DNA of 64,000 nt from Isoetes taiwanensis. Taxonomy: Eukaryota > Streptophyta > Lycopodiopsida > Isoetales > Isoetaceae. The DNA lies in the NCBI GenBank assembly GCA_021234155.1, contig JAJEKV010000005.1:6739216-6803215 (forward strand). Reading direction: 5' to 3'. Below the pieces are notes generated by a model. The model worked only from the letters and a program-made list of their open reading frames with translations. It made no database searches and had not been told where the DNA came from. This document shows, piece by piece, positions 1 through 64,000 of this stretch (position 1 is its first letter; each line of letters opens with the position of its first letter). Made by a program: the position numbers and the translations under genes.

Positions 1-40
1 GCTAGTCGTCATTTCTTTTGCTAGTCGTCATTCATCTTTG
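1..40. repeat. 20-bp tandem direct repeat
   Basis: Two adjacent copies of a roughly 20-bp unit with the shared core gctagtcgtcatt open the window. The left copy may continue outside the window. No function is suggested. Confidence 0.5.
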
Positions 41-61
41 TTTCTTCCATTTTTTTTCTTT

Positions 62-410
62 ATGCTTTGTTGCCGCTGGAGAGAGGCAAAAAAAAAATGA
101 AAAAAAAAAATAAAGAAGCACAGAGCAGAATTTAGAGAGGCACCGGAATGGAAGGATTTAGAGAAAGGAGACTATGAAAGGCGATAGAGGCAAAAACCTG
201 CTCTTCCTGTTTGGATTAAAGCCAAGGAACGGAGCTTGGATATGGCGCTCAAATGTGCTTGTATGGAGAGGAGCCCTAGCATGCTTTGTTGCATTGCTGC
301 CGAGAGGCAAAGAAAAGAATGGAAAAAAATAAATAAAGGAGCACAGAGCAGAGGTTAATGAGGCACCGGAATGGAAGGAATTAAAGAAAGGATTTAGAGA
401 AAGGAGGATT
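62..410. repeat. Imperfect duplicated non-coding module
   Basis: A block starting with atgctttgttgc, followed by an A-rich stretch, a GAGGCAC motif and GGATTTAGAGAAAGG-like runs, occurs at about 62-175 and again at about 281-410. The second copy carries extra iterations of the GGATTTAGAGAA motif. A related GGATTTAGAGA string recurs near 1168. I see no gene in 1-500. The pattern looks like decayed repeat DNA. Confidence 0.45.
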
Positions 411-514
411 TAGAGAATGGAAGGAAGGATTTAGAGAAGGATTTAGAGAAAGGAGGCGAAGCCCTCAAGGCCTTTGTTGCACACGGTCTTAGGGAGCACA
501 CGCCGAAGCCGGAT

Positions 515-856
515 TCAACCCTCTGCCGGAAGGAGCTGGGTTACCTGATTAAGTTGAATGTCATCTTCTGAATCTTCTTCCTCTGAAAGGGCAACAATAT
601 CAGGGATCAGAGGAGGCTGCTCCACGATTTTAGCACTGCTGCTGCATGGGGCAATAGCTGGAATGAACTTCTTGATCCCAGGATCATTCTTATCTCTGTT
701 GGGATCTAGCCCATGCTGCCTACATAATTCCAATAGTTGACGTTTTGTGGGTTGTGTCCCATCATGTTCCAGGCCATGCTTTCTCAAAAATTCAATAAGC
801 TTGGGCCTGGTTTGGCCTTTGTTGGCTGCTCCTTCCGGTCTGCCTGCTTTGCTCAT
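515..856 (-). CDS. Hypothetical 113-aa acidic-tail protein, possibly a TE exon
   Basis: I do not recognise the family. The frame opens at an ATG at 856 and runs 113 codons. Residues about 1-20 are basic. Residues about 17-52 contain two similar helix-like segments, LIEFLRKHGLE and LLELCRQHGLD, suggesting an internal duplication of a short helical motif. The C-terminal third is acidic (SEEEDSEDD) followed by a Gln/Leu-rich tail. A good TATA box lies 33-40 bp upstream of the ATG, which supports transcription from the minus strand and this start. No intron signal was worked out, and the flanks look repetitive. It could be the first exon of a transposon-encoded gene or a chance frame. The overlapping plus-strand frame at 558-740 is treated as a shadow. 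Confidence 0.35.
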   Translation of the reverse strand: MSKAGRPEGAANKGQTRPKLIEFLRKHGLEHDGTQPTKRQLLELCRQHGLDPNRDKNDPGIKKFIPAIAPCSSSAKIVEQPPLIPDIVALSEEEDSEDDIQLNQVTQLLPAEG

Positions 857-888
857 TCTGTGCCTTAGTTAGAATGACAGCATACTTG

Positions 889-896
889 TATTTATA
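889..896 (-). promoter_or_regulatory. TATA box upstream of the 113-aa frame
   Basis: On the minus strand the sequence reads TATAAATA, with its proximal edge 33 bp upstream of the ATG at 856. With the usual TATA-to-start distance of about 30 bp, the 5' leader would be only a few bases. Position and match are seen directly; promoter activity is inferred. Confidence 0.35.
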
Positions 897-939
897 GATC
901 AAATTGTTTCCAACGTGGCCTCCTTATGGAGCCCTAAGC

Positions 940-1560
940 ATCGATTATTCAGCATTTTACAAGAACCTGTAAGTGTCTAAATCCGTTATGTCTGGCAGAG
1001 GGCATGACGGCGACCCAGGCCCATCTGCCGTGTGCCACACATCCGGGAGGCGATTCAACCCTGGTGCTGCCCAAACCAGAGCACAAGGGTAATTGGCTAA
1101 GATGGGCGCAAGACACTACAGCAGAGGAAGCTATGGCCATTCTGGCCGAGATAAGCTATGGAATGAAAGGATTTAGAGATAAGCAGCGGCCTCCAGTTTT
1201 GAGCTCGGTATGGAGCTTAAATGTGCTTCCGGTTTTGGATTTGGGTTTCTCCTTGTGTTTGATGTGGAAGATGTGGCCAGCAAATCGCCTTTCTTGCCTT
1301 TCTTGCATGGTAGCAGATGAAGAATCGCCTTTCTTGCATGGTAGCAAAGCCATGGTAGCATACAAGCTTCTGAATGCTCTCACTTTTCGCCTGAATTGGG
1401 TCTTTGTTTCTGAAAAAACCCCAGAGCAGCTGCATGACCATTTCTTCCCATTGATGAAGGGATGCTTCATTCTCGACTACCGAGTCGAGAATGGAGGCAC
1501 TTGTGTTGTGTTGTATTTGGGCTTAGTTGTGTATTTGGGCATGCCAAGGATTACTATTTA
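940..1560. other. Non-coding stretch, no gene supported
   Basis: Overlapping frames exist on both strands (a 185-codon plus frame and a 104-codon minus frame), but neither shows a recognisable domain. The stretch holds a direct repeat with the core tcgcctttcttgcatggtag at about 1305-1345. Parts resemble the repeat blocks at 180-300. I see no supportable gene. Confidence 0.4.
1468..1493. other. Perfect hairpin, 11-bp arms
   Basis: CATTCTCGACT is followed after a 4-base loop (accg) by its exact reverse complement AGTCGAGAATG. It could be a structured end of a decayed mobile element or an RNA stem. No other boundary was found. Confidence 0.6.
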
Positions 1561-1639
1561 AGTTAGTCATCATTTTACATCCACTTCACATCATGAGAGG
1601 GGAGAAAATGATGTTTACAATTCAACATGCACATGCAGT

Positions 1640-1713
1640 CCATGCACATTCTCGCCTTGCACATTCTCGGCTTGGCTTCAGTCCATGCACATTCTCGCCT
1701 TGCGAGGCGAGAA
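1640..1713. repeat. Short repeats and a 9-bp-arm hairpin
   Basis: The string catgcacattctcgccttgc and variants occur three times. The last copy runs into a perfect hairpin at 1692-1713 with arms TTCTCGCCT and AGGCGAGAA and loop tgcg. No gene is seen here. Confidence 0.5.
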
Positions 1714-1865
1714 ATGGTCTAAGGCTAAATTAATTAATTGTATATATTGACTCGTAAATGTTTCTCTAATTTATATATTTAATTACATTGACAACTCTAA
1801 TTAATTAATTTGTAATTTATTTATTTATTTATATTATGAATATTGTATTATTATTTTTATTTTGG

Positions 1866-2232
1866 AGGGGGTGGGGGAGACTCCCTCCCCTTGCCACTTC
1901 CCTCCCTCCTTGTTCTCCCTCCCTTGCCCTTCCCTCCCTTGCCCCTCTTCTCACCCCCTTTCCGACTCACCTCCCCTTGCACCCTCCTCTCACCTCCCTT
2001 GCCCCCTCTTCTCCCCCCTTTTTTTCAACTCACCTCCCCTTGCACCCTCCTCTCACCTCCCTTGCCCCCTCTTCTCCCCCCTTTGAACTTCCTCCCTTGC
2101 ACCCTCCTCTCACCTCCCTTGTCCCTCTTCTCACCCCCTTTTCGAACTTCCTCCCTCCCCCTTCTTCTAACTTAACCCCTTCCTTACTTCTCTCAACTTC
2201 TCCCCAACTTCTCCCCTTCCCCTCCCCCTGAT
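1866..2232 (-). repeat. Pyrimidine-rich minisatellite, period about 60 bp
   Basis: The plus strand is almost pure C/T. A unit with the core accctcctctcacctccctt recurs at about 1981, 2044 and 2101, giving periods of 63 and 57 bp, with further decayed copies before and after. This is the only long pyrimidine tract on the plus strand; every later tract has purines on plus. Proline/serine-rich frames through it are not regarded as genes. Confidence 0.75.
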
Positions 2233-2413
2233 CTAACAACGATTCAATGAAAAAAAATTTGTCTGTATGAGTCCCATTTTCAGTCTGAGTCCCAAAATTC
2301 GAGATTTGTCCCACTTTAATTAAATACGCCTTGAATGCAGTGTTGCAGTGTATTATTGCTCTGGAGCAGGTTAAAGTGCGGGAGGCACGTGTGAAGGCAG
2401 CCCTTACCTGATT

Positions 2414-2434
2414 GATAGATAGATAGATAGATAG
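2414..2434. repeat. (GATA)n microsatellite
   Basis: About five perfect copies of the tetranucleotide gata. It is a simple repeat between the minisatellite and the LINE remnant. Confidence 0.85.
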
Positions 2435-2559
2435 TAGTTTTAACGTCACGCCACTAGGCAGCATCCTGATTGAAGGAGGGGGACACAAGTTCGTCGGTGT
2501 TCTTCAGAGCAGCTAGGCAGCGGCGATATGCAGCATCTATGGCGTCCCTTGCTTTGCCC

Positions 2560-5265
2560 GATGGCGGACTTTGGAGGATCCCGCTGATTTGCAGAGGTAT
2601 GTGCATGCCCATTTCTCGGGGTTTTCGCAGACAAGACTCTTCCCTATGAGCGGGGAGATGCGGGGAGCTTGTTTTGGGGGTCATTAAGCCATCTATTCTC
2701 CTCACCAAATGAGAGAGCTTAGAGCGAGGAAGCTCTCGTAGAGGATTTAGCTAGGCGGCATGTATGTGCATGGCCAAGGATAAATGTCCTAGGCTGGATG
2801 GCATCCCCGTGGAGTTCTTTTCGGACTTATTGGGAGTGGGCTGGTGAGTCGGTGTACCAGTGTACCTTGAGTTGTCGCAGGTCTTCTCAAATGGATAGGA
2901 TCTTGAATACCGCATGCATTTCCTTGATTCCTAAGGTTAAGCAGCCTTCTACTATTAATGATTGAAGGCCTATCTCCTTGTTGTTCTCTGTGTATAAGAT
3001 TATTGCGAAAGCCCTGGCAGAGAAGTTGAAGCCGGTGTTGACTTCTTCCATTAGTAAGGTGCGATCACGGGTTTGTCCCCGGGAGGAACATTTTGACTAA
3101 TGTTGCCGCAGCTTATGAGGGCCTTTATTGGGCCAGAAGAACAGGGCAAGGCATTGCCTATCTTAAGCTTGACTTTGCCAAAGCTTATGATAGTGTCCGT
3201 TGGGAGTTCTTGTCTGCCATGATGTTAGCGTTGGGCTGTGGTCCACGCTTTACAGAGAAACGATCATGAAGCCGCATAGGTCAAGACCGCTACTGTGGTG
3301 TGGTGTGGTGAACCCTCCGCCTTTTCTCCTTAGGCGTAGGGGTGCGTCGAGGTGCCCCTTTGGCCGCCGTTTTGTTTACGATTGTGGCGGAGGCACTGTC
3401 TCAGTTGTTTTTGGCTGCAGTGGAGGAGGGAGTGGTGGATGGGCTTCGGATGCAGGATGGTAGCCAGCAGATTATTAACCAGTTTACCGATGACATTTTC
3501 CTCTTCTTGGTGGCAGAAGAGAGGAATTTGTAGAATGTGAAGGGTTTGTTGGATACTTTCTCCTTGGCCTCAGGCATTCTTCTGAATTGGGGTAAGTGCT
3601 CCGCATTATGGGCCCAAATTGACTCCGCCTCCCCTTGTTTGGCTCTATTCCCTTGGAAGGTGCTTCCAGGTAATGTGTGTACTAAGCTGTTGGGTATTCC
3701 CTTTGGAGGGGATGTTTCCATGGGGAGGGTATGGGATGAGATTTTGCAGGGGTTGCAGAGACACCTCAATTGGTGGAAGGGTAGCAAGTTGTCCATGGCA
3801 GGTAGGATCACTGTTGCCAAGTCAGTACTTTGTAGCACTCATGTGTATCGGAGATTCGCGATGCTAGCTCCCCGAGGGTAAGATACTGTGGCTTTGGATA
3901 AGATTGTTCAAATTTTTGTGTGGGGCGGGGATGATGAAGGGGCGGTTGTTAAAGTGGCTTGGTGGAAGTGTCTCCATACGAGAGGATGGGGGCTTGGCCA
4001 TTCCGGATTTAGCGCCGCATAGTAAGGTGTTGGTCTCCAAGTTTGTTTGGAGCATTCTGCAGGATGGAGCATCTTCTCCTAGTCTTGTTTGTTGTTGCGA
4101 TCTCTTCACCATTGTGTGGCGTTTGGGAAGCCGATGCATTGCATGTGGAGTTGCCACGGCACGTTGTATGGTCTCGGCCTTTCCCACATGCATCCCCTTT
4201 TCTCCACCGGAGTGTTGCGGCTTGGGATCATGTGAGTGTGCTCTTCCACTAGATTATGCCTCGGTTTATCACCACTCTTCTCCTTTCTTGTGGGTTCCTT
4301 TACCCCGCACACTTGCCCTTGGCTGCCATCGTGCATGCTCTGGACCTTGAGCCGCTTGGCGGCGAAGCCGCCTCTCACCTTGGAGGATTGGTATTGGGGT
4401 GGTCAGCTAGCTTCGTGGGAGTTCTTTCGAGCTTCGCTTTTTAGGGGCGCTGGACCGGCTATCTAGGAGCACGTGGCAGGGAGTATTCCGCTACACATAC
4501 CTATAGTCCCTCAGGATGATGTGGTGGTGTAGGTTTGGAAGGTTCATCCGGATGTTGTGTCTTCTTGCTTTGTGCGGTCTTCTTACCGGTGCTTGCTATT
4601 CATGACGACCTTTGCCCCTTCGTGCAAGTGGTCTCTGCAGCCTTCCTGTTCGATGGCGCTCGATTTGGGCGTGGACATGGAGCTCACTTCCCACCGAAGG
4701 TTAGGGTGCTTCGGTGGCGGTGGTGCACCGGCCGTATCGTGGTGAATGCCCTTGTGAGTCCGTTTAGGCCGGGTGTGAGCCCTCTCCCCTTGTTGTGGCC
4801 TTCATCGTGAGACCGTGGAGCATTGTGCGGTTTTATGCCCTCACTTGCGGGCTGCCCGGGATTGGGTTAGGGCTCGTTTCAAGTGAGATTGACTAGCCCG
4901 CCAGATTCTTTGCTTCATGTGTATCCCGGTGCTTGGCCGCTCTTGCGGCAGCAAACCTTGCATCTGTCGTGGCTTGGTTGGTGTGGCCTGATTTGGATGC
5001 GGCGGCGGTTGTGGATCTTCGAGGATTGGCACTGCGGCCTCTCGATTCCTCGACTTCGGTACAAGCTATTTCAAAGCTTTACGGTGTTCCCGGGAGTAGT
5101 AGAGCGGAAGTTTGCCATTTGGCGGGACTTCTTGGGTGTTGTAGATGGTGATGGTGGGTTTGTACAGCGGTGGGGATTGCGATTTTTCCGTGAGTTTGTT
5201 GTGGAGTGTCGAGGTATCGGCCGTCTCTTTAAGGGCGATTCTCCTTCCTCCTCACTTGCTTTGTA
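2560..5265 (+). pseudogene. Decayed plant-type LINE (RT and zf-RVT), non-LTR retrotransposon
   Basis: This is the ORF2-like polyprotein of a non-LTR retrotransposon, normally making cDNA at the target site. RT motifs appear in order but in different frames: LDGIPVEFFSDLL (about 2794), ISLIPKVKQPSTIND followed by a stop where the family has Trp, then RPISLLFSVYKIIAKALAEKL (about 2968-3030), GFVPGRN, DFAKAYDSVRWEFL (about 3170-3212), RRGAPLA, and FTDD (3483-3494) in place of the catalytic F/YADD. A thumb-like stretch with LGIPFG and LSMAGRITVAKSV follows up to about 3880. A zf-RVT-like segment ETVEHCAVLCPHLRAA lies near 4809-4856. Several frameshifts and stops make it inactive. The 5' limit near 2560 is uncertain. 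The last frame ends near 5265, and the A/T-rich 3' tail is interrupted by a Helitron at 5321. Confidence 0.85.
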
Positions 5266-5429
5266 ACATTACCATTCTTTTAATATATTAATGACACAGT
5301 TCTTCAAAAAAAATATATCATCTAATATAATAACAAAATACCGCGTTGTAACGAATGTAACTCCACCCCCATCTACGGCCTGCGTGGCGCCACTTGGCGC
5401 GATCCGGACGGCTCTAACGCACTCTTCAC

Positions 5430-5443
5430 GCGCCACGTGGCGC
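5430..5443. promoter_or_regulatory. G-box palindrome GCGCCACGTGGCGC
   Basis: A perfect 14-bp palindrome centred on CACGTG, the core bound by plant bZIP and bHLH factors. Shorter versions are kept in other Helitron 5' domains at 9044-9053, 9822-9831 and 36632-36637. Binding is inferred from the motif only. Confidence 0.5.
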
Positions 5444-5496
5444 GATCCTAGGCCCTCCTCCTTTTTTCTAACCACTATCTAAAATTTTATGTTGCA

Positions 5497-5562
5497 TGGT
5501 GGATTCGAACCCAAGACTAGCCCCCCATACCCCCCAATTCTATCCACTATGCCAAGCATTTC
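5497..5562 (-). other. tRNA-like module with pol III A and B boxes
   Basis: On the minus strand an A-box-like TTGGCATAGTGG (5544-5555) precedes a perfect B box GGTTCGAATCC (5501-5511), the layout of an internal pol III promoter. No complete acceptor stem was found, so this is a tRNA-derived or SINE-like remnant. Related modules occur in most Helitron 5' domains of the window, always on the minus strand. Confidence 0.6.
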
Positions 5563-5710
5563 TTCTTCAATAAAATATGTGGCTCACATATAGTTAAGGT
5601 GGGTGCCACAGGCCTATGTACATGTCTCCCATGCCTATGAAAGGCTAGGATGTTGCCAAGTGGCACAATCTTGGCCGTGGGTAAGTGCATCCACCCAAAA
5701 ATAGCAACAT

Positions 5711-7265
5711 TCAAGCATGTGGCAAAGAGAAGAGAGGAGGGAGAAGAGAGAGAGAGAGAGAGGAATAGAAAAGAGAGAGAAAGATAGAGAGAGAAGGGAG
5801 AAATAGAGAGAGAGGAGAGAAATAGGAGAGAGAGAAGGAAAAAAAGGAGACAGAGAAGAGAGAAAGGGAAGAGAGAGGGGGGAGGGAGGGAGGGGAAGAG
5901 ACATGGGACAGAGTGAGAGGGGGGAAAGAAGAGAGAGGAGGGAGAAGAGAGAGAAAGGAATAGAAAAGAGAGAGAAAGATAGAGAGAGAGGGGAGAAATA
6001 AAGAGAGAGGAGAGAGATAGGAGAGAGAGAAAGAAAAAAGGGGAGAGAAAGGGGGGAGAGAGAGAGAGAGAGAAGGGGGGATAAAGACAAAGAGAACAGA
6101 AGAGAGAGGAGAGAGAAAGAGAGGAGAGAAGAGAGAGAAGAGAGCTGAAAGAAGAGAGGAGAGAGAGGAGAGAGAAGAGAGAGGAGAGAGGGAAGAAAGA
6201 GGAGAGAGAGAGAGAGGAGAGAGAGAAGACAGGCAGAAGAGAGGAGAGAGAGAGGAGACAGAGAGAGAGAGAGAAGAGAGGGGAGGGAGGAGAGAGAGAG
6301 GAGAGCAAGGAGGAGAGAGAAGAGAGAGAAGATAGAGGCAAGAGAGAGGGGGAGAGAGAGGGAAAGAAGAGAGAGGAGAGAGAAGAGGAAAAGGGAGAGA
6401 GAAGAGAGAGGAGAGAGAGAGAGAAAGATAGAGAGAGAGAGGGGAGAAATAGAGAGAGAGGAGAGAGATAGGAGAGAGAAGGAAAAAAGGGGGAGAGAGA
6501 GAGGAGAGAGAGAAAACAGGGAAGAGAGACAGAAAAGAGGAGAGAGAGAAGAGAGAGAAAAATAGAGAGAGAGGGGAGAAATAGAGAGAAAGGAGAGATA
6601 GGAGAGAGAGAAGGAAAAGGGGAGAGAGAGAGGAGAGAGAGGAGAGAGGGGAGGAGGAGAGAGAGAGAGAGAGAGGAGAGGGGAGGGAGGAGAGAGAGAG
6701 GAAGAGAGAGGAGAGAGGAGAGAGAGAGAGAGAAGAGAGGGGAGGGAGGAGAGAGAGGGAGAGAGAAGAGAGAGGAAGAGAGGGGAGAGAAAGAGAAGGG
6801 GAAAGGAGAGGGAAGAGAGGAGAGAGAGAGAAAGATAGAGAGGAGAGAGAAGAGGGAAATGGGAGAGGGAAGAAAGAGGAGAGAGAGAGAAATATAGAGA
6901 GAGAGGGGAGAAATAGAGAGAAAGGGGAGAAATAGAGAGAGGCGAGAGAGATAGGAGAGAGAAGGAAAAAAGGAGGGAGAGAGAGAGAGAAGAGAGAGAA
7001 GAGAGGAAAGAGAGACAGAAAAGAGGAGAGAGAGGAGAGAGGAGAGAGAGAGAGAGGAGAGAGGAGAGAGAAGAGAGGAAGGAGAGAGAAAGGAGAGCGG
7101 AAGAGAGAGGAGAGAGAAGAGAGAGAGGAGGGAGAAGAGAGAGAAGAGAGAGGGAAGAGAGAGGAGAGAGAGAGGGGAAAGAATAGAGAGGAGAGAGATG
7201 AGAGAGAGAGGAGAGAGAAGAGAGAAAAGGAGAGGAAGAGAGAGGAGAGAGAAAAGGGGGGGGGG

Positions 7266-7318
<53 letters not shown>

Positions 7319-8014
7319 AAGATAAAGAGAAGAGAAGAGAGAGGAGAGAGAAAGAGAGGAGAGAGGACAGAGGAGAGAGAGAGAAGAGAGGAAAGAGAAA
7401 GAAGAGAGAGGAGAGAGAAAGAGAGGAGGAGGAGAGACAGAGGAGAGAGAGGAGAGAGAAGAGAGACAGAGGGAGAGGGAAGAAAGAGAAGAGAGGGATA
7501 GACAAAAAGAGAGGAGAGAGAAAGACAGGAGGGAGGAGAGAGAGATGAGAGAGAGAGGAGAGAGAAGAGAGAAAGGGAAGAGGGAAGAGAGAGGAGAGAG
7601 AGACAAGAGAAAAGAGAGAAAGAAAGATAGGGAGAGAGGGGAGAAATAGAGAGAGAGGAGAGAGATAGGAGAGAGAGAAGGAAAAAAGGGAAGAAAGAGA
7701 AGAGAGAAAGCGGGGAGAGAAAGAGAAATGGGAGAGGGGAGAAATAGAGAGAGAGAGAGAGATAGGAGAGAGAGGAAGGGGGGAGAGAGAGAGAGGGGGG
7801 GAGAGGAGAGAGAAAAGAGAGGAGAGGAGAGAGAAAGAAGAGAGAGGAGAGAGAAGAGAGATAGAGGGAGAGAGAGAGAGGAGAGAGAGAAGAGAGGGAA
7901 AAGAGATAGAAGAGAGGAGGAATAAAGCTAGAGAGAGAAGATGGAAAGATAGAGGGGGAGAGAGATGAGAGAGAGAAAGGAGAGAGGAGAGAGGGAGAGA
8001 GACAGGGAGGAGAC

Positions 8015-8073
<59 letters not shown>

Positions 8074-8762
8074 AAAAAAGAGAGGGGAGAGAGAAGAGAG
8101 AGAGGAGAACTGAAAGAGAGAGAGGGGAAGAAGAGAGAGAAGAGAGAAGAGAAAAAGGAGAAAGGGAAGAGAGAGGAGAGGGAAGAGAGAGAAGGGAGAA
8201 GAGAAAGAGAGAGAGGAATAGAAAAGAGAGAAAAATAGAGAGAGGGAAAAACTAGAGAGAGAGGAGAGAGATAGGAGAGAGAGAAGGAAAAAAGGGGAAA
8301 GAGAGAAGAAAGAAGGGGGGAGAGAGAGAGAGAAAGGAAAGAGAGAGAGGAGAGAGGAGAGAGAGGGGATGAAGAGAGAGGAGAGAGAAGAGGAATAGAG
8401 GGAGAGGAGAGAGAGAGAAGAGAGAAAGAGAGAAACAAAGAGAGAGGAGAGAAAAAGAGAGGAGGGAGGAGAAATGAGAGAGGGAAGAGACATGAGAGAG
8501 AGAGAGAGGAGAGAGAAGAGACTGGAGGAAGAAAAGAGAGAGGGGGATAGAAAAGAGAGAAAGATAGAGAGAGACGGGAGAAATAGGGAGAGAGGAGAGA
8601 GATAGGAGACAGAGAAAGACAAAAGGGGAGAGAGAGAGAGGAGATAAGAGGGAGAGGAGAGAAGAGAAGAGAGAGGGGAGAGAGAGAGAGAAGAGAGAGG
8701 AGAGAGAATAGAGAGTACAGAGAGAAGGGGAGAGAGAGCAGAGAAAGGAGAGAGAGGAGAGA
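5711..8762 (+). repeat. GA-rich polypurine tract, about 3.05 kb
   Basis: Almost pure A/G on the plus strand, with GAGA runs, short G runs (for example 7256-7269) and perfect (GA)n stretches near 7270-7314 and 8022-8068. It is not random. A module of about 90-100 bp, reading aggaatagaaaagagaga, then gaaatagagagagag, then gagatagg, then gaaggaaaaaagg, recurs many times. Long frames on both strands are composition artefacts. Confidence 0.9.
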
Positions 8763-8796
8763 GAGATGCTAGAAAAGGGAAGGGGCTCAGCCAAAA

Positions 8797-8945
8797 ATGT
8801 TAATGGGGTCCAAATCGAGGCGAGGCCGGCCGGAGGCCGGCCGAGCCGAGAAATACTACAAAAAAGAAGGGCATGGGTTGGTCCAGATCGAGGCGAGGCC
8901 GGCCGGAGGCCGGCCGAGCCGAGGAATGGTGTAAAAGAAGGCCGG
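8797..8945 (+). repeat. CpG-rich palindromic 3' module, two 74-bp copies
   Basis: The 19-bp near-palindrome GGCCGGCCGGAGGCCGGCC occurs at 8824-8842 and 8898-8916 inside a 74-bp direct repeat that also carries a tactacaaaaaagaagggca-type string. It can fold into a strong stem just before the CTAG end, the position of a Helitron 3' hairpin. Related modules lie at about 17878-17935, 29280-29370, 30160-30240, 32740-32830, 43040-43110 and 45950-46010. Confidence 0.7.
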
Positions 8946-8953
8946 GCCCTTTT

Positions 8954-8959
8954 CTAGTC
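8954..8959 (+). other. Head-to-tail Helitron junction CTAG|TC
   Basis: The 3' CTAG of one copy (8954-8957) is followed directly by the 5' TC of the next (8958: TCCTATATAATAAAAG). The same junction type occurs at 21235-21240, 37695-37700 and 43212-43217. Confidence 0.7.
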
Positions 8960-9130
8960 CTATATAATAAAAGAATAGCGTCCGTCTGTGAGTGAGTGAG
9001 TAAGTAAGTAAGTATTTCACACCCCATCTACGGTTGAGGATGCGCCACGTGGCTTGATCTGGGCCGTCCATGGGCCTTGGCCTCCCAAAAGCTCCCAAGT
9101 TTGGTGGACAAAATTTTTTTTGTTTACCAG

Positions 9131-9185
9131 GGACTTGAACCCTGGACATTGCCCCTCAAACCCCCCACCCTTACCACTAGACCAA
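9131..9185 (-). other. tRNA-like module 1 of the type II Helitron 5' domain
   Basis: Minus strand: A-box-like TTGGTCTAGTGG (9174-9185), then B box GGTTCAAGTCC (9131-9141). The B box sits in a perfect T-arm with 5-bp stem CAGGG/CCCTG and 7-base loop TTCAAGT. Decayed copies: 9908-9963 (tandem duplicate), about 21400-21455, 24813-24870 and 43333-43385. Confidence 0.65.
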
Positions 9186-9295
9186 CCAGTCTTTTCTTAA
9201 AAGAATAGGGAGTCCATGCTTAGTTAAGGCTGGGGCAATGGAAATTCCTTTGCTTAATTAAAAGCCTTGGTGTGAAAGCTTTTTTGGTTTGGAAG

Positions 9296-9350
9296 GGATT
9301 CGAGCCCTGGGCTGTGGCACCCCAGCCCTGAATCTCAACCACTAGGCCAA
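9296..9350 (-). other. tRNA-like module 2 of the type II Helitron 5' domain
   Basis: Minus strand: A-box-like TTGGCCTAGTGG (9339-9350), then B-box variant GGCTCGAATCC (9296-9306). It differs from module 1, so two tRNA-like units lie in series. Copies at about 10075-10130 (duplicate), 21575-21620 and 24975-25035, the last two heavily changed. Confidence 0.6.
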
Positions 9351-9432
9351 GCATTAGTTCCTTAAACAATATGATGATTTCAACATTGTTAAAGGTGGGG
9401 CATAGGCAAGATTTAAAGCATACGCAATCCTA

Positions 9433-9455
9433 GAACCTTCTAGAATGTTCTAGAA
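9433..9455. promoter_or_regulatory. Five-unit heat-shock element cluster
   Basis: Five alternating GAA and TTC units, each separated by exactly two bases (cc, ta, tg, ta): a perfect HSF-binding array by consensus. It sits at the border of the 5' domain and the GA tract. The tandem copy has the same array at 10211-10233. Confidence 0.6.
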
Positions 9456-9540
9456 TAAAGGCTAGAGAGAGGAGAGAGAAAGACAGAGGGGGGAGAGATG
9501 GGAGAGAGAGGAGAGAGCAGAGAGAAGAGAGAGGAGAGAG

Positions 9541-9659
<119 letters not shown>

Positions 9660-10210
9660 TGAGAGAGAAGGAAAAAAGGAGAGAGAGAGAGAGGGAAGAG
9701 AGAGGAGAGAGAAGGGAGATAGAAGGAGAGGGGATAGAGAATAAAAGAATAGCGTCCGTCTGTGAGTGAGTGAGTGAGTGAGTAAGTAAGTATTTCACAC
9801 CCCATCTACGGTTGAGGATGCGCCACGTGGCTTGATCTGGGCCGTCCATGGGCCTTGGCCTCCCAAAAGCTCCCAAGTTTGGTGGACAAAATTTTTTTGG
9901 TTTACCAGGAACTTGAACCCTGGACATTGCCCCCCAAACCCCCCACCCTTACCACTAGACCAACCAGTCTTTTCTTAAAAGAATAGGGAGTCCATGCTTA
10001 GTTAAGGCTGGGGCAATGGAAATTCCTTTGCTTAATTAAAAGCCTTGGTGTGAAAGCTTTTTTGGTTTGGAAGGGATTCGAGCCCTGGGCTGTGGCACCC
10101 CAGCCCTGAATCTCAACCACTAGGCCAAGCATTAGTTCCTTAAACAATATGATGATTTCAACATTGTTAAAGGTGGGGCATAGGCAAGATTTAAAGCATA
10201 CGCAATCCTA

Positions 10211-10233
10211 GAACCTTCTAGAATGTTCTAGAA
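10211..10233. promoter_or_regulatory. Five-unit heat-shock element cluster (duplicate copy)
   Basis: Identical in pattern to 9433-9455, lying in the second copy of the tandem duplication: five GAA/TTC units with two-base spacing. Confidence 0.6.
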
Positions 10234-10239
10234 TAAAGG

Positions 10240-10325
10240 CTAGAGAGAGGAGAGAGAAAGACAGAGGGGGGAGAGATGGGAGAGAGAGGAGAGAGCAGAG
10301 AAGAGAGAGGAGAGAGAGGGAGGGG

Positions 10326-10411
<86 letters not shown>

Positions 10412-10609
10412 GGGAGAAATAGAGAGAGAGGAGAGAGATAGATGAGAGAGAAGGAAAAAAGGAGAGAGAGAGAGAGGGAAGAGAGAGGAGAGAGAAGGGA
10501 GATAGAAGGAGAGGGGATAGAGAAGACAAGAGAGAGAGAGACAAAGAGAGAGAAGAGGGAGGAGAGAGAGAGGAGAGCAGAGAGGAGAGAGAAGAGAGAG
10601 AAAAGAGGG

Positions 10610-10650
<41 letters not shown>

Positions 10651-10711
10651 AAAGACGAAGAGAAGAGAAGAGAGAGAAAGAGAGGGGAGAGAGAGAAGAG
10701 AGGAGAGAGAA
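10240..10711 (+). repeat. GA-rich polypurine tract
   Basis: Purine tract on plus with a long perfect (GA)n run (about 10331-10404) and a G run near 10641. It ends sharply at unique sequence atcaggtttgtaag. Confidence 0.9.
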
Positions 10712-10753
10712 TCAGGTTTGTAAGCCCCTTTAAAAAATTGTTATGTTTATTGT

Positions 10754-10808
10754 GGATTCGAACCCTGGCCATTGCCAGACAAACCCACTATCCTTACCGC
10801 TAAACCAA
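10754..10808 (-). other. tRNA-like module
   Basis: Minus strand: A-box-like TTGGTTTAGCGG (about 10797-10808), B box GGTTCGAATCC (10754-10764). It is followed on plus by decayed Helitron 5'-domain sequence and then by AT-rich DNA. Confidence 0.6.
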
Positions 10809-10859
10809 TCATTAAGTAACTAAAAAAAATTAAGTCCAAATATAGTTAAGGGTGAGACC

Positions 10860-12400
10860 TAATCAATTTGAAAATGTTGCATGTATATCCCACATGCATT
10901 CTTGCAAAAAAGAGCGTTCTTTTTTAGTATATAAAGGAGCATGGATTTAGGGTTTGTAGAAATATCCCACATGCATTCATGCTGAAAAGAACCTCTTTTT
11001 CCACTATATAAAGGCATAATGAGTTTGAAGATGGACATTTAAGTTTAGCATCGGTGTTGAAGCTTCTAGAAACTGTAAGTAAGCACCTCAATTTAAAAAA
11101 TAGAAACTTTTTTCCAAAATTTTTAAATAATCTAGATATATCTCAACCTACAAATATTAACTTTTCTAAACTGTTTTAGAATTTTGTAAATAGTTAGAAA
11201 ACCCTAGAATGTTTTGTAGTATGAAAATAGTAAGTTTTCTAAGATTTTACAGTGCGCTAAAGTAGAACATGTCAAAAGATTCTAGAACAATGTAGATAGT
11301 CATCGAGCAATCTAGAAATAGAAAATCTACAAAAGAATCAAGATAGAAGTTAAGGAAACTTTCCATGGATCAATGTTAGCCAAATAGAATACTTTGCAAT
11401 GACCAAAAATAGAAAGTTTTAGGACATACATAGAATACGCAGTTTGTATCTAGACGCTGCATTTTAATAAGAATAGAAACTTTTTAGCCTTTTTAGTGAT
11501 CAATCTAAATATAAATAAATTGTAATGGACACGTAATAGAATGCTCTACAATGTCCAAAAAATAGAAAGTTTCGTTTATATAGCATAGAAACCCTTTATT
11601 AATGAATCTAAAAATAAAGAATTTGTGAAGGAGACAAAATAGAATGCTCTACAATGTCCATAAATAGAAAGCTTCAGGATGTAGTTCTAATAAGCATTTT
11701 ATAATATTTTACAATGTTTTTAATGGTACATAGGTAGCATGTCCTAAATGGAAACTTTCCTAGAAGAGCATATTGTAGAACCTCAATGTGCCCCTCATGC
11801 CCAAAATAGAAAGTTTTCTTTGATGGAATGTCCCGAATCTTCTAGAATGTCCGAAAATAGAAAGTTTTGTGGAACTTTGCAAACAATTCAAGGATGCCCT
11901 AGGATGTTCTAGATAGTCGGGAATGTTCTATAATCTTTAAAATGCTCGAATGCCAGAGAATCTTCTAGCATGTTTGAAATTAGGAAGTTTTTTGAAACTT
12001 TACAAATGTTCAAAATAGAATGTTCTGGAGTGTTTCACATGCTCGCGCGTAAGCACCAGTCTAAGAATAGAAAATACCAAGCCTAAAAATAGAAAGTTTT
12101 CTGAAAGTTCACAAGAACTCATAACAGAATGTCCTAGAATGTTTCAAATGCTCTTGAAAAGGCACCTCAGTCTAAAAATAGAAAGTTTTGTAGAACTTTA
12201 TGAACATTCAAAATAGAATATTCTAAAAATGGAATGTTCTAGAATGTTCTAGATGCTCATGGGCAAGCACCTCAGTCTAAAAATGTAAAGTTTTGTGGAA
12301 CTTTGCAAACACTCAAAATAAATTATTCTAGAATGTTGCATTGTGCAGGACTTCCATCCTTACATATTCCAGAGTCATTATTCTAACCGTGCTTCTATAT
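10860..12400 (+). repeat. AT-rich minisatellite with heat-shock-element cores
   Basis: Diverged units of about 100-115 bp carry aaaatagaaagtttt, then aactttgcaaa, then aaaatagaatgttctagaat, then agatgctcatgggtaagcac and cctcagtctaaaaatag. The best-kept units are at about 11990-12330. Most hold a GAA/TTC array; a four-unit example is at 12232-12249. Two short related strings ending in ctatataaagg near 10930 and 11005 look like TATA boxes. No gene is visible. The block lies directly before the Helitron reading frame and may be its leader or promoter. Confidence 0.65.
12232..12249. promoter_or_regulatory. Four-unit heat-shock element in the minisatellite
   Basis: GAA-tg-TTC-ta-GAA-tg-TTC with exact two-base gaps, about 200 bp upstream of the Helitron ATG at 12450. 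Confidence 0.5.
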
Positions 12401-12449
12401 ATTGTTTGTGCAGAATAAATTGTTAATTGAGAAAAAAGAAAATAGAACA

Positions 12450-15400
12450 ATGCCGCGCAGACAAAGAGAGGAGACACCAGAGGAGAAGGAAGCTAGATGC
12501 GCTCGAGATAGGGAAAGATACCAAAACAAAACAACGATTACTTGCAAATAGAGACACACCGTAGAGGAGCCACAAGGCCGGATAGAGTCGCCAACATCAT
12601 CGAGAAACGTAAGATACAAATAAAGAGTAGAGAAGTAGAGGAGGAGCCGCGCGCCAAAGTTGGCTCATCAATAAGCAATGGCGGCCATGAGCGTACTCCG
12701 CCCGCCAGAGGGGAAACGGATGAGCTGGCCGCCAGTTGGCCTCATCAAGGTAACAAGTGGCCAAGTGAGCGCACTGCCCATCATCATGCGAGCTGCCGCC
12801 AGCTGGCTCATCAAGGTAATAGCGATGAGCGTACTGCCCAAAGCAGAGGGAACGGATGCGAGCGCGTGTACGCCAGTTGGCTCATCAAGGTAAGAAGTGG
12901 CCAGCGAGCGCACCTCGCGCCCAAAGAAAGGGAAACGGATGAGCGTCGCCGCTGTGCTGGCTTATCATGCGTAATAAGTGGCCATGAGCAGCTTAGTGCC
13001 CAAAGAGGGAAACGATGCGAGCGTACGCCAGTTGGCGATCATGTAGAAGAAGCGCCATGAGCGTGCTCCGGCCCGCCAGAGGGAAACTGGATGCAGAGCG
13101 GCCGCTAGGGTGGCGATCATGCAAAAGAAGTGGCCATGGGCAAAAAATCCCAAAGGGAGAGAGACGGATGCGAGTGTAATGCCAGTTGGCCCACCATGGA
13201 GGAGAGGGTCGGCCAAGGCTCCCCGCCCAAAGCCAAGGGAGACAGAGGAGGAACACATTGAGAGGCTAGTCAGAGGCTCAACGAAGACGATAAATCGAGA
13301 TAGTCCTTCAACTTACGTACAGCTCTGACTAATTATTCAAAGCACGCTTGAGCCTCATCACCGTGGAGAACTAGACCAGAATGCGAAGTATTGTCATGCA
13401 CTAACATTTAAGCATGATGATAATGGGCGTGTTGCTTTAATGGCAAAGTTAGCCTCTCCTTTGACGCCAATGCCTCCTGTATTATACCACTTATTAATTG
13501 AGATCACCCAAAAGTAAGGAATTCAAATCACATATCGAATTTACAATAATGCATTGGCATTTGTATCATTCGGAGCGCATATACAAAGAATTCAATAGAC
13601 CAGCCCATATTGCTTTAAGATCCATGGCCAAGTCTATCATAGATCCGGGGCCTGCTCATCCCGATGATAATGTGTCACCGCCGATATGCGCAATTATACA
13701 TTCTAGACATGGAATATGCAAACGGCGAGCCGCCGCGAAAATGTGCACAATGCGTACGTGATATAGACCTTATGAGGCAGCTTTGACTTAGAAATAAGGA
13801 GCAGGAATCCATTTGCACAGCTCGTGATATGATGCACGGTAGAGGAAGATGCACCTACGGCTTAATGAACACGCCAAGTAAGAATGTACTTCAAAGATGA
13901 CAAAGCAGACTAGACTTGGGTAAGATACAACCCCGCATTCGCCAATGAGGTTGCCGTGATATTTGTAAATCCAGATGGAGAGCCACCTTTTAACAGGATA
14001 TATGCATCCATCAAAAAGGCGGCGGCCAAAAAATATTGCCATTACCGTACCCATACATAGACGCCTTACTTATCCATTGCTAATACCGCCCGGTGACAAG
14101 GGGTGGCAAATGAATATGAGAAACCAAGCAATTGTTTCGCCGAGTTTCCGCCGAGACAAAATGTGTCCATGTTGCAATACTATTTGTATAGACTAAGCAC
14201 GCCAAGGAATACAAAACCGATAGCACCCTTTTTAAATTTGAGTTCAATCCCCGTTGAGCGGCAAAAGAAATCGACGAACAATTCATAGTTGATGCGACGC
14301 AAAGAATAGAGGCCAACACCTTAAATTTTTATCGCCAATCAAAAGAGCTTCCGAAAGCCGAGATGTATGAGGGCTTGATTGATTATGTGAACCATGAAGC
14401 GTAAGCACAAGGATTGGCATCCGGACGATTGGTTATCTTGCCATCGCCGCTTATTGGTGGTGCACGTGCCATGCAAACAAAACTATCAAGATTCCATGGC
14501 ATTGGTAAGAAGATTTGGGAAGCCGCACCTATTCGCTACATGCACGCAATACAAATTGGCCGTAAATCACAGATAACTTGAAGTAGGCCAATCGCCAGAG
14601 GATAGACCCGACGGTTGCACGCGGTGTACCACACCTAAACTAATGGAAATCCTCTATGATATCTTAGAGAGAGATATTTTTGAAAAGTTAAGGCCTATTC
14701 ATATACAATTGAATATCAAAAGCTGGCCACCGTGACCGCCACATGCTATTAATAATGGAACAAGCAAGATAAAAATACGGATAGCTTATGACATTGACAG
14801 ATCACGAAAATAAATACCGTGTATGTACATCGTATTGTTATTTCCGTGGTTGATATGGTAATGTAAGTAAAGTCCGTGATGTTTTTCATTTATATACCGC
14901 ATCCATTGGAAGACCCCGAATTGCATGAAATTGTAAAAAATGCATGGTGATGGACCATGCACCTCACCAAGTGCATGAAACCGAATGAAAAGACCGAACA
15001 ATGGAGGTTCTAAAGGCTTTCCAAAAGCATTTGCTGAAAGCACCTCAATTAAAGAGAATGGATACCCGTAATATAGAAGACGCCCCGCATTCAATATAAG
15101 CAAGGAATAGAATGATAGACAAAGATGGTTGTTCCATACAATGCCTATCTCTTAAAGAAGTATGCTTGCCATATAAAATGTGGGAGCAAAGAGCCAAAGA
15201 TTGCAAGCATAAAGTATATTTTAAGTATATCCATAAAGGCCACGATCGAAAGCAAGTATTGCTAATGTTATCAAAGACATCCGCATACAAAAATATCCAA
15301 GCCACATATAATTGGGACGAGATACAAGAGTTTCTCGATACAAGATACATCTCTGCACCAGAAGCAATGTGGAGAACATTTGGTTACAAAATGCATGACA

Positions 15401-17615
15401 CATCCCATACTGTGCACAGGTCGTTAATTTGGAACCCACACTATATTTTATTAATACTAACTATTGTCATATTATGAGCAGATTGCCTGTCCATTTGCCC
15501 AACAAGCAAATCGTATATTATGAGCAAGGTCAAGAACGAATTGCTTTGGAACGTGCTGCAACAAAGCATACGATGCTCACTGCTTGGTTTGAGTTAAATA
15601 AAGTTGATGTCAGCCGCCCTATTAATAATATATATATCCAGTAAATCCCGCATCATTATACTTTTATAAAAAGCCAAGGCATCCGAAGATAAGGGAAGGC
15701 AAATACAAATTAATTTCAAGAATGTATAATGTCAGCCCGAAGACATGGAACTCCAGATATTTATGCTTATTGCTGCTACATAGAAAAGGTATCATTAGCT
15801 TCGAGGACATGAAAAATGTCAATGGAAAGCAATGCAATACATTTCATGAAACAGCAAAGGAACTTGGGTTATTAGCAGATGATGCAGAATGGGAAAGAAC
15901 GCTCGACGATGCAGTTGCTTTTCGGGATGCCGCTCAATTGGCGACAAACGCCAACATTTGTTTGCATATATGGTCCTCCCATCCATTGAACCCGTGGAAA
16001 AGTTCAAGCACTTGGCGTAAGATTATGCCCATGCATGACATGCCGTAAGAAGATGCATACAATGCAAAGATTGTTATCCATTAATGAAATCTTCCTTGCA
16101 AATGGGACAAACCGCCAAATAATCCAACTTCCAACCAAGAATGACACGCAGATTCATGATGCATCGCCAATCAAACATTCATGTAGCCTTTGAAAAAGCT
16201 AAAGGTGATGAGCGATATGCAAAATTAATTCCAGATCAAAAGGAAATAGCTGATGCCGCTCTTCTGCAATTGAAGGAGTCCAACCATCCCATTCGTATAA
16301 ATGTGGATGGTCCCGGGGTCCGAAAAACGCTTCGCCTTCAATACAATTATTAGCATGCTAAGAGGAAGAGAGCTCTCTGTTGTTATGGTTGTATGGACAG
16401 TATAGCGAGCCTTTTACTCAAGGGAGCCCAAACAAACGGTACCCTACATTCAAGCCCCGCTTAAACTTGACACCAAGCAAATATCCCACTTATGCCACGA
16501 AAGCAAACAGCGGATAGAATAAGAAAAGCAACACTTTTGGTGTGGGATGAATTAAGCATGACGACTGACGCTACCACGTAGTAGATACCGCTTTTGAAGG
16601 AAATTCGACAGACCCTGCACTATTCTAAGGAATGGTTATATTAGCCTACAAGTGATTTTAGGGCAACAATTGCCTCAGAATCAAACGAGCTAAAAAGATG
16701 GAGATTCTTGCAAAATGTGTCAAGAGCAACCCCCTCAGGGAAACACTTCAAGACATTCAAACTAACAACTAACATACGCCGGCAAGGGGCTTAAAAAGGA
16801 ATGGTCCAATACTTGTCAAGCTTGGCTTACGAGAACTAATGAATGACGAGCCTACCCTCCCCCCGAAGACGCCAAACGAACCGCCGAGCAAGTGCACGCC
16901 CAAAATAACATTATCGAGAAGTGTTTGGAACAAGCATAGACCCAAACAAAGATGGAAGATCTATTTGAGAAATCTATACTATCTCCAAAAAAAATGAGGA
17001 TACATTGAGTCTTAGTGACAAGACCCCTCGCAAAGATTGCATGGAGCCTTGCACCCATATAATCGGTATTGATACCCCTCAACTGAAGATGAAGAGGACA
17101 TTAGAAATTTCCCCGATTGAATTCATCAATCACCTCACACCTTCCTAATGCCTCATAAGCCCAATATCAAGGTGGGAGCAATAGTGATGTTACTTAGAAT
17201 ATGTATCCGCTGGGTGGCCTATGCAATGGAACACGCACGCATCACACACACGAACACAAAAGAATTTTACTTGAGATAGTCACGGTGAATTCGTGAGGCA
17301 CCCCAAATTCTGTTTAAAATCAACTTAACGCTTCATCCGATTCACATATACCCTTCACTAGAAGACAATATCCGATCCCCAGCATTCTCAATGACAATCA
17401 ATAAATCACGTGGTCAATCTTTGGAGACCGTTGGGTTTTACCCGCCAAAGACTTTTCGCCATGGACAACTCTACGCTGCCCCTCTCAAGGTGCACCTCAC
17501 AAGATGGAGTCAAAATTGCCAAGCAGAGACGCCACGCCAAGGTGCATTATTACTTAAAAGACCATCGGAACATACACCTTTAATGTTGTGTATAAGGAGG
17601 CACTTATATAAATAA
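12450..17615 (+). pseudogene. Decayed autonomous Helitron RepHel protein gene
   Basis: RepHel combines an HUH replication initiator with a PIF1-like SF1 helicase and drives rolling-circle transposition. The order is kept but split over all three frames. An ATG at 12450 starts MPRRQREETPEEKEARCARD and stops after 33 codons. Next come a repeat-rich N-terminal part (12650-13270), PAHPDDNVSPP (about 13650), DALTYPLLxPxGDKGW-type residues (about 14060-14110), and a helitron-like domain with DSMALVRRFGKPHLFATCTQ (about 14490-14560). At the HUH site (about 14725-14760) a frame reads HRDRHMLLIM, so the His-x-His spacing looks damaged. The tyrosine region VYFKYIHKGHDR is at 15213-15248, then ISAPEAMWRTFGYKMHDTSHT. 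Helicase Walker A is degenerate: NVDGPGVRKT (about 16300-16329). Motif VI MTINKSRGQSLETVGF and HGQLYAA are at 17391-17475. Many stops and frameshifts make it non-functional as read. Confidence 0.9.
12650..13270 (+). repeat. GC-rich minisatellite in the Helitron N-terminal region
   Basis: Units of roughly 65-95 bp share gccagttggctcatcaagg, an AAGTGGCCA or GCGATGAGCG string, and GAAACGGATG. In the right frame they give ETDERR- and ETDAS-like peptides, echoing the tandem ETPEQRE-type repeats of Helitron N-termini. So this is probably expanded coding repeat, now out of frame. Confidence 0.6.
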
Positions 17616-17940
17616 AATATTTAAGTTTGATAGAATAATATGAGTACCTAACATGTATATTAGTAAGTGTGAGTCACCTTTAATGGGCTAGACTTTAGAC
17701 TTAAATGTAGTAGCACTACATGGGATTACTTTGAATTAGTAGTGTTCTTTCCAGGACTACATGGATTTACAAACACCAAAATAGAATGTTCTAGAATATC
17801 TCAGCACGCCAAGATCACACCCCAAATAATAAATGTAGTAGATGTAGAAATAATAAATGTAGTAAATGTTGCCCCATGGGCCAAACTGAGGCGAAATCCA
17901 AATGAGGGGCCTGAGGCCAGGAATAAGTGCAAAAAGAGTC
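17616..17940 (+). mobile_element. Helitron 3' region, truncated end
   Basis: Downstream of the RepHel remnant lie a three-unit HSE (17784-17796) and a weak copy of the 3' module (17878-17935) with GGCC-tga-GGCC. The terminal CCCTTTTCTAG is missing. Sequence jumps at about 17937 into agtccatgcttagttaagg, which belongs to the interior of a 5' domain, so an end-to-end junction seems to have been deleted here. Confidence 0.5.
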
Positions 17941-18006
17941 CATGCTTAGTTAAGGCCGGAGGTCAAGGAAATTCCTTTGGTTAATTAAAAGCCTTGATGG
18001 ACCCTA

Positions 18007-18024
18007 GAACCTTCTAGAATGTTC
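18007..18024. promoter_or_regulatory. Four-unit heat-shock element at the GA-tract border
   Basis: GAA-cc-TTC-ta-GAA-tg-TTC; the fifth unit is lost. Same place in the element architecture as 9433-9455. Confidence 0.5.
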
Positions 18025-18033
18025 CCAAAAAAA

Positions 18034-18188
18034 AGCTAGAGAGAGGTTGAGAGGAGGGAGAGAGGAGGAGAGAAGAGAGAGGAGGGCGAAGACCCCGAGA
18101 GAGAGAAATAGAAAAGAGAGAGAATTTTATGTTGCAGAGAGGGGGAGAAAACCTAGAGAGAGAGGAGAAAATAGAGATATAGAAATAG

Positions 18189-18256
<68 letters not shown>

Positions 18257-18472
18257 CCGAGGAGAGAGAGAGAAGGGAACCAGAGGAGCAGAGAGAGGAG
18301 AGAGATTCAACCTAAGAGAGAGGGAGGAGAGAGAAGAGAGAGAGAAGAAAAGAGAAGAGAGAGGAAAAGGAGGAGAGAAGAGCTTAAAGGAAAGAGAGAA
18401 GAGAGAGGAGAGAGAGAGAAGAGAGAGAATGAAGAAGAAGAGAGAAGAGGGAAAGACAAAGGGAGGGGGGGG

Positions 18473-18514
<42 letters not shown>

Positions 18515-19130
18515 AGAGAGAGAGAGAGGAATGAGAAAGGAGAAGAGAGAGGAGGAGAAAGAGGAGAGAAGAGAGAGAGAAAAGGGGAGAGAGAGGAGAG
18601 AGGAGAGAGGGAAGAGAGAGAAGAGAGTACCTGAGAGAGAGAGGGAGGAGAGAGAAGAGAGAAGAGAGAGAAAAGAGAAGGAAAGAAGAGAGAGAGGAGA
18701 TGAGGAGGGAGGAGAAGAGAGGAGAGAGGAGAGAGAGAAAAAGAAGAGGAGAGAGAGAGAGAACAGAGAGAAGAGAGAGAAGAGAGAGAATAGATAGGAG
18801 AGAGAGAAGGAGAAAGAGAAGGGGAGAGAGAGAGGAGAAAGAAGAGAGAGGAGAGAGAGAAGAGAAAAAAGGAAATGGGGTCCAAGAGAAGAGAGGAAGA
18901 GAGAGGAAAGATTGTTTCCAGGAATACTACAAAAAGAAGGGCATGGGATGGTCAAGATCGAGAGAGGCCTAAGAAAAAGAAAGGAGCAAAAAGAAGAAGA
19001 GAGAGAAGAGAGAATAGAGAGTAGAGAGAGAGGGGAGAGGGAGAGAGAGAGGAGAGAGATAAGAGAGAGGAGGAGAGAGAAGAGAGAGAGAAGAGAGAAA
19101 GAGAGAAAGGGGGAGAGAGAAGAGGGAAGA

Positions 19131-19164
<34 letters not shown>

Positions 19165-19199
19165 AGGAAGAGAAGAGAGGAGAAAGACAAAGGAGAGGG

Positions 19200-19238
<39 letters not shown>

Positions 19239-19455
19239 AGAGAGAGAGAGATGTAAGAGAGAGACAGAGGGAAGAGAGAGAGGAGAGAGAGAAGAGAGAG
19301 AAGAGAGATAGAGAGAGAGAGGGAGGAGAGAGAAGAGACAGAGAGAGGAAAGAGAGAGAGAGAGAGAGAGAGAGAAGATAGAGGAGAGAGAAGAGAGAGG
19401 AGAGAGAGAAGAGGGAAGAGAGAGAGAGAATAGAGGAGAAGAGAGAGGAAGAAGG

Positions 19456-19486
<31 letters not shown>

Positions 19487-21175
19487 GGAGAGAGGAGAGA
19501 AGAGAGAGGAAAGAGAGAGAAGAGAGAGAGGGTTGCAAATGAAAATGGGGTCCACATCGAGAGAGGAGAGGAGAGAAGCAACCTTCTAGGATGTTACAAA
19601 AAAGAAGGAGAAAGAGGAGGAAGAGAGGAGAGACAAGAGACAGGAGGAGAAGACTCCAGAGAGAGGAAAACAGAAAAAAAGAAAAGGCAGGGAGAGCAAG
19701 ACAGATAGAGGGGGAGAAATAGAGAGAGGAGAGAGAGGAGAAGGAGAGGAGAGGAAAAGGGCCCCTAGAGGGAGGAGAGAGAGAGAGACAGGGGGAGAGA
19801 GAGGAGAAGAGAGAGGAGAGAGAGAGAGAGAGAAAGGAAGAGAGAGGAGAGAGGAGAGAGGGAGGGAAGAAGAGGGGAGAAATAGGAGAGAGAGGAGAGA
19901 AAGAGGAGAGGAGACAGAGGAGAGAGAGAGAGAGAGGAGAAGAGAGAGAGAAGAAGAGGGAGAGAGAAAGGAATAGAAAAGGAGGGAGAAAGATAGAGGA
20001 GAGAGGAGGAGAAAGAGAGAGAGAGGAGAGAGATTTTGGAAGAGAGAAGGGAGAAAGGAGATAGAGGAGAGAGGAGGCCCAAACCTGAGAAGAGGAGAGA
20101 GAGAAGAGGGGAGGGAGGAGGAGTCTAAAAAGAGGAGGAGAGGAGAGAGAAGAGAGAGGGAGAGAGAGGGAGAGAGAGAGAGGGAGGAAAGAAGAGAGAA
20201 GAGAGAGAAGAGAAAGGAAGAGAGAAGAGAAGAGAGGAGGAGAGAGAGGAGTTCAGAGAGGAGAGAGAGAGAGGGAGAGAGAGAAGAGAGGGGAGGGAGG
20301 AGAGAGGGAGAGAGAAAGAGAGGGAGAGGGGAAAGAAGAGAGAGGAGAGAGAAGAGAGATGAGGAGAGAGAGAAAAGAGAGAAAGAGAAGAGATAGAAAG
20401 AAGAGAGAGAGGAGAGAGATAGGAGAGAGAGAAGGAAAAAAGGGGAGAAAGAGGAGAGAGGAGAGAGAGAAAGAGAGAGAGAGAGGGGGGGGAGGAGGAG
20501 AGAGAGAGAGAGAGAGAGAGGAGAGAGGAGAGGGAAAGAAGAGAGGAGAGAGAAGAGAGAGAAGGAGAGGGGAAAAGAGGAGAGAGAGAAGAGAGAGAAA
20601 GAGAGGGAGGGAGGGGGAGAAATAGAGAGAGAGGAGAGAGAGGAGAGAGAGGAGAGAAGAGAGAGAGGAGAGAGAAGAGAGGGAAGAGAGGAGGGAAAGA
20701 GGAGGAGAGAGGAGAGGAGGAGGAGAGGAGAGAGGAGAGAGGAGATGGGAGAGAGTAAAGAGAAGAGAGAAAGGAGAGAGAAAGGAGAGAGGGAAGAGAG
20801 AGGAGAGAGAGGAGGGAGAAGAGAGAGGAGGGAGAAGATAGAGAAGAGAGAGGGATGAGAGAGGGGAGAAATAGAGAGAGAGGAGAGAGATAGGAGAGAG
20901 AGAAGAAAGACACAGGAAGAGAAGACAGAGAGAAGAGAGGAGAGAGAAAGAAGAGAGAGGAGAGAGAAGAAAGACACAGGGAGAGGGGACAGAGAGAAGA
21001 GGGAAAGAGACAAAGAGAGAGAAGAGAGAAAGAGAGAAGGGAGGAGAGAGAAGAGAGAGAGACAGAGGGAGATGAGGGAAGAGAGGGAGAGAGGGAAGAT
21101 AGGATAGGAGAGAGAGGAGAGAGGAGAGGGAGAGAGAGACGAGGGTGGGGAGAAAGGGGAGAGGAAGGCTCCAAA
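18034..21175 (+). repeat. GA-rich polypurine tract, about 3.1 kb
   Basis: Purine tract on plus interrupted by small pieces of the 3' module at 18875-18970 and 19540-19600 (ggggtccaa and atactacaaaaagaagggca-type strings). It contains repeated 90-100 bp modules and several perfect (GA)n runs (for example 18196-18252). Ends near the CTAG terminus at 21238. Confidence 0.9.
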
Positions 21176-21234
21176 CCGAGAGGGTCGGCCGGTGGATAAA
21201 GAGAAAGAGAAAGAGAAAGAAAGAGGGCCCTTTT

Positions 21235-21240
21235 CTAGTC
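21235..21240 (+). other. Head-to-tail Helitron junction CTAG|TC
   Basis: CTAG at 21235-21238 follows GGGCCCTTTT. The next bases, TCTAGTATATTATAATAAAA from 21239, are a Helitron 5' start. Confidence 0.7.
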
Positions 21241-21730
21241 TAGTATATTATAATAAAAGAATAAAAAGGAGAGATGTATGTGAGTGAGTAAGTCCACCCC
21301 ATAGACGGATAAGGAGGCGCCACGGGTTTGATCCGGGTCGTCCAGGGCCTTGGCCCTCAAAAGCCCCAAGTTTGGTGGACAAAATTTTTGGTTTACCACG
21401 GACTTGAACTCCCGGATATTGCCCCCAAACCCCCCACCCTACCACTAAACCAACCAAATTTTTTCTTGAAAGAATAGGAAGTCCATGCTTGTTAAGGCCG
21501 GGCAAATGGAAATTCCTTTGCTTAATTAAAAGCCTTGGTGTTAAAACTTTTTTGGTTTTAGAGGGTTTCGAATGTCGGCTTTGGCACCCCAAAAGCGAAT
21601 CTCAAACCAATAGGCCAAGAATTTTAGTTTGTTGAAAATATGATGATTTTAACATTGTTAAAGGTGGGGCATATGCAAGACTTAAAACAACACATAATCC
21701 TAGAAACCTTCTATAATGTTCTAGAATAGA
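21239..21730 (+). mobile_element. Helitron 5' domain, type II, partly decayed
   Basis: TC start, GTGAGTGAGTAAG, the GCGCCACG region with the G-box lost, two reversed tRNA-like modules (about 21400-21455 and 21575-21620), and a damaged HSE at about 21705-21726. A GA tract follows. Its own 3' end cannot be assigned with certainty. Confidence 0.65.
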
Positions 21731-23299
21731 AGCTAGAGAGAGGAGAGAGAAAAACAGGGGGAGGAGGGATGGAAGAGAGAGAGAAGGCCTGGAAGAGGGG
21801 GAAAGAAGAGAGAGGGGAAGGGACATGGAAAGAGAGAGAATGTATAGAGATAGAAAAGAAGAGAGGAGAGGAGAGAAGAGAGGAGAGAGAAGGAGAAATA
21901 TAGAGAAAGAATAGAGGGAGAATAGATGAGGGAGGAAAGAGAAGATTTTTAAATATAAGAGGAGAGGGAAGAGAGAGGAGGGAGAAGAGAGAAACAGAGA
22001 GAGGGAGAGAAGAAGAAAAGAGAGAGATAGAGAGAGAGGAGGAGAGAGAAAAGAGAGAGATAAGGAGAGAAGGGAAAAGGGAGAGAGAGGAGAGGAGAGG
22101 GAAAGAAAGAGAGGGGGAGAAGAGAGGAGAGAGAGAGGAGAGAGAGAGAGGATAAGAGAGAGAGAGAAAGAGGAGAAGAGAGAAGAGAGAAAGAGAAAGA
22201 GGGGAAAAGAAGACGAGGAGAGAGAGAAGAGGAGAAGAGAAAAGGGAGAGGAGAGAGAGAGAGGAAGGGAGAAAAGAGGGGAGAGAGGAGAGAGAGAGAG
22301 AAGAGAGAGGAGAGAGAAGGAAAGGAGAGATGAGAGAGAGAGAAGAGGAGGAGAGAGAATAGAAGAGAGAGGAGGGAGAAAGAGAGAAGAGAGAGAGAGA
22401 GAAGAGAGAGGAGGGAGAGAGATAGGAGAATGAGAGAGAGAGAGATAGGAGAGAGAGATATAGGAGAGAGAGAGAGAGGAGAGAGATAGAAGAGAAAAGA
22501 TAGGAGAGAGAAAGTTTTTGAGAAGAAAATAGGGAGAGAGAGATGAAAGAGAGAGAAACAAGAAGAGACAATGTTCAGAGAATGAGAAGATTCTTGAATG
22601 AGATAGGAATGAGATAAGGAGAGAGGAGGGTTAGAGAGAAGAGATTGGATGAGAGGAGAACATCCCAGAATGTTCTAGAATGGAGAGAGAGAGAAGAGAG
22701 AGGAGGAGATAGAGAGAGAGAAGAGAGGAGGAGAAGGAGGAGAGAGAGAAATAGAAAAGAGAGAGATAGGAGAGAGAGGAGAGAGAGAGAGGAGAAGAGA
22801 GAGGAGAGAGAGAAGAGAAAGGAGAGAGAGGAGAGAGAGAGAGAGAGAGAGGAGAGAGAGGAGAGAAAGAGAGAGAGGAGAGAGATAGAGAGAGAGGAGA
22901 GAGAGGAGAGAGAGATAGGAGAGAGAGAAGGAGAGAGAGAGAGAGGAGGAGAGAGGATGAGAAGAGAGAGAGAGGAGAGAAGAAATAGAGAGAGAGAGAG
23001 AAAAGGGAGGAGAGGGGAGAGTTAGAGAGAGGGAGAGAAATAGAGGAGAGAGAAAGGAGACAGAGAGAAGAGAGAGAGAGGAGAGGGAGAGAAGAGAGAA
23101 GAGAGAGAGAGAGAGAGAAGAGAAGGAGAGAGGGGAGAGAGGGAGAGGAGAGGAGAGAGAGAAAGAGAGAGAGAGAGAGAGATAAGAGGAGAGAGAGAGG
23201 AGAGAGAGAGATAGGAAGAGAGAGAGAGGAGGGAGATAGAGAGAGGGGAGGAGAGAGAGGAGAGAAGGGAAGAGGAGAGAGAGAGGAGAGAGGAGAGAG

Positions 23300-23343
<44 letters not shown>

Positions 23344-23938
23344 AAAGAAGAGATAGGAGAGAGAAGAGGGATGAGAGAGGAAGAGAGAGAGGAATAGAAA
23401 AGAGAGAAAGATAGGAGAGAGAGGGGAGAAATAGAGAGAGAGGGGAGAAATAAAGAGAGGAGAGAGATAGAAGAGAGAGAGGGAGAAGAGAGAGAGAAGA
23501 GAGGAAGAGAGGAAAAGAGAGAGAGAGAGAGGAGAGAGGAGAGAGGAGAGAGAGAAACAGAAAAGAGGAGAGAGAGAGAGGAGAGAGAGGGAGACAGAGG
23601 AGAGAGAAGGAGAAAGAGAGGAGAGAAGAAGAAGAGAAGAGAGAGAGGGAAGAGAGAGAGAGAGAGAGGAGAGAAGAGAGAAAGGAGAGAGGGAGAGAGA
23701 GAGAGATAGAGAGGAGAGAGGAAAGATAGAGAGAGAGGGAGAGAGGAGAGAGAGAGGAGAGAGAGAGAAAAGGAAAAAGAGGGGAGAGAAGAGAGAGGAG
23801 GGAGAGGAGGAGAGAGAGAGGAGATAGGAGAGAGAAGAGAGATCAAGAGAGAGAGGAGAGAGAGAGAAAGGGATAGAGACTGCAAATCCGAGAAAGAGAG
23901 AGGAAGAGAGGAGAGAAAGAGAGCGTAAGAAAAGAGGG

Positions 23939-23970
<32 letters not shown>

Positions 23971-24281
23971 TTTTAAAGAGGGAGGAGACAGGACCAGAGA
24001 GAAAGAGAGGAGAAGGGAGAGAGAGGAGAGAAAAGAGAGGAAGAGGAAAAGAGAGAGGAGAGAGGAGAGAGGAGATAGGAGGAGAGAGAAGAGAGGAAAG
24101 AGAGGAGAAGAGAGGAAAGAGAAGAGAGACAGAGGAGAGAGAGAGAGAGGAAAGAGAAGAAGGACAAAGAGAGGAGAGAAAAGAGGAGGGAGAGAGGAGA
24201 GAGAGAGGAGAGAGAGAGAGGAAAGAGGAGGAGAGAGAGAGAGAGAGAGAGAGAGGAGGAGAGAGAAAGAGGAAAAGAGAG

Positions 24282-24312
<31 letters not shown>

Positions 24313-24650
24313 AGGAGAGAGAAGAGAGGGAAGAGATGAAAGAGGAGGAGAGAAAGGGGAGAGAGGAAAAGAGAACAGAGAGAAAGGAGAGAGAGAGAGG
24401 GGAGAGAGGAGAGAAGAGAGAGAGAGAGAAATAAAGAAGAGAGAGATAGAGAAAGAGAGAGAAGAAGAGAAAGAGAGGAGGGAGGAGAGAGAGAGGAGAA
24501 GGAGAGAGAGAGAAGAGAGAGAAGAAAGAAGAGAGAGAGAGAGAGATGGAGAGAAAGGAAAGGAGAGAGAAAGAAAAGAAGAGGGAAAGAGAGAGAGGAG
24601 AGAGAAGAGGAGAGAAGAGGAGGAAAGAGGGCAGAGAGAAGAGAGAAAAA
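21730..24650 (+). repeat. GA-rich polypurine tract, about 2.9 kb
   Basis: Purines on plus throughout, with short breaks at 21950-21962 and 22500-22680. The second break holds a three-unit HSE at 22668-22680 next to a fresh GA start, suggesting that two GA cores were joined by internal deletion. Confidence 0.9.
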
Positions 24651-24653
24651 GTA

Positions 24654-25110
24654 TCTAATATAATAAGAGAAAGGAGGAGTGAGTGAGTGAGTGAGTTCAC
24701 TGAATAGAGACATCCCGATGGGGGGAGGTGCCCACGCGGGCTTGATCCTGGTCGCCCGTTTGGCCTTGGCCTCTCAAAGCTCCCAAGTTTGGTGGACAAA
24801 ATTTTTTGGTTTACCAAGGACTTGAACCCCGACATTGCCTCAAACCCCCACCTTACCACTCAGACCATCCAAAATTTTTCTTGAAAGAATAAGAAGTCCA
24901 TACTTAGTTAAGGTTAGGGCAATGGAAATTCCTTTGCTTAATTAAAAAATCTTTGGTGTGAATTTTTTTTGTTTAGAGGAATTCTGAGCCCCCCCTGGGC
25001 AAGGGCAGTCCCAAATTCCCTCAACCACTAGGCCAAGCATTAGTTCTTTGAAGAATATAATGATTTCAATATTGTTAAAGGTGGGATATATGCAAGATTC
25101 AAAACATACA
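24654..25110 (+). mobile_element. Helitron 5' domain, type II, inserted in a GA tract
   Basis: A|TCTAATATAATAAG at 24653/24654, GAGTGAGTGAG, decayed tRNA-like modules at 24813-24870 and 24975-25035, then a GA tract. The flanking A fits an ordinary Helitron target, so this copy may have inserted into the GA tract of another. The HSE is missing because of a gap before 25120. Confidence 0.6.
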
Positions 25111-25175
25111 CAAGGATAAAAGCTAGAGAGAGGAGAGGGAAGAATGAGGGGGGAGAGAGGAGAGACAAGAGAGAG

Positions 25176-25241
<66 letters not shown>

Positions 25242-25476
25242 CATGGGGATACAGAGAGAGAGAGGGAAAAGAAGAGAAGAGAGAGAAGAGAGAGAGGAGA
25301 GAGAGAGAGAGAGGAGAGAGGAGAGAGAGAGGAGAGAAGAGAGAGAGAGAGAGAGAAGAGAGAGAGAGAATAGAGAGAGAGAAACAAAGAGATAGGAGAG
25401 AGGAGATAGAAGAGAGATAGGAGAGAGAAGAGATATTAGATATAGATGGAGAGAGGATAGATGAGATAGAGATAAC

Positions 25477-25512
<36 letters not shown>

Positions 25513-25694
25513 GAGAGAGAGGGAAAGAGAAGAGATAGGAGAGGAGAGAAATAGAGAGAGAGGATAGAGAAGAGAGAAGAGAGAGAGGAGAGAGGAGGAG
25601 AGAGAAGAGGAGGAGAGAGGAGAGAGGAGAGAGAGAGAGAGATAGAGAGAGAGAGAAGAGAGAGAGAGGGAGGAGAGGGAAAGAGGAGAGATAG

Positions 25695-25735
<41 letters not shown>

Positions 25736-26422
25736 GAGGAAGGACGAGAGAGAGATAGAGAGAGGAGAGAGGGGGAGGAGAGAGAGAGGGGAGAGGAGAG
25801 GAGGAGAGAGATAGAGGAGAGAGAGAGAGAGGAAAGAGAGAGGAGAGGAGAGATGAGAGAGAGAGCCAAGAGAGAGAGAGAGAGGGAAGAGAGGGGAGAG
25901 AGAGAGGAGAGAGGAGATAGATATAGAAGGAGAGAGAGAAGAGGAACAGAGAGAAGAGAGAGAGAAACAAAGAGGTAGGAGAGAGAGAGGAAGAGAGAGG
26001 AGAGGAAAGAAGAGAGAGAGAGAGAGAGATAGGAGAGAGGAGAGGAAGAGAGAGAGAGAAAGAGAGAGAGGAGAGAGAGAAAGAGGGAGGAGGGAGGAGA
26101 GAGATAGGAGAGAGGAGAGAGATGGAGAGAGAGAAGAGAAGGGAGAGAGAAAGAGAGGAGGAGAGGAGAGAGAGAGAAGAGGAGAAAGAGAGATGAGGAG
26201 AGAAGAGAGAGAGATAGGAGGAGAAAGAGAGAGAGATAAAAGAGAGAGAGAGAGAGAGAGAGAGGTAGGAGAGAGATAGAGAGAGGAGAGAGAGGAGAGA
26301 GAGAGGAGGAGAGAAAAGAGAGAGGAGAGAGAGAAGAGAAGAGAGAGGAGAGAGGAGAGAGAGAGAAGAGAGAAAGAAAAGGAGAGAGAGAGAGAGGGAG
26401 ATGGGCCCAGAAGAGAGAGAGA

Positions 26423-26455
<33 letters not shown>

Positions 26456-26493
26456 GAAGAGGAGAGAGAGAGAAGAGAGAGAGGAGAGAAGAG

Positions 26494-26533
<40 letters not shown>

Positions 26534-27185
26534 GAGAGAGAGGAGAAGAGAGGAGAAGAAGAGAGGGAAGAGAGAGGAAGAGAGAGAAAAGAGAGAGGAG
26601 AGAGAGAGGAGAGAGAAGAGAGAAGAGAGGAGAGAGGGGAGAGAGAAAGAGAGAGAGGAGAAAGAGAGAGAGAGAAAAGAGAGGAGAGGAGGGAAGGGCA
26701 CAAGAGAAGAGAGAGAGAAGAGAGAGGAGAGAAAAGAGAGAGGAGAGAGAGAGAGAGAGGAGAGAGAGAGAAAGGGGAAGAGAGAGAGAGAGAGGGGAGA
26801 TAGAGAAAGAGGAGAGAGAGAAGAGAGAGAGAAGGGAGAAAGAGAGAGAGAGGGAAGAGAGAGGAGAGAGAGAGAAGAGAGAGGAGGAGAGGAGAGAGAG
26901 GGAGGAAGAGAGGAGAGAGAGAGAGGAGAGAGAGAAGAGGGAGAAAGAAAGAGAGGAGAGAGAGAGAGAGAGAGAGAGAGGAGAAATAGAGAGAGAGGGA
27001 GAGAAGGAGGAAAGAAAGAGAGGAGAGAGAAGAGAGAAGGAGGAGGGAGAGAGAGAGGAGAGGAAGAAAGGAGAGAAGAGAGAGGGAAGAGAGAGAGAGA
27101 GAGGAGAGAGAAGAGAGAGAGGAGAAGAGAGAGGGAGAGAGAGAGGGGAAATGAGGCAGAGGAGAAAGGAGAAGAGAGAGGAGAG

Positions 27186-27228
<43 letters not shown>

Positions 27229-27570
27229 AGAGAGAGAGAGAAGAGAGGAGAGAAAGAGAGGGAGAGGAAAAGAAAAGAGAAGAGAAGTAGAAGAGAGAAG
27301 AGAGAGGAGGAGAAAGAGAGAGAGGAGAGAGGAGAGAAAAGAGAGACGAGGAAGGAGAGAGGAGACAAGGAACCCAAGGAGAAGAGAGAGAGAGAGAGAG
27401 GGAAGAGATAGGAGAGAGAGAGGAGAGACCGAGGGAGAGGAGAGAAAGGGGCCGAGAGAGAGAAGAGGAGCAAGAGAAAGAGGTCAGAAGGCCAAAAAAA
27501 GAGGGGAGAAGAGAGAGAAAGATGAGAGGAGAGAGAAGAGAGAGAGAGAAAGGAAGAGAGAAGAGAGGAG
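25110..27570 (+). repeat. GA-rich polypurine tract, about 2.5 kb
   Basis: Nearly pure purine on plus, dominated by short gagagagagg words, with perfect (GA)n near 25190-25238 and a few C-containing breaks (26401-26410, 27367-27378). No gene. Confidence 0.9.
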
Positions 27571-27910
27571 ATTATAAAAAAAATATCCGAAACGAATGTA
27601 ACTCCACCCCCATCTACGCCAGAATGGAGCCACTTGGCGCGGATCCTGACGGGCCCTAACGAGACAGAGGAGACGCTGCCACGGCGATCCCAGTGCCCTC
27701 CCCCTTTTCCAACCACTATCTAAAATTTTATGTTGCATGGTGGATTCAACCCAAGACTAGCCCCCCTACCCCAATCTCTAACCACTAAGCCAAGCATTTC
27801 TTCTTCAACAAAATAGGAAGTCCATGCTTAGTTGGGAGGACAATGGAAATTCCTTTGGTTAATTAAAAGCCCTGATGATCCCAGAAACTTCTTTGAATGT
27901 TCTAGAAACG
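27571..27910 (+). mobile_element. Helitron 5' domain, type I, decayed
   Basis: Shares gaatgtaactccaccccca and ttttatgttgcatggtgg with the domain at 5321. The TC start is lost. A reversed tRNA-like module with a one-base-deleted B box lies at about 27741-27797. A three-unit HSE is at 27895-27907, right before the GA tract. Confidence 0.6.
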
Positions 27911-28122
27911 AAGCCAGAGAGGAGAAGAGGGAAGGATAGAGGGGAGAAAGAGAGGAGAGAGAGAGGAGAGAGAGGAGAGAGAGAAGAGAGAGGAGAGAGA
28001 AGAGAGAGAGAAATAGAAAGAAGAGAGAAAGGTAGAGAGAGGGGAGAAATAGAGAGATAGGAGGGAGAGAGAAGGAAAAAGGGAGAGAGGAGGAGAGAGG
28101 AGAGAGGAGGAGGAGGGAGGAG

Positions 28123-28155
<33 letters not shown>

Positions 28156-28315
28156 AGAGAGAGAAGAGAGAGAAAGAGAGAGGAGGAGAGAGAGAGAGGA
28201 GAAGAAGAGAGAAGAGAGAGAAGAGAGATAAGAGAGAGAGAGAGAGAAGAGGGAAAAGGGAGAGGGAAGAGAGAGGAGAGAGAGAGAAAGATAGAGATAG
28301 GAGAGAGAGAGAGAT

Positions 28316-28347
<32 letters not shown>

Positions 28348-29929
28348 GAGAGGAGAGAGAGAGAAGAGAGAGGAAAGAGAGAGAAGAGAGGAGAGGGAGG
28401 AGACAGAGAGGAGAGAGAGATAAGAGAGGAGAGAGAGGAGAGAGAGAAGAGCACGAGGAGAGAGAAGAGAGAAAAGGAGAGGAGGAAGAGGGAGAGAAGA
28501 GAGGAGGAGAGAAAAGGGAGGAGAGGAGAAAAGATAGAGGAGAGAGGAGGGAGAGGGAGGAGAGAGGAAGAGAGAAGAAGAAGGGAGAAGAGAGAGGAAA
28601 GAGAGAGCAAGAGAGAGAGGAGAGAGGTGAGAAGAGAGAGGAGGAGAGAGAGGGAGAAAGAAGAGAGAGGAGAGAGAAAAGAGAGGAGAGAGAGGAGAGA
28701 AGAGAGAAGAGAGAAAGAAGAGATATGAGAGAGAAAGATAGGAAAGGAAGAGAGAAAAGAGAAGAGAGAGAGAGAGAGGAAAGAAGAGAGAGGAGAGAGA
28801 AAAAAGGAAAGAAAGAGAGGAGAGGAGAGAGAGAGAGGAGAGAGAGAAAAGAGGAGGAGAGAGAGAGGGAAGGAGGAAAAAGACAGAGGAGAGAGAAGAG
28901 AGGGAGAGAGAGAGGAGGGAGAAGAAGGGAGATGAGATAGAGAGAGGAGAGAGGAGATAGGGGAGAGAAGAGATAGGGGAGGAGAGAGAGAAGAGAGAGA
29001 GAAAGAGGGGGAGAGGGGGAAAGAAGAGGGAGGAGAGAGAGAGGAGAAAGAAGAGAGGGAGGAGAGAGAGAGAAGGAAGATGGAAGAGAGAGGAGAGAGA
29101 GAGAGGGGAGAAAGAAGAGAGAGGAGAGAAAGAGGAGAAAGAAGAGAGGGAGGAGAGAGAGAGAAAGAAGATGGAAGAGAGAGGAGAGAGAGGGGAAAGA
29201 AGAGAGAGGAGAGAGAAAGAGAGGAGAGAAAAGAGAGAGGAGGGGAAGAGAGAAAGGAGAGAGGAACCTTCTAAGGAAGGTTCGAGGCCGAGCCGAGGGA
29301 ATAGTCCCAAGGATGTCCAAACAGAAGAGAAGGGGACGAGAGAGATCAAAGGCTGAGAGCCGAGGACGGGTGCAAAGGGAGAAGGGAGAGAGAGAGATAG
29401 GGGAGGGAGAGAGAGAGAGAGAGAAGAGAGAAGAGTGAGAGGAGGGAGAAGAGAGAAGAGAGAGAGAGATAGAGGGAGATGAGAGAAGAGAGAAGAGAGA
29501 GGAGAAAGGAGAGAGGAAGAGATAGGAGAGAGAAGAGAGAAAAAGAGAGAGGAGATGGAGAGAGGGCACGAGTGAGCCCAAAAAGGAGATAGAGGGAAGG
29601 GCCCAGGAGAGCCGAGGAAAGGAGCAAAAAGAAAGAGAGAGAGACAAAGGGAGAGGGGAGAGAGAGAAGAGAGAGAGAAACAAAGAGAGAGGAGAGAGAG
29701 AAAGGGGAGAAAAAAGAGGGAGAGAGAAGAGAGACACTGGGAGAGGGTAGAGAGAGAAGAGAGAGAGAGAGAAACAAAGAGAGAGGAGGAAGAAGAGAGA
29801 GGAGGAGCAGAGAGGAGAGAAGAAGAGAAAAGAGAGAAAGGAGAGAGGAAAGAGAGAGAGAGAATTGAGAGGAGAAGAGATGGAGGGAGAGAGAAGACAT
29901 AGGAGAGAGAAGAGAGAGGGGAGAGAGAG

Positions 29930-29967
<38 letters not shown>

Positions 29968-30130
29968 AGAGAACAGCCCATCTCGAAGAGGATGCCTTAG
30001 AGAGGAGAGAGAAGAGAAATTGAGAGACACAAGAGATAGAAAGAGAGAGAAAAGAGGAGAGAAACTTTACAGTCTAGGGAGAGAGGAGAGAGAGAGGGAA
30101 GGAGGAGAGAGAGGAGAGAGATGAGGGTGA
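27910..30130 (+). repeat. GA-rich polypurine tract, about 2.2 kb
   Basis: Purine tract on plus. At 29265-29370 and 29560-29630 pieces of the 3' module appear (GAGGCCGAGCCGAGG, then gaggaaaggagcaaaaag), so more than one element core is merged here. Confidence 0.9.
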
Positions 30131-30935
30131 GAAGGGCCTCAAGGGAGTGTTAAAAGGGTCCAAATTTGTTGGTGCCGAATAGAATTAAAAGAGGTCGCCC
30201 CAGAACCTGAGAGAATACTACAAGAGAAGAAGGGCATTGGTAAATGGAATAGAGAGAGATTTTGAGAGAAGAGGAAAGGGAAGAGGAAGAGAAGAGAGGA
30301 GAGAGAAGATAGAAAGAGAGAGGAAAAGAAAAGAGAGAGAAAGAGAGAGAGAGGGAGAAAAAGAGAGAGAGAGAGGAGGAGGAGGGAGAACAGGAGAGAG
30401 AGAAAGGGATAAGGAAGAGAGAGAGAGAGAGAGGGAAAGAGGAGAGAGGAGAGAGAGGAGAGAGGAGAGAGGTAAAAGACAAAGAGAAGACAGAGGAGGG
30501 AGAAAGAGAGGAGAGAGGACAGAGAGAGAGGAGAGGAGAGAGAAGAGAAAAGAGAGGAGAGGAGGAGAGAGAAACTTGAGAGAGGGATAGAGAGAAGAGA
30601 AAAAGAGAGAGAAAAGGAGATGAGGGAAGAGAGGAGAGGAGAGAGAGAGAGAGAGAAGAGAGAGAAGAGAGAGAAAAGAGGGGGCAATAGGGAGGGAAAA
30701 AGGAGAGAGAGGAGAGAGAAGGAGAGAAATGGAGGAAAGAGAGAAAGGAAACCAGAGGGAAAAGAGGAGACTAAAAAGAGAAGAGGAGAAAAAGATTTTT
30801 GGTTTAGACTTGAAAGAAGAAAATCCCAGAGGAAAAGGAAAAAAAAGAAAGTCCATGAAGACTAGCAATGGAAAAAGGTTAAAATAGAAAGAAGATGATC
30901 CTAGAACCTTCTAGAATGTTCTAGAATGAAGCTAG
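30130..30935 (+). repeat. Mixed 3'-module remnant, GA tract and HSE border
   Basis: 30140-30240 holds a decayed 3' module (gggtccaaat, atactacaagagaagaaggg). 30250-30790 is purine tract. 30800-30900 is a degraded 5' domain. A perfect five-unit HSE (GAA/TTC with two-base gaps) lies at 30904-30926 before the next tract. Confidence 0.6.
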
Positions 30936-32580
30936 AGAGAGAAGAGGGAAAGATAAAGGGGAGAAGAGAGAAGAGAGAGGAGGGAGAAGAGGGGAGAGAG
31001 AGAGAGAGGAATAGAAGAGAGAGAGAAAGATAGAGAGAGAGGGGAGAAATAGAGAGAGAGGAGAGAGATAAGAGAGAGAGAAGGAAAAAGGGAAGAGAGA
31101 GAAAGGAGAGAGTAGAGAGAAGAGAGGAGAGAAAAGAGGAGAGAGGAGAGGAGAGGGAGGGAGGAGAGAGAGAAGATAGAGAGAGAGGAGAGAAAAGAGA
31201 GAGGGAAGAGATAGGGGAGAGAGAGGGGGAAAGAAGAGAGAGAGAGAAGGAGATGAGAGAGACAGAAAGGAGAGAGAGAGAAGAGAGAAAGAGAGAGAAA
31301 GAGAGGAGAAAAAGGAAATAGAGGAGGAGATAGGGAGGAGAGGAGGAGGAGGGAGTTTGAGGGGGAGAGGAGAGAAATAGGGAAATAGAACAAAAAAGAA
31401 AATAGAGAAAAGAGGGGAGGGAGGAGAGAGAGAGAGGAGATACAGGAGGTCCAGAGAAGAGAGATAAAAAGAGAGGGAAGAGACGGGATTGATACATAGG
31501 AACGAAAGAAGGCAAAGAGAGGTTTGATGAGACAAAATTTTTGGAAGAGAGAGAGACTTGAACCTCACAGAGAAGGAAAAAAGGGGAGAGGAGAGACCAG
31601 AGGTAGAAAGAATGGGATCGGATGAGAGATAGGGATGGGCAATGGAAAACAATTTTAATTAAGAAGAGGGGGGAGAGAAAAGAACCAAAAGAAGAGAGAA
31701 AAGAGAGGGAAGAAGAGGGAGGAGAGAGAGAGAGGGGGGAAAGAAGAGAGAGGGAGAAGAGAGAGGGAAGATTTGGAAAAGAGAGAGAAAGATAAGAGAG
31801 ATGAAAGGCAAAAGAGAAAAGTTCTTTAGAGAGATAGAGATGTTACCTTAGGGAGAGAGAAGGAAAAGGAGAGAGAGGAGGAGAGAGGGGAGAGAGAAAG
31901 AGAGGAGAGGAGATGGAGAGAGAGAGAGAGAGGAGAGAGGAGGAGAGAGAGAGAGGAGAGAGGAGAGAGAGAGAGAGAGAGAGAGAGGAAGAGAGATAAG
32001 AGAGAGAGGAGAGAAGAGAGAGGAGGAAAGGAGAGAAAACATAGAGAGGGGAGAGACAGAGAGAAAGGGGGGAGAAAAAGAGAGAGAGAAGAGAGAGGAG
32101 AAAGAGAGAGAGAGAGAGAGAGGAGAAAGAGAAGAGGAGAGGAGAGAGGATTTAGAGGAGAGAGAGAAGAGAGAGGAGAGAGAAAGAAGAGAGAGAAGAG
32201 AGAGGAGAGAAGAGAGAAAGGAGAGGGAAGAGAGGAGAGAAAGGAAAGGAGAGAGGAGAGAGGAGAGAGGAGAAGAGGAGAGAAGAGAAGAAGGAGAGAG
32301 GGAGAGAAGAGAGAGGAGAGAAATAGAGAAGAAAGGAAAGGAGGAGAGAGAAAGGAGAGAGAGGAGGGAGAGAGAGGAGAGAGAGAGAAGAGAGAGGAGA
32401 GAGGAGAGAGGAGAGAGAAAGGGGAGAAAGGGGAGGGTCCAGAGAAGAGAGAGAGAAGATAGAGAGAAGAGAGGAGGAGAGAAAAGAGGGAGAGAGAGAG
32501 AGAGAGGGAGAGGAGAAAAAAGGGAAAGAGAAGAAGAGATAGGGGAGGATAAAGACCTTCCAGTAGGGGAGAAGGAGGAG

Positions 32581-32615
<35 letters not shown>

Positions 32616-32740
32616 ATACTGCATACTGTGGAGAGGGACAGAGAGAAGAGAGCAGAAAGAGAGAGGAGAGAGGAGAGAGGGCAGGAGGAGAGGAGAGAGA
32701 GAAAGAGGAGAGTGGCAGAGAGAGATAAGCACGCGGGTGG
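30935..32740 (+). repeat. GA-rich tract with embedded Helitron-domain mosaic
   Basis: Purine tract except at about 31495-31680. There strings from the type II 5' domain (gacaaaatttttgg, acttgaacct, gggcaatgga, ttaattaag) alternate with GA-rich filler where other copies have C-rich or unique sequence. A well-kept copy of the internal 90-100 bp module lies at about 31008-31090. Confidence 0.75.
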
Positions 32741-32830
32741 CCCAAATCGGGAGAAGGCAGGCCGGCCGAGGCCTACCGGCCGAGGAAAGGAGCAAAAGAA
32801 AGGGCTGGCCGTGCCTGCCCCTCGAGAGAG
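32740..32830 (+). other. CpG-rich Helitron 3' module, no CTAG end
   Basis: GGCAGGCCGGCCGAGGCC and CCGGCCGAGGAAAGGAGC are present, but the run to CTAG is replaced by unrelated sequence from about 32830. Confidence 0.55.
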
Positions 32831-32849
32831 AAGAGAGATTCCAACCTTG

Positions 32850-33640
32850 ATGTTGATCTTCAACCTATAGTGCCATTAGGAATTGATTTGTATACCCAAA
32901 GATGAGATTTTAGATCATAACCTTCTTCCCCGATTGACGTATCCATATGTGCTTCTTTGGTTTGTCGATATAGTTCCGCATTAACATTTTCAAGCCTTGC
33001 AAGCCTCTCTAAAGCCCCCAAAAACCATTTTTCCGCTAAATTCTGGCTTCCTCAAGAGTCCGATGAAGGAGGTAATTCAGATCGTCGCGAAAACCCATCG
33101 CCGCTTAAAATGACCATTCTCTTCACATCTAGAGATAAGATTACTCCAGAAGACCGATGAAGCCGCGATTGATATGGACAGATCAATCACCAATAATCAA
33201 TAAATCCCTTTGGTCAGTGGATGTTTCAGATTAACGCTTATGTTTCCAGACCGCATCGACCTAAACCTAAACCGGGCCCCATTAGGGATCGCCTGACAAG
33301 CTACCGCAAGTCATATTAAACACTATAATGCTCGCGGACAAAAGGTAAAAAAGTGGGATTTTCCTGTTCTTGCAACAAATTTTGGCTTTATCCCGCTCTC
33401 ATAGAACAATGATTGACAACAAGCCCATTGTCAAGTTACCTTCAAGGATTGTAAACTTGGAACAATCCAGGATTTTGACACGTAACAACGCCTTTATAAT
33501 GAACACCGATAGCGGGTAGCATATCCATCGTGGATGATGGCGCAGCAACACGCCTTTAAATGAAGTCACAGGCGGGTCGTCGAGTCTCTTTAGATCGTGC
33601 ATCAACTCGCATAGCCTTTATTGAATTTGTAATCCTAAAA
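32850..33640. other. Unassigned non-GA sequence
   Basis: About 0.8 kb of ordinary base composition between two GA tracts. Short frames exist (for example 67 codons at 32957-33160) but none is recognisable. It may be part of a decayed element ending in the CpG-rich block that follows. Confidence 0.4.
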
Positions 33641-34196
33641 CCATTAACCTTCAGATATAAAAAATATCGCCACATGCACCACCCCACGCCACATTACACG
33701 ATCGACCGTCATATAACGGCCACATATACATACACCGACGTCATCACATACACGCCAAGACATAATGATCGCATCGCGGTCAATCAGCCACATACCGCCA
33801 TATAATCGCAGACCGACGCGTCACATAACGCACATACCACATAATGCCACACATATACACGTCGCGATGCGAATGCCATCGTCAGAACATCCACCGGGCG
33901 ACACCGCCGTCCACCAAGCCCACCTCGGCGAAGTATTGCATGGGCCGGCGATCAGACGTCGCATACGCCACGCAGTCCACTGGCGCGGACACCCGCCGGG
34001 TCCACCCTGGCTAGCCGCCCACTGGCATGACAGATCCCGCTTAATGCCACTTGCGAAAGCCGACGTCGCGACCACACGTCAGACAGCGACGCAGCGACGC
34101 GACGCCGCGATTGACGCCGCGAGAGATGGTGATCGCTATTTGGGCGGTACGCCACGCATGCACGCAAGCCCACGCCGCTAAAACGTCCATTCTCCT
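33641..34196 (+). repeat. CpG-rich dispersed repeat, copy 1
   Basis: Dense in CG dinucleotides and poor in T on plus. It shares atccaccgggcg, tccactggcgcggaca and a right-hand string gcaagcccacg-cgctaaa...ccattctc with 56708-57176. The right edge abuts GA tract at about 34203. Frames are open by composition only. Family unknown. Confidence 0.55.
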
Positions 34197-34202
34197 TGTC
34201 AG

Positions 34203-34505
34203 TGGAAAGAAGAGAGAGAGGAGAGAGGAGGAGAGATGTGAGGATGTAAGAAAGAGAGAGGGGGAAGAGACATGGGAGAGAGAGGGGGAAAGAAAGAGAG
34301 AGAAGAGAGAAGGGGATGAAAAGAGAGAGGGGAAAGGAAGAGAGGAGGAGAGAGCAAAGAGAAGAGAGAGAAAAGGAGAGGAGGGAAGAAAGAGGAGAGA
34401 GAAGAGAGGAGGGAGAGAGGGAGAGAGAATAGAAAAAGAGAGAAAGATAGAGAGAGAGGGGAGAAATGGAGGAAAAGAGAGAGATAGGAGGGAGAGCAGG
34501 AAAAA

Positions 34506-34553
<48 letters not shown>

Positions 34554-35406
34554 AAGACAAAAGAGAGGTGAAGAGAGATGAGAGAGAAAGAGGGAGAGAG
34601 GAGAAGAGAGAGAGAGAGAGAGAGGAGAGAGAGACAAAGAGAGAGTAGAGGGAGGGAGAGAGAGAGGAGAGGAGGAGAGAGAAGAGAGGGAAGGGAGAGG
34701 GGAGAGAGAGGGGAAAAAAAGGAGAGGGGAGGGAGAGAGAAGAGAGAGAGGGAGAGGGAGGAGAGCAAAGAGCTTAGGAGAGAGAGGAGAGAGAAGAGAG
34801 AAAGGGGAGAGGGAGGAGAGAGGAGAGAGAGAGGAAAAAGGCTAAAATGGGTGGCTTTGATAATGACCAAAGTCCCAATGTTCTTAAACAGGCAGGTCTC
34901 CCATGCCTAGAAAGGGAAAAGAAGAGAGAGGAGAGAGAGAGAGAGGAGAGAGAAAGGAGAGAGAGAAGGAGAGGGGAAGAGAGAGGAGAGAGAAGGAGAG
35001 AGGAGGGAGAAAGAGAGAGAAGAGAGGGAGAGAGAGGAGAGAGAGAAGAAGAAAAAGAAGAGAGACATGGGAAGAGACATTTTAGTTTAATTTATAAAGA
35101 GAGACTACCAGCCCTATAAAACAAAAGATTATTTTAGAGAGAATTTCTCACTGAGGAGAGAGAGAGGAGGAAGAGGAAAGAGACAAGCAGGAGAGGGGAG
35201 AGAGAGCAAGGAGAGGGAGCCAGAGAGACAGAGGAGGAGAGAGGAGAGGAGAGAGGGAGAGAGAGAAGAGAGAAAGGACAGAGGAAAGAAGAGAGGAAGA
35301 GGAGGAGAGAGGAGAGGAAAGAGGAAGATAGAGGAGGGAGGAAGAGAGGAGAGAGGAGAGAGAGGAAAGAAGAGAGAGGAGAGAGATGAGAGAGAGAGGA
35401 GAGAGA

Positions 35407-35440
<34 letters not shown>

Positions 35441-35790
35441 GAGGAACAGAGAGAGGGGAGAAATAGAGAGAGAGGAGAGAGGAAAGTGGAGAGAGAGAGA
35501 GGAGTAGGAGAAGAGAGGGAAGAGAGACAAAGAAAAGAGGAGAGAGAGAGAGGAGAGAGAGAGAAGAGAGGAGAGAGAGAGGAAGAGAGGAGAGAGAAAG
35601 GAGAGGGACAAAAGAGAGAGAGGAGAGAAGAGAGGGATGGAGGAAGGAGGGATGAGAGAGGGAAGAGAGAGAGAGAGATAGAGAGAGAGAGGGAGAGAGA
35701 GAAGAGAGGAGAGATAGGAGAGAGGAAGATGAAGGGGAGACAGAGAGAAACGACCGAGAAAGTTTGAGCCTACAGCGGGAGAGAGAGGGC
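34203..35790 (+). repeat. GA-rich polypurine tracts
   Basis: Two purine tracts on plus (34203-34840 and 34915-35065, then 35150-35790) with short unique spacers at 34840-34915 and 35070-35150. The internal module is present at about 34425-34505 and 35455-35490. No gene. Confidence 0.88.
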
Positions 35791-35799
35791 AAAGAAAAG

Positions 35800-36860
35800 A
35801 GGGGAAGTTTGTTGTTTTTTACATCCGAGAAGGGAACTCAGACAACTTCCTTGCCAGTACGGGGATGCTACAAAAAGGAAGGGGCACCGTCAAAAGTTGA
35901 ATTTAATGGGCTAAAAATATATATATAATATTTTTTATATATAATTTTTTTTTTTTTTTTGTCTGTCCGAATTTTTAGCCGTGTGAAAGGAAAAAAGAAA
36001 AAGAAAAATAGAGGGTTTTTATGCTTGGGTGTCAAGAGGCCGCCGCATTCCCTTTAAACAAAAAGCCTAAAACAGTTGTCCAAAGTCCCATGTCTTTGAT
36101 GACATGCAGCCGCCGTAGAATATTCCAACGATAATAAAAAATACTCGGCAGACGGCGTACACGGTGCCCGAAGGGAAGTCCTGCCCCCAGTGACCCAGCC
36201 TTCAAAACAGGGCATGAAGGGTTTCCAACAGAAGAGAGAAGAAATCGGGAATAGGGGAGACAGGTAAATGTCCAAATAATATATTTTTAAAGATTTGTGT
36301 GGTAGTGACAAACTCCACCCCCAGAAAAGCAGTTCTCGGTAAAAATCAAATTGACTGTCTGAATGTTGACGCCCGTGGCCTTCGCGCCACATTTTTATTT
36401 CTGAATAATTTGGAAAATTTTGGTTTATCTCTCATTCAACCTCGAGACCCGCCCCCAAACCCCGCACTTTTTATCTCACACAAAATATGACAGTCACACA
36501 AAGGACAGATAGAAGTCCATAGCTTAGTTATAAGGGGCCATAATGTTTATCTGAAAATTTTTGTAGAGTCCCCCCTATCTTTTCCCCATACAAAACAAAT
36601 AAACTATTAATAAAAACACGAGGATACGCGCCACGTGGTGCGATCTGATGCCCCTCCCTTTTCCAAATCATCTAAAATTTTATGCAGCATGGTGGATTCG
36701 AAGACAACTACAGCCCCCAACCCCCCTGCAGCCACTCAAGCGGCACCAGAACAAACCAGTCCAGCTTAGACGCCATTGGGCCAATGGAAATACCGATTAC
36801 TGATCCGATTGTGACGGGGCCGCCGAATAAAGCACGTAGAGACCATCCGGGACACTAAGA
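35800..36860 (+). other. Unique and decayed Helitron sequence, no gene
   Basis: A long T run lies at about 35946-35960. 36590-36740 is a degraded type I 5' domain with a G-box (36632-36637) and a broken B box near 36690. Minus frame 36054-36392 has no recognisable domain. Confidence 0.5.
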
Positions 36861-36861
36861 G

Positions 36862-36869
36862 TTATCCGG

Positions 36870-36900
<31 letters not shown>

Positions 36901-37570
36901 AGAGAGAAGGAAGAACGTTTGTGCAGAATAGACACGAATATATCCGGGGAAATAGAGAGATAGAGAGAGAGAGAAGGAAAGGTTCTGAGAGATTGAAGGG
37001 TTGAGAGAGAGATTTCTAAATTTTTCCATGCATTGCCTTTGGTGAGAGAAAAGAAAGATTGAAATGAGGAAAGAGATCTGTAACGCTCCACTACGGAGTG
37101 TATCAATAAATCACTTAACCAATGGCCGCCTTTATATTTGGTGAAATATATATCATTATATAAACTGATTCGTATAGATGTTTTCTTTAATAGCTATGAT
37201 GATTATTCATAATTACGATTCTGATTATTATAATCATAAATTCGTAGACATGTTTTGTTACTATCATCGTGATGATGAGGATGACAAAAATGTCAAAAAC
37301 GATAATGATAGTCCCTAGAGAGAGGAGGAGATAGGAGAGAACCCAACATGACGAGAGAAGAGGGAAAGATAGAGGGGGGGAGAGCGTCGGGGGGAGAGAG
37401 AGGAAAGAGGAGAGAGAAGAGAGGAGAGAGGAGAGAGAGAGAAGAGAGGAGAGAGATAGAGAGAGAGAGGGAAGAGAAGTAGGAATAGCTGAGTTAGAGA
37501 GAGAGAGAGAGAGCTACTAGAGAGAGAGAGAGAAAAGAGAGAGAGAGAGAGTAGGTAAGAGAGAGAGAGA
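36862..37570 (+). repeat. Short GA tracts around AT-rich sequence
   Basis: GA runs at 36862-36908 and about 37318-37578 bracket AT-rich unique DNA (37090-37315) that contains no gene I can recognise. Confidence 0.7.
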
Positions 37571-37604
37571 GAGAGAGCACATGGGTGGGTTCAAACAGCA
37601 ACAA

Positions 37605-38105
37605 TAACCTGAAGCTGGTGATGTAGGTCACCGAGGCGGGGCCATCGTCAACGGAGCCAAGGAGCAGGCCGTGACGACACGGCCCCGCCCTTTTCTAGTC
37701 TAATATCCATTATAATAAAGAAATACCGCACTAACGAATAACTCCGCCCCCATCGCCAGTCCAGTGAGCGGAAGCCACTTGGCGTGATCCGGACTGGCCC
37801 TTTTACAGAAAGAATTGTCTGAAACGTCCATTTGCCCTTGTTTTATGGCAATCCCAGTCCTCCCCCTTTTTCCAACCAGTGCATTAAAATTTTATGTTGC
37901 ATGGTGGATTCTTATGTTTAAACACAAGTTAATACAGCCATTTTGTACCCCTAAAGGTTTTAACACTAAGCCAAGCATTTCTTCTTCAAAACAAAATAGG
38001 AAGTCCATACTTAGTTGGCTGGGGCAATGGAACGGGCCCTTGGTTAATTTTAATGAAAAGAACTCGCCAATGATCCTAAGAGTGCCTTCGTCAAGAACCA
38101 CCAGT
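37605..38105 (+). mobile_element. Helitron 3' end, junction and type I 5' domain
   Basis: A GC-rich region, then GGCCCCGCCCTTTTCTAG ending at 37698, then TCTAATATCCATTATAATAA from 37699. The 5' domain resembles 5321 (actccgcccccatc, ttttatgttgcatggtggat). Its tRNA-like module is split by foreign bases and the HSE is lost near 38100. Confidence 0.65.
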
Positions 38106-40380
38106 CTAGAATAGAGAGAGCAGCAGGGAAAGATAAGAGAGGAGGAGAAGAGAGAGGACGGAGATGGAGGAGAGGAAGAGAAAAGGAGAAGAGAAGAGTT
38201 TAAAGTGGGTAGAAAAAGGAGATAAACTGTAGAGAGAGGGGGGAAAAAGGGGAGAGATAGAGAGAGAAGAGAGAGAAGAACGGAAAGGGGAGGGAGGGAG
38301 AGAGAGACTATTAAGAGGAGAGAAGGAAGAGAGTCAAAAGAGGGAATGGGGAAGAGAAAAAGGAGAGAGAACATTGGAAGAGAGAGGAAGAGGAAGAGGC
38401 AGAGAGGGAAGAGAGAAAGGGGAGAGTGCAAAGAGAAAGGAGAGAGAGAGAGAAGAGAGATAGAGACAGAGAGAAATAGAGAAAGGGGAGAGGGAAAGAG
38501 AGGAGAGAGAATGAAAAAAGATAAGAGAGAGAGAGAAAGAGAGAGAATTAGAATTTTAGAGAGAGAAGGAAAAAGGAGAGAAAAGAGAGAGGGGAGAAGA
38601 GAAGAGAGGAAAAAGAGATGTCAAAAAGAGAAGAGAGAGAAAAAAGAGAGAGACGGGAGGAATAGAGAGAGACGTTTAAGAGATGCATAGAGAGATGAGA
38701 AGAGCCTAGGAGAGGAGAGAGGAAGATTTTTATAGAGAGAGGAGAAGGAGAGAGGAGAGAGATAGGAGAGAATTATTAGAGGGAGAGAATTAAGAGGGAG
38801 GGATATAGAGAGAGGAGAGAGGAGAGAGGAGCTTAGAGGGAGACCATTGAGAGATAGAGAGAGAGAGGACAGAGGAGGGAGGAGAGAGAGAGGGGAGCCA
38901 GAGAAGAGAGAAATAAGAGAGAGAGGAGAGAGAGAAGAGGAAAGGGGGGAGAGAGAGGGTAAAGAAGAGGCGGAGAGAGAAGGGAGATAAGAGAGAGAGA
39001 GAGAGAAGAGGTCGACTGGAGAGAGAGAAGGAAGGGGAGAGAGAGAGGAGAAAGAAAGAGAGGAGAGAGAAAGTTTAGAAGAGAAGGAAAAGATAGAGAG
39101 AGAGGGAGAGAGAAGAGAGAGAGGAGAGAGTATTAAAAAAAAGGATAACCACAGAGAGAGAGGGGAGGAATAGATCTATTTCTTAGGAAGAGAAACAAAA
39201 GAGGAAAAAAGGGGGGAAAGAGAGAGAAGGAGAGGAGAGAGGAGAAGAAGAGAGAGAGACAAAAAGAGAGAAAGAGGGGAGAGAGAGAGAGAGGAAAGAA
39301 GAGAGAGAGAGAAGAGAGAGAAGATAGAGAAGAGAGAGGGAGAGATTCTCCTTCTGCTTAACAAAAGAAGAGAGAGAGGGAAAGATAGAGAGAGAGGAGA
39401 AAAAAAGAAAGGGTTACAATAGAGAGATGAAGAGAGAGGAGAGAGAAAGAAAAGGAACTCAGGGGTTCATAGAGAGGAGAGAGAAGAACTAAGAGAGACT
39501 CCGAGAGAAGATTCTTCTTCAACAAAATCGGGAAGGAAACTATGCAGAGGGATGGAGAGAGAGAGAGAGGAAGATAGAGATCCTATTAGAGAGGAGAGAG
39601 AGATGAGGAACGAAAGAGGGAGAGATGAGAGAAAGAAGAGGGGAGAAGAGAGAGGAGAAGATAGGAGGAGAGAAGAGAGGAGGAGAGAGGGGAGAGAGAG
39701 GAAGAGAGTAGAGGAGAGATAGAGAAAAGGAGAAGAGAGAGGAGAGAGAGAAGAGAGAGGGAGAGGGAGAGAGAGAGAGAGAAATTTTTTACAGAGATAG
39801 GAGAAAAGATAGAGAGGAAGAGAAGGAGAGAGAGACTGGAAAGAGAGAATGAGAGAGAGAGGAAAGAGACAAGAGGAAAGGATAAAGAGGAAAGAAAAGA
39901 GAAGAGAGAGAAGAAAAGAGAGAGAAAGAGGGGACTTGAGAGAGAGGGAGAGAAGAGAGAGAAAAAAATATCAAAAACCTTGGCGTTAGAGAGAGGAGAC
40001 TTTTTCAATGTCAAGAAGAGAGACAAAAGAGAGAGAGAGGCTCTGGAAAGAGAGAGGGAGAGAGAGAGAAGAGAAAGAGAGGACCGAAGCTGGAGGAGAG
40101 AGAAGAGAGGAGAGGAGGAAGAGAGCATTGAGGAGAGAAGAGAGAGAGAGGGAAAAGAAATGGGAGAGGGAAAAGAGAGGAGAAGAGAAGACAAAGAGAG
40201 AGAGAGAAAGAGAGGAGAGGGGAAAGAAAAAGAGGAGACTACAGGAGGAGAGAGAACTTAAAAACTTCAGAGGGAAGAGAGAGGAAAGCAGAGAGTACAA
40301 AAATTCTTTTCAGAAGAGAGAGGAGAGAGAAGACAAAAGCTCCAGAGAGAGAAAGAGAAGAGAGGGGAGAGAGCCCTCCG
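38105..40380 (+). repeat. GA-rich polypurine tract, about 2.3 kb
   Basis: Purine tract on plus, less pure than the earlier ones: scattered short AT-containing or C-containing breaks (39125-39190, 39345-39372, 39450-39545, 39960-40010). No gene. Confidence 0.85.
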
Positions 40381-40399
40381 CTCTACCTCTGAGAGAGAA

Positions 40400-41780
40400 G
40401 ACTGCAGATCCCCGCTTTTAAACTAAGGACTTTGGAGAAGCCCTTCTCTCTGTCTGTGGGGAAACCATGTGGAACACCCTACCACTTTCTCCGTCTAAAA
40501 CCTACCATCTCCTCCTTTCAGGCTGCCCTGAAAACGTAATGGCTCTTCTCACAGTTTTAATGCATGAGCACTAATCCTGAACAGTTGCTGTTATGTTGTT
40601 ACTATGTGTATTTTTATTATTTCCAATGTGGAGTGGATGATTTTTCGTGTTGTGAGTTGTGAGTAAAATTGGAGATCCAAGGAAAATTTTTTTTAAAATG
40701 CGCGAAGAGTTAAAATGCTTATAAGATTAAGCGGATTAGAAAATATCGCAAAGATACTCTAGGAGAGCCAAAATTTTTTAGAATTATCGGAATTAACTTA
40801 GAAAATTATTGCCCGCAAAGTGATTACCTTACCAATAGAAGTGACTCATGTAAAAATAGGAGAATTGAAGCCAAGTTTTTGAGATTGAGCCTAATGAAGG
40901 GAGGAAATGTCTCAAATAGAATGTTCTAGAATGTCCAAGAATCCTGGATAAACGGCAGGAAAGATAGTCATGAGTAAACACCTCACTTAAAAATAGAAAC
41001 CAGCCACTTAAAATAGAAGTTTTTTTAAAACTTTGCAAATGCTGAAATAGAATGTTGTAGTGAACCATTCCGGACCTTGAGGTAAGCTAACCTTCTAAAA
41101 ATAGAATTTTTCCCTAAAAATAGAAGGTTTTGAAACTTTGCAAATGTAGAAATAGAATGTTACAGGAAAATGATTTTATGCTCATTTTGAACAACAACAA
41201 ATCAAAAAAAATATTTTGAACCTGAAATTAAAAATAAAAGTTTTTTAAATGTTTTATGCTCTAAAAGAAGACGACGGAAGTTGCGAGCCTAATTAAAAAT
41301 AGAAATTCAAAAATATTTCGCCGACTCATGGGTGTACACCCACCCAGCCTCAAAAATAGAAAAATGTTCTAGAAAATAGAATGTGCTAGAATGTTCCAGA
41401 TGCTCGGAGGTAAAGCATCGCTAAAAAATAGAAAGTTTCCAATCTAAAATAGAAAGAGAAAGTTTCCTTTCAACTCAAAATAGAATGTTATAGGAAAAAT
41501 AGAAAGGTAAAGAGATCTAATTAAAATAGAAAAGTTTTAAAACTTTGCAAAAACCAAAAATAGAATGTTCCAAGCTCGTTCCAGATGCTCATAGGCATAC
41601 ATCACGGGCCTAAAAAATAGAAAGTTTCATGAAAAAATAGAAAGTGGATTGAAAACTTGCATGGACAAAAATAGAATATTAGAGGTGTCACTTTGGAATT
41701 GGAAAGTGTGTGATGGTATGATGGGTGTGTGTAAAAGTTTGGGTGAAAGTTTGCTTGAAACTGCACCAAAATAGAAAATA
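40400..41780 (+). repeat. Second AT-rich HSE minisatellite block
   Basis: 40400-40860 is unassigned unique sequence. From about 40900 the units are those of 10860-12400: aaaatagaaagttt, aactttgcaaatgct, aaaatagaatgttctagaat, agatgctca. They are heavily diverged, with blocks missing. No gene is visible; 41690-42020 is unassigned as well. Confidence 0.55.
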
Positions 41781-42024
41781 GCAGTTAGATGCTATGGGCA
41801 AAGTGTGAGTATGTTACTATGAATGATACTTTGGTTGGTACCGAAATAGAAAGTTGAGCAAGATGTGTGAATAATACTTTCTGGAGGTGATAAGGTCCTC
41901 CAGATTGGAAGAAAGGGATGTGAGTTCCCATTTGAAAGATCCTCATAGGTGATACTTGGAATTGGGGTCCCTTTTGATGATAGAGGACTCATGAAATGAT
42001 AGCCAGGCAGTTGGTAATGGATAG

Positions 42025-43030
42025 AGAGAGGGAGGGAGAGAGAGAGGAGAGCATAGAGGAGAGGGAAGAGAGAGAAGACGAGAGAGAAGAGACATGGGGA
42101 GGGAAAAGAAGAGAGAGGAGGAGAGAAGAGAGGGAGGAGCATCAAAGAGAGAGAGAGGAAAGAAGATAGGAGGAGAGGAGAGAGAGAGGGGAAAGAAGAG
42201 AGAGAAGAGAGAGAGGAGGAGGGAGAAGAGAGATGAGAGAAGAGGAGAGAGAGAGAGGAGAAGAGAGAGAGGAGAAAGGAGAAAAAAGAGAGAGAGAAAG
42301 AGAGAGAGAGAGGGAGAGAGAAAAAGAGAGAAGAGAGAGAAGGGGAGAGAAGGAAAAAGAGAGGAGAGAGAAGAGAGAGAGAAGAGTCTTTATAAAGAGA
42401 GAGAGAGAGAGAGAGAAAAGAGAGAGAGAGAGGAAAAGAGAGAGAGAGAGAGAGGAAAGACAATAAGAGCAGGAGAAGAGAAAGAGAGAGAAGCGAGAGA
42501 GAGAGAGAAAGAGAGACAAAGAGAGAGAGGAGAAAAAGAGAGAGGAAAGAGAGAGAGGAGGAAGAGAAAGAGAGGAAAGAGAGAGGGAGAAGAGAGAGAG
42601 AAGAGAGAGAGGAGGAAGAGAAGAGAGGGGAGAGAAAGAAAGGGAGAAGAGAGAGAGAGAGAGAGGAGAGAGAAGAGAGAAGAGAGATGATAGAGAAACG
42701 TAGGAGATGGAGAGAGGAGAGGGGAGAAGGGTGGGAGATAAAAGAGTGAGAGAAGAGAGAGATGAGAGAGGGAAGAGAGAGAAGAGAGTTCGAAGAGAGA
42801 GGGAGGAGAGAGAAGAGAGAGAAAATAGAGAAGAGATAAGGGATTGGAGAGAGAAGAGAGAGAGAGAAGATAGAGGAGAGAGAGAGAGGAAGAGAGAAAG
42901 AGAAAAAGAGAGAGAGAAAGAAAAAGAGAAAGAGGAGAGAGAGAGAGAGAATAGAGAGAGAGAATAGAGAGAAGAGAGAAGAGAGAAGAGAGAGAATAGA
43001 GAGTAGAGAGAGAAGGGGAGAGAGAGAGGA
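42025..43030 (+). repeat. GA-rich polypurine tract, about 1 kb
   Basis: Purines on plus with only isolated pyrimidines. Starts after a unique stretch and leads into a 3' module. Confidence 0.88.
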
Positions 43031-43037
43031 GAGAGAG

Positions 43038-43440
43038 ATGCTACAAAAGGGAAATGGGGTCCAAATCGAGGCGAGGCCGAGGAGAAGAGAGGAATACTAG
43101 AAAAAGAAGGGCATGGGTGGGAGAAGATAGAATCATAGATAATTACCAAGGGCATGTGAAGAGAAAAAGAGAGAGAAGAAAAAGAAAGTCGCCCGCCATC
43201 GAAAGCCCTTTCTAGTCTAATATAATAAAAATAGAGAGAAGAGAGAAGAGAGAAGAGAGAGAATAGAGAAATAGATCCAACTCAAAAAGCTCCCAAGTTT
43301 GGTGAACAAAATTGCTACAAACCCGGGAAATGGACTTGAAAATCGACAAGGCAAACCCCACCCCTTACCACTACAGTCAAGCAAAAATTTCTTGAAAAAA
43401 TGGAAGTTCACATATAGTTAAGAGTGAGGCCCAAATAATT
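43038..43440 (+). mobile_element. Helitron 3' end, junction and type II 5' domain
   Basis: gatgctacaaaagggaaatg, ggggtccaaatcgaggcgag and atactagaaaaagaagggca mark the 3' module. CTAG ends at 43215 and TCTAATATAATAAAA starts at 43216. The 5' domain is short and GA-invaded, with a decayed reversed tRNA-like module at about 43333-43385. Confidence 0.65.
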
Positions 43441-44320
43441 CAAGGATGTTCTAGGATGTTCTAGAATTTTCTAGATCTAATTGGAATCTTCTAGAAACTT
43501 CTAGAATGTGATGGAATTTTCTACCATCCAATGTCTAAAAATAGAAAGTTTTGTGAAACTTTGCAAACAATTTAAGGATGAACCCTCTAGGATGTTCCGA
43601 ATAGCTCTAGAATGTTCTATAATCTTGAAAAGAATGTCACATATAGTTAAGAATGTCCAAAGAATCTTCAAGAATATCCTAAAATGTTCTAGAATGTTCT
43701 AGATTGAGTGTGGAATCTTCTAGAAACTTCTAGAAATGTCATGGAATCTTTCAATGTCTAAAAATAGAAGTTTTTTTTTGAAACTTTGCAAATGCTTAAA
43801 ATAGAATGTTGTGGATGTTCCAATAGCTCATGGGAATGCATATAATCTTCTAGAATGTCTTGGAATGTCCTAGAAAATAGAAATCCAAAATGTTTGCAAA
43901 TGCTCAAAGTAAGGAATGTTCCTAGAAATAGAAAGTTTCAATCTAAAAATAGAAAGTTTTTTTGAAACTTTGCAAATGCTCAAAATAGAATGTGGTGGAA
44001 TGTTCCAGTGATGCTCATGGGTAAGCATCTCACTAAAAAATAGAAAGTTTAGGTTTAAAAATAGAAAGTTTTTTTAAACTTTGCAAATGCTCAAAATAAA
44101 ATGTTCCAGATGCTCATGGTAAACCATCTAGTCTAGAAAAAAAGAAAAGTTTTTTGAAACTTTGCAAATGCTCAAAATAGAATATTGGAGGAATGTTTTG
44201 ATGATCATGGGTGTGATGGGTATGATAAAAATAGAAAGTTCACATGGGTGAAAAATAGAAAGTTTTCTTTAAATTGGTAGTAAAAAACTCAAACAAAATA
44301 TGAGTGATGCTATACAACCA
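43440..44320 (+). repeat. Third AT-rich HSE minisatellite block
   Basis: Clear tandem units of about 100-240 bp. A larger repeat spans 43441-43530 and 43655-43765, each with ggaatcttctagaaacttct. Two perfect five-unit HSE arrays lie at 43484-43506 and 43713-43735 (GAA-tc-TTC-ta-GAA-ac-TTC-ta-GAA). Later units carry aaatagaaagtttttttgaa and aactttgcaaatgctcaaaa. Confidence 0.7.
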
Positions 44321-44324
44321 TCTA

Positions 44325-44879
44325 GAGAGAAGCACCCAAGAGAGGAAAAAGAGAGAGAGAAACAGAGAGAATGCTCAAAATAGAAAATTCCGAGATACTT
44401 TGAAGAGAGCAAGGTGAAAAATGATAGGAGGAGAGAGAGGAGAGGAGAACTTTTAGGGAGAAGACAGAGAGAGTAGAGAGACCTGGGGATGGGTGAGAGA
44501 GAGAGAGGAGGAGAAGAGAGGGAAGAAGAGAGAGAGAGAGAGAGGAGAAGGAGAGAGAGAAGAGAGAGAAGAGAGAAGAGAGAGGAGAGAGAGGAGGAGA
44601 GAAGGAGATGAGAGAGAGAGAGATGAGAGAGGGAGGAGAGAGAAGAGAGAGGGAGGAGAGAGAAAAGAGAGAAGAGAGAGGAAAGGAGGAGAGAGAAGAG
44701 AGAAGAGGAGAGAGAGAGAGAGGAAAGAGAGAGGAGAGAGGAGAGAGAGAAGAGAGGAAAGAGAGAGAAGGAGAGAAGAAGAGGAGGGAGAGAGGAGAGA
44801 AGAGATGAGAGAGAGAAGAGAGAGAGAAGAGAAGGAAGAGAGAGAGAGAGAGAAGAGAGAGGAGAGAAGAGGAGAGAGA

Positions 44880-44910
<31 letters not shown>

Positions 44911-44981
44911 GAGGAGAAGAGAGAGGAGAGAGAGGAGAGAGAGAGAAGAGAGGAAAGAGAGAGAAGGAGAAGAAGGAGAGG

Positions 44982-45012
<31 letters not shown>

Positions 45013-45616
45013 GAAGGAGGGAGAGAAGAGAGAAGAGAGATGAAGAGAAGAGGGAGAGGAGAGAGAGAGGAGAGAGAGAGAAGAGAAAGAGATAGAGAAG
45101 AGAGAAGAGAGAGGAAAGGAGAGAGAGAAAGGAGAGAGAGAGAGAAAGAGAGATGAGAGAGAGGGAGGAGAGAGAGTTTTCAAAAAGAAAAAGAGAGAAG
45201 AAAGGGGAGGAAAGAGAATAGAGAGCAGAGAGAGGGGAGAAGGGGAGGAGAGAGAAGAGAGAGGAGAGAGGGAGGAGAGGGGGAAGAGAGGGAAGAGAGA
45301 GAAGAGAGTTCAAGAGAGAGAGGAGAGAGAGAGAAGAGAGAGAAAAAGAGAAAAGAGAGAAGGAAGATTGGGAGAGAGAGAAGATAGAGGAGAGAGAGCG
45401 GAGAGAGCGAGAAGAGAAAAGAGAGAGAGGAAAGAGAAAAGAAAGAATAGAGAGAGAGAGAGAATAGAGAGAAAGAGAGAGAGAGAGAGAGAAGAGAGAG
45501 AATAGAGAGTAGAGAGAGAAGGAGAGAGAGAGAAGAGAAAGGAAAAGAGAAAAGAGTTAAGGGGAGAGAGAGCCAGGCCGAGAGAGGAGAGAAGAGGAGA
45601 GAGAGGAAAGAGGAGA

Positions 45617-45647
<31 letters not shown>

Positions 45648-45865
45648 GAGAGAGAGGAGAGAGGAGAGAGAGGAGAGAGAAGAGAAGAAGAAAAGAAGAG
45701 AAAGGAGAAAGAAGAGAGAGAAAAGAGGAGATAGAGAAGAGAGGACAGAAAAGAGGAGAGAGAGGGGAGAGAGGAGACAGAGAGGAGAGGAGAGAGAAAG
45801 AGAAAAGAGAGAGAGGAGAGAGAGAGAATAGAGGGAAGAGAGAGGAGAGAGAGAGAGAGAGAGAA

Positions 45866-45950
<85 letters not shown>
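44325..45950 (+). repeat. GA-rich polypurine tract, about 1.6 kb
   Basis: Purine tract on plus with a long perfect (GA)n run at about 45872-45947. It is followed at 45950-46060 by a damaged 3' module (AGGCCGAGCCGAGGAAAGG) without CTAG. Confidence 0.9.
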
Positions 45951-46084
45951 CAGGGTGGCCAAAGAAGGGCGTAGGAGAGGAGAGAGGCCGAGCCGAGGAA
46001 AGGAGCAAAAGAAAAGGGGGGAGAGAGAGGAGAAAGGGAAGAGGGTAAGGAAAAGAGAAGGAGACAGTCCTGTCCCAGGTAAAG

Positions 46085-48601
46085 AGAGATAGTTCAAAAC
46101 GCAAACCTTTCTAGAACCTAGCAAGAAGGTGGTTTACGTTTTGGAGGCCCTCTCCTTGTCGGGATTTTGGCCGGAGAAAGAGAAAAGGACTTGACATGGA
46201 GTGGGGGTGTTGACGGAAGAGCATGGAGAAAAAGAAAGAGAGAGGAAAAGAGAGGGACTTCCTCTCCCCAAGGCCCCGGGATCTGACGAGAGAGGGAAAG
46301 AGAATCGCGATTTAGCTCGCCAATGGAGAGATATCGAGACCCCGGGGACCAAGTTCCTGCGGAGAAGACCAGAGACCTCCAAGAAGCGCCAACGAAGCTC
46401 ACTTCCCATCACACTCAGAGTCAATTGGCCTAGGAGTCAAGAACTTTGCAAAACCAACCTTGTAACTTGCTCCCTAGGGTAATTTCGCCATTCCCGACGA
46501 TTTGGCAGTGGTCGATTTGCCATTCCCGAGCCTCCCGGTGTCCGAACGACAAAACACTACGGTTTATACAAGGCCGACCTCAGGGACCCCGGGTTTGACA
46601 AGTTCTCCGGACCGATCTGGAATCTTTTGGGCCTTCCCAAGAGGGGCCCCCGAACGGAGGATCCAACGGTCGGATAGGGATCCGGGCCCGGAGGGTGGTC
46701 ACAGCAGGCCCCCTGGGGAGCGCCAGAAGGGTCTGCCGGGAACTTTTTGGATCCCGCCCCACGGGTCCCAGGACTCTCCCTCTTGTGAGGGATCCCCGCA
46801 AGGTCCTGGCCTCATTTGACTTGGGAAGGGTGCCAGCTCGGTTGTTCCGCAGAACGGGCTACCCCACCATTCTAATGCTAACCCTTTGACCTAGACCTTC
46901 TCCTAAAAATTTTGAAAATTGGGTGTGTGGCCGGAGATGAATTAGGAATCCAAACCGGCAAAAAATCAGAATTTATTTTCGCACAATGCATTAATTGCGA
47001 ATTTATGAATGTCTTGCCACCGCAAAGCGCCATCGGGAGGAGGACAGCCCAAACTCCGGCCCGCCGGGCCTTCCCCTTGCTCGTATTCTGGGCCGTAGCT
47101 TTCTGGCCAGGTCCCTGCGTAACAGACAAGTCTCGGCCCTCAAAACGCAAACCTTTCTAGAACCTAGCAACTCACAGGGTTTACGTTTTGGAGGCCCTCT
47201 CCTTGTCAGATTCGGCCGGGACCTTGCGCCGTGACTTGACGTGGAGTGGGGGTGTTGACGCCAGAGCACGGACCCTAAAATCCCCCCGAAGCTGCTTGCC
47301 CCGAATTTCCTCTCCCCAAGGCCCTGGGGACGGACGGGCAACCTCCCCTCTCCGGAATCGCGATTTGGCTTTGCCAATGGACTCAGAACATCGACATTGC
47401 CCTGGGGACCAAGTTCCGTGGCCAGAAGACCACCCGACCTCCAAGAAGCGCCAACGTAGTTCACTTCCATCACACTCGTAGTCAATTGGCCTAGGATGTG
47501 GATGCGGGATACTGTCGTGGAGGGCGTGAGTGTTTCTTTCTTTGGCAAAACCGACCTTGTAACTTGCTCCCTAGGGTAATTTCACCATTCCGAACGATTT
47601 GGCAGGGTCGATTTGCCATTCCGGAGCCTCCCCGGTGCCCGAACGACAAAACACTACGGTTTATACAAGGCCGACCTCAGGACACCCCGCGGTTTGACAA
47701 GTTCTCCCGGACCGATCTGGAATCTTTTGGGCCTTCCCGAAGAGGGGCCCCTGAACGGAGGATCCAACGGTCGGATAGGGGAACCGGGCTCCGGGAGGGT
47801 GGTCATTAGCTTGCAGCCCCCTGGGGGAGCGCTGCCAGGAAGGGCTGCCTCGGGAACTTTTTTGGATCCCGCCTCTTGGGGTCCGGACTCTCCCCTCTTG
47901 TGAGGGATCCCTGCAAGGTCCTGGCCTCATTTGACCTGGGGAAGGGTGCCAGCTCGGTTGCCCTGCAACGGGCTGCCCCGACCGTTCTAATGCTAACCCT
48001 TTGACCTAGACCTTCTCCAAAAATTTTGAAAATTGGGTTGTGTGCTGGAGATGAATTAGGAATCTGTCTGGCAAAAAATCAGAATTTATTTTCGTACAAT
48101 ATGTCTTGCCACTGCAAAAGCGCCCCCCGACTTCTACTTGCCACATCGGGAGGAGGACAGGCCCAAACTCCGCTCCATCAGTTCCCCTTGCTCCGTATTC
48201 TCGGCTGCAGCTTCTCGGCCAGGTCCCAAGTGCAACAGACCAAGTCTCGGCCCTCAAAACGCAAACCCTTCTAGAACCTGGCAACCCACAGGGTTTACGT
48301 TTTGGAGGCCCTCTCCTTCTCAGATTCGGCCGGGACCTTGTGCCGTGACTTGACGTGGAGTGGGGGTGTTGATGCCAGAGCACGGACCCTAAAATCCCCC
48401 AGAAGCTGCTTGCCCCGAATTTCCTCTCCCCAAGGCCCTGGGGACGGACGGGTGACCTCCCCTCTCCGGAATCGTGATTTGGCTCTGCGAATGGACTCAG
48501 AACGTCGACATTGCCCTGGGGACCAAATTCTGTGGCCAGAAGACCACCCGACCTTCAAGAAGCGCCAAAGTAGCTCACTTCCATCACACTCGTAGTCAAT
48601 T
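46085..48601 (+). repeat. Tandem satellite, unit about 1.1 kb, left part
   Basis: Marker gaacctagcaa/gaacctggcaa and its flanks recur at about 46110, 47160 and 48275. Units run 46095-47138, 47139-48254 and from 48255 until the transposon at 48602. They include a block with ccctgggga, a block with gcgggatactgtcgtgg and a block with ccctagggtaattt. No frame is conserved between units, so I do not see a gene. The first unit is GA-invaded at 46165-46360. Family not recognised. Confidence 0.8.
48598..48601. repeat. Target-site duplication AATT, left
   Basis: AATT stands before the left TIR and again after the right TIR (55600-55603). The unoccupied neighbouring satellite unit has one AATT at 47484-47487 in the same context (tagtc-AATT-ggcctagg). 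Confidence 0.8.
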
Positions 48602-48961
48602 GGGTGTAAATTCTATACTGGTGTACAAAAAGCACTGTCCGGACATGTGCTTTATATGCTGAAAGCGCTTAGTACCTCCTTAGTCGTGTGAAGTCCAACT
48701 GAATTAAAACAGAATTGGCATGCACCAAGAATAGTATATGCAATTCCGGAATGGCAGGGATCAGTGACTAGGATCTCCAAAGACGCGGGAACTCCGTTGG
48801 CGGGGAGGATGGTTGGAGTTTCCTTTAGTGGTTGGCGGGAGAAATCAGAATTCGGAATTGCAATTAGAGAATTGCAATACCAATTCATACAATTCGAACA
48901 AATTTTGCATTGTTTCAATTGAATTTTCAATTTGGAATTGTAATTCGAGTCGTGAATTTCA

Positions 48962-51900
48962 ATGGAAAGCTCCCGAAAAGCATCGATTCAACTAGAAGAA
49001 GGATTTTCTTGCAAATTCAAGCTGAAAATAGAAGAAAATCCCGAAAGAAAGGGAAGAGAGAGAGAGAAGGAAAACAATCCTCCTTCCAATACCAAAGATT
49101 GTGGTGTTTTGAGGAAAGATGATTACAGGAATTGTCGAAGAATTTGGAAGATTATTTCAATGAAATTACAAATACTTTTGCCTCGAATGTGGACAAAGGG
49201 AAGTTAGCATCGAGATTCTTCAAGAAGATTAAACATCTTCCACTCGATGTTGATGTAGCAGATCCAAAGAAAATGCCCTTATGAGGGATTTAATTTTGAA
49301 TATGAAAGAGACTTTTCAAGCTCAAAAATATTATAGAAATACTGATGTTCTTCAAGCAAAAAGGAGTACACTGCAAATGGCTGCATCTTCAACAAAGGGA
49401 GTGAATCAATCAGCAATAGCAACTTCTATCTATTCCAAGAAGAACTGTGGCAAGAGCATTTCAGAGACGTGTGTATGCAGAATTTGAAGCAGGTCCCTGG
49501 TCAATGTTTCAGAGGAGAAAAAGGTCTGATGCACTTTCGGATGATGAAGCAAGAGGGTAAGATAAAGAATTTTGGGATGAGAATACTAGGATCTCACCAT
49601 ATAAAAACATGTGAGAAAACATGTTAGTGAAACAGTGAAAAGATTGACCATCCTATTCATTTCTTTGGAGGTGACACAAGTAAGCACATTCTCTCTTTTT
49701 TTTTTTTCTCAGATTTTGCATGATATTGTTCTTTGAACTGTGTTATGATCGGGTTGCGCTTTTATCTTCAATTCAGGAAAGAGTATCCCGAGATCAATAT
49801 ATGCCCAGCAAACCTTTGAGAAGCTTAAACCAAGCTATATTAGGAGATTGCAAGAAAGAGAGACTTGTCACGCCAAGCATTACCACATGCACCTTGATTT
49901 TGTTATGCAGGCAATTAATAACATGAGGTCTGATCCTTATGGTGTGCACAAAGATTGCAAATGCGAATGCAGGGTATGTGGTCCAGGTCCAACATCCAAT
50001 GCTAAGCACAATATTTTCAAATCTACAAGTGAGTATTGGAGAAATGTGGTATGCCCCAAAGTAGAAGCAGATGAATGGCACAAACATGCATGTTTGATGC
50101 AGACCTGCAAGAAATGTGGTCTCAAGAGGTAAGTTATTAACATAGCTCATATATATTGTTTAACTTTTCATTTCTATGATATCTAGATAACATATGTCAT
50201 ATACATTGTTTTACTTTTCATTTCTATGATATCTAGCTTCAATATTATCTTACAGTACTTTCTCTATTCCACTTTATACAGGATTCCAAAGTGTCCAAGG
50301 GAAACAAGTAAATCATTAGAACACCTGATGGATTGGAAAGTTTTTGAAAAAGTTAGTGTTGAGATTGTGTTAGAAGGATGACGTCATTTATACTAATTTG
50401 TTGATTCTACTGCTTGCAGCAAGAAGCTGTTTCTAAGAGAAACCCTAAGAAGAAACCAACTAAAGTTACAAGATTGGCCTACAAGACTGGTACCCCTTTT
50501 GAATTTCAGGAACATGCAAGAAAAACAATGGCAGCATTTGTGCCACACAACTACAAGGCTCATTGGCAAGCAAAACAATTCAGACAATGTTTGGCAAGTT
50601 TTGGAGAAGACACAATAGTTTCTGTAATTGACTTTGCAGAAAACTATGGTTTCAAAGTTCAGTAGGAAGCGCAATCATGTCATTGGCACACTGACCAGGT
50701 ATCCATTTTAGTTCATATCACTTACAGGTTTGGAAGGAAACAACAGGTGGATGGCAATGACATCAAGAAGAAAAGAAAAGATATGAAGCAAAAAGACGAT
50801 AACAGAGAAATTATAAAAGAGTGTCACTTCTATATTTCAGATGAGAAGTCTCATGACACTGAATTTGTACAGCATTGCCTCTTAAAACATGCCACTTTAT
50901 TGGAGTTAAATGGTATTCAATATTCCAAGCATTATGTATGGTCAGATGGTTGTTCATCTCAATTTAAGTTTGCAAGACCATTCTATTTCTTGGGTAGATG
51001 GTACAGAGATCTTGGGAAGGAGATTATTTGGAATTTCTTTGCCAGCTCGCATGGAAAAGGTGAGCATGATGGCCAAGGAGCAGTGGTAAAAAGATTTCTC
51101 ACAAAGGAACAACCGGCAAGATAATGGGAGAAAACTCCAGCAGGCCGCAGATGTCGCTCGATTTCTAAATGAATTCTTTACCAACAGCTCATCGATTCGA
51201 TATACACGGTGTAAGCACTCGTGACTTGTAGCACTTGAAGCACTTAGACCTGTATTTTAGTCTAATTATTGTTCATGATTTTTATGTATGTTTGGTGATA
51301 CTTTACTAGTTTTATACATGTTGAAGGCCATTTATGTATAAATATAACATTTTGAACTTTTTTTTTGTTATTGGAATGTTTACTTACCTTGCATAACAAG
51401 ATTACAAAGACTTTACAAAGCTAGCTTAAGCACTTACAACACTTGATTAATTGTTGCCTGCAGGTACTTTTGGGAAATTGACCCTCATAGTATAGATAGA
51501 TCAGAAAGGTATGATGCTCAGACCCTCAAAAGGACAACTAAAATTCATTGCATCAGGCCTTTTGATAGAGAAAATTCTTTGAAGCTTGCACATAGACCTT
51601 TGTCATGTTTTTGCATGTCTTGCCAGCAAGGGAAATGGGACTCCTATAGCACTAAATCTCGTATAGGAGGTTGGGAGACAAATGAGTTGGTCCCAAAAAG
51701 AGCAGAACTGCAGGAAATTCCTGACAATGAGGTTGTGTCTGAAGACGAGGAGACTGATAGTGAAGATGATGGTGACCATGATCTGATCAGCTCTAATGTA
51801 GAAGTAGGGGACAATTTTGCAGTGAATGCAGAAGAAGGCAATGCTGAGGGTGTAGACTTTTATGTCCTGAAATGTATTGAGACAAAGAACACATTACTAG

Positions 51901-52142
51901 ATGATTATGAAGATGGCTGGGGCAATGTTTTTGGAATTGGTGAGGTCATACTTTCTGGCTACTATTACAAACAATTGGAAGGAGAATTAAGTTTTCAACT
52001 TCTTTTAGACAAACCACTGGCCACAGTGTACAGCCACCTCGTTAGGATTTGCAAATTTGACATGACTTTGGTGAAAGACAACCTGTATAGTATGGATGAG
52101 CAGACATGCCAACAAATAATGAGCAGCCTGCCTTCAAGTTGA
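48962..52142 (+). pseudogene. DDE-like transposase gene, five exons, disrupted
   Basis: Exons with matching GT-AG phases: about 48962-49679, 49777-50128, 50282-50351, 50420-51208 and 51464-52142. Exon 1 has frameshifts (near 49120, 49270 and 49440). Exon 2 holds TFEKLKPSYIRRLQERETCH and a Cys-rich, probably zinc-binding stretch CKCECRVCG...CLMQTCKKCG. Exon 4 has the catalytic-type motifs VIDFAENYGF (Asp codon 50630-50632), SDGCSSQFK (about 50942-50968) and FFASSHGKGEHDGQGAVVKR (about 51035-51095). These are typical of a widespread, poorly described transposase-derived family of plants, cnidarians and insects. A TAG at 50663-50665 and a frameshift near 51120 break exon 4. Exon 5 has RYFWEIDPHS, an acidic patch EDEETDSEDDGD and a 226-residue tail. 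It presumably acted on the TIRs. The 5' start is uncertain. Confidence 0.75.
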
Positions 52143-52309
52143 TAACAGTTTCTAATCATCAATTGTGCAAAGAAGATAAAAATATTCATTGATAACTTAA
52201 TAAGTATATCCAGATCCAAAGGATATATCAAAATGTATACAAAATTGGCCAGCCTACATGAACAACAAAAATGGCTGGCTGTCAGTTGACTATTTACAAT
52301 GTGTTTCAC

Positions 52310-54607
52310 CTAACTATTTACAAATTGTTTCAGGTGTTGCAAGGCAGAATTGTTGATGAACTTGCTATCTGCCTGTTCAGTCAGCCACTTCACAAATGTA
52401 GAGTAATAGAGATCAAAAGAAACCTGCTGAGGAACTGTTAACATTGCTGCATCCAACCTCTCAAGAATTTCCACGGCCTCCATATCAAAGAAATCCACAA
52501 GTTGTATTCTCTTCAATAATGTCTTCCAGTTATCATCCATTGCAAGTTGATACAACAATGGAAAAATGGAATCCACTAGCAAACTTGAACTTGACTTAAA
52601 TTCTTCAATCCTCATGCTTGCTGCAATAACAGTTGTATAAGGTGGAGACAAGAATGTTTTATAAACTGAGTCATCAACCAAAATACATCTTTCAGTGTAT
52701 TGAGGAAACTGGCTATACACCTTTTCCAAAGGTTTCATGAACACTGGTTTGTCAACATGTCCAGGTAACGTGAAAGGCATTTTGTCACAAAACTCTTGTC
52801 CCCAAATAAAAACAAACCTGTGTATAAGTAATGGACACAACTTCTGTAACACCTCCTTTGTATTGAAACCAGTCATAGATGACCATATAGCCAAGTCATA
52901 GTAAACACTTACCTTGTTTAAAAATTCTGTAACACCAGGCCTGAATAGAACTATCTTGTTTTTTGTATACTCTATAATGTGTGGGCCAGGTATTTCAAGT
53001 TTTTAAGACTTTGAATATGTTTTGACCAAAACACCATTGAGGTCCATAATCAATAGCTTTCTACTCACCATGATATCTCTGCTATGTGCTGCTTTACTTG
53101 TTGAACCTGCTGGCTCAACACTTGCTGGCTCAACACTTGCTGGCAAACTTGCTGGCTCAACACTTGTTTCAAATGTCTTGGCAACTGTATCAACACAATG
53201 TTGAACCATTGTTGGCTGTACTATATTTGCCTCTGAAACTATCTTTTGTGGAACAAAAGCTGGCTGAACACTTGTTTCAAATGTCTCAACTATATTTGGC
53301 TCAACTATAGTTGGTGGAACTATAGTTTCACTCTCCTTTTCTGCTCTCCTTTTCTTCACTTTATTGATGATGTTTGATTTTTCTTTTTCATTATCCAATT
53401 TGTTTGAATTTCGTGCAGACCTACATTAGAACAAAACAAATTCAAACAACCATTGCAAAGCAATTTAAATTTTTTTTATTAATAACACTCAAATGGCTAC
53501 AATGAACACTCAAATACCTTCTAATGGCTACAACACTGCCTTTCATTGATATGGAATTATCTCCAATTGTCCCTGCATGGAATCAAGGCCAGCTAATTTT
53601 CATGTAACAGACTCTTGATTGAGACAGAATCATTTTTGTCATTCAGAGCATCGTATAGCTTGAAATAGAATACCTTCTTTTGGAGTTGGACCCTGATCTT
53701 CTACTTCAACAGCAACAGTGGCAGCAGATTGACCTGTGGTGATGATGCTTTCCCAAGTAGCAGCATTATTAAGTGCTACAAGTGCTTCATCTGTTGTTTG
53801 CTGCAACTCTAAACTTGTATTCTCATCAGCCTCTAATGCATCTTTCAGATTCTTCTTGCTTCTGAATGGATAAGTCCTCTTAGGTGCTTCTCCTTTCCTG
53901 CTTGCTTTATCTTTGCTTTTCTGTTTCTTTGGAACCTGCACTTTTAATTTGGGTGAAAATTTCCTTTTCTTCGAATGTTCCTTCACCACTTCTATCTCTG
54001 TGTCACTCTCTTGATGTGACTCTGAATTTCCTTTCCCCTCAACAACCTTCCCATCATCTGTTAGTATAACATTATCTGTAGCAGTTTCACCCTCATCATC
54101 TGTTAGTATAACATTATTTGCTCCAATCTTATAAGGAGATCTTGAAGTTGAGGGTAGCAGAGCAAGATTTCCAAAAGGTGATATCCTATCATGTACAATG
54201 GAAGGTGATCCTGTATTTTCAAGCACTGTCTCGTCCACAGGCACTGTCATACCAAGCTCTAAAAATAAAGCAGAACTGATAGATGAAGTGCAAACAATGC
54301 ATTTACCTTTAGCCAACAAAGCTGTGCACATTAAGTGATACTCATGATCACATTTTGGTTTTACTGATAACTTGTAATTGCTGGAGAATGCTAATCCACA
54401 TGCAGCACAAGCGTCCTCAAATAGCACAGATAAGTCTCTACTAACTGCATTGACTCTAATTGGTGAAAATTTCATACCTTTCAGTTCTTCCAAGTTTTTG
54501 AGGTTTGATCTCAGTATTGAGAGGTTAGCATCCTTCATGTGAAGTTCACCTTGCAATTCATCCCTTCTTGATCTTGGTTTGGATTGACCTTCCCCGTAAC
54601 TTGCCAT
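52310..54607 (-). pseudogene. RING-H2 finger fused to FCP/NIF-like HAD phosphatase, one in-frame stop
   Basis: Three exons joined by GT-AG introns in phase: 54607-53674, 53572-53518 and 53420-52310, giving 699 codons plus stop. Residues 67-106 are a RING-H2 finger (C67, C70, C86, H88, H91, C94, C103, C106), the E3 ubiquitin-ligase fold. Residues about 210-250 are Lys/Arg-rich (KKRKFSPK, PKKQKSK), a likely nuclear signal. A repetitive Val/Glu/Pro linker follows, then the phosphatase: motif I LLIMDLNGVLV, RPGVTEFLNK, LAIWSSMTGFNT, DKPVFMKPL and CILVDDSVYK, in the order of FCP1/NIF-type HAD enzymes. Motif I has Asn where the second catalytic Asp is usual, as in some plant relatives. TAA at 53003-53005 interrupts the frame just after motif I; coding resumes in the same frame. 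Without it the protein would be full length. I know of no standard transposon gene with this layout. Confidence 0.75.
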
Positions 54608-55122
54608 TTTTTTTTTGCTGCATAGGTCTCAAGCATAATACTTGTTTCAAGCTCAAGAATGTCTTTTTCTAAACTCGAGTTACCCGCAAAGATTTTTGAG
54701 TTCTAATTCTTTTTTCATTTGCTCAATATTATTGTTTGCTTCTCGCCACATTGCCACTTAAAGCCTGGTTTGAGAGATCCTCTCACGCCAATGTGACAAG
54801 GATGTCATTCAACTCCAATGCACAAGCTTCTCTCTCACTAGAAATTCTCGGTGATCTCATTCTCGACGTGGGGTTCTATATTCTCAGACAATTTTTGTGC
54901 TCAAAATAAAAGATTCCACCGCCAACTTCTTTTCCTCTTGAGCTTCTACCGTCTTCTTTCTCAGTATTTTTTGGTTCCAATGATTCGGGCTTCCTACACC
55001 TCCCCAGATTTCATAATTTGAGCTCTCAGAAACCTAATTTACCTTGTGCTTTTCAGATTTTTTTGTGCAGATATGCAATTTTCCCATGCAAAAGCATAGG
55101 CTATCTGCTTTTCTCGACCTCA

Positions 55123-55353
55123 TTATTGCATAATCCCCTCACCGATAAAGCTTTTTATCAATGTTTGTAATTGTTCTTTCGGATGTGGGGCTGTACCGGT
55201 AGATTTTTTATATCGTGGTCCGAATTTATCTCCTCTCCAAACCGATAGACAATCTTCTTTGGTGATTTTTTTCTCCAAATATTTCATTTTTAGAGCCGGA
55301 ATTAGTCCATCATCCGACAATCCATGCATTTCCACAAAATCTTTCATCATCAC
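55123..55353 (-). CDS. Small basic hypothetical frame inside the transposon
   Basis: Seventy-six codons from the ATG at 55353, or longer if an upstream start or exon exists, since the frame stays open through KWKASKWRS. It is rich in Lys and contains DFVEMHGLSDDGLIPALKMKYL and a WRGDKFGPRYKK stretch. No family recognised. It lies upstream of, and on the same strand as, the RING-phosphatase gene, so it could be a 5' exon or a third, independent gene. The stop at 55123 argues against it being spliced unchanged. Confidence 0.3.
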   Translation of the reverse strand: MMMKDFVEMHGLSDDGLIPALKMKYLEKKITKEDCLSVWRGDKFGPRYKKSTGTAPHPKEQLQTLIKSFIGEGIMQ

Positions 55354-55388
55354 GCTTCGCCATTTCGATGCTTTCCATTTGGCTTTCG

Positions 55389-55498
55389 GTATGGCTATGG
55401 CGCGAGAAAATCCCAGACTAAAAGCTATGGCTATGGCGCGAGAAAGTTCGACTAAAAGCTATGGCTTATGGCTATGGCGTACGGTTATGGCGCGGGAA
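55389..55498. repeat. Subterminal repeats of the TIR transposon
   Basis: The string atggctatggcgcgagaaa occurs twice in full, followed by two shortened variants, separated by gactaaaagct. Subterminal repeats often serve as transposase-binding sites; that role is inferred. The left subterminal region (48840-48985) is instead rich in GAATT/AATTC words. Confidence 0.6.
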
Positions 55499-55603
55499 CT
55501 GCCAGCATTAATTGCGTGACACAAGGCTGACGGGATCCAAGTGCTTTAGGTGCTGGGTGCTGTCGCGTTTTTTTTATCACCAGTATAGAATTTACACCCA
55601 ATT

Positions 55604-56690
55604 GGCCTAGGATGTGGATGCGGGATACTGTCGTGGAGGGCGTGAGTGTTTCTTTCTTTTGCAAAACCGACCTTGTAACTTGCTCCCTAGGGTAATTTCG
55701 CCATTCCGGACGATTTGGCAGGGTCGATTTGCCATTCCGGAGCCTCCCCGGTGCCCGAACGACAAAACACTGCGGTTTATACAAGGCCGACCTCACAGGA
55801 CGCCCCGCGGTTTGACAAGTTCTCCCGGACCGATCTGGAATCTTTTGGGCCTTCCCGAAGAGGGGCCCCTGAACGGAGGATCCAACGGTCGGATAGGGGA
55901 ACCAGCTCGGGAGGGTGGTCATTAGTGTCGCGACCCCGGGAGCACCGCCGGGGAAGGGCTGCCTCGGGAACTTTTTTGGATCCCGCCTCTTGGGGTCCGG
56001 ACTCTCCCCTCTTGTGAGGGATCCCTGCAAGGTCCTGGCCTCGTTTGACTTGGGGAAGGGTGCCAGCTCGGTTGCCCTGCAACGGGCTGCCCCGACCGTT
56101 CTAATGCTAACCCTTTGACCTAGACTTTCTCCAAAAATTTCGAAAATTGGGCTGTGTGCTGGAGATGAATTAGGAATCCAGCTGGCAAAAAATCAGAATT
56201 TATTTTCGTACAATGCATTAATTGCGAATTTATGAATGTTTTGCCATCGCAAAAGCCCTCGACTTCTATTTGCCACATCGGGAGGAGGACATGCCCAAAC
56301 TCCGCTCCGTCGGTTCCCTTGCTCCGTATTCTCGGCTGCAGCTTCTCGGCTAGGTCCCAAGTGCAACAGACCAAGCCTCGACCCTCAAAACGCAAACCCT
56401 TCTAGAACCTGGCAACTCACAGGGTTTACGTTTCGGAGGCTCTCTCCTTGTCAGATTTGGCCGGGACCTTGCGCCGTGACTTGATGTGGAGTGGGGGTGT
56501 TGACGCCAGAGCACGGACCCTAAAATCCCCTCGAAAACTGCTTGCCCCGAATTTCCTCTCCCCAAGGCCCTGGGGACGGACGGGCGAGCTCCCCTCCCCG
56601 GAACTGCGATTCGTCTCTGCCAATGGACTCAGGACGTCGACATTGCCCTGGGGAGCAAGTTCCGTGGCCAGAAGACCACACATGTTCACC
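55604..56690 (+). repeat. Tandem satellite, unit about 1.1 kb, right part
   Basis: Continues the interrupted third unit exactly where the transposon left it (ggcctaggatgtgg) to about 56384, giving a unit of about 1128 bp without the insert. A partial fourth unit runs to about 56690, where it breaks into the CpG-rich repeat. No gene. Confidence 0.8.
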
Positions 56691-56707
56691 CAACTAAGAA
56701 ATGAGTT

Positions 56708-57176
56708 TTGACGCCGCCAGATATCGCCGCGACGCGACGTATTGTCAACGGCCACCGCCAGTCACCTACGACTTGGCAAGACACGCGGCAAATACGCATC
56801 GACGCGGTCATCCGTTTCGTAATGTCACGCCACGCCGCATGCAACGCCACGCCGCGGCACATCCACCGGGCGCGGACACTGCCGCCCACGCGGCGCCCAA
56901 ATCCACCCGGCGCGGACGGATAGACCAAGTGACGCTGACGCCGCATGCGACGCGGACGCGAATAAATATGGCAACTGTCGTCGACTTGGCACCGACATCC
57001 ACTGGCGCGGACAGATCCGCCGGATCACGAAGTGTCGACGTCAGAAGATACGCCGCCGATGCGACGGCGTTCTGCGATGTGATGTCACATTGACGTCGCA
57101 TGGTCACGTCAATTGCAACATCACGTCGCAGGAACGTCGCAAGCCCACGTCGCTAAATGACCATTCTCTTGTTGTG
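56708..57176 (+). repeat. CpG-rich dispersed repeat, copy 2
   Basis: CG-dense sequence with tccactggcgcggaca and a right end gcaagcccacgtcgctaaat...ccattctc, shared with 33641-34196. Overlapping frames of 67-130 codons on both strands come from the composition. Confidence 0.55.
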
Positions 57177-57179
57177 ATT

Positions 57180-59660
57180 ACTGGTAGGGGTACCTGACGA
57201 AGCCATCACCTAGTTGTTGAAGGCATATCTCCTCGTCGCAGTGCCTTTCGTAAGTGCATCTCCATCTAATACACGTGTCATAGCGCATCACCCTATATTA
57301 CCACAAGGTGGAATTATGGTCGTTGAGATGTTGCCTTCTTAGTTGGCTCGTTGATGTCGGGCATTCCTCCTTCTATTGTTGAGGCCACTCGTGTCATAAG
57401 TTCGTCAAGTGTTGCTGCTGCCACAAGATGTAGTGTTGCGCCCTGACGATGTCCTGGTGCAGGGCTGATGATCTTGACATGACCGGTGTTGTCTCTTATT
57501 CTGACATTGGGTGGACGAGCGGTCTTCTACTTGAGGGCACTTCCCGAAGTGCTTGGAGTCGAAGGTTTGCTTGGGCTCTGGTCATTTCTCCCTCATACTT
57601 GCTCTTCCATTTTGATCTTGGGCGATAGTTGTGCTTCCTTGCTTCCTCATTTGGTAGTCGAAGTGAAGGAGCTTCCTGATCTAAGCCCTAAATCCGTAAA
57701 ACATGACTTTAAACTCATGTTTCTCCACTATATCTGTGAGCACCCGAGATATACAACAGACATATACGCATTTACATTGGGATTTTAATTCATCCACTTT
57801 TTCAAAACAACTACGAAGATCTACTTAAATATTTATACTCCTTTAGGGTTTCCCCTCCTCCTATCGCGTTTGATCCTTCGGTTTGATGCATCTTCTTCGT
57901 TCTAGTTGACTCCGGGATTCCTTGAAATGTTGCTACTATTGTTGAGCTTCATGACTGATCCGATCTCGTCACCCCAAGTTGCGAAGAGTGTTCGTCGATG
58001 TGATCCCTTGAAAAAGATGCTCCTCCTTAATGTGTATGTCCGTCGTAAGGAATGCGGTGACCGCTCAACATCCCTACATGCGGTGTGTCGTTGCAGGGTT
58101 GCCGATGTGCGGTGCTGTTGATCGCTTGAGTAGGATCACCTGCTGTTGCAGTGATCATGGTCGGTAGGCAGGCATTGTCATTCCTCCGCAGGTTGAATTT
58201 CTGAGTGCGACTCCTGTTGCTTAGGCTTTGCTTCATTCCGAGGTGCCTCCCCTGTGTTTGGAAGTGTGGTCATCTCCATTGCACCTATTATAGCTCCTTC
58301 TAGTCGCCTTTGCGTGATTTGTACCTGCTGGCTAGGCCGTCTCCTCCGTCCTTTGGATCCTATCCATTCGAGTCTCGCACTCCTTGGCTGACGTAGTAAA
58401 GTCGTCCTTCCTTTGCTTTCTAGGTGTTTCTGGATCCGGAATTCTTGTTCGAGCGGAATATTCTCCTCCTTGATCTTGCCCCTAATGCTGATATAGGCCT
58501 TCAAGTTGGAGATGTTCCTTCCCTGATATGCGTCTCCTCCCCCTCATGGTCTCCTACTTTTTGGAAGCGATGAAAGTTCTCCTGCTGGTGCAAGGAGCTG
58601 GAAGCTCGTCCTCGTCAGCCTTAGGTGCTTTGTGGTTGCCTAGCTTGGTTGTTCCTTTTGTTGACGTTGCATTACATTCGCTTGAGCTGCTGGGCTGCAA
58701 GGTCGTGGTGGTCTTCCATGCGGTTTCTATACACTCTTGTGTCGCTATGAGTTCTCTTCTCGACGGAAGATTATGCCCTCCGGCCCTAGCTCGTGATGCT
58801 AACACGGCATCGATGTGTAACGTCTTCCTGCACCTGTATTTTGCTGCCTTATATTCTTCCATTTGAAACTCGTGTGTGTCGAGTTGGTGAAGGCGTCGAG
58901 ATCCTCTTTCTGATGTGAACAGCCGGGAGGTTGACATCTAGAAAATTCTTGATGCCGTTGGTTACCAAATATTCTTCCCATTTGATGAAGATTGATGATA
59001 GGCCGGTGGTGTGCTGTCCTACTCGCTTGTCGGTTGAGGTGTTTGTCGTTGTGCTTCCCTCTCTTGGATCTGCCTTTTGGGTCTCCTCTCCTTATCTGTC
59101 TGTACATCGGCTGGGACCTCGATGTGTTCAAGAAGTTGCGCCTCTAGCTCGTCTGTGGCTCTGGCCCTGTACTTCGAAAGCAACGCTCGTATATCCTAGA
59201 GTCTAAGGATCTACTTGAAGGGCTCTCCTACAACATTTTGGGCTCTATAAGCAAGCAAGATGGCTCGAGCAGCATTACTGGAGACATATCTATAATCTCC
59301 AAGTCTATGGACATTAGGACGTGTGGTATGGCGTGAAATGAGGTTTGTTTTGCAAAGCCTTCATGATGTTACTCTAAGGTCCTTAGCAAAGTTGGTTTGG
59401 GGGAGTCCAATCTCTACACATGGAGTGACTTGGCCAGCTCTAGACTCTAGCTCCTTTCTAGGTACCCTGGCAATAGGGAGTGTCAATGTGGCGGCTGTAT
59501 AAGTCAAACTCTATTAGAAGGACACAAAATTAGGTCAAGGTTTATGCCTTTGGCATGAGCAGAGTTGATGTACCAACAGTTGGACTTGGGTTGCTATGCT
59601 GAGGTCTAGATGACTATAACAAAGGGGTGTTCTTGGGCACTTCTATCTAGGAGTAAAGCA
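57180..59660. other. No gene recognised
   Basis: Mixed-composition DNA with many frames of 60-127 codons on both strands, the longest at 58554-58937 on minus. None shows a recognisable domain or a clear splice structure. It may be a decayed retroelement; I saw no RT, integrase or protease motif. Confidence 0.4.
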
Positions 59661-59670
59661 TCAGCTTTGA

Positions 59671-59850
59671 GCCATACCAGCTCCATACTGATACAGGGAC
59701 GTCCCCCACTCGTATACGGTGCACTCACCGTATACAAACAGGAGTTCATCTCCCATACCAGCTCCATACTGATACAGGGCCCTCCACAATCACTGCACCC
59801 GTAACGAGTCTCAGTGGGAAGAGTGACGAGTCTCAGTGGGAAGAGTGAAG
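59671..59850. repeat. Direct repeats and a perfect 10-bp-arm hairpin
   Basis: The string ccataccagctccatactga occurs at about 59671 and 59754. The string cgagtctcagtgggaagagt occurs twice in tandem at about 59807-59848. Between them, 59712-59735 is a perfect hairpin with arms GTATACGGTG/CACCGTATAC and loop cact. Confidence 0.65.
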
Positions 59851-60965
59851 GGGTCATTTTACCCCGTCTTTACCCCGTCTCCCTCGAGGCCTACCTAGCT
59901 GCGGAAACGTAAACATACATGTCAGTATACAACATATCCACATATCCACCTCGAAGGGTGGTGCACCAACATCTGCATAGACAATGATCAGCATCATACA
60001 TAGGACCCAAGGCTCAGACTCGAAGGGATGACTGACAGCTTGGGTCTCCAGAGTTCATTGCAGACAGGATTCATGGCAATGGATTTGGCTGGCATATGAA
60101 CATGGCATAGGGTTGTCCACTCCATCTGCCCCTCCTGTGCACACTTTGCAGAGTAGGCTGAAAAGTGTCGGGACCTGACTGTAGCCCGCCGGATGCATAG
60201 CCAAAAGGGCTATTCCTGGGTTTCACCTTCCCAGTTCCGATGGGGCACGAAGGGATCACTCCCCCCAGAGAGAAGAACTAAAGAACTAGATCTAATCTAT
60301 AGCATAGAGTTAGGTTCTTTAGTTAGAGTCTGGTATCTAGGGATCTAGATGGCTGCTATGGGCAATTTAATAGGCTAAACCTACTGATTCTATGGCTGAA
60401 AGACGGTTTAGGCTATTAAATTGACTAAATACCTGATCCTTGAGTTGCTCCTCCTGACCTGAGTTCGACCATCCTGCTGAACTGCTCGAATCAAGGGAAA
60501 CTAATGGTGCAATTCACTCAGACAGAGTCTGGGAGGCAGTTTTGGCTCTTCATTAGGGCGGATTTGGGGTCTGAAAATGGCCTCCTATCAGCCATTCCAC
60601 GTCATATTTCCGCTCATTTTTTTCCATGCCACCTAGGATACCAAAATCTCATCATTACAGATTTACTTGGAATATTCTCCCGGAATAAGGGGGATCGCGC
60701 ATTCATGGCGCCATATGTATTTAATTCTGTTGGTTGTCAGACAGACTGATGCAACATAAAAAGCCACTTGCATTATAGCATACCGGCAACTCATGACGGT
60801 GTCTCTTGGTTTGTCAGATACCAAGCGTGTGCCTCACCGATTCTTGCGCTATTTTCATTTAGAGGCCATGGCCATACAAGCTTCCCGCCTTCCACATTTC
60901 AAAATTTGAATATGTAGGTTGAAGCTTTGTATCATACTTTCATTTCGAGGCGCTGCGGCTGCGCC
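59851..60965. other. No gene recognised
   Basis: Ordinary-composition DNA without a supportable frame or RNA gene. Short internal similarities only. Confidence 0.4.
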
Positions 60966-60968
60966 TTA

Positions 60969-61172
60969 TGGGTGGTTCACATGGAGAAGTTTAGGCCCTC
61001 CGCTAAGTTCTGGCGGAGTCAGCACTGATTAAAAAATTCAGCGCTGCATCAGCTACGCAAGTTGGATCTTGTGAGGGCTGATTTTCCAAAACGATGCTGA
61101 ATTTTTTTGCCTCAGCCCAAGTTCAGCAGGTTTTAAGCCAGCGCTTCGCAGTTCGTCCATGTGAACCCAGTA
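60969..61172. mobile_element. Likely MITE, 204 bp, TTA duplication
   Basis: The ends share GGTTCACATGGA in inverted orientation (left TGGGTGGTTCACATGGA, right reading TACTGGGTTCACATGGA on the minus strand). TTA flanks both sides (60966-60968 and 61173-61175), the size and type of duplication made by PIF/Harbinger elements. It is non-coding. Confidence 0.55.
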
Positions 61173-61175
61173 TTA

Positions 61176-62035
61176 ACCGGGATCTTTACTTCATCCCAAT
61201 ACAGGCTTCCCGCCCCCTACAATTCGAAATTTGAATTTGCTTAATGTATAAAAGCATGGATTGTAGGACAATGGACTTTTCGATTTCCATATGCACGTTG
61301 CAAATTTCAAAAACGAGGTTAGTACGGACGTTCGGCTCACACGAAGCGAATTGTGCTGGGGCATACAAATTGTACACCTTCATTTCGCGTCGTGCGATCC
61401 ACGCAGTATGGAAGCTCCAAATGATGTGTAGATAAGGATCCAACTGACTCACGAATATGCTCCAGTCTTCAATCGCAAAAAAAAAGAGGTCTAAAAAATA
61501 AGAACTAGACCTCGACGTGTTGCGTCTTGCAGGCTCAAAAAGTGTCGACATCTGGGCGGATGGCAGTTTATATCCATTGGATCCGTTGAGTGGCAAGAAA
61601 CCGTCATTTCGGGACGTTTCAAGTTTAGTCCGATTTTGTGGTGACGGTAACTCTGGCCTCCTGGGATATTGTGAGAGATTGAGGCATTCGGAATCGAATA
61701 CAGTTCCTTGAGATGAGCTGCTTCTGATAAGGAAGGGGAAATGTCTGTGAAGATGCTAATAAATGACATTATACTTTGCAATGCGAAGGGTTTATACATT
61801 CTTGAAGTACAAAGGTTATGGTGTTTGTGTTTAGATACCTCTAATATAAGAAGTCTTTGACTACTTTTCACAATAGATTCCTTTAAAAATCTATTGCTAT
61901 TTAAATTATAGCAAAAACGAGTCTTGAAACTCTTTAAGTAGTAGAAGAACTCTTTGACTAGTTATCCATTTGATGACCATTTTTTAAGAAAATATGATAT
62001 GTCACATTCTTATATGCAAACATTCATAAAATTTA
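61176..62035. other. No gene recognised
   Basis: A block with cttcccgcc and aaatttgaat at about 61205-61235 repeats one at about 60885-60912, so the MITE lies between two related segments. A 136-codon minus frame (61186-61596) has no recognisable domain. Confidence 0.4.
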
Positions 62036-62039
62036 TGAA

Positions 62040-63760
62040 CATTGAAGGTCAAAGCCATCCTTGTTTAAAGAGGATCATATGGTGCGAAATCTTCATCATG
62101 TGTAAGTAATTGCATATAAGAAATTACCTGGTGTGATCCTTTTATAAAAAAAGTAAATAGAAACACAAATATTGAACTTACAACTTAGCGTAAACAAATA
62201 GTATTTTAATAAACCAACACTTTACATACTAACACTTTATACTTTAAATAAGATATTTCTTTCTTTTCCTTTTACTTGAAAGCTTTTTTTTTCAAGGTGG
62301 ATCACACCAAGTTTAATAATACATATGCAAAAAAAAGGGACACACTAAATTCGCATGGTGTGATCCACTTTCTTATTTGTTGTCAAATTAAAATTAAACA
62401 CAAGTACTCATTCCTATTTGTATCTAAAATCCTTTACCACTCTTCAAGTACATAAGTCATTATCCCTTTTCAAAGAGCATATTATTTTTCAAGAAGGATC
62501 ACACCAAGCTTAATAGTACATATGCAACAAAAATGGAACACACTAAATTTCAAGATCGTGTGATCCACTTTCTTATTTGTTGTCAAATTAAAATTAAACA
62601 CAAGTACCCTTCTCATTTAATGCTTTACCACCCCAAGTGCATAAAGTTATTAGTCCTTTTCAAAGAGCATATCTTTTTTTAAGAAGGATCACATCAAGCA
62701 TCCTATTTGCATCTAAAATACTTTACCAACTCTAGTAGTACATAAAGTTATTAGCCTTTTTCAAAAAGCAAACACTTTATCAATAAATGAGCACATCACA
62801 TATCCACACTTAACTTCAAATAAGACACATATATATTTCTTTTATTAAAGATAATCAAAGTAATTTTACTATAGGAAGTCATCTTTTTCCAAAAAGATCA
62901 CACCAAGCGAATTTTGTATAAGCTAAAAGGTTGGAATATACTAAATCAAGCATGGTGTGATCCACTTTCTTGTTTGTTGTCAATAGATAATAACACCAAG
63001 TCCCTCATCAATAGTCTCCCATTTGCATATAAAATATGTATCATTCCAAGTTATATTATGTTTTATGAACTAAACTTTTTCAAAGAGGGTCCCAAAGCAA
63101 AATACAAACACTTAATCAATAAGCCAACACTTTACCAACAACCAAAGCTTTATTAAATAAGATTTTTATGTTATTTTATCAAACCTAACAATGTTTCCAT
63201 ATGTGACACTTTGAGTTAACTGATCCAAAGGCTCATGAAAGCGACATTTTATACAATATATCTTTGGAGCTCTTGTGTCGTGGCATTAGTAAACACCTCT
63301 AATGGAGCAAATATTTTGTAACTCATTTTTTCAACAACCCTGGATGCACGTCTTATCAAACATTTCTTCATTGCAAGGACACCATTCTCATAAGGCTTGC
63401 ACAATTCGCTTAAAAGAGGTCATGGGACGACTTTCAAGCTCGGCTCCCACAACTTTACAACGTAAAACTAGATGCCCATTGCCCTCGAATGTATATCTTG
63501 AAAAGCATGTCTCTTATGTCCATATGTTGGACAACAACGATGCTAGTAATGCTTTTCCCTAGTCTCAAATCCCCCGACATCCGATAAATATAGCCCAAAA
63601 AAAAAATATTTGATTCAGGAGTGAATATAAATCAAGAAGAGGGAAGAAAAAAGAAGCAAGGATCACATGACGCGAAATCTCACTACACATTTACAAAGTG
63701 CATATGCATTTTCGCATGGTGTGATCCATGTATTATTGAGGGTGCAAATTTGCAAATATC
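62040..63760. repeat. Tandem AT-rich repeats with inverted GGATCACACCA ends
   Basis: Units start at about 62299, 62492, 62684 and 62892 (spacing 193, 192 and 208 bp). A typical unit has ggatcacaccaag, about 50 bp later catggtgtgatccactttct, then tgttgtcaaattaaaattaa, then ctttaccac and tttttcaaagagcatat. GGATCACACCA and TGGTGTGATCC are inverted copies, so each unit can form a hairpin. The third unit has lost its right arm. Looser single copies lie at about 62064-62137 and 63659-63728. Confidence 0.7.
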
Positions 63761-64000
63761 CTCCTCTTCAAATCCCTTCCCCCCTCCCTTCCCTTTTTTT
63801 TTTTGCAATATACTATCCATAGCATTCATTTTGAAACCTATAGTTCTACCTATTCATTGCGTATGAATGTCGCCTTCCCGATGTAACTCCATAGTCACCC
63901 TTCGTTAAAGATAGCATTCTCACCCACGAGCCTATGGATAGATATCCTTCCACCGGCCATGCCTTTATTGTTTTGTAAGTGATGAACCGAAGCAATGTAG
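63761..64000. other. No gene recognised
   Basis: AT-rich DNA with a T run near 63797-63804 and nothing supportable up to the window end. Confidence 0.4.

Follow-up and report, generated by a model that had tools for sequence, protein, structure and literature searches.

Two-gene transposons with Sola-like features in Isoetes taiwanensis carry a gene predicted to join a RING-type finger to an FCP/SCP-type domain

The window, which is the whole 64,000-nucleotide stretch of Isoetes taiwanensis DNA that was analysed (contig JAJEKV010000005.1, positions 6,739,216 to 6,803,215), contains a TIR transposon of 6998 bp at positions 48602-55599. Both 22-bp ends of the element are identical and it is flanked by a 4-bp TSD. 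Between the ends lie two convergent genes, a transposase on the plus strand and a second gene (gene 2) on the minus strand, both of which look intron-bearing. The features are listed below, with the related copy L023 as the reference for the transposase.

48598..48601, no strand: left TSD, AATT, from the empty-site comparison
48602..48623, plus strand: left TIR, 22 bp, from the TIR search
48962..49679, plus strand: transposase exon 1, by homology to the L023 exon; the gene is broken in the window copy
49760..50128, plus strand: transposase exon 2, by homology to L023
50282..50351, plus strand: transposase exon 3, by homology to L023
50420..51209, plus strand: transposase exon 4, with three conserved Asp (D452, D557 and D598 of the 870-aa L023 model)
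51464..52142, plus strand: transposase exon 5 with the stop codon, from reading frame and homology
52310..53420, minus strand: gene 2 exon 3, a linker and the NIF domain (FCP/SCP-type HAD) with motif I D-x-N, from Pfam and homology
53518..53572, minus strand: gene 2 mini-exon, 55 nt, able in the splice-phase model to link the RING and NIF exons without a frame shift
53674..55363, minus strand: gene 2 exon 1, with the N-terminal region, a coiled-coil-like stretch and a RING-H2-type finger (about 54300-54420); broken in the window copy
55578..55599, minus strand: right TIR, 22 bp, from the TIR search
55600..55603, no strand: right TSD, AATT, from the empty-site comparison

The identical TIRs, the AATT duplication and the two convergent, intron-bearing genes had all been proposed in an earlier note on this sequence, and each was recovered here, the introns by the look of the genes. 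Allowing up to five substitutions, no TIR match was found in the window besides these two. A 600-base join composed of 300 bases from each flank and one AATT aligned end to end (96.3%, one gap opening) to an adjoining copy of a host repeat. This copy is the empty site for the window element. Because of the empty site and the TSD, the TIRs can be assigned to one insertion, and an origin of the two ends from separate insertions was ruled out. The note had also called the transposon complete, which holds for its structure but not for its coding capacity. The transposase exons have 13 frame-changing indels compared to L023, gene 2 exon 1 and the mini-exon together have 19 compared to copy L017, and the NIF exon has none compared to L023. 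The window copy is structurally complete but coding-broken.

A genome search with the TIR of the window family, F1, returned 186 sites at no more than one mismatch and none for a reversed control pattern. Among 100 TIR sites listed there were 20 facing pairs, 6.4-28 kb apart and without any short pair, and 19 of these 20 enclosed a NIF match. Of the fetched F1 copies with both ends, 11 of 13 had a 4-bp TSD without mismatch, its sequence varying between copies, and the other two had a TSD with one mismatch. Diverged families were also found. F2, located via its NIF domain, has the TSD AATG, is 7331 bp long and carries both genes; F3 has the TSD TTTA and a length of 7079 bp, F4 the TSD TTCT and a length of 6606 bp. 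Families F3-F6 were chosen by their transposase at six loci (L032-L037). A convergent gene 2 was present at five of these (L032-L035 and L037), with most of the NIF domain lost at L034, and was looked for but not found at L036. F8, chosen by its NIF domain, has the transposase and gene 2 in convergent orientation. The TIR ends of F5, F6 and F8 were not found in the loci examined. Gene 2 is present in every family sampled.

The association was also apparent in counts of neighbouring matches. A convergent NIF match lay within 8 kb of 28 of 144 transposase matches and another arrangement occurred once, compared to 0.15 in a shift control. Among 150 matches to PF03031, 26 were convergent with a listed transposase, none of them in the top 50 and all in ranks 51-150. 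The NIF domains of F1-F6 share 28-61% identity between families. The rank correlation of transposase identities with NIF identities was 0.43 (p 0.11), and with RING finger identities 0.52 (p 0.049). No relatives were found in viral contigs, prokaryote contigs or phages. Since several related families carry the transposase and gene 2 together, gene 2 looks like a gene of the element, a working part and not a stray capture. The earlier note had suggested that several copies with the same two genes between similar TIRs would favour this reading, and the F1 pairs with a NIF match and the recurrence of both genes in F2-F6 and F8 do favour it.

Between F2 and F3 the dN/dS ratio was 0.15 for the transposase, 0.25 for the NIF domain and 0.21 for the RING exon; by this measure gene 2 is under purifying selection between these families. 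In a comparison of two F1 subfamilies the transposase gave 0.31. Gene 2 gave 0.59 over exon 1, with 1.01 for the portion that starts at the RING, and 0.89 over the NIF exon, in which the NIF part gave 0.63 and the linker 1.27. By these values, constraint on gene 2 between the F1 subfamilies is weak, absent or recently relaxed. Synonymous sites were saturated in the F1-F2 and F2-F8 comparisons.

The three conserved Asp of the transposase, located in DFAE, WSDG and HGKGEHDG, are kept in F1-F3, F5, F6 and F8, and the F4 copy is broken at the second. They form a putative DDD catalytic triad, and the N-terminus of the protein possibly folds as a helix-turn-helix. The TSD is 8 bp in hAT and 3 bp in PIF/Harbinger transposons. 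In Mutator it is 7-12 bp and in Tc1/mariner 2 bp (PMC10741241). Membership in these four superfamilies was rejected, since the TSD of the window group is 4 bp. According to the passages on Sola in PMC10741241, elements of that superfamily have a 4-bp TSD, a DDD-type transposase, a length of mostly 2-9 kb and variable TIRs, and are known from a moss. The window group resembles this description in its 4-bp TSDs (window element, F1 copies, F2, F3 and F4), its three putatively catalytic Asp, the 22-bp TIRs of the window element and the lengths of F1-F4 (6606-7331 bp). Because of the 4-bp TSD and the three conserved Asp, the data point to a Sola-like group, a placement made against descriptions of Sola and not by sequence comparison. 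The earlier note did not recognise the gene pairing from any described superfamily; taken as a verdict on the placement of the element, this is too strong in view of the agreement with the Sola description in PMC10741241. A RING-NIF second gene, which sets the window group apart, is not mentioned in the Sola passages of that paper, and we found no literature linking Isoetes with Sola.

Gene 2 reaches upstream to about 55363 and comprises three exons in the F1 model. Its coiled-coil-like stretch was judged by eye and from weak Pfam matches. A model in which gene 2 is limited to two long open stretches was rejected, as F1 has three exons and F3 and F8 have four when counted from the RING. In these three families and F2, GT-AG introns with matching phases, read from the sequence, allow the RING and NIF parts to be joined in an open frame. 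The intron phases are 1,2 in F1 and F2 and 1,2,2 in F3 and F8, and the phase is maintained across an additional mini-exon in F3. Gene 2 thus encodes, on the same strand, a RING-type finger and a NIF domain of FCP/SCP type, and splicing is predicted to be able to fuse them in four families. If the frame is followed beyond the first donor, F1, F2 (copy L031), F3 and F8 reach a stop after a short tail. The F1 tail of 26 codons has only one change between subfamilies. By eye, the tails of F1-F3 are alike.

The RING match in the window family had an E value of 0.016, which is below the Pfam cut-off, and the best zf-RING_2 score, obtained with F8, was 20.8 bits (E 4.7e-4) against a cut-off of 27.3. 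The eight-ligand pattern C-x2-C..C-x-H..H-x2-C..C-x2-C is complete in F1, F2, F3 and F8. All eight ligands are also there in F6 and F7, whose last pair is longer by one and two residues, respectively; the third Cys is missing from the F5 copy and the first from the F4 copy. The combination of a RING-H2 finger with an FCP-like domain, as read in the earlier note, is consistent with the ligand pattern and with a NIF match above cut-off, but the RING score itself stays under the threshold.

The NIF match was above cut-off both for the window exon (E 1.1e-9) and for the intact L023 exon (E 3.6e-14), with PF03031 scores of 53.2 bits for F1 and 72.4 bits for F8 against a cut-off of 21.8. In F8 the NIF frame is open at L038. 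The best profile match was UBLCP1 (E 1.1e-8). A fold search matched CTDNEP1 and SCP with a best E value of 5.2e-8 and a low TM-score; mean pLDDT was 45.7 for an AF2 model of the domain, and pLDDT was 37.8 when the F1 NIF exon was folded from its sequence alone. The NIF domain of gene 2 resembles FCP, SCP, UBLCP1, CTDNEP1 and TIM50 in sequence and fold. In catalytic FCP/SCP proteins motif I is D-x-D-x-T/V, and catalysis by SCP1 needs the second Asp. The element genes differ at this position: motif I is D-x-N-G-V in all seven families read (F1-F6 and F8), whereas three host NIF genes read from the same genome have D-x-D. Because of this difference the label phosphatase, used in the earlier note, is doubtful for gene 2, while the homology to NIF stands. 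The fold matches included the structure of the SCP1 D98A mutant. TIM50, which is non-catalytic, was also among the NIF matches and is a possible functional parallel to gene 2.

For the two-gene architecture, its multiplicity, the purifying selection between F2 and F3, the open RING-NIF junctions and the loss of the second motif-I Asp, the explanation that we favour, with slightly better than even confidence, is a large and old Sola-like group whose accessory protein combines a coiled-coil RING E3 with a phospho-binding NIF domain and aids the element. The gene 2 protein would dimerise through its coiled coil and the RING would act as an E3 ubiquitin ligase. The NIF domain would be a catalytically impaired module that binds phospho-Ser/Thr and chooses the substrate, candidates for which are the Pol II CTD or a protein of silencing or repair, in phosphorylated form. 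As a result the element might escape silencing or complete transposition. If the first RING-NIF intron stays unspliced, the product would have the RING without the NIF domain and end in a short C-terminus of its own, which suggests a possible two-product switch.

The tails that follow the first donor, their likeness in F1-F3 and the near invariance of the F1 tail would also suit an element with three genes, in which the same strand encodes two proteins, one with the RING that stops behind the first donor and another with the NIF domain. We consider this unlikely: phase-matched introns can connect RING and NIF in four families, the extra F3 mini-exon holds the phase, and intron retention may yield both forms. 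An active phosphatase that, despite the Asn, works on a host protein such as the Pol II CTD is improbable to a like extent. F1-F6 retain the first Asp, a motif II of WSSM type, the Lys of motif III and the pair of Asp in motif IV, but the second motif-I position is Asn in all seven families read.

A further possibility is that gene 2 is a structural accessory of transposition, for example in binding subterminal DNA or the complex, and that its zinc finger has no ubiquitin role. Harbinger and En/Spm elements have second proteins, and the location of gene 2 beside the transposase, in each sampled family and in the co-location counts, and the sub-threshold RING score agree with such a function. 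The eight-ligand RING in F1, F2, F3, F6, F7 and F8 and the kinship to phospho-CTD phosphatases point instead to protein targets, which leaves this reading rather unlikely. The captured host gene considered in the earlier note, taken as a one-off acquisition by a single transposon lineage, has very little probability left. Canonical host NIF genes do exist in the genome, but F2-F6 and F8 carry gene 2 as well, with NIF domains of 28-61% identity between F1-F6; the counts of neighbouring pairs gave convergent orientation with a single exception, and the element genes read have D-x-N in common, which none of the three host genes has. The likely origin of gene 2 is a single ancient capture before the families split.

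The favoured reading of a RING E3 with a phospho-binding NIF domain can be extended to a transposon branch that has its own substrate-directed ubiquitin ligase, in which a dead CTD-phosphatase fold reads host phosphorylation, intron retention acts as a toggle, and the gene was retained for as long as the group has existed, either against host silencing or to tie transposition to transcription or the cell cycle. We offer this extended form only tentatively and regard it as rather improbable. As every family sampled in this plant genome has a second gene with a RING and a phosphatase-like domain, the elements may well act on how host proteins are modified. The group has thousands of candidate copies and would allow a direct test, in an early lineage of land plants, of a protein by which a transposon manipulates its host.

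For many cut-and-paste transposons of eukaryotes, the only known proteins are a transposase and, at most, a DNA-binding helper. Among plant transposons, PIF/Harbinger, En/Spm and the VANDAL-type Mutator elements, with the anti-silencing protein VANC, combine a transposase with a conserved accessory gene owned by the element, as does the window group. These transposons differ from it in the type of accessory protein and in having TSDs of lengths other than 4 bp. To our knowledge no RING-NIF fusion occurs among the accessory proteins of two-gene plant transposons, and our literature search for a RING or NIF second gene in transposons found no relevant report. The possible switch in gene 2 has a parallel in the P element, where intron retention gives two products; in both cases a retained intron would lead to a shorter protein with its own C-terminus. 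The switch in gene 2 would affect the accessory gene, whereas that of the P element affects the transposase.

The transposon and its insertion target lie in the window as follows:

48602-55599, TIR transposon with identical 22-bp TIRs at both ends and AATT flanking each side
about 46100-48601 and 55600-56700, tandem repeat of the host with units of ~1.1 kb, the insertion target, with a neighbouring copy as empty site

The ends and the AATT duplication described in the earlier note were thus borne out by the window sequence. When the flanks were joined with one AATT, 600 of 600 bases aligned to the adjacent repeat copy at 96.3% identity with one gap opening. This empty site shows that both TIRs belong to one insertion and not to different ones, which the note had considered. 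Elsewhere in the window a very long imperfect purine (AG/GA) low-complexity array of 14.5 kb occurs at 18155-32725, and further long arrays of this type at 5726-8766, 34211-35724, 42023-43038 and 44495-45947.

The genome searched comprised 1,658,258,908 bases in 1110 contigs. The 5′ kilobase of F1, the family of the window element, gave 407 first-look candidates; among the 40 scored, matches covering most of the query had 92-97% identity, the window excluded. From these matches 20 F1 copies were fetched for comparison. Both TIRs (≤3 edits) were found within 9 kb in 13 copies; the 4-bp TSDs, which vary in sequence between copies, match exactly in 11 of them and differ by one base in two. Sequence of the second gene (gene 2), which encodes a RING-H2-type finger and a NIF (FCP/SCP-type) domain, was present in 14 of the 20. 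In the remaining six, similarity over the stretch examined did not extend past the transposase half, and at least two of these seem interrupted, with the far TIR and NIF exon located farther off. The F1 TIR (≤1 mismatch) occurred at 186 genome sites and its reversed control at none. The TIR search proposed in the earlier note thus returned many copies: the 100 sites listed included 20 facing pairs less than 30 kb apart (6.4 to 28 kb), 19 of which enclosed a NIF match. A NIF match was listed 2.0-11.5 kb downstream of 28 of the 40 scored 5′ ends and none for the other 12, each of the two lists covering part of its set.

Searching with the NIF exon (gene 2 exon 3) gave 5,306 candidates, and the 105 scored included five loci at ~40% identity. 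One of these, L029, represents a second family, F2 (7331 bp, TSD AATG), with the convergent gene order of F1; its identity to F1 is 53-67% over the main transposase matches, 38.5% for the RING exon and 38.6% for NIF. Two others, L030 and L031, contain both genes, not both ends. The transposase group is extremely expanded in this genome, with 10,404 first-look candidates for an F2 transposase exon and 9,147 for a second query (144 and 150 scored, respectively). The 144 fell into several identity clusters, and six loci were chosen by transposase from four further ones (F3-F6). Five of the six (L032, L033, L034, L035 and L037) carry gene 2 convergent with the transposase, NIF being mostly lost in L034. 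At the sixth locus, L036, the gene of the F6 element was not seen, and another element with a gene-2 relative adjoins the transposase. Locus L038 (F8), chosen from the PF03031 list, has both genes and a NIF exon open over 348 codons. Two stretches at the F6 loci were also noted:

L034 reverse complement, 6710-8347 (-), long ORF with a GPGGTGKT motif, apparently beside the broken F6 element and presumably resembling a Helitron helicase
L036, 5830-6847 (+), seventh, more distant gene-2 relative, its RING with CVLCGL..CSHKWH, beside the F6 transposase

A convergent NIF match lay within 8 kb of 28 of the 144 listed transposase matches, another arrangement in one, and the shifted-position control gave 0.15. 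With the second transposase query, 26 of 150 listed PF03031 matches were convergent with a listed transposase, all in ranks 51-150 and none in the top 50, which appear host-like. Because each list samples a small part of its set, unpartnered matches are mostly uninformative. Of the two origins considered in the earlier note, one-off capture of a host gene or a gene of the element, the recurrence of the same convergent pair in F2, F8 and five of six F3-F6 loci argues for the latter and, judged from these sequences, gene 2 is part of the element.

The transposase of F1 copy L023 is open through five modelled exons (870 aa). Its one Pfam match, a helix-turn-helix around residues 140-170, falls below threshold, and three Asp residues (D452, D557, D598) lie within strongly conserved blocks. 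On the opposite strand, gene-2 exon 1 of L017 is open for 590 codons, including a short tail past the first donor, and the NIF exon of L023 for 394 codons; in the F1 model a 55-nt mini-exon can link these in frame. Under the modelled exons, none of the 14 F1 copies compared (window plus 13) had all gene-2 exons open. Relative to L023, frame-changing indels in the window copy number 13 in the transposase and zero in the NIF exon; relative to L017, exon 1 of gene 2 and the mini-exon together contain 19.

Gene 2 of F1, F2, F3 and F8 has a phase 1 first donor and phase 2 later introns, with one small exon more in F3 and F8 than in F1 and F2. Gene 2 of F3 seems to contain an extra, duplicate-looking mini-exon through which the phase is kept (L032 reverse complement, about 5400-5730, -). 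In L017, L023, L032 and L038 the joined frame stays open through the final 25 codons upstream of the donor and on into D-x-N-G; in F2 it is open around the junction, and each of two copies has its own nearby break. Unspliced, gene 2 ends in a short tail in F1, F2 (L031), F3 and F8, those of F1-F3 being alike by eye. We infer that gene 2 may give two products, a spliced RING-NIF protein and an unspliced form with the short tail.

All eight RING ligands are complete in F1, F2, F3, F6, F7 and F8, the last pair being spaced by one extra residue in F6 and two in F7; the third Cys is missing from the F5 copy, and the first from that of F4. The protein might act as a ubiquitin ligase on a target. The NIF domain scores over the Pfam cut-off, and its nearest profile matches are UBLCP1 and CTDNEP1; fold matches of a poor model (pLDDT 45.7) were to CTDNEP1 and SCP with TM-scores of about 0.5 or less. 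The first Asp of motif I and motifs II-IV are retained in F1-F6. In this phosphatase family the general acid is the second Asp of motif I; TIM50, which also has a NIF domain, is non-catalytic. The second motif-I position is Asp in three host NIF genes and Asn in F1-F6 and F8, so a role in binding is favoured over catalysis. The term phosphatase used in the earlier note is therefore doubtful.

Between F2 and F3, dN/dS was 0.15 for transposase exon 4, 0.25 for NIF and 0.21 for the RING exon; NIF comparisons F1-F2 and F2-F8 were saturated. Between two F1 subfamilies the values were 0.31 for the transposase, 0.59 for gene-2 exon 1 (0.33 before the RING, 1.01 from the RING onward) and 0.89 for the NIF exon (NIF part 0.63, linker 1.27). 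These values indicate weaker constraint than F2 versus F3, and for the RING part of F1 recent constraint is not evident. Transposase and NIF trees both contain F2-F4 and F5-F6 groups and disagree within F2-F4. By identity rank, the transposase correlated weakly with NIF (0.43, p 0.11); with the RING finger alone its correlation was 0.52 (p 0.049). Synonymous divergence of L032 (F3) from L029/L030 (F2) was 0.42 in the transposase exon and 1.1-1.2 in gene 2, and differed in the same direction between F1 subfamilies, a hint that families have exchanged halves of the element. Among F2 copies L029, L030 and L031, identity reaches 97.5-99.1% in the NIF exon region versus 89.9-96.5% for the other long matches, as if conserved or converted.

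In the literature searched, which lay outside Repbase and most subscription papers, no relevant paper on such a transposon second gene was found; given that scope, it may already have been described for Sola. Sola elements, which also occur in a moss, are described as mostly 2-9 kb long, with TSDs of 4 bp and a transposase of the DDD type (PMC10741241). The TSD and length of the present group agree with this, and its three conserved Asp may form such a triad; on this likeness of description the element is called Sola-like, not Sola.
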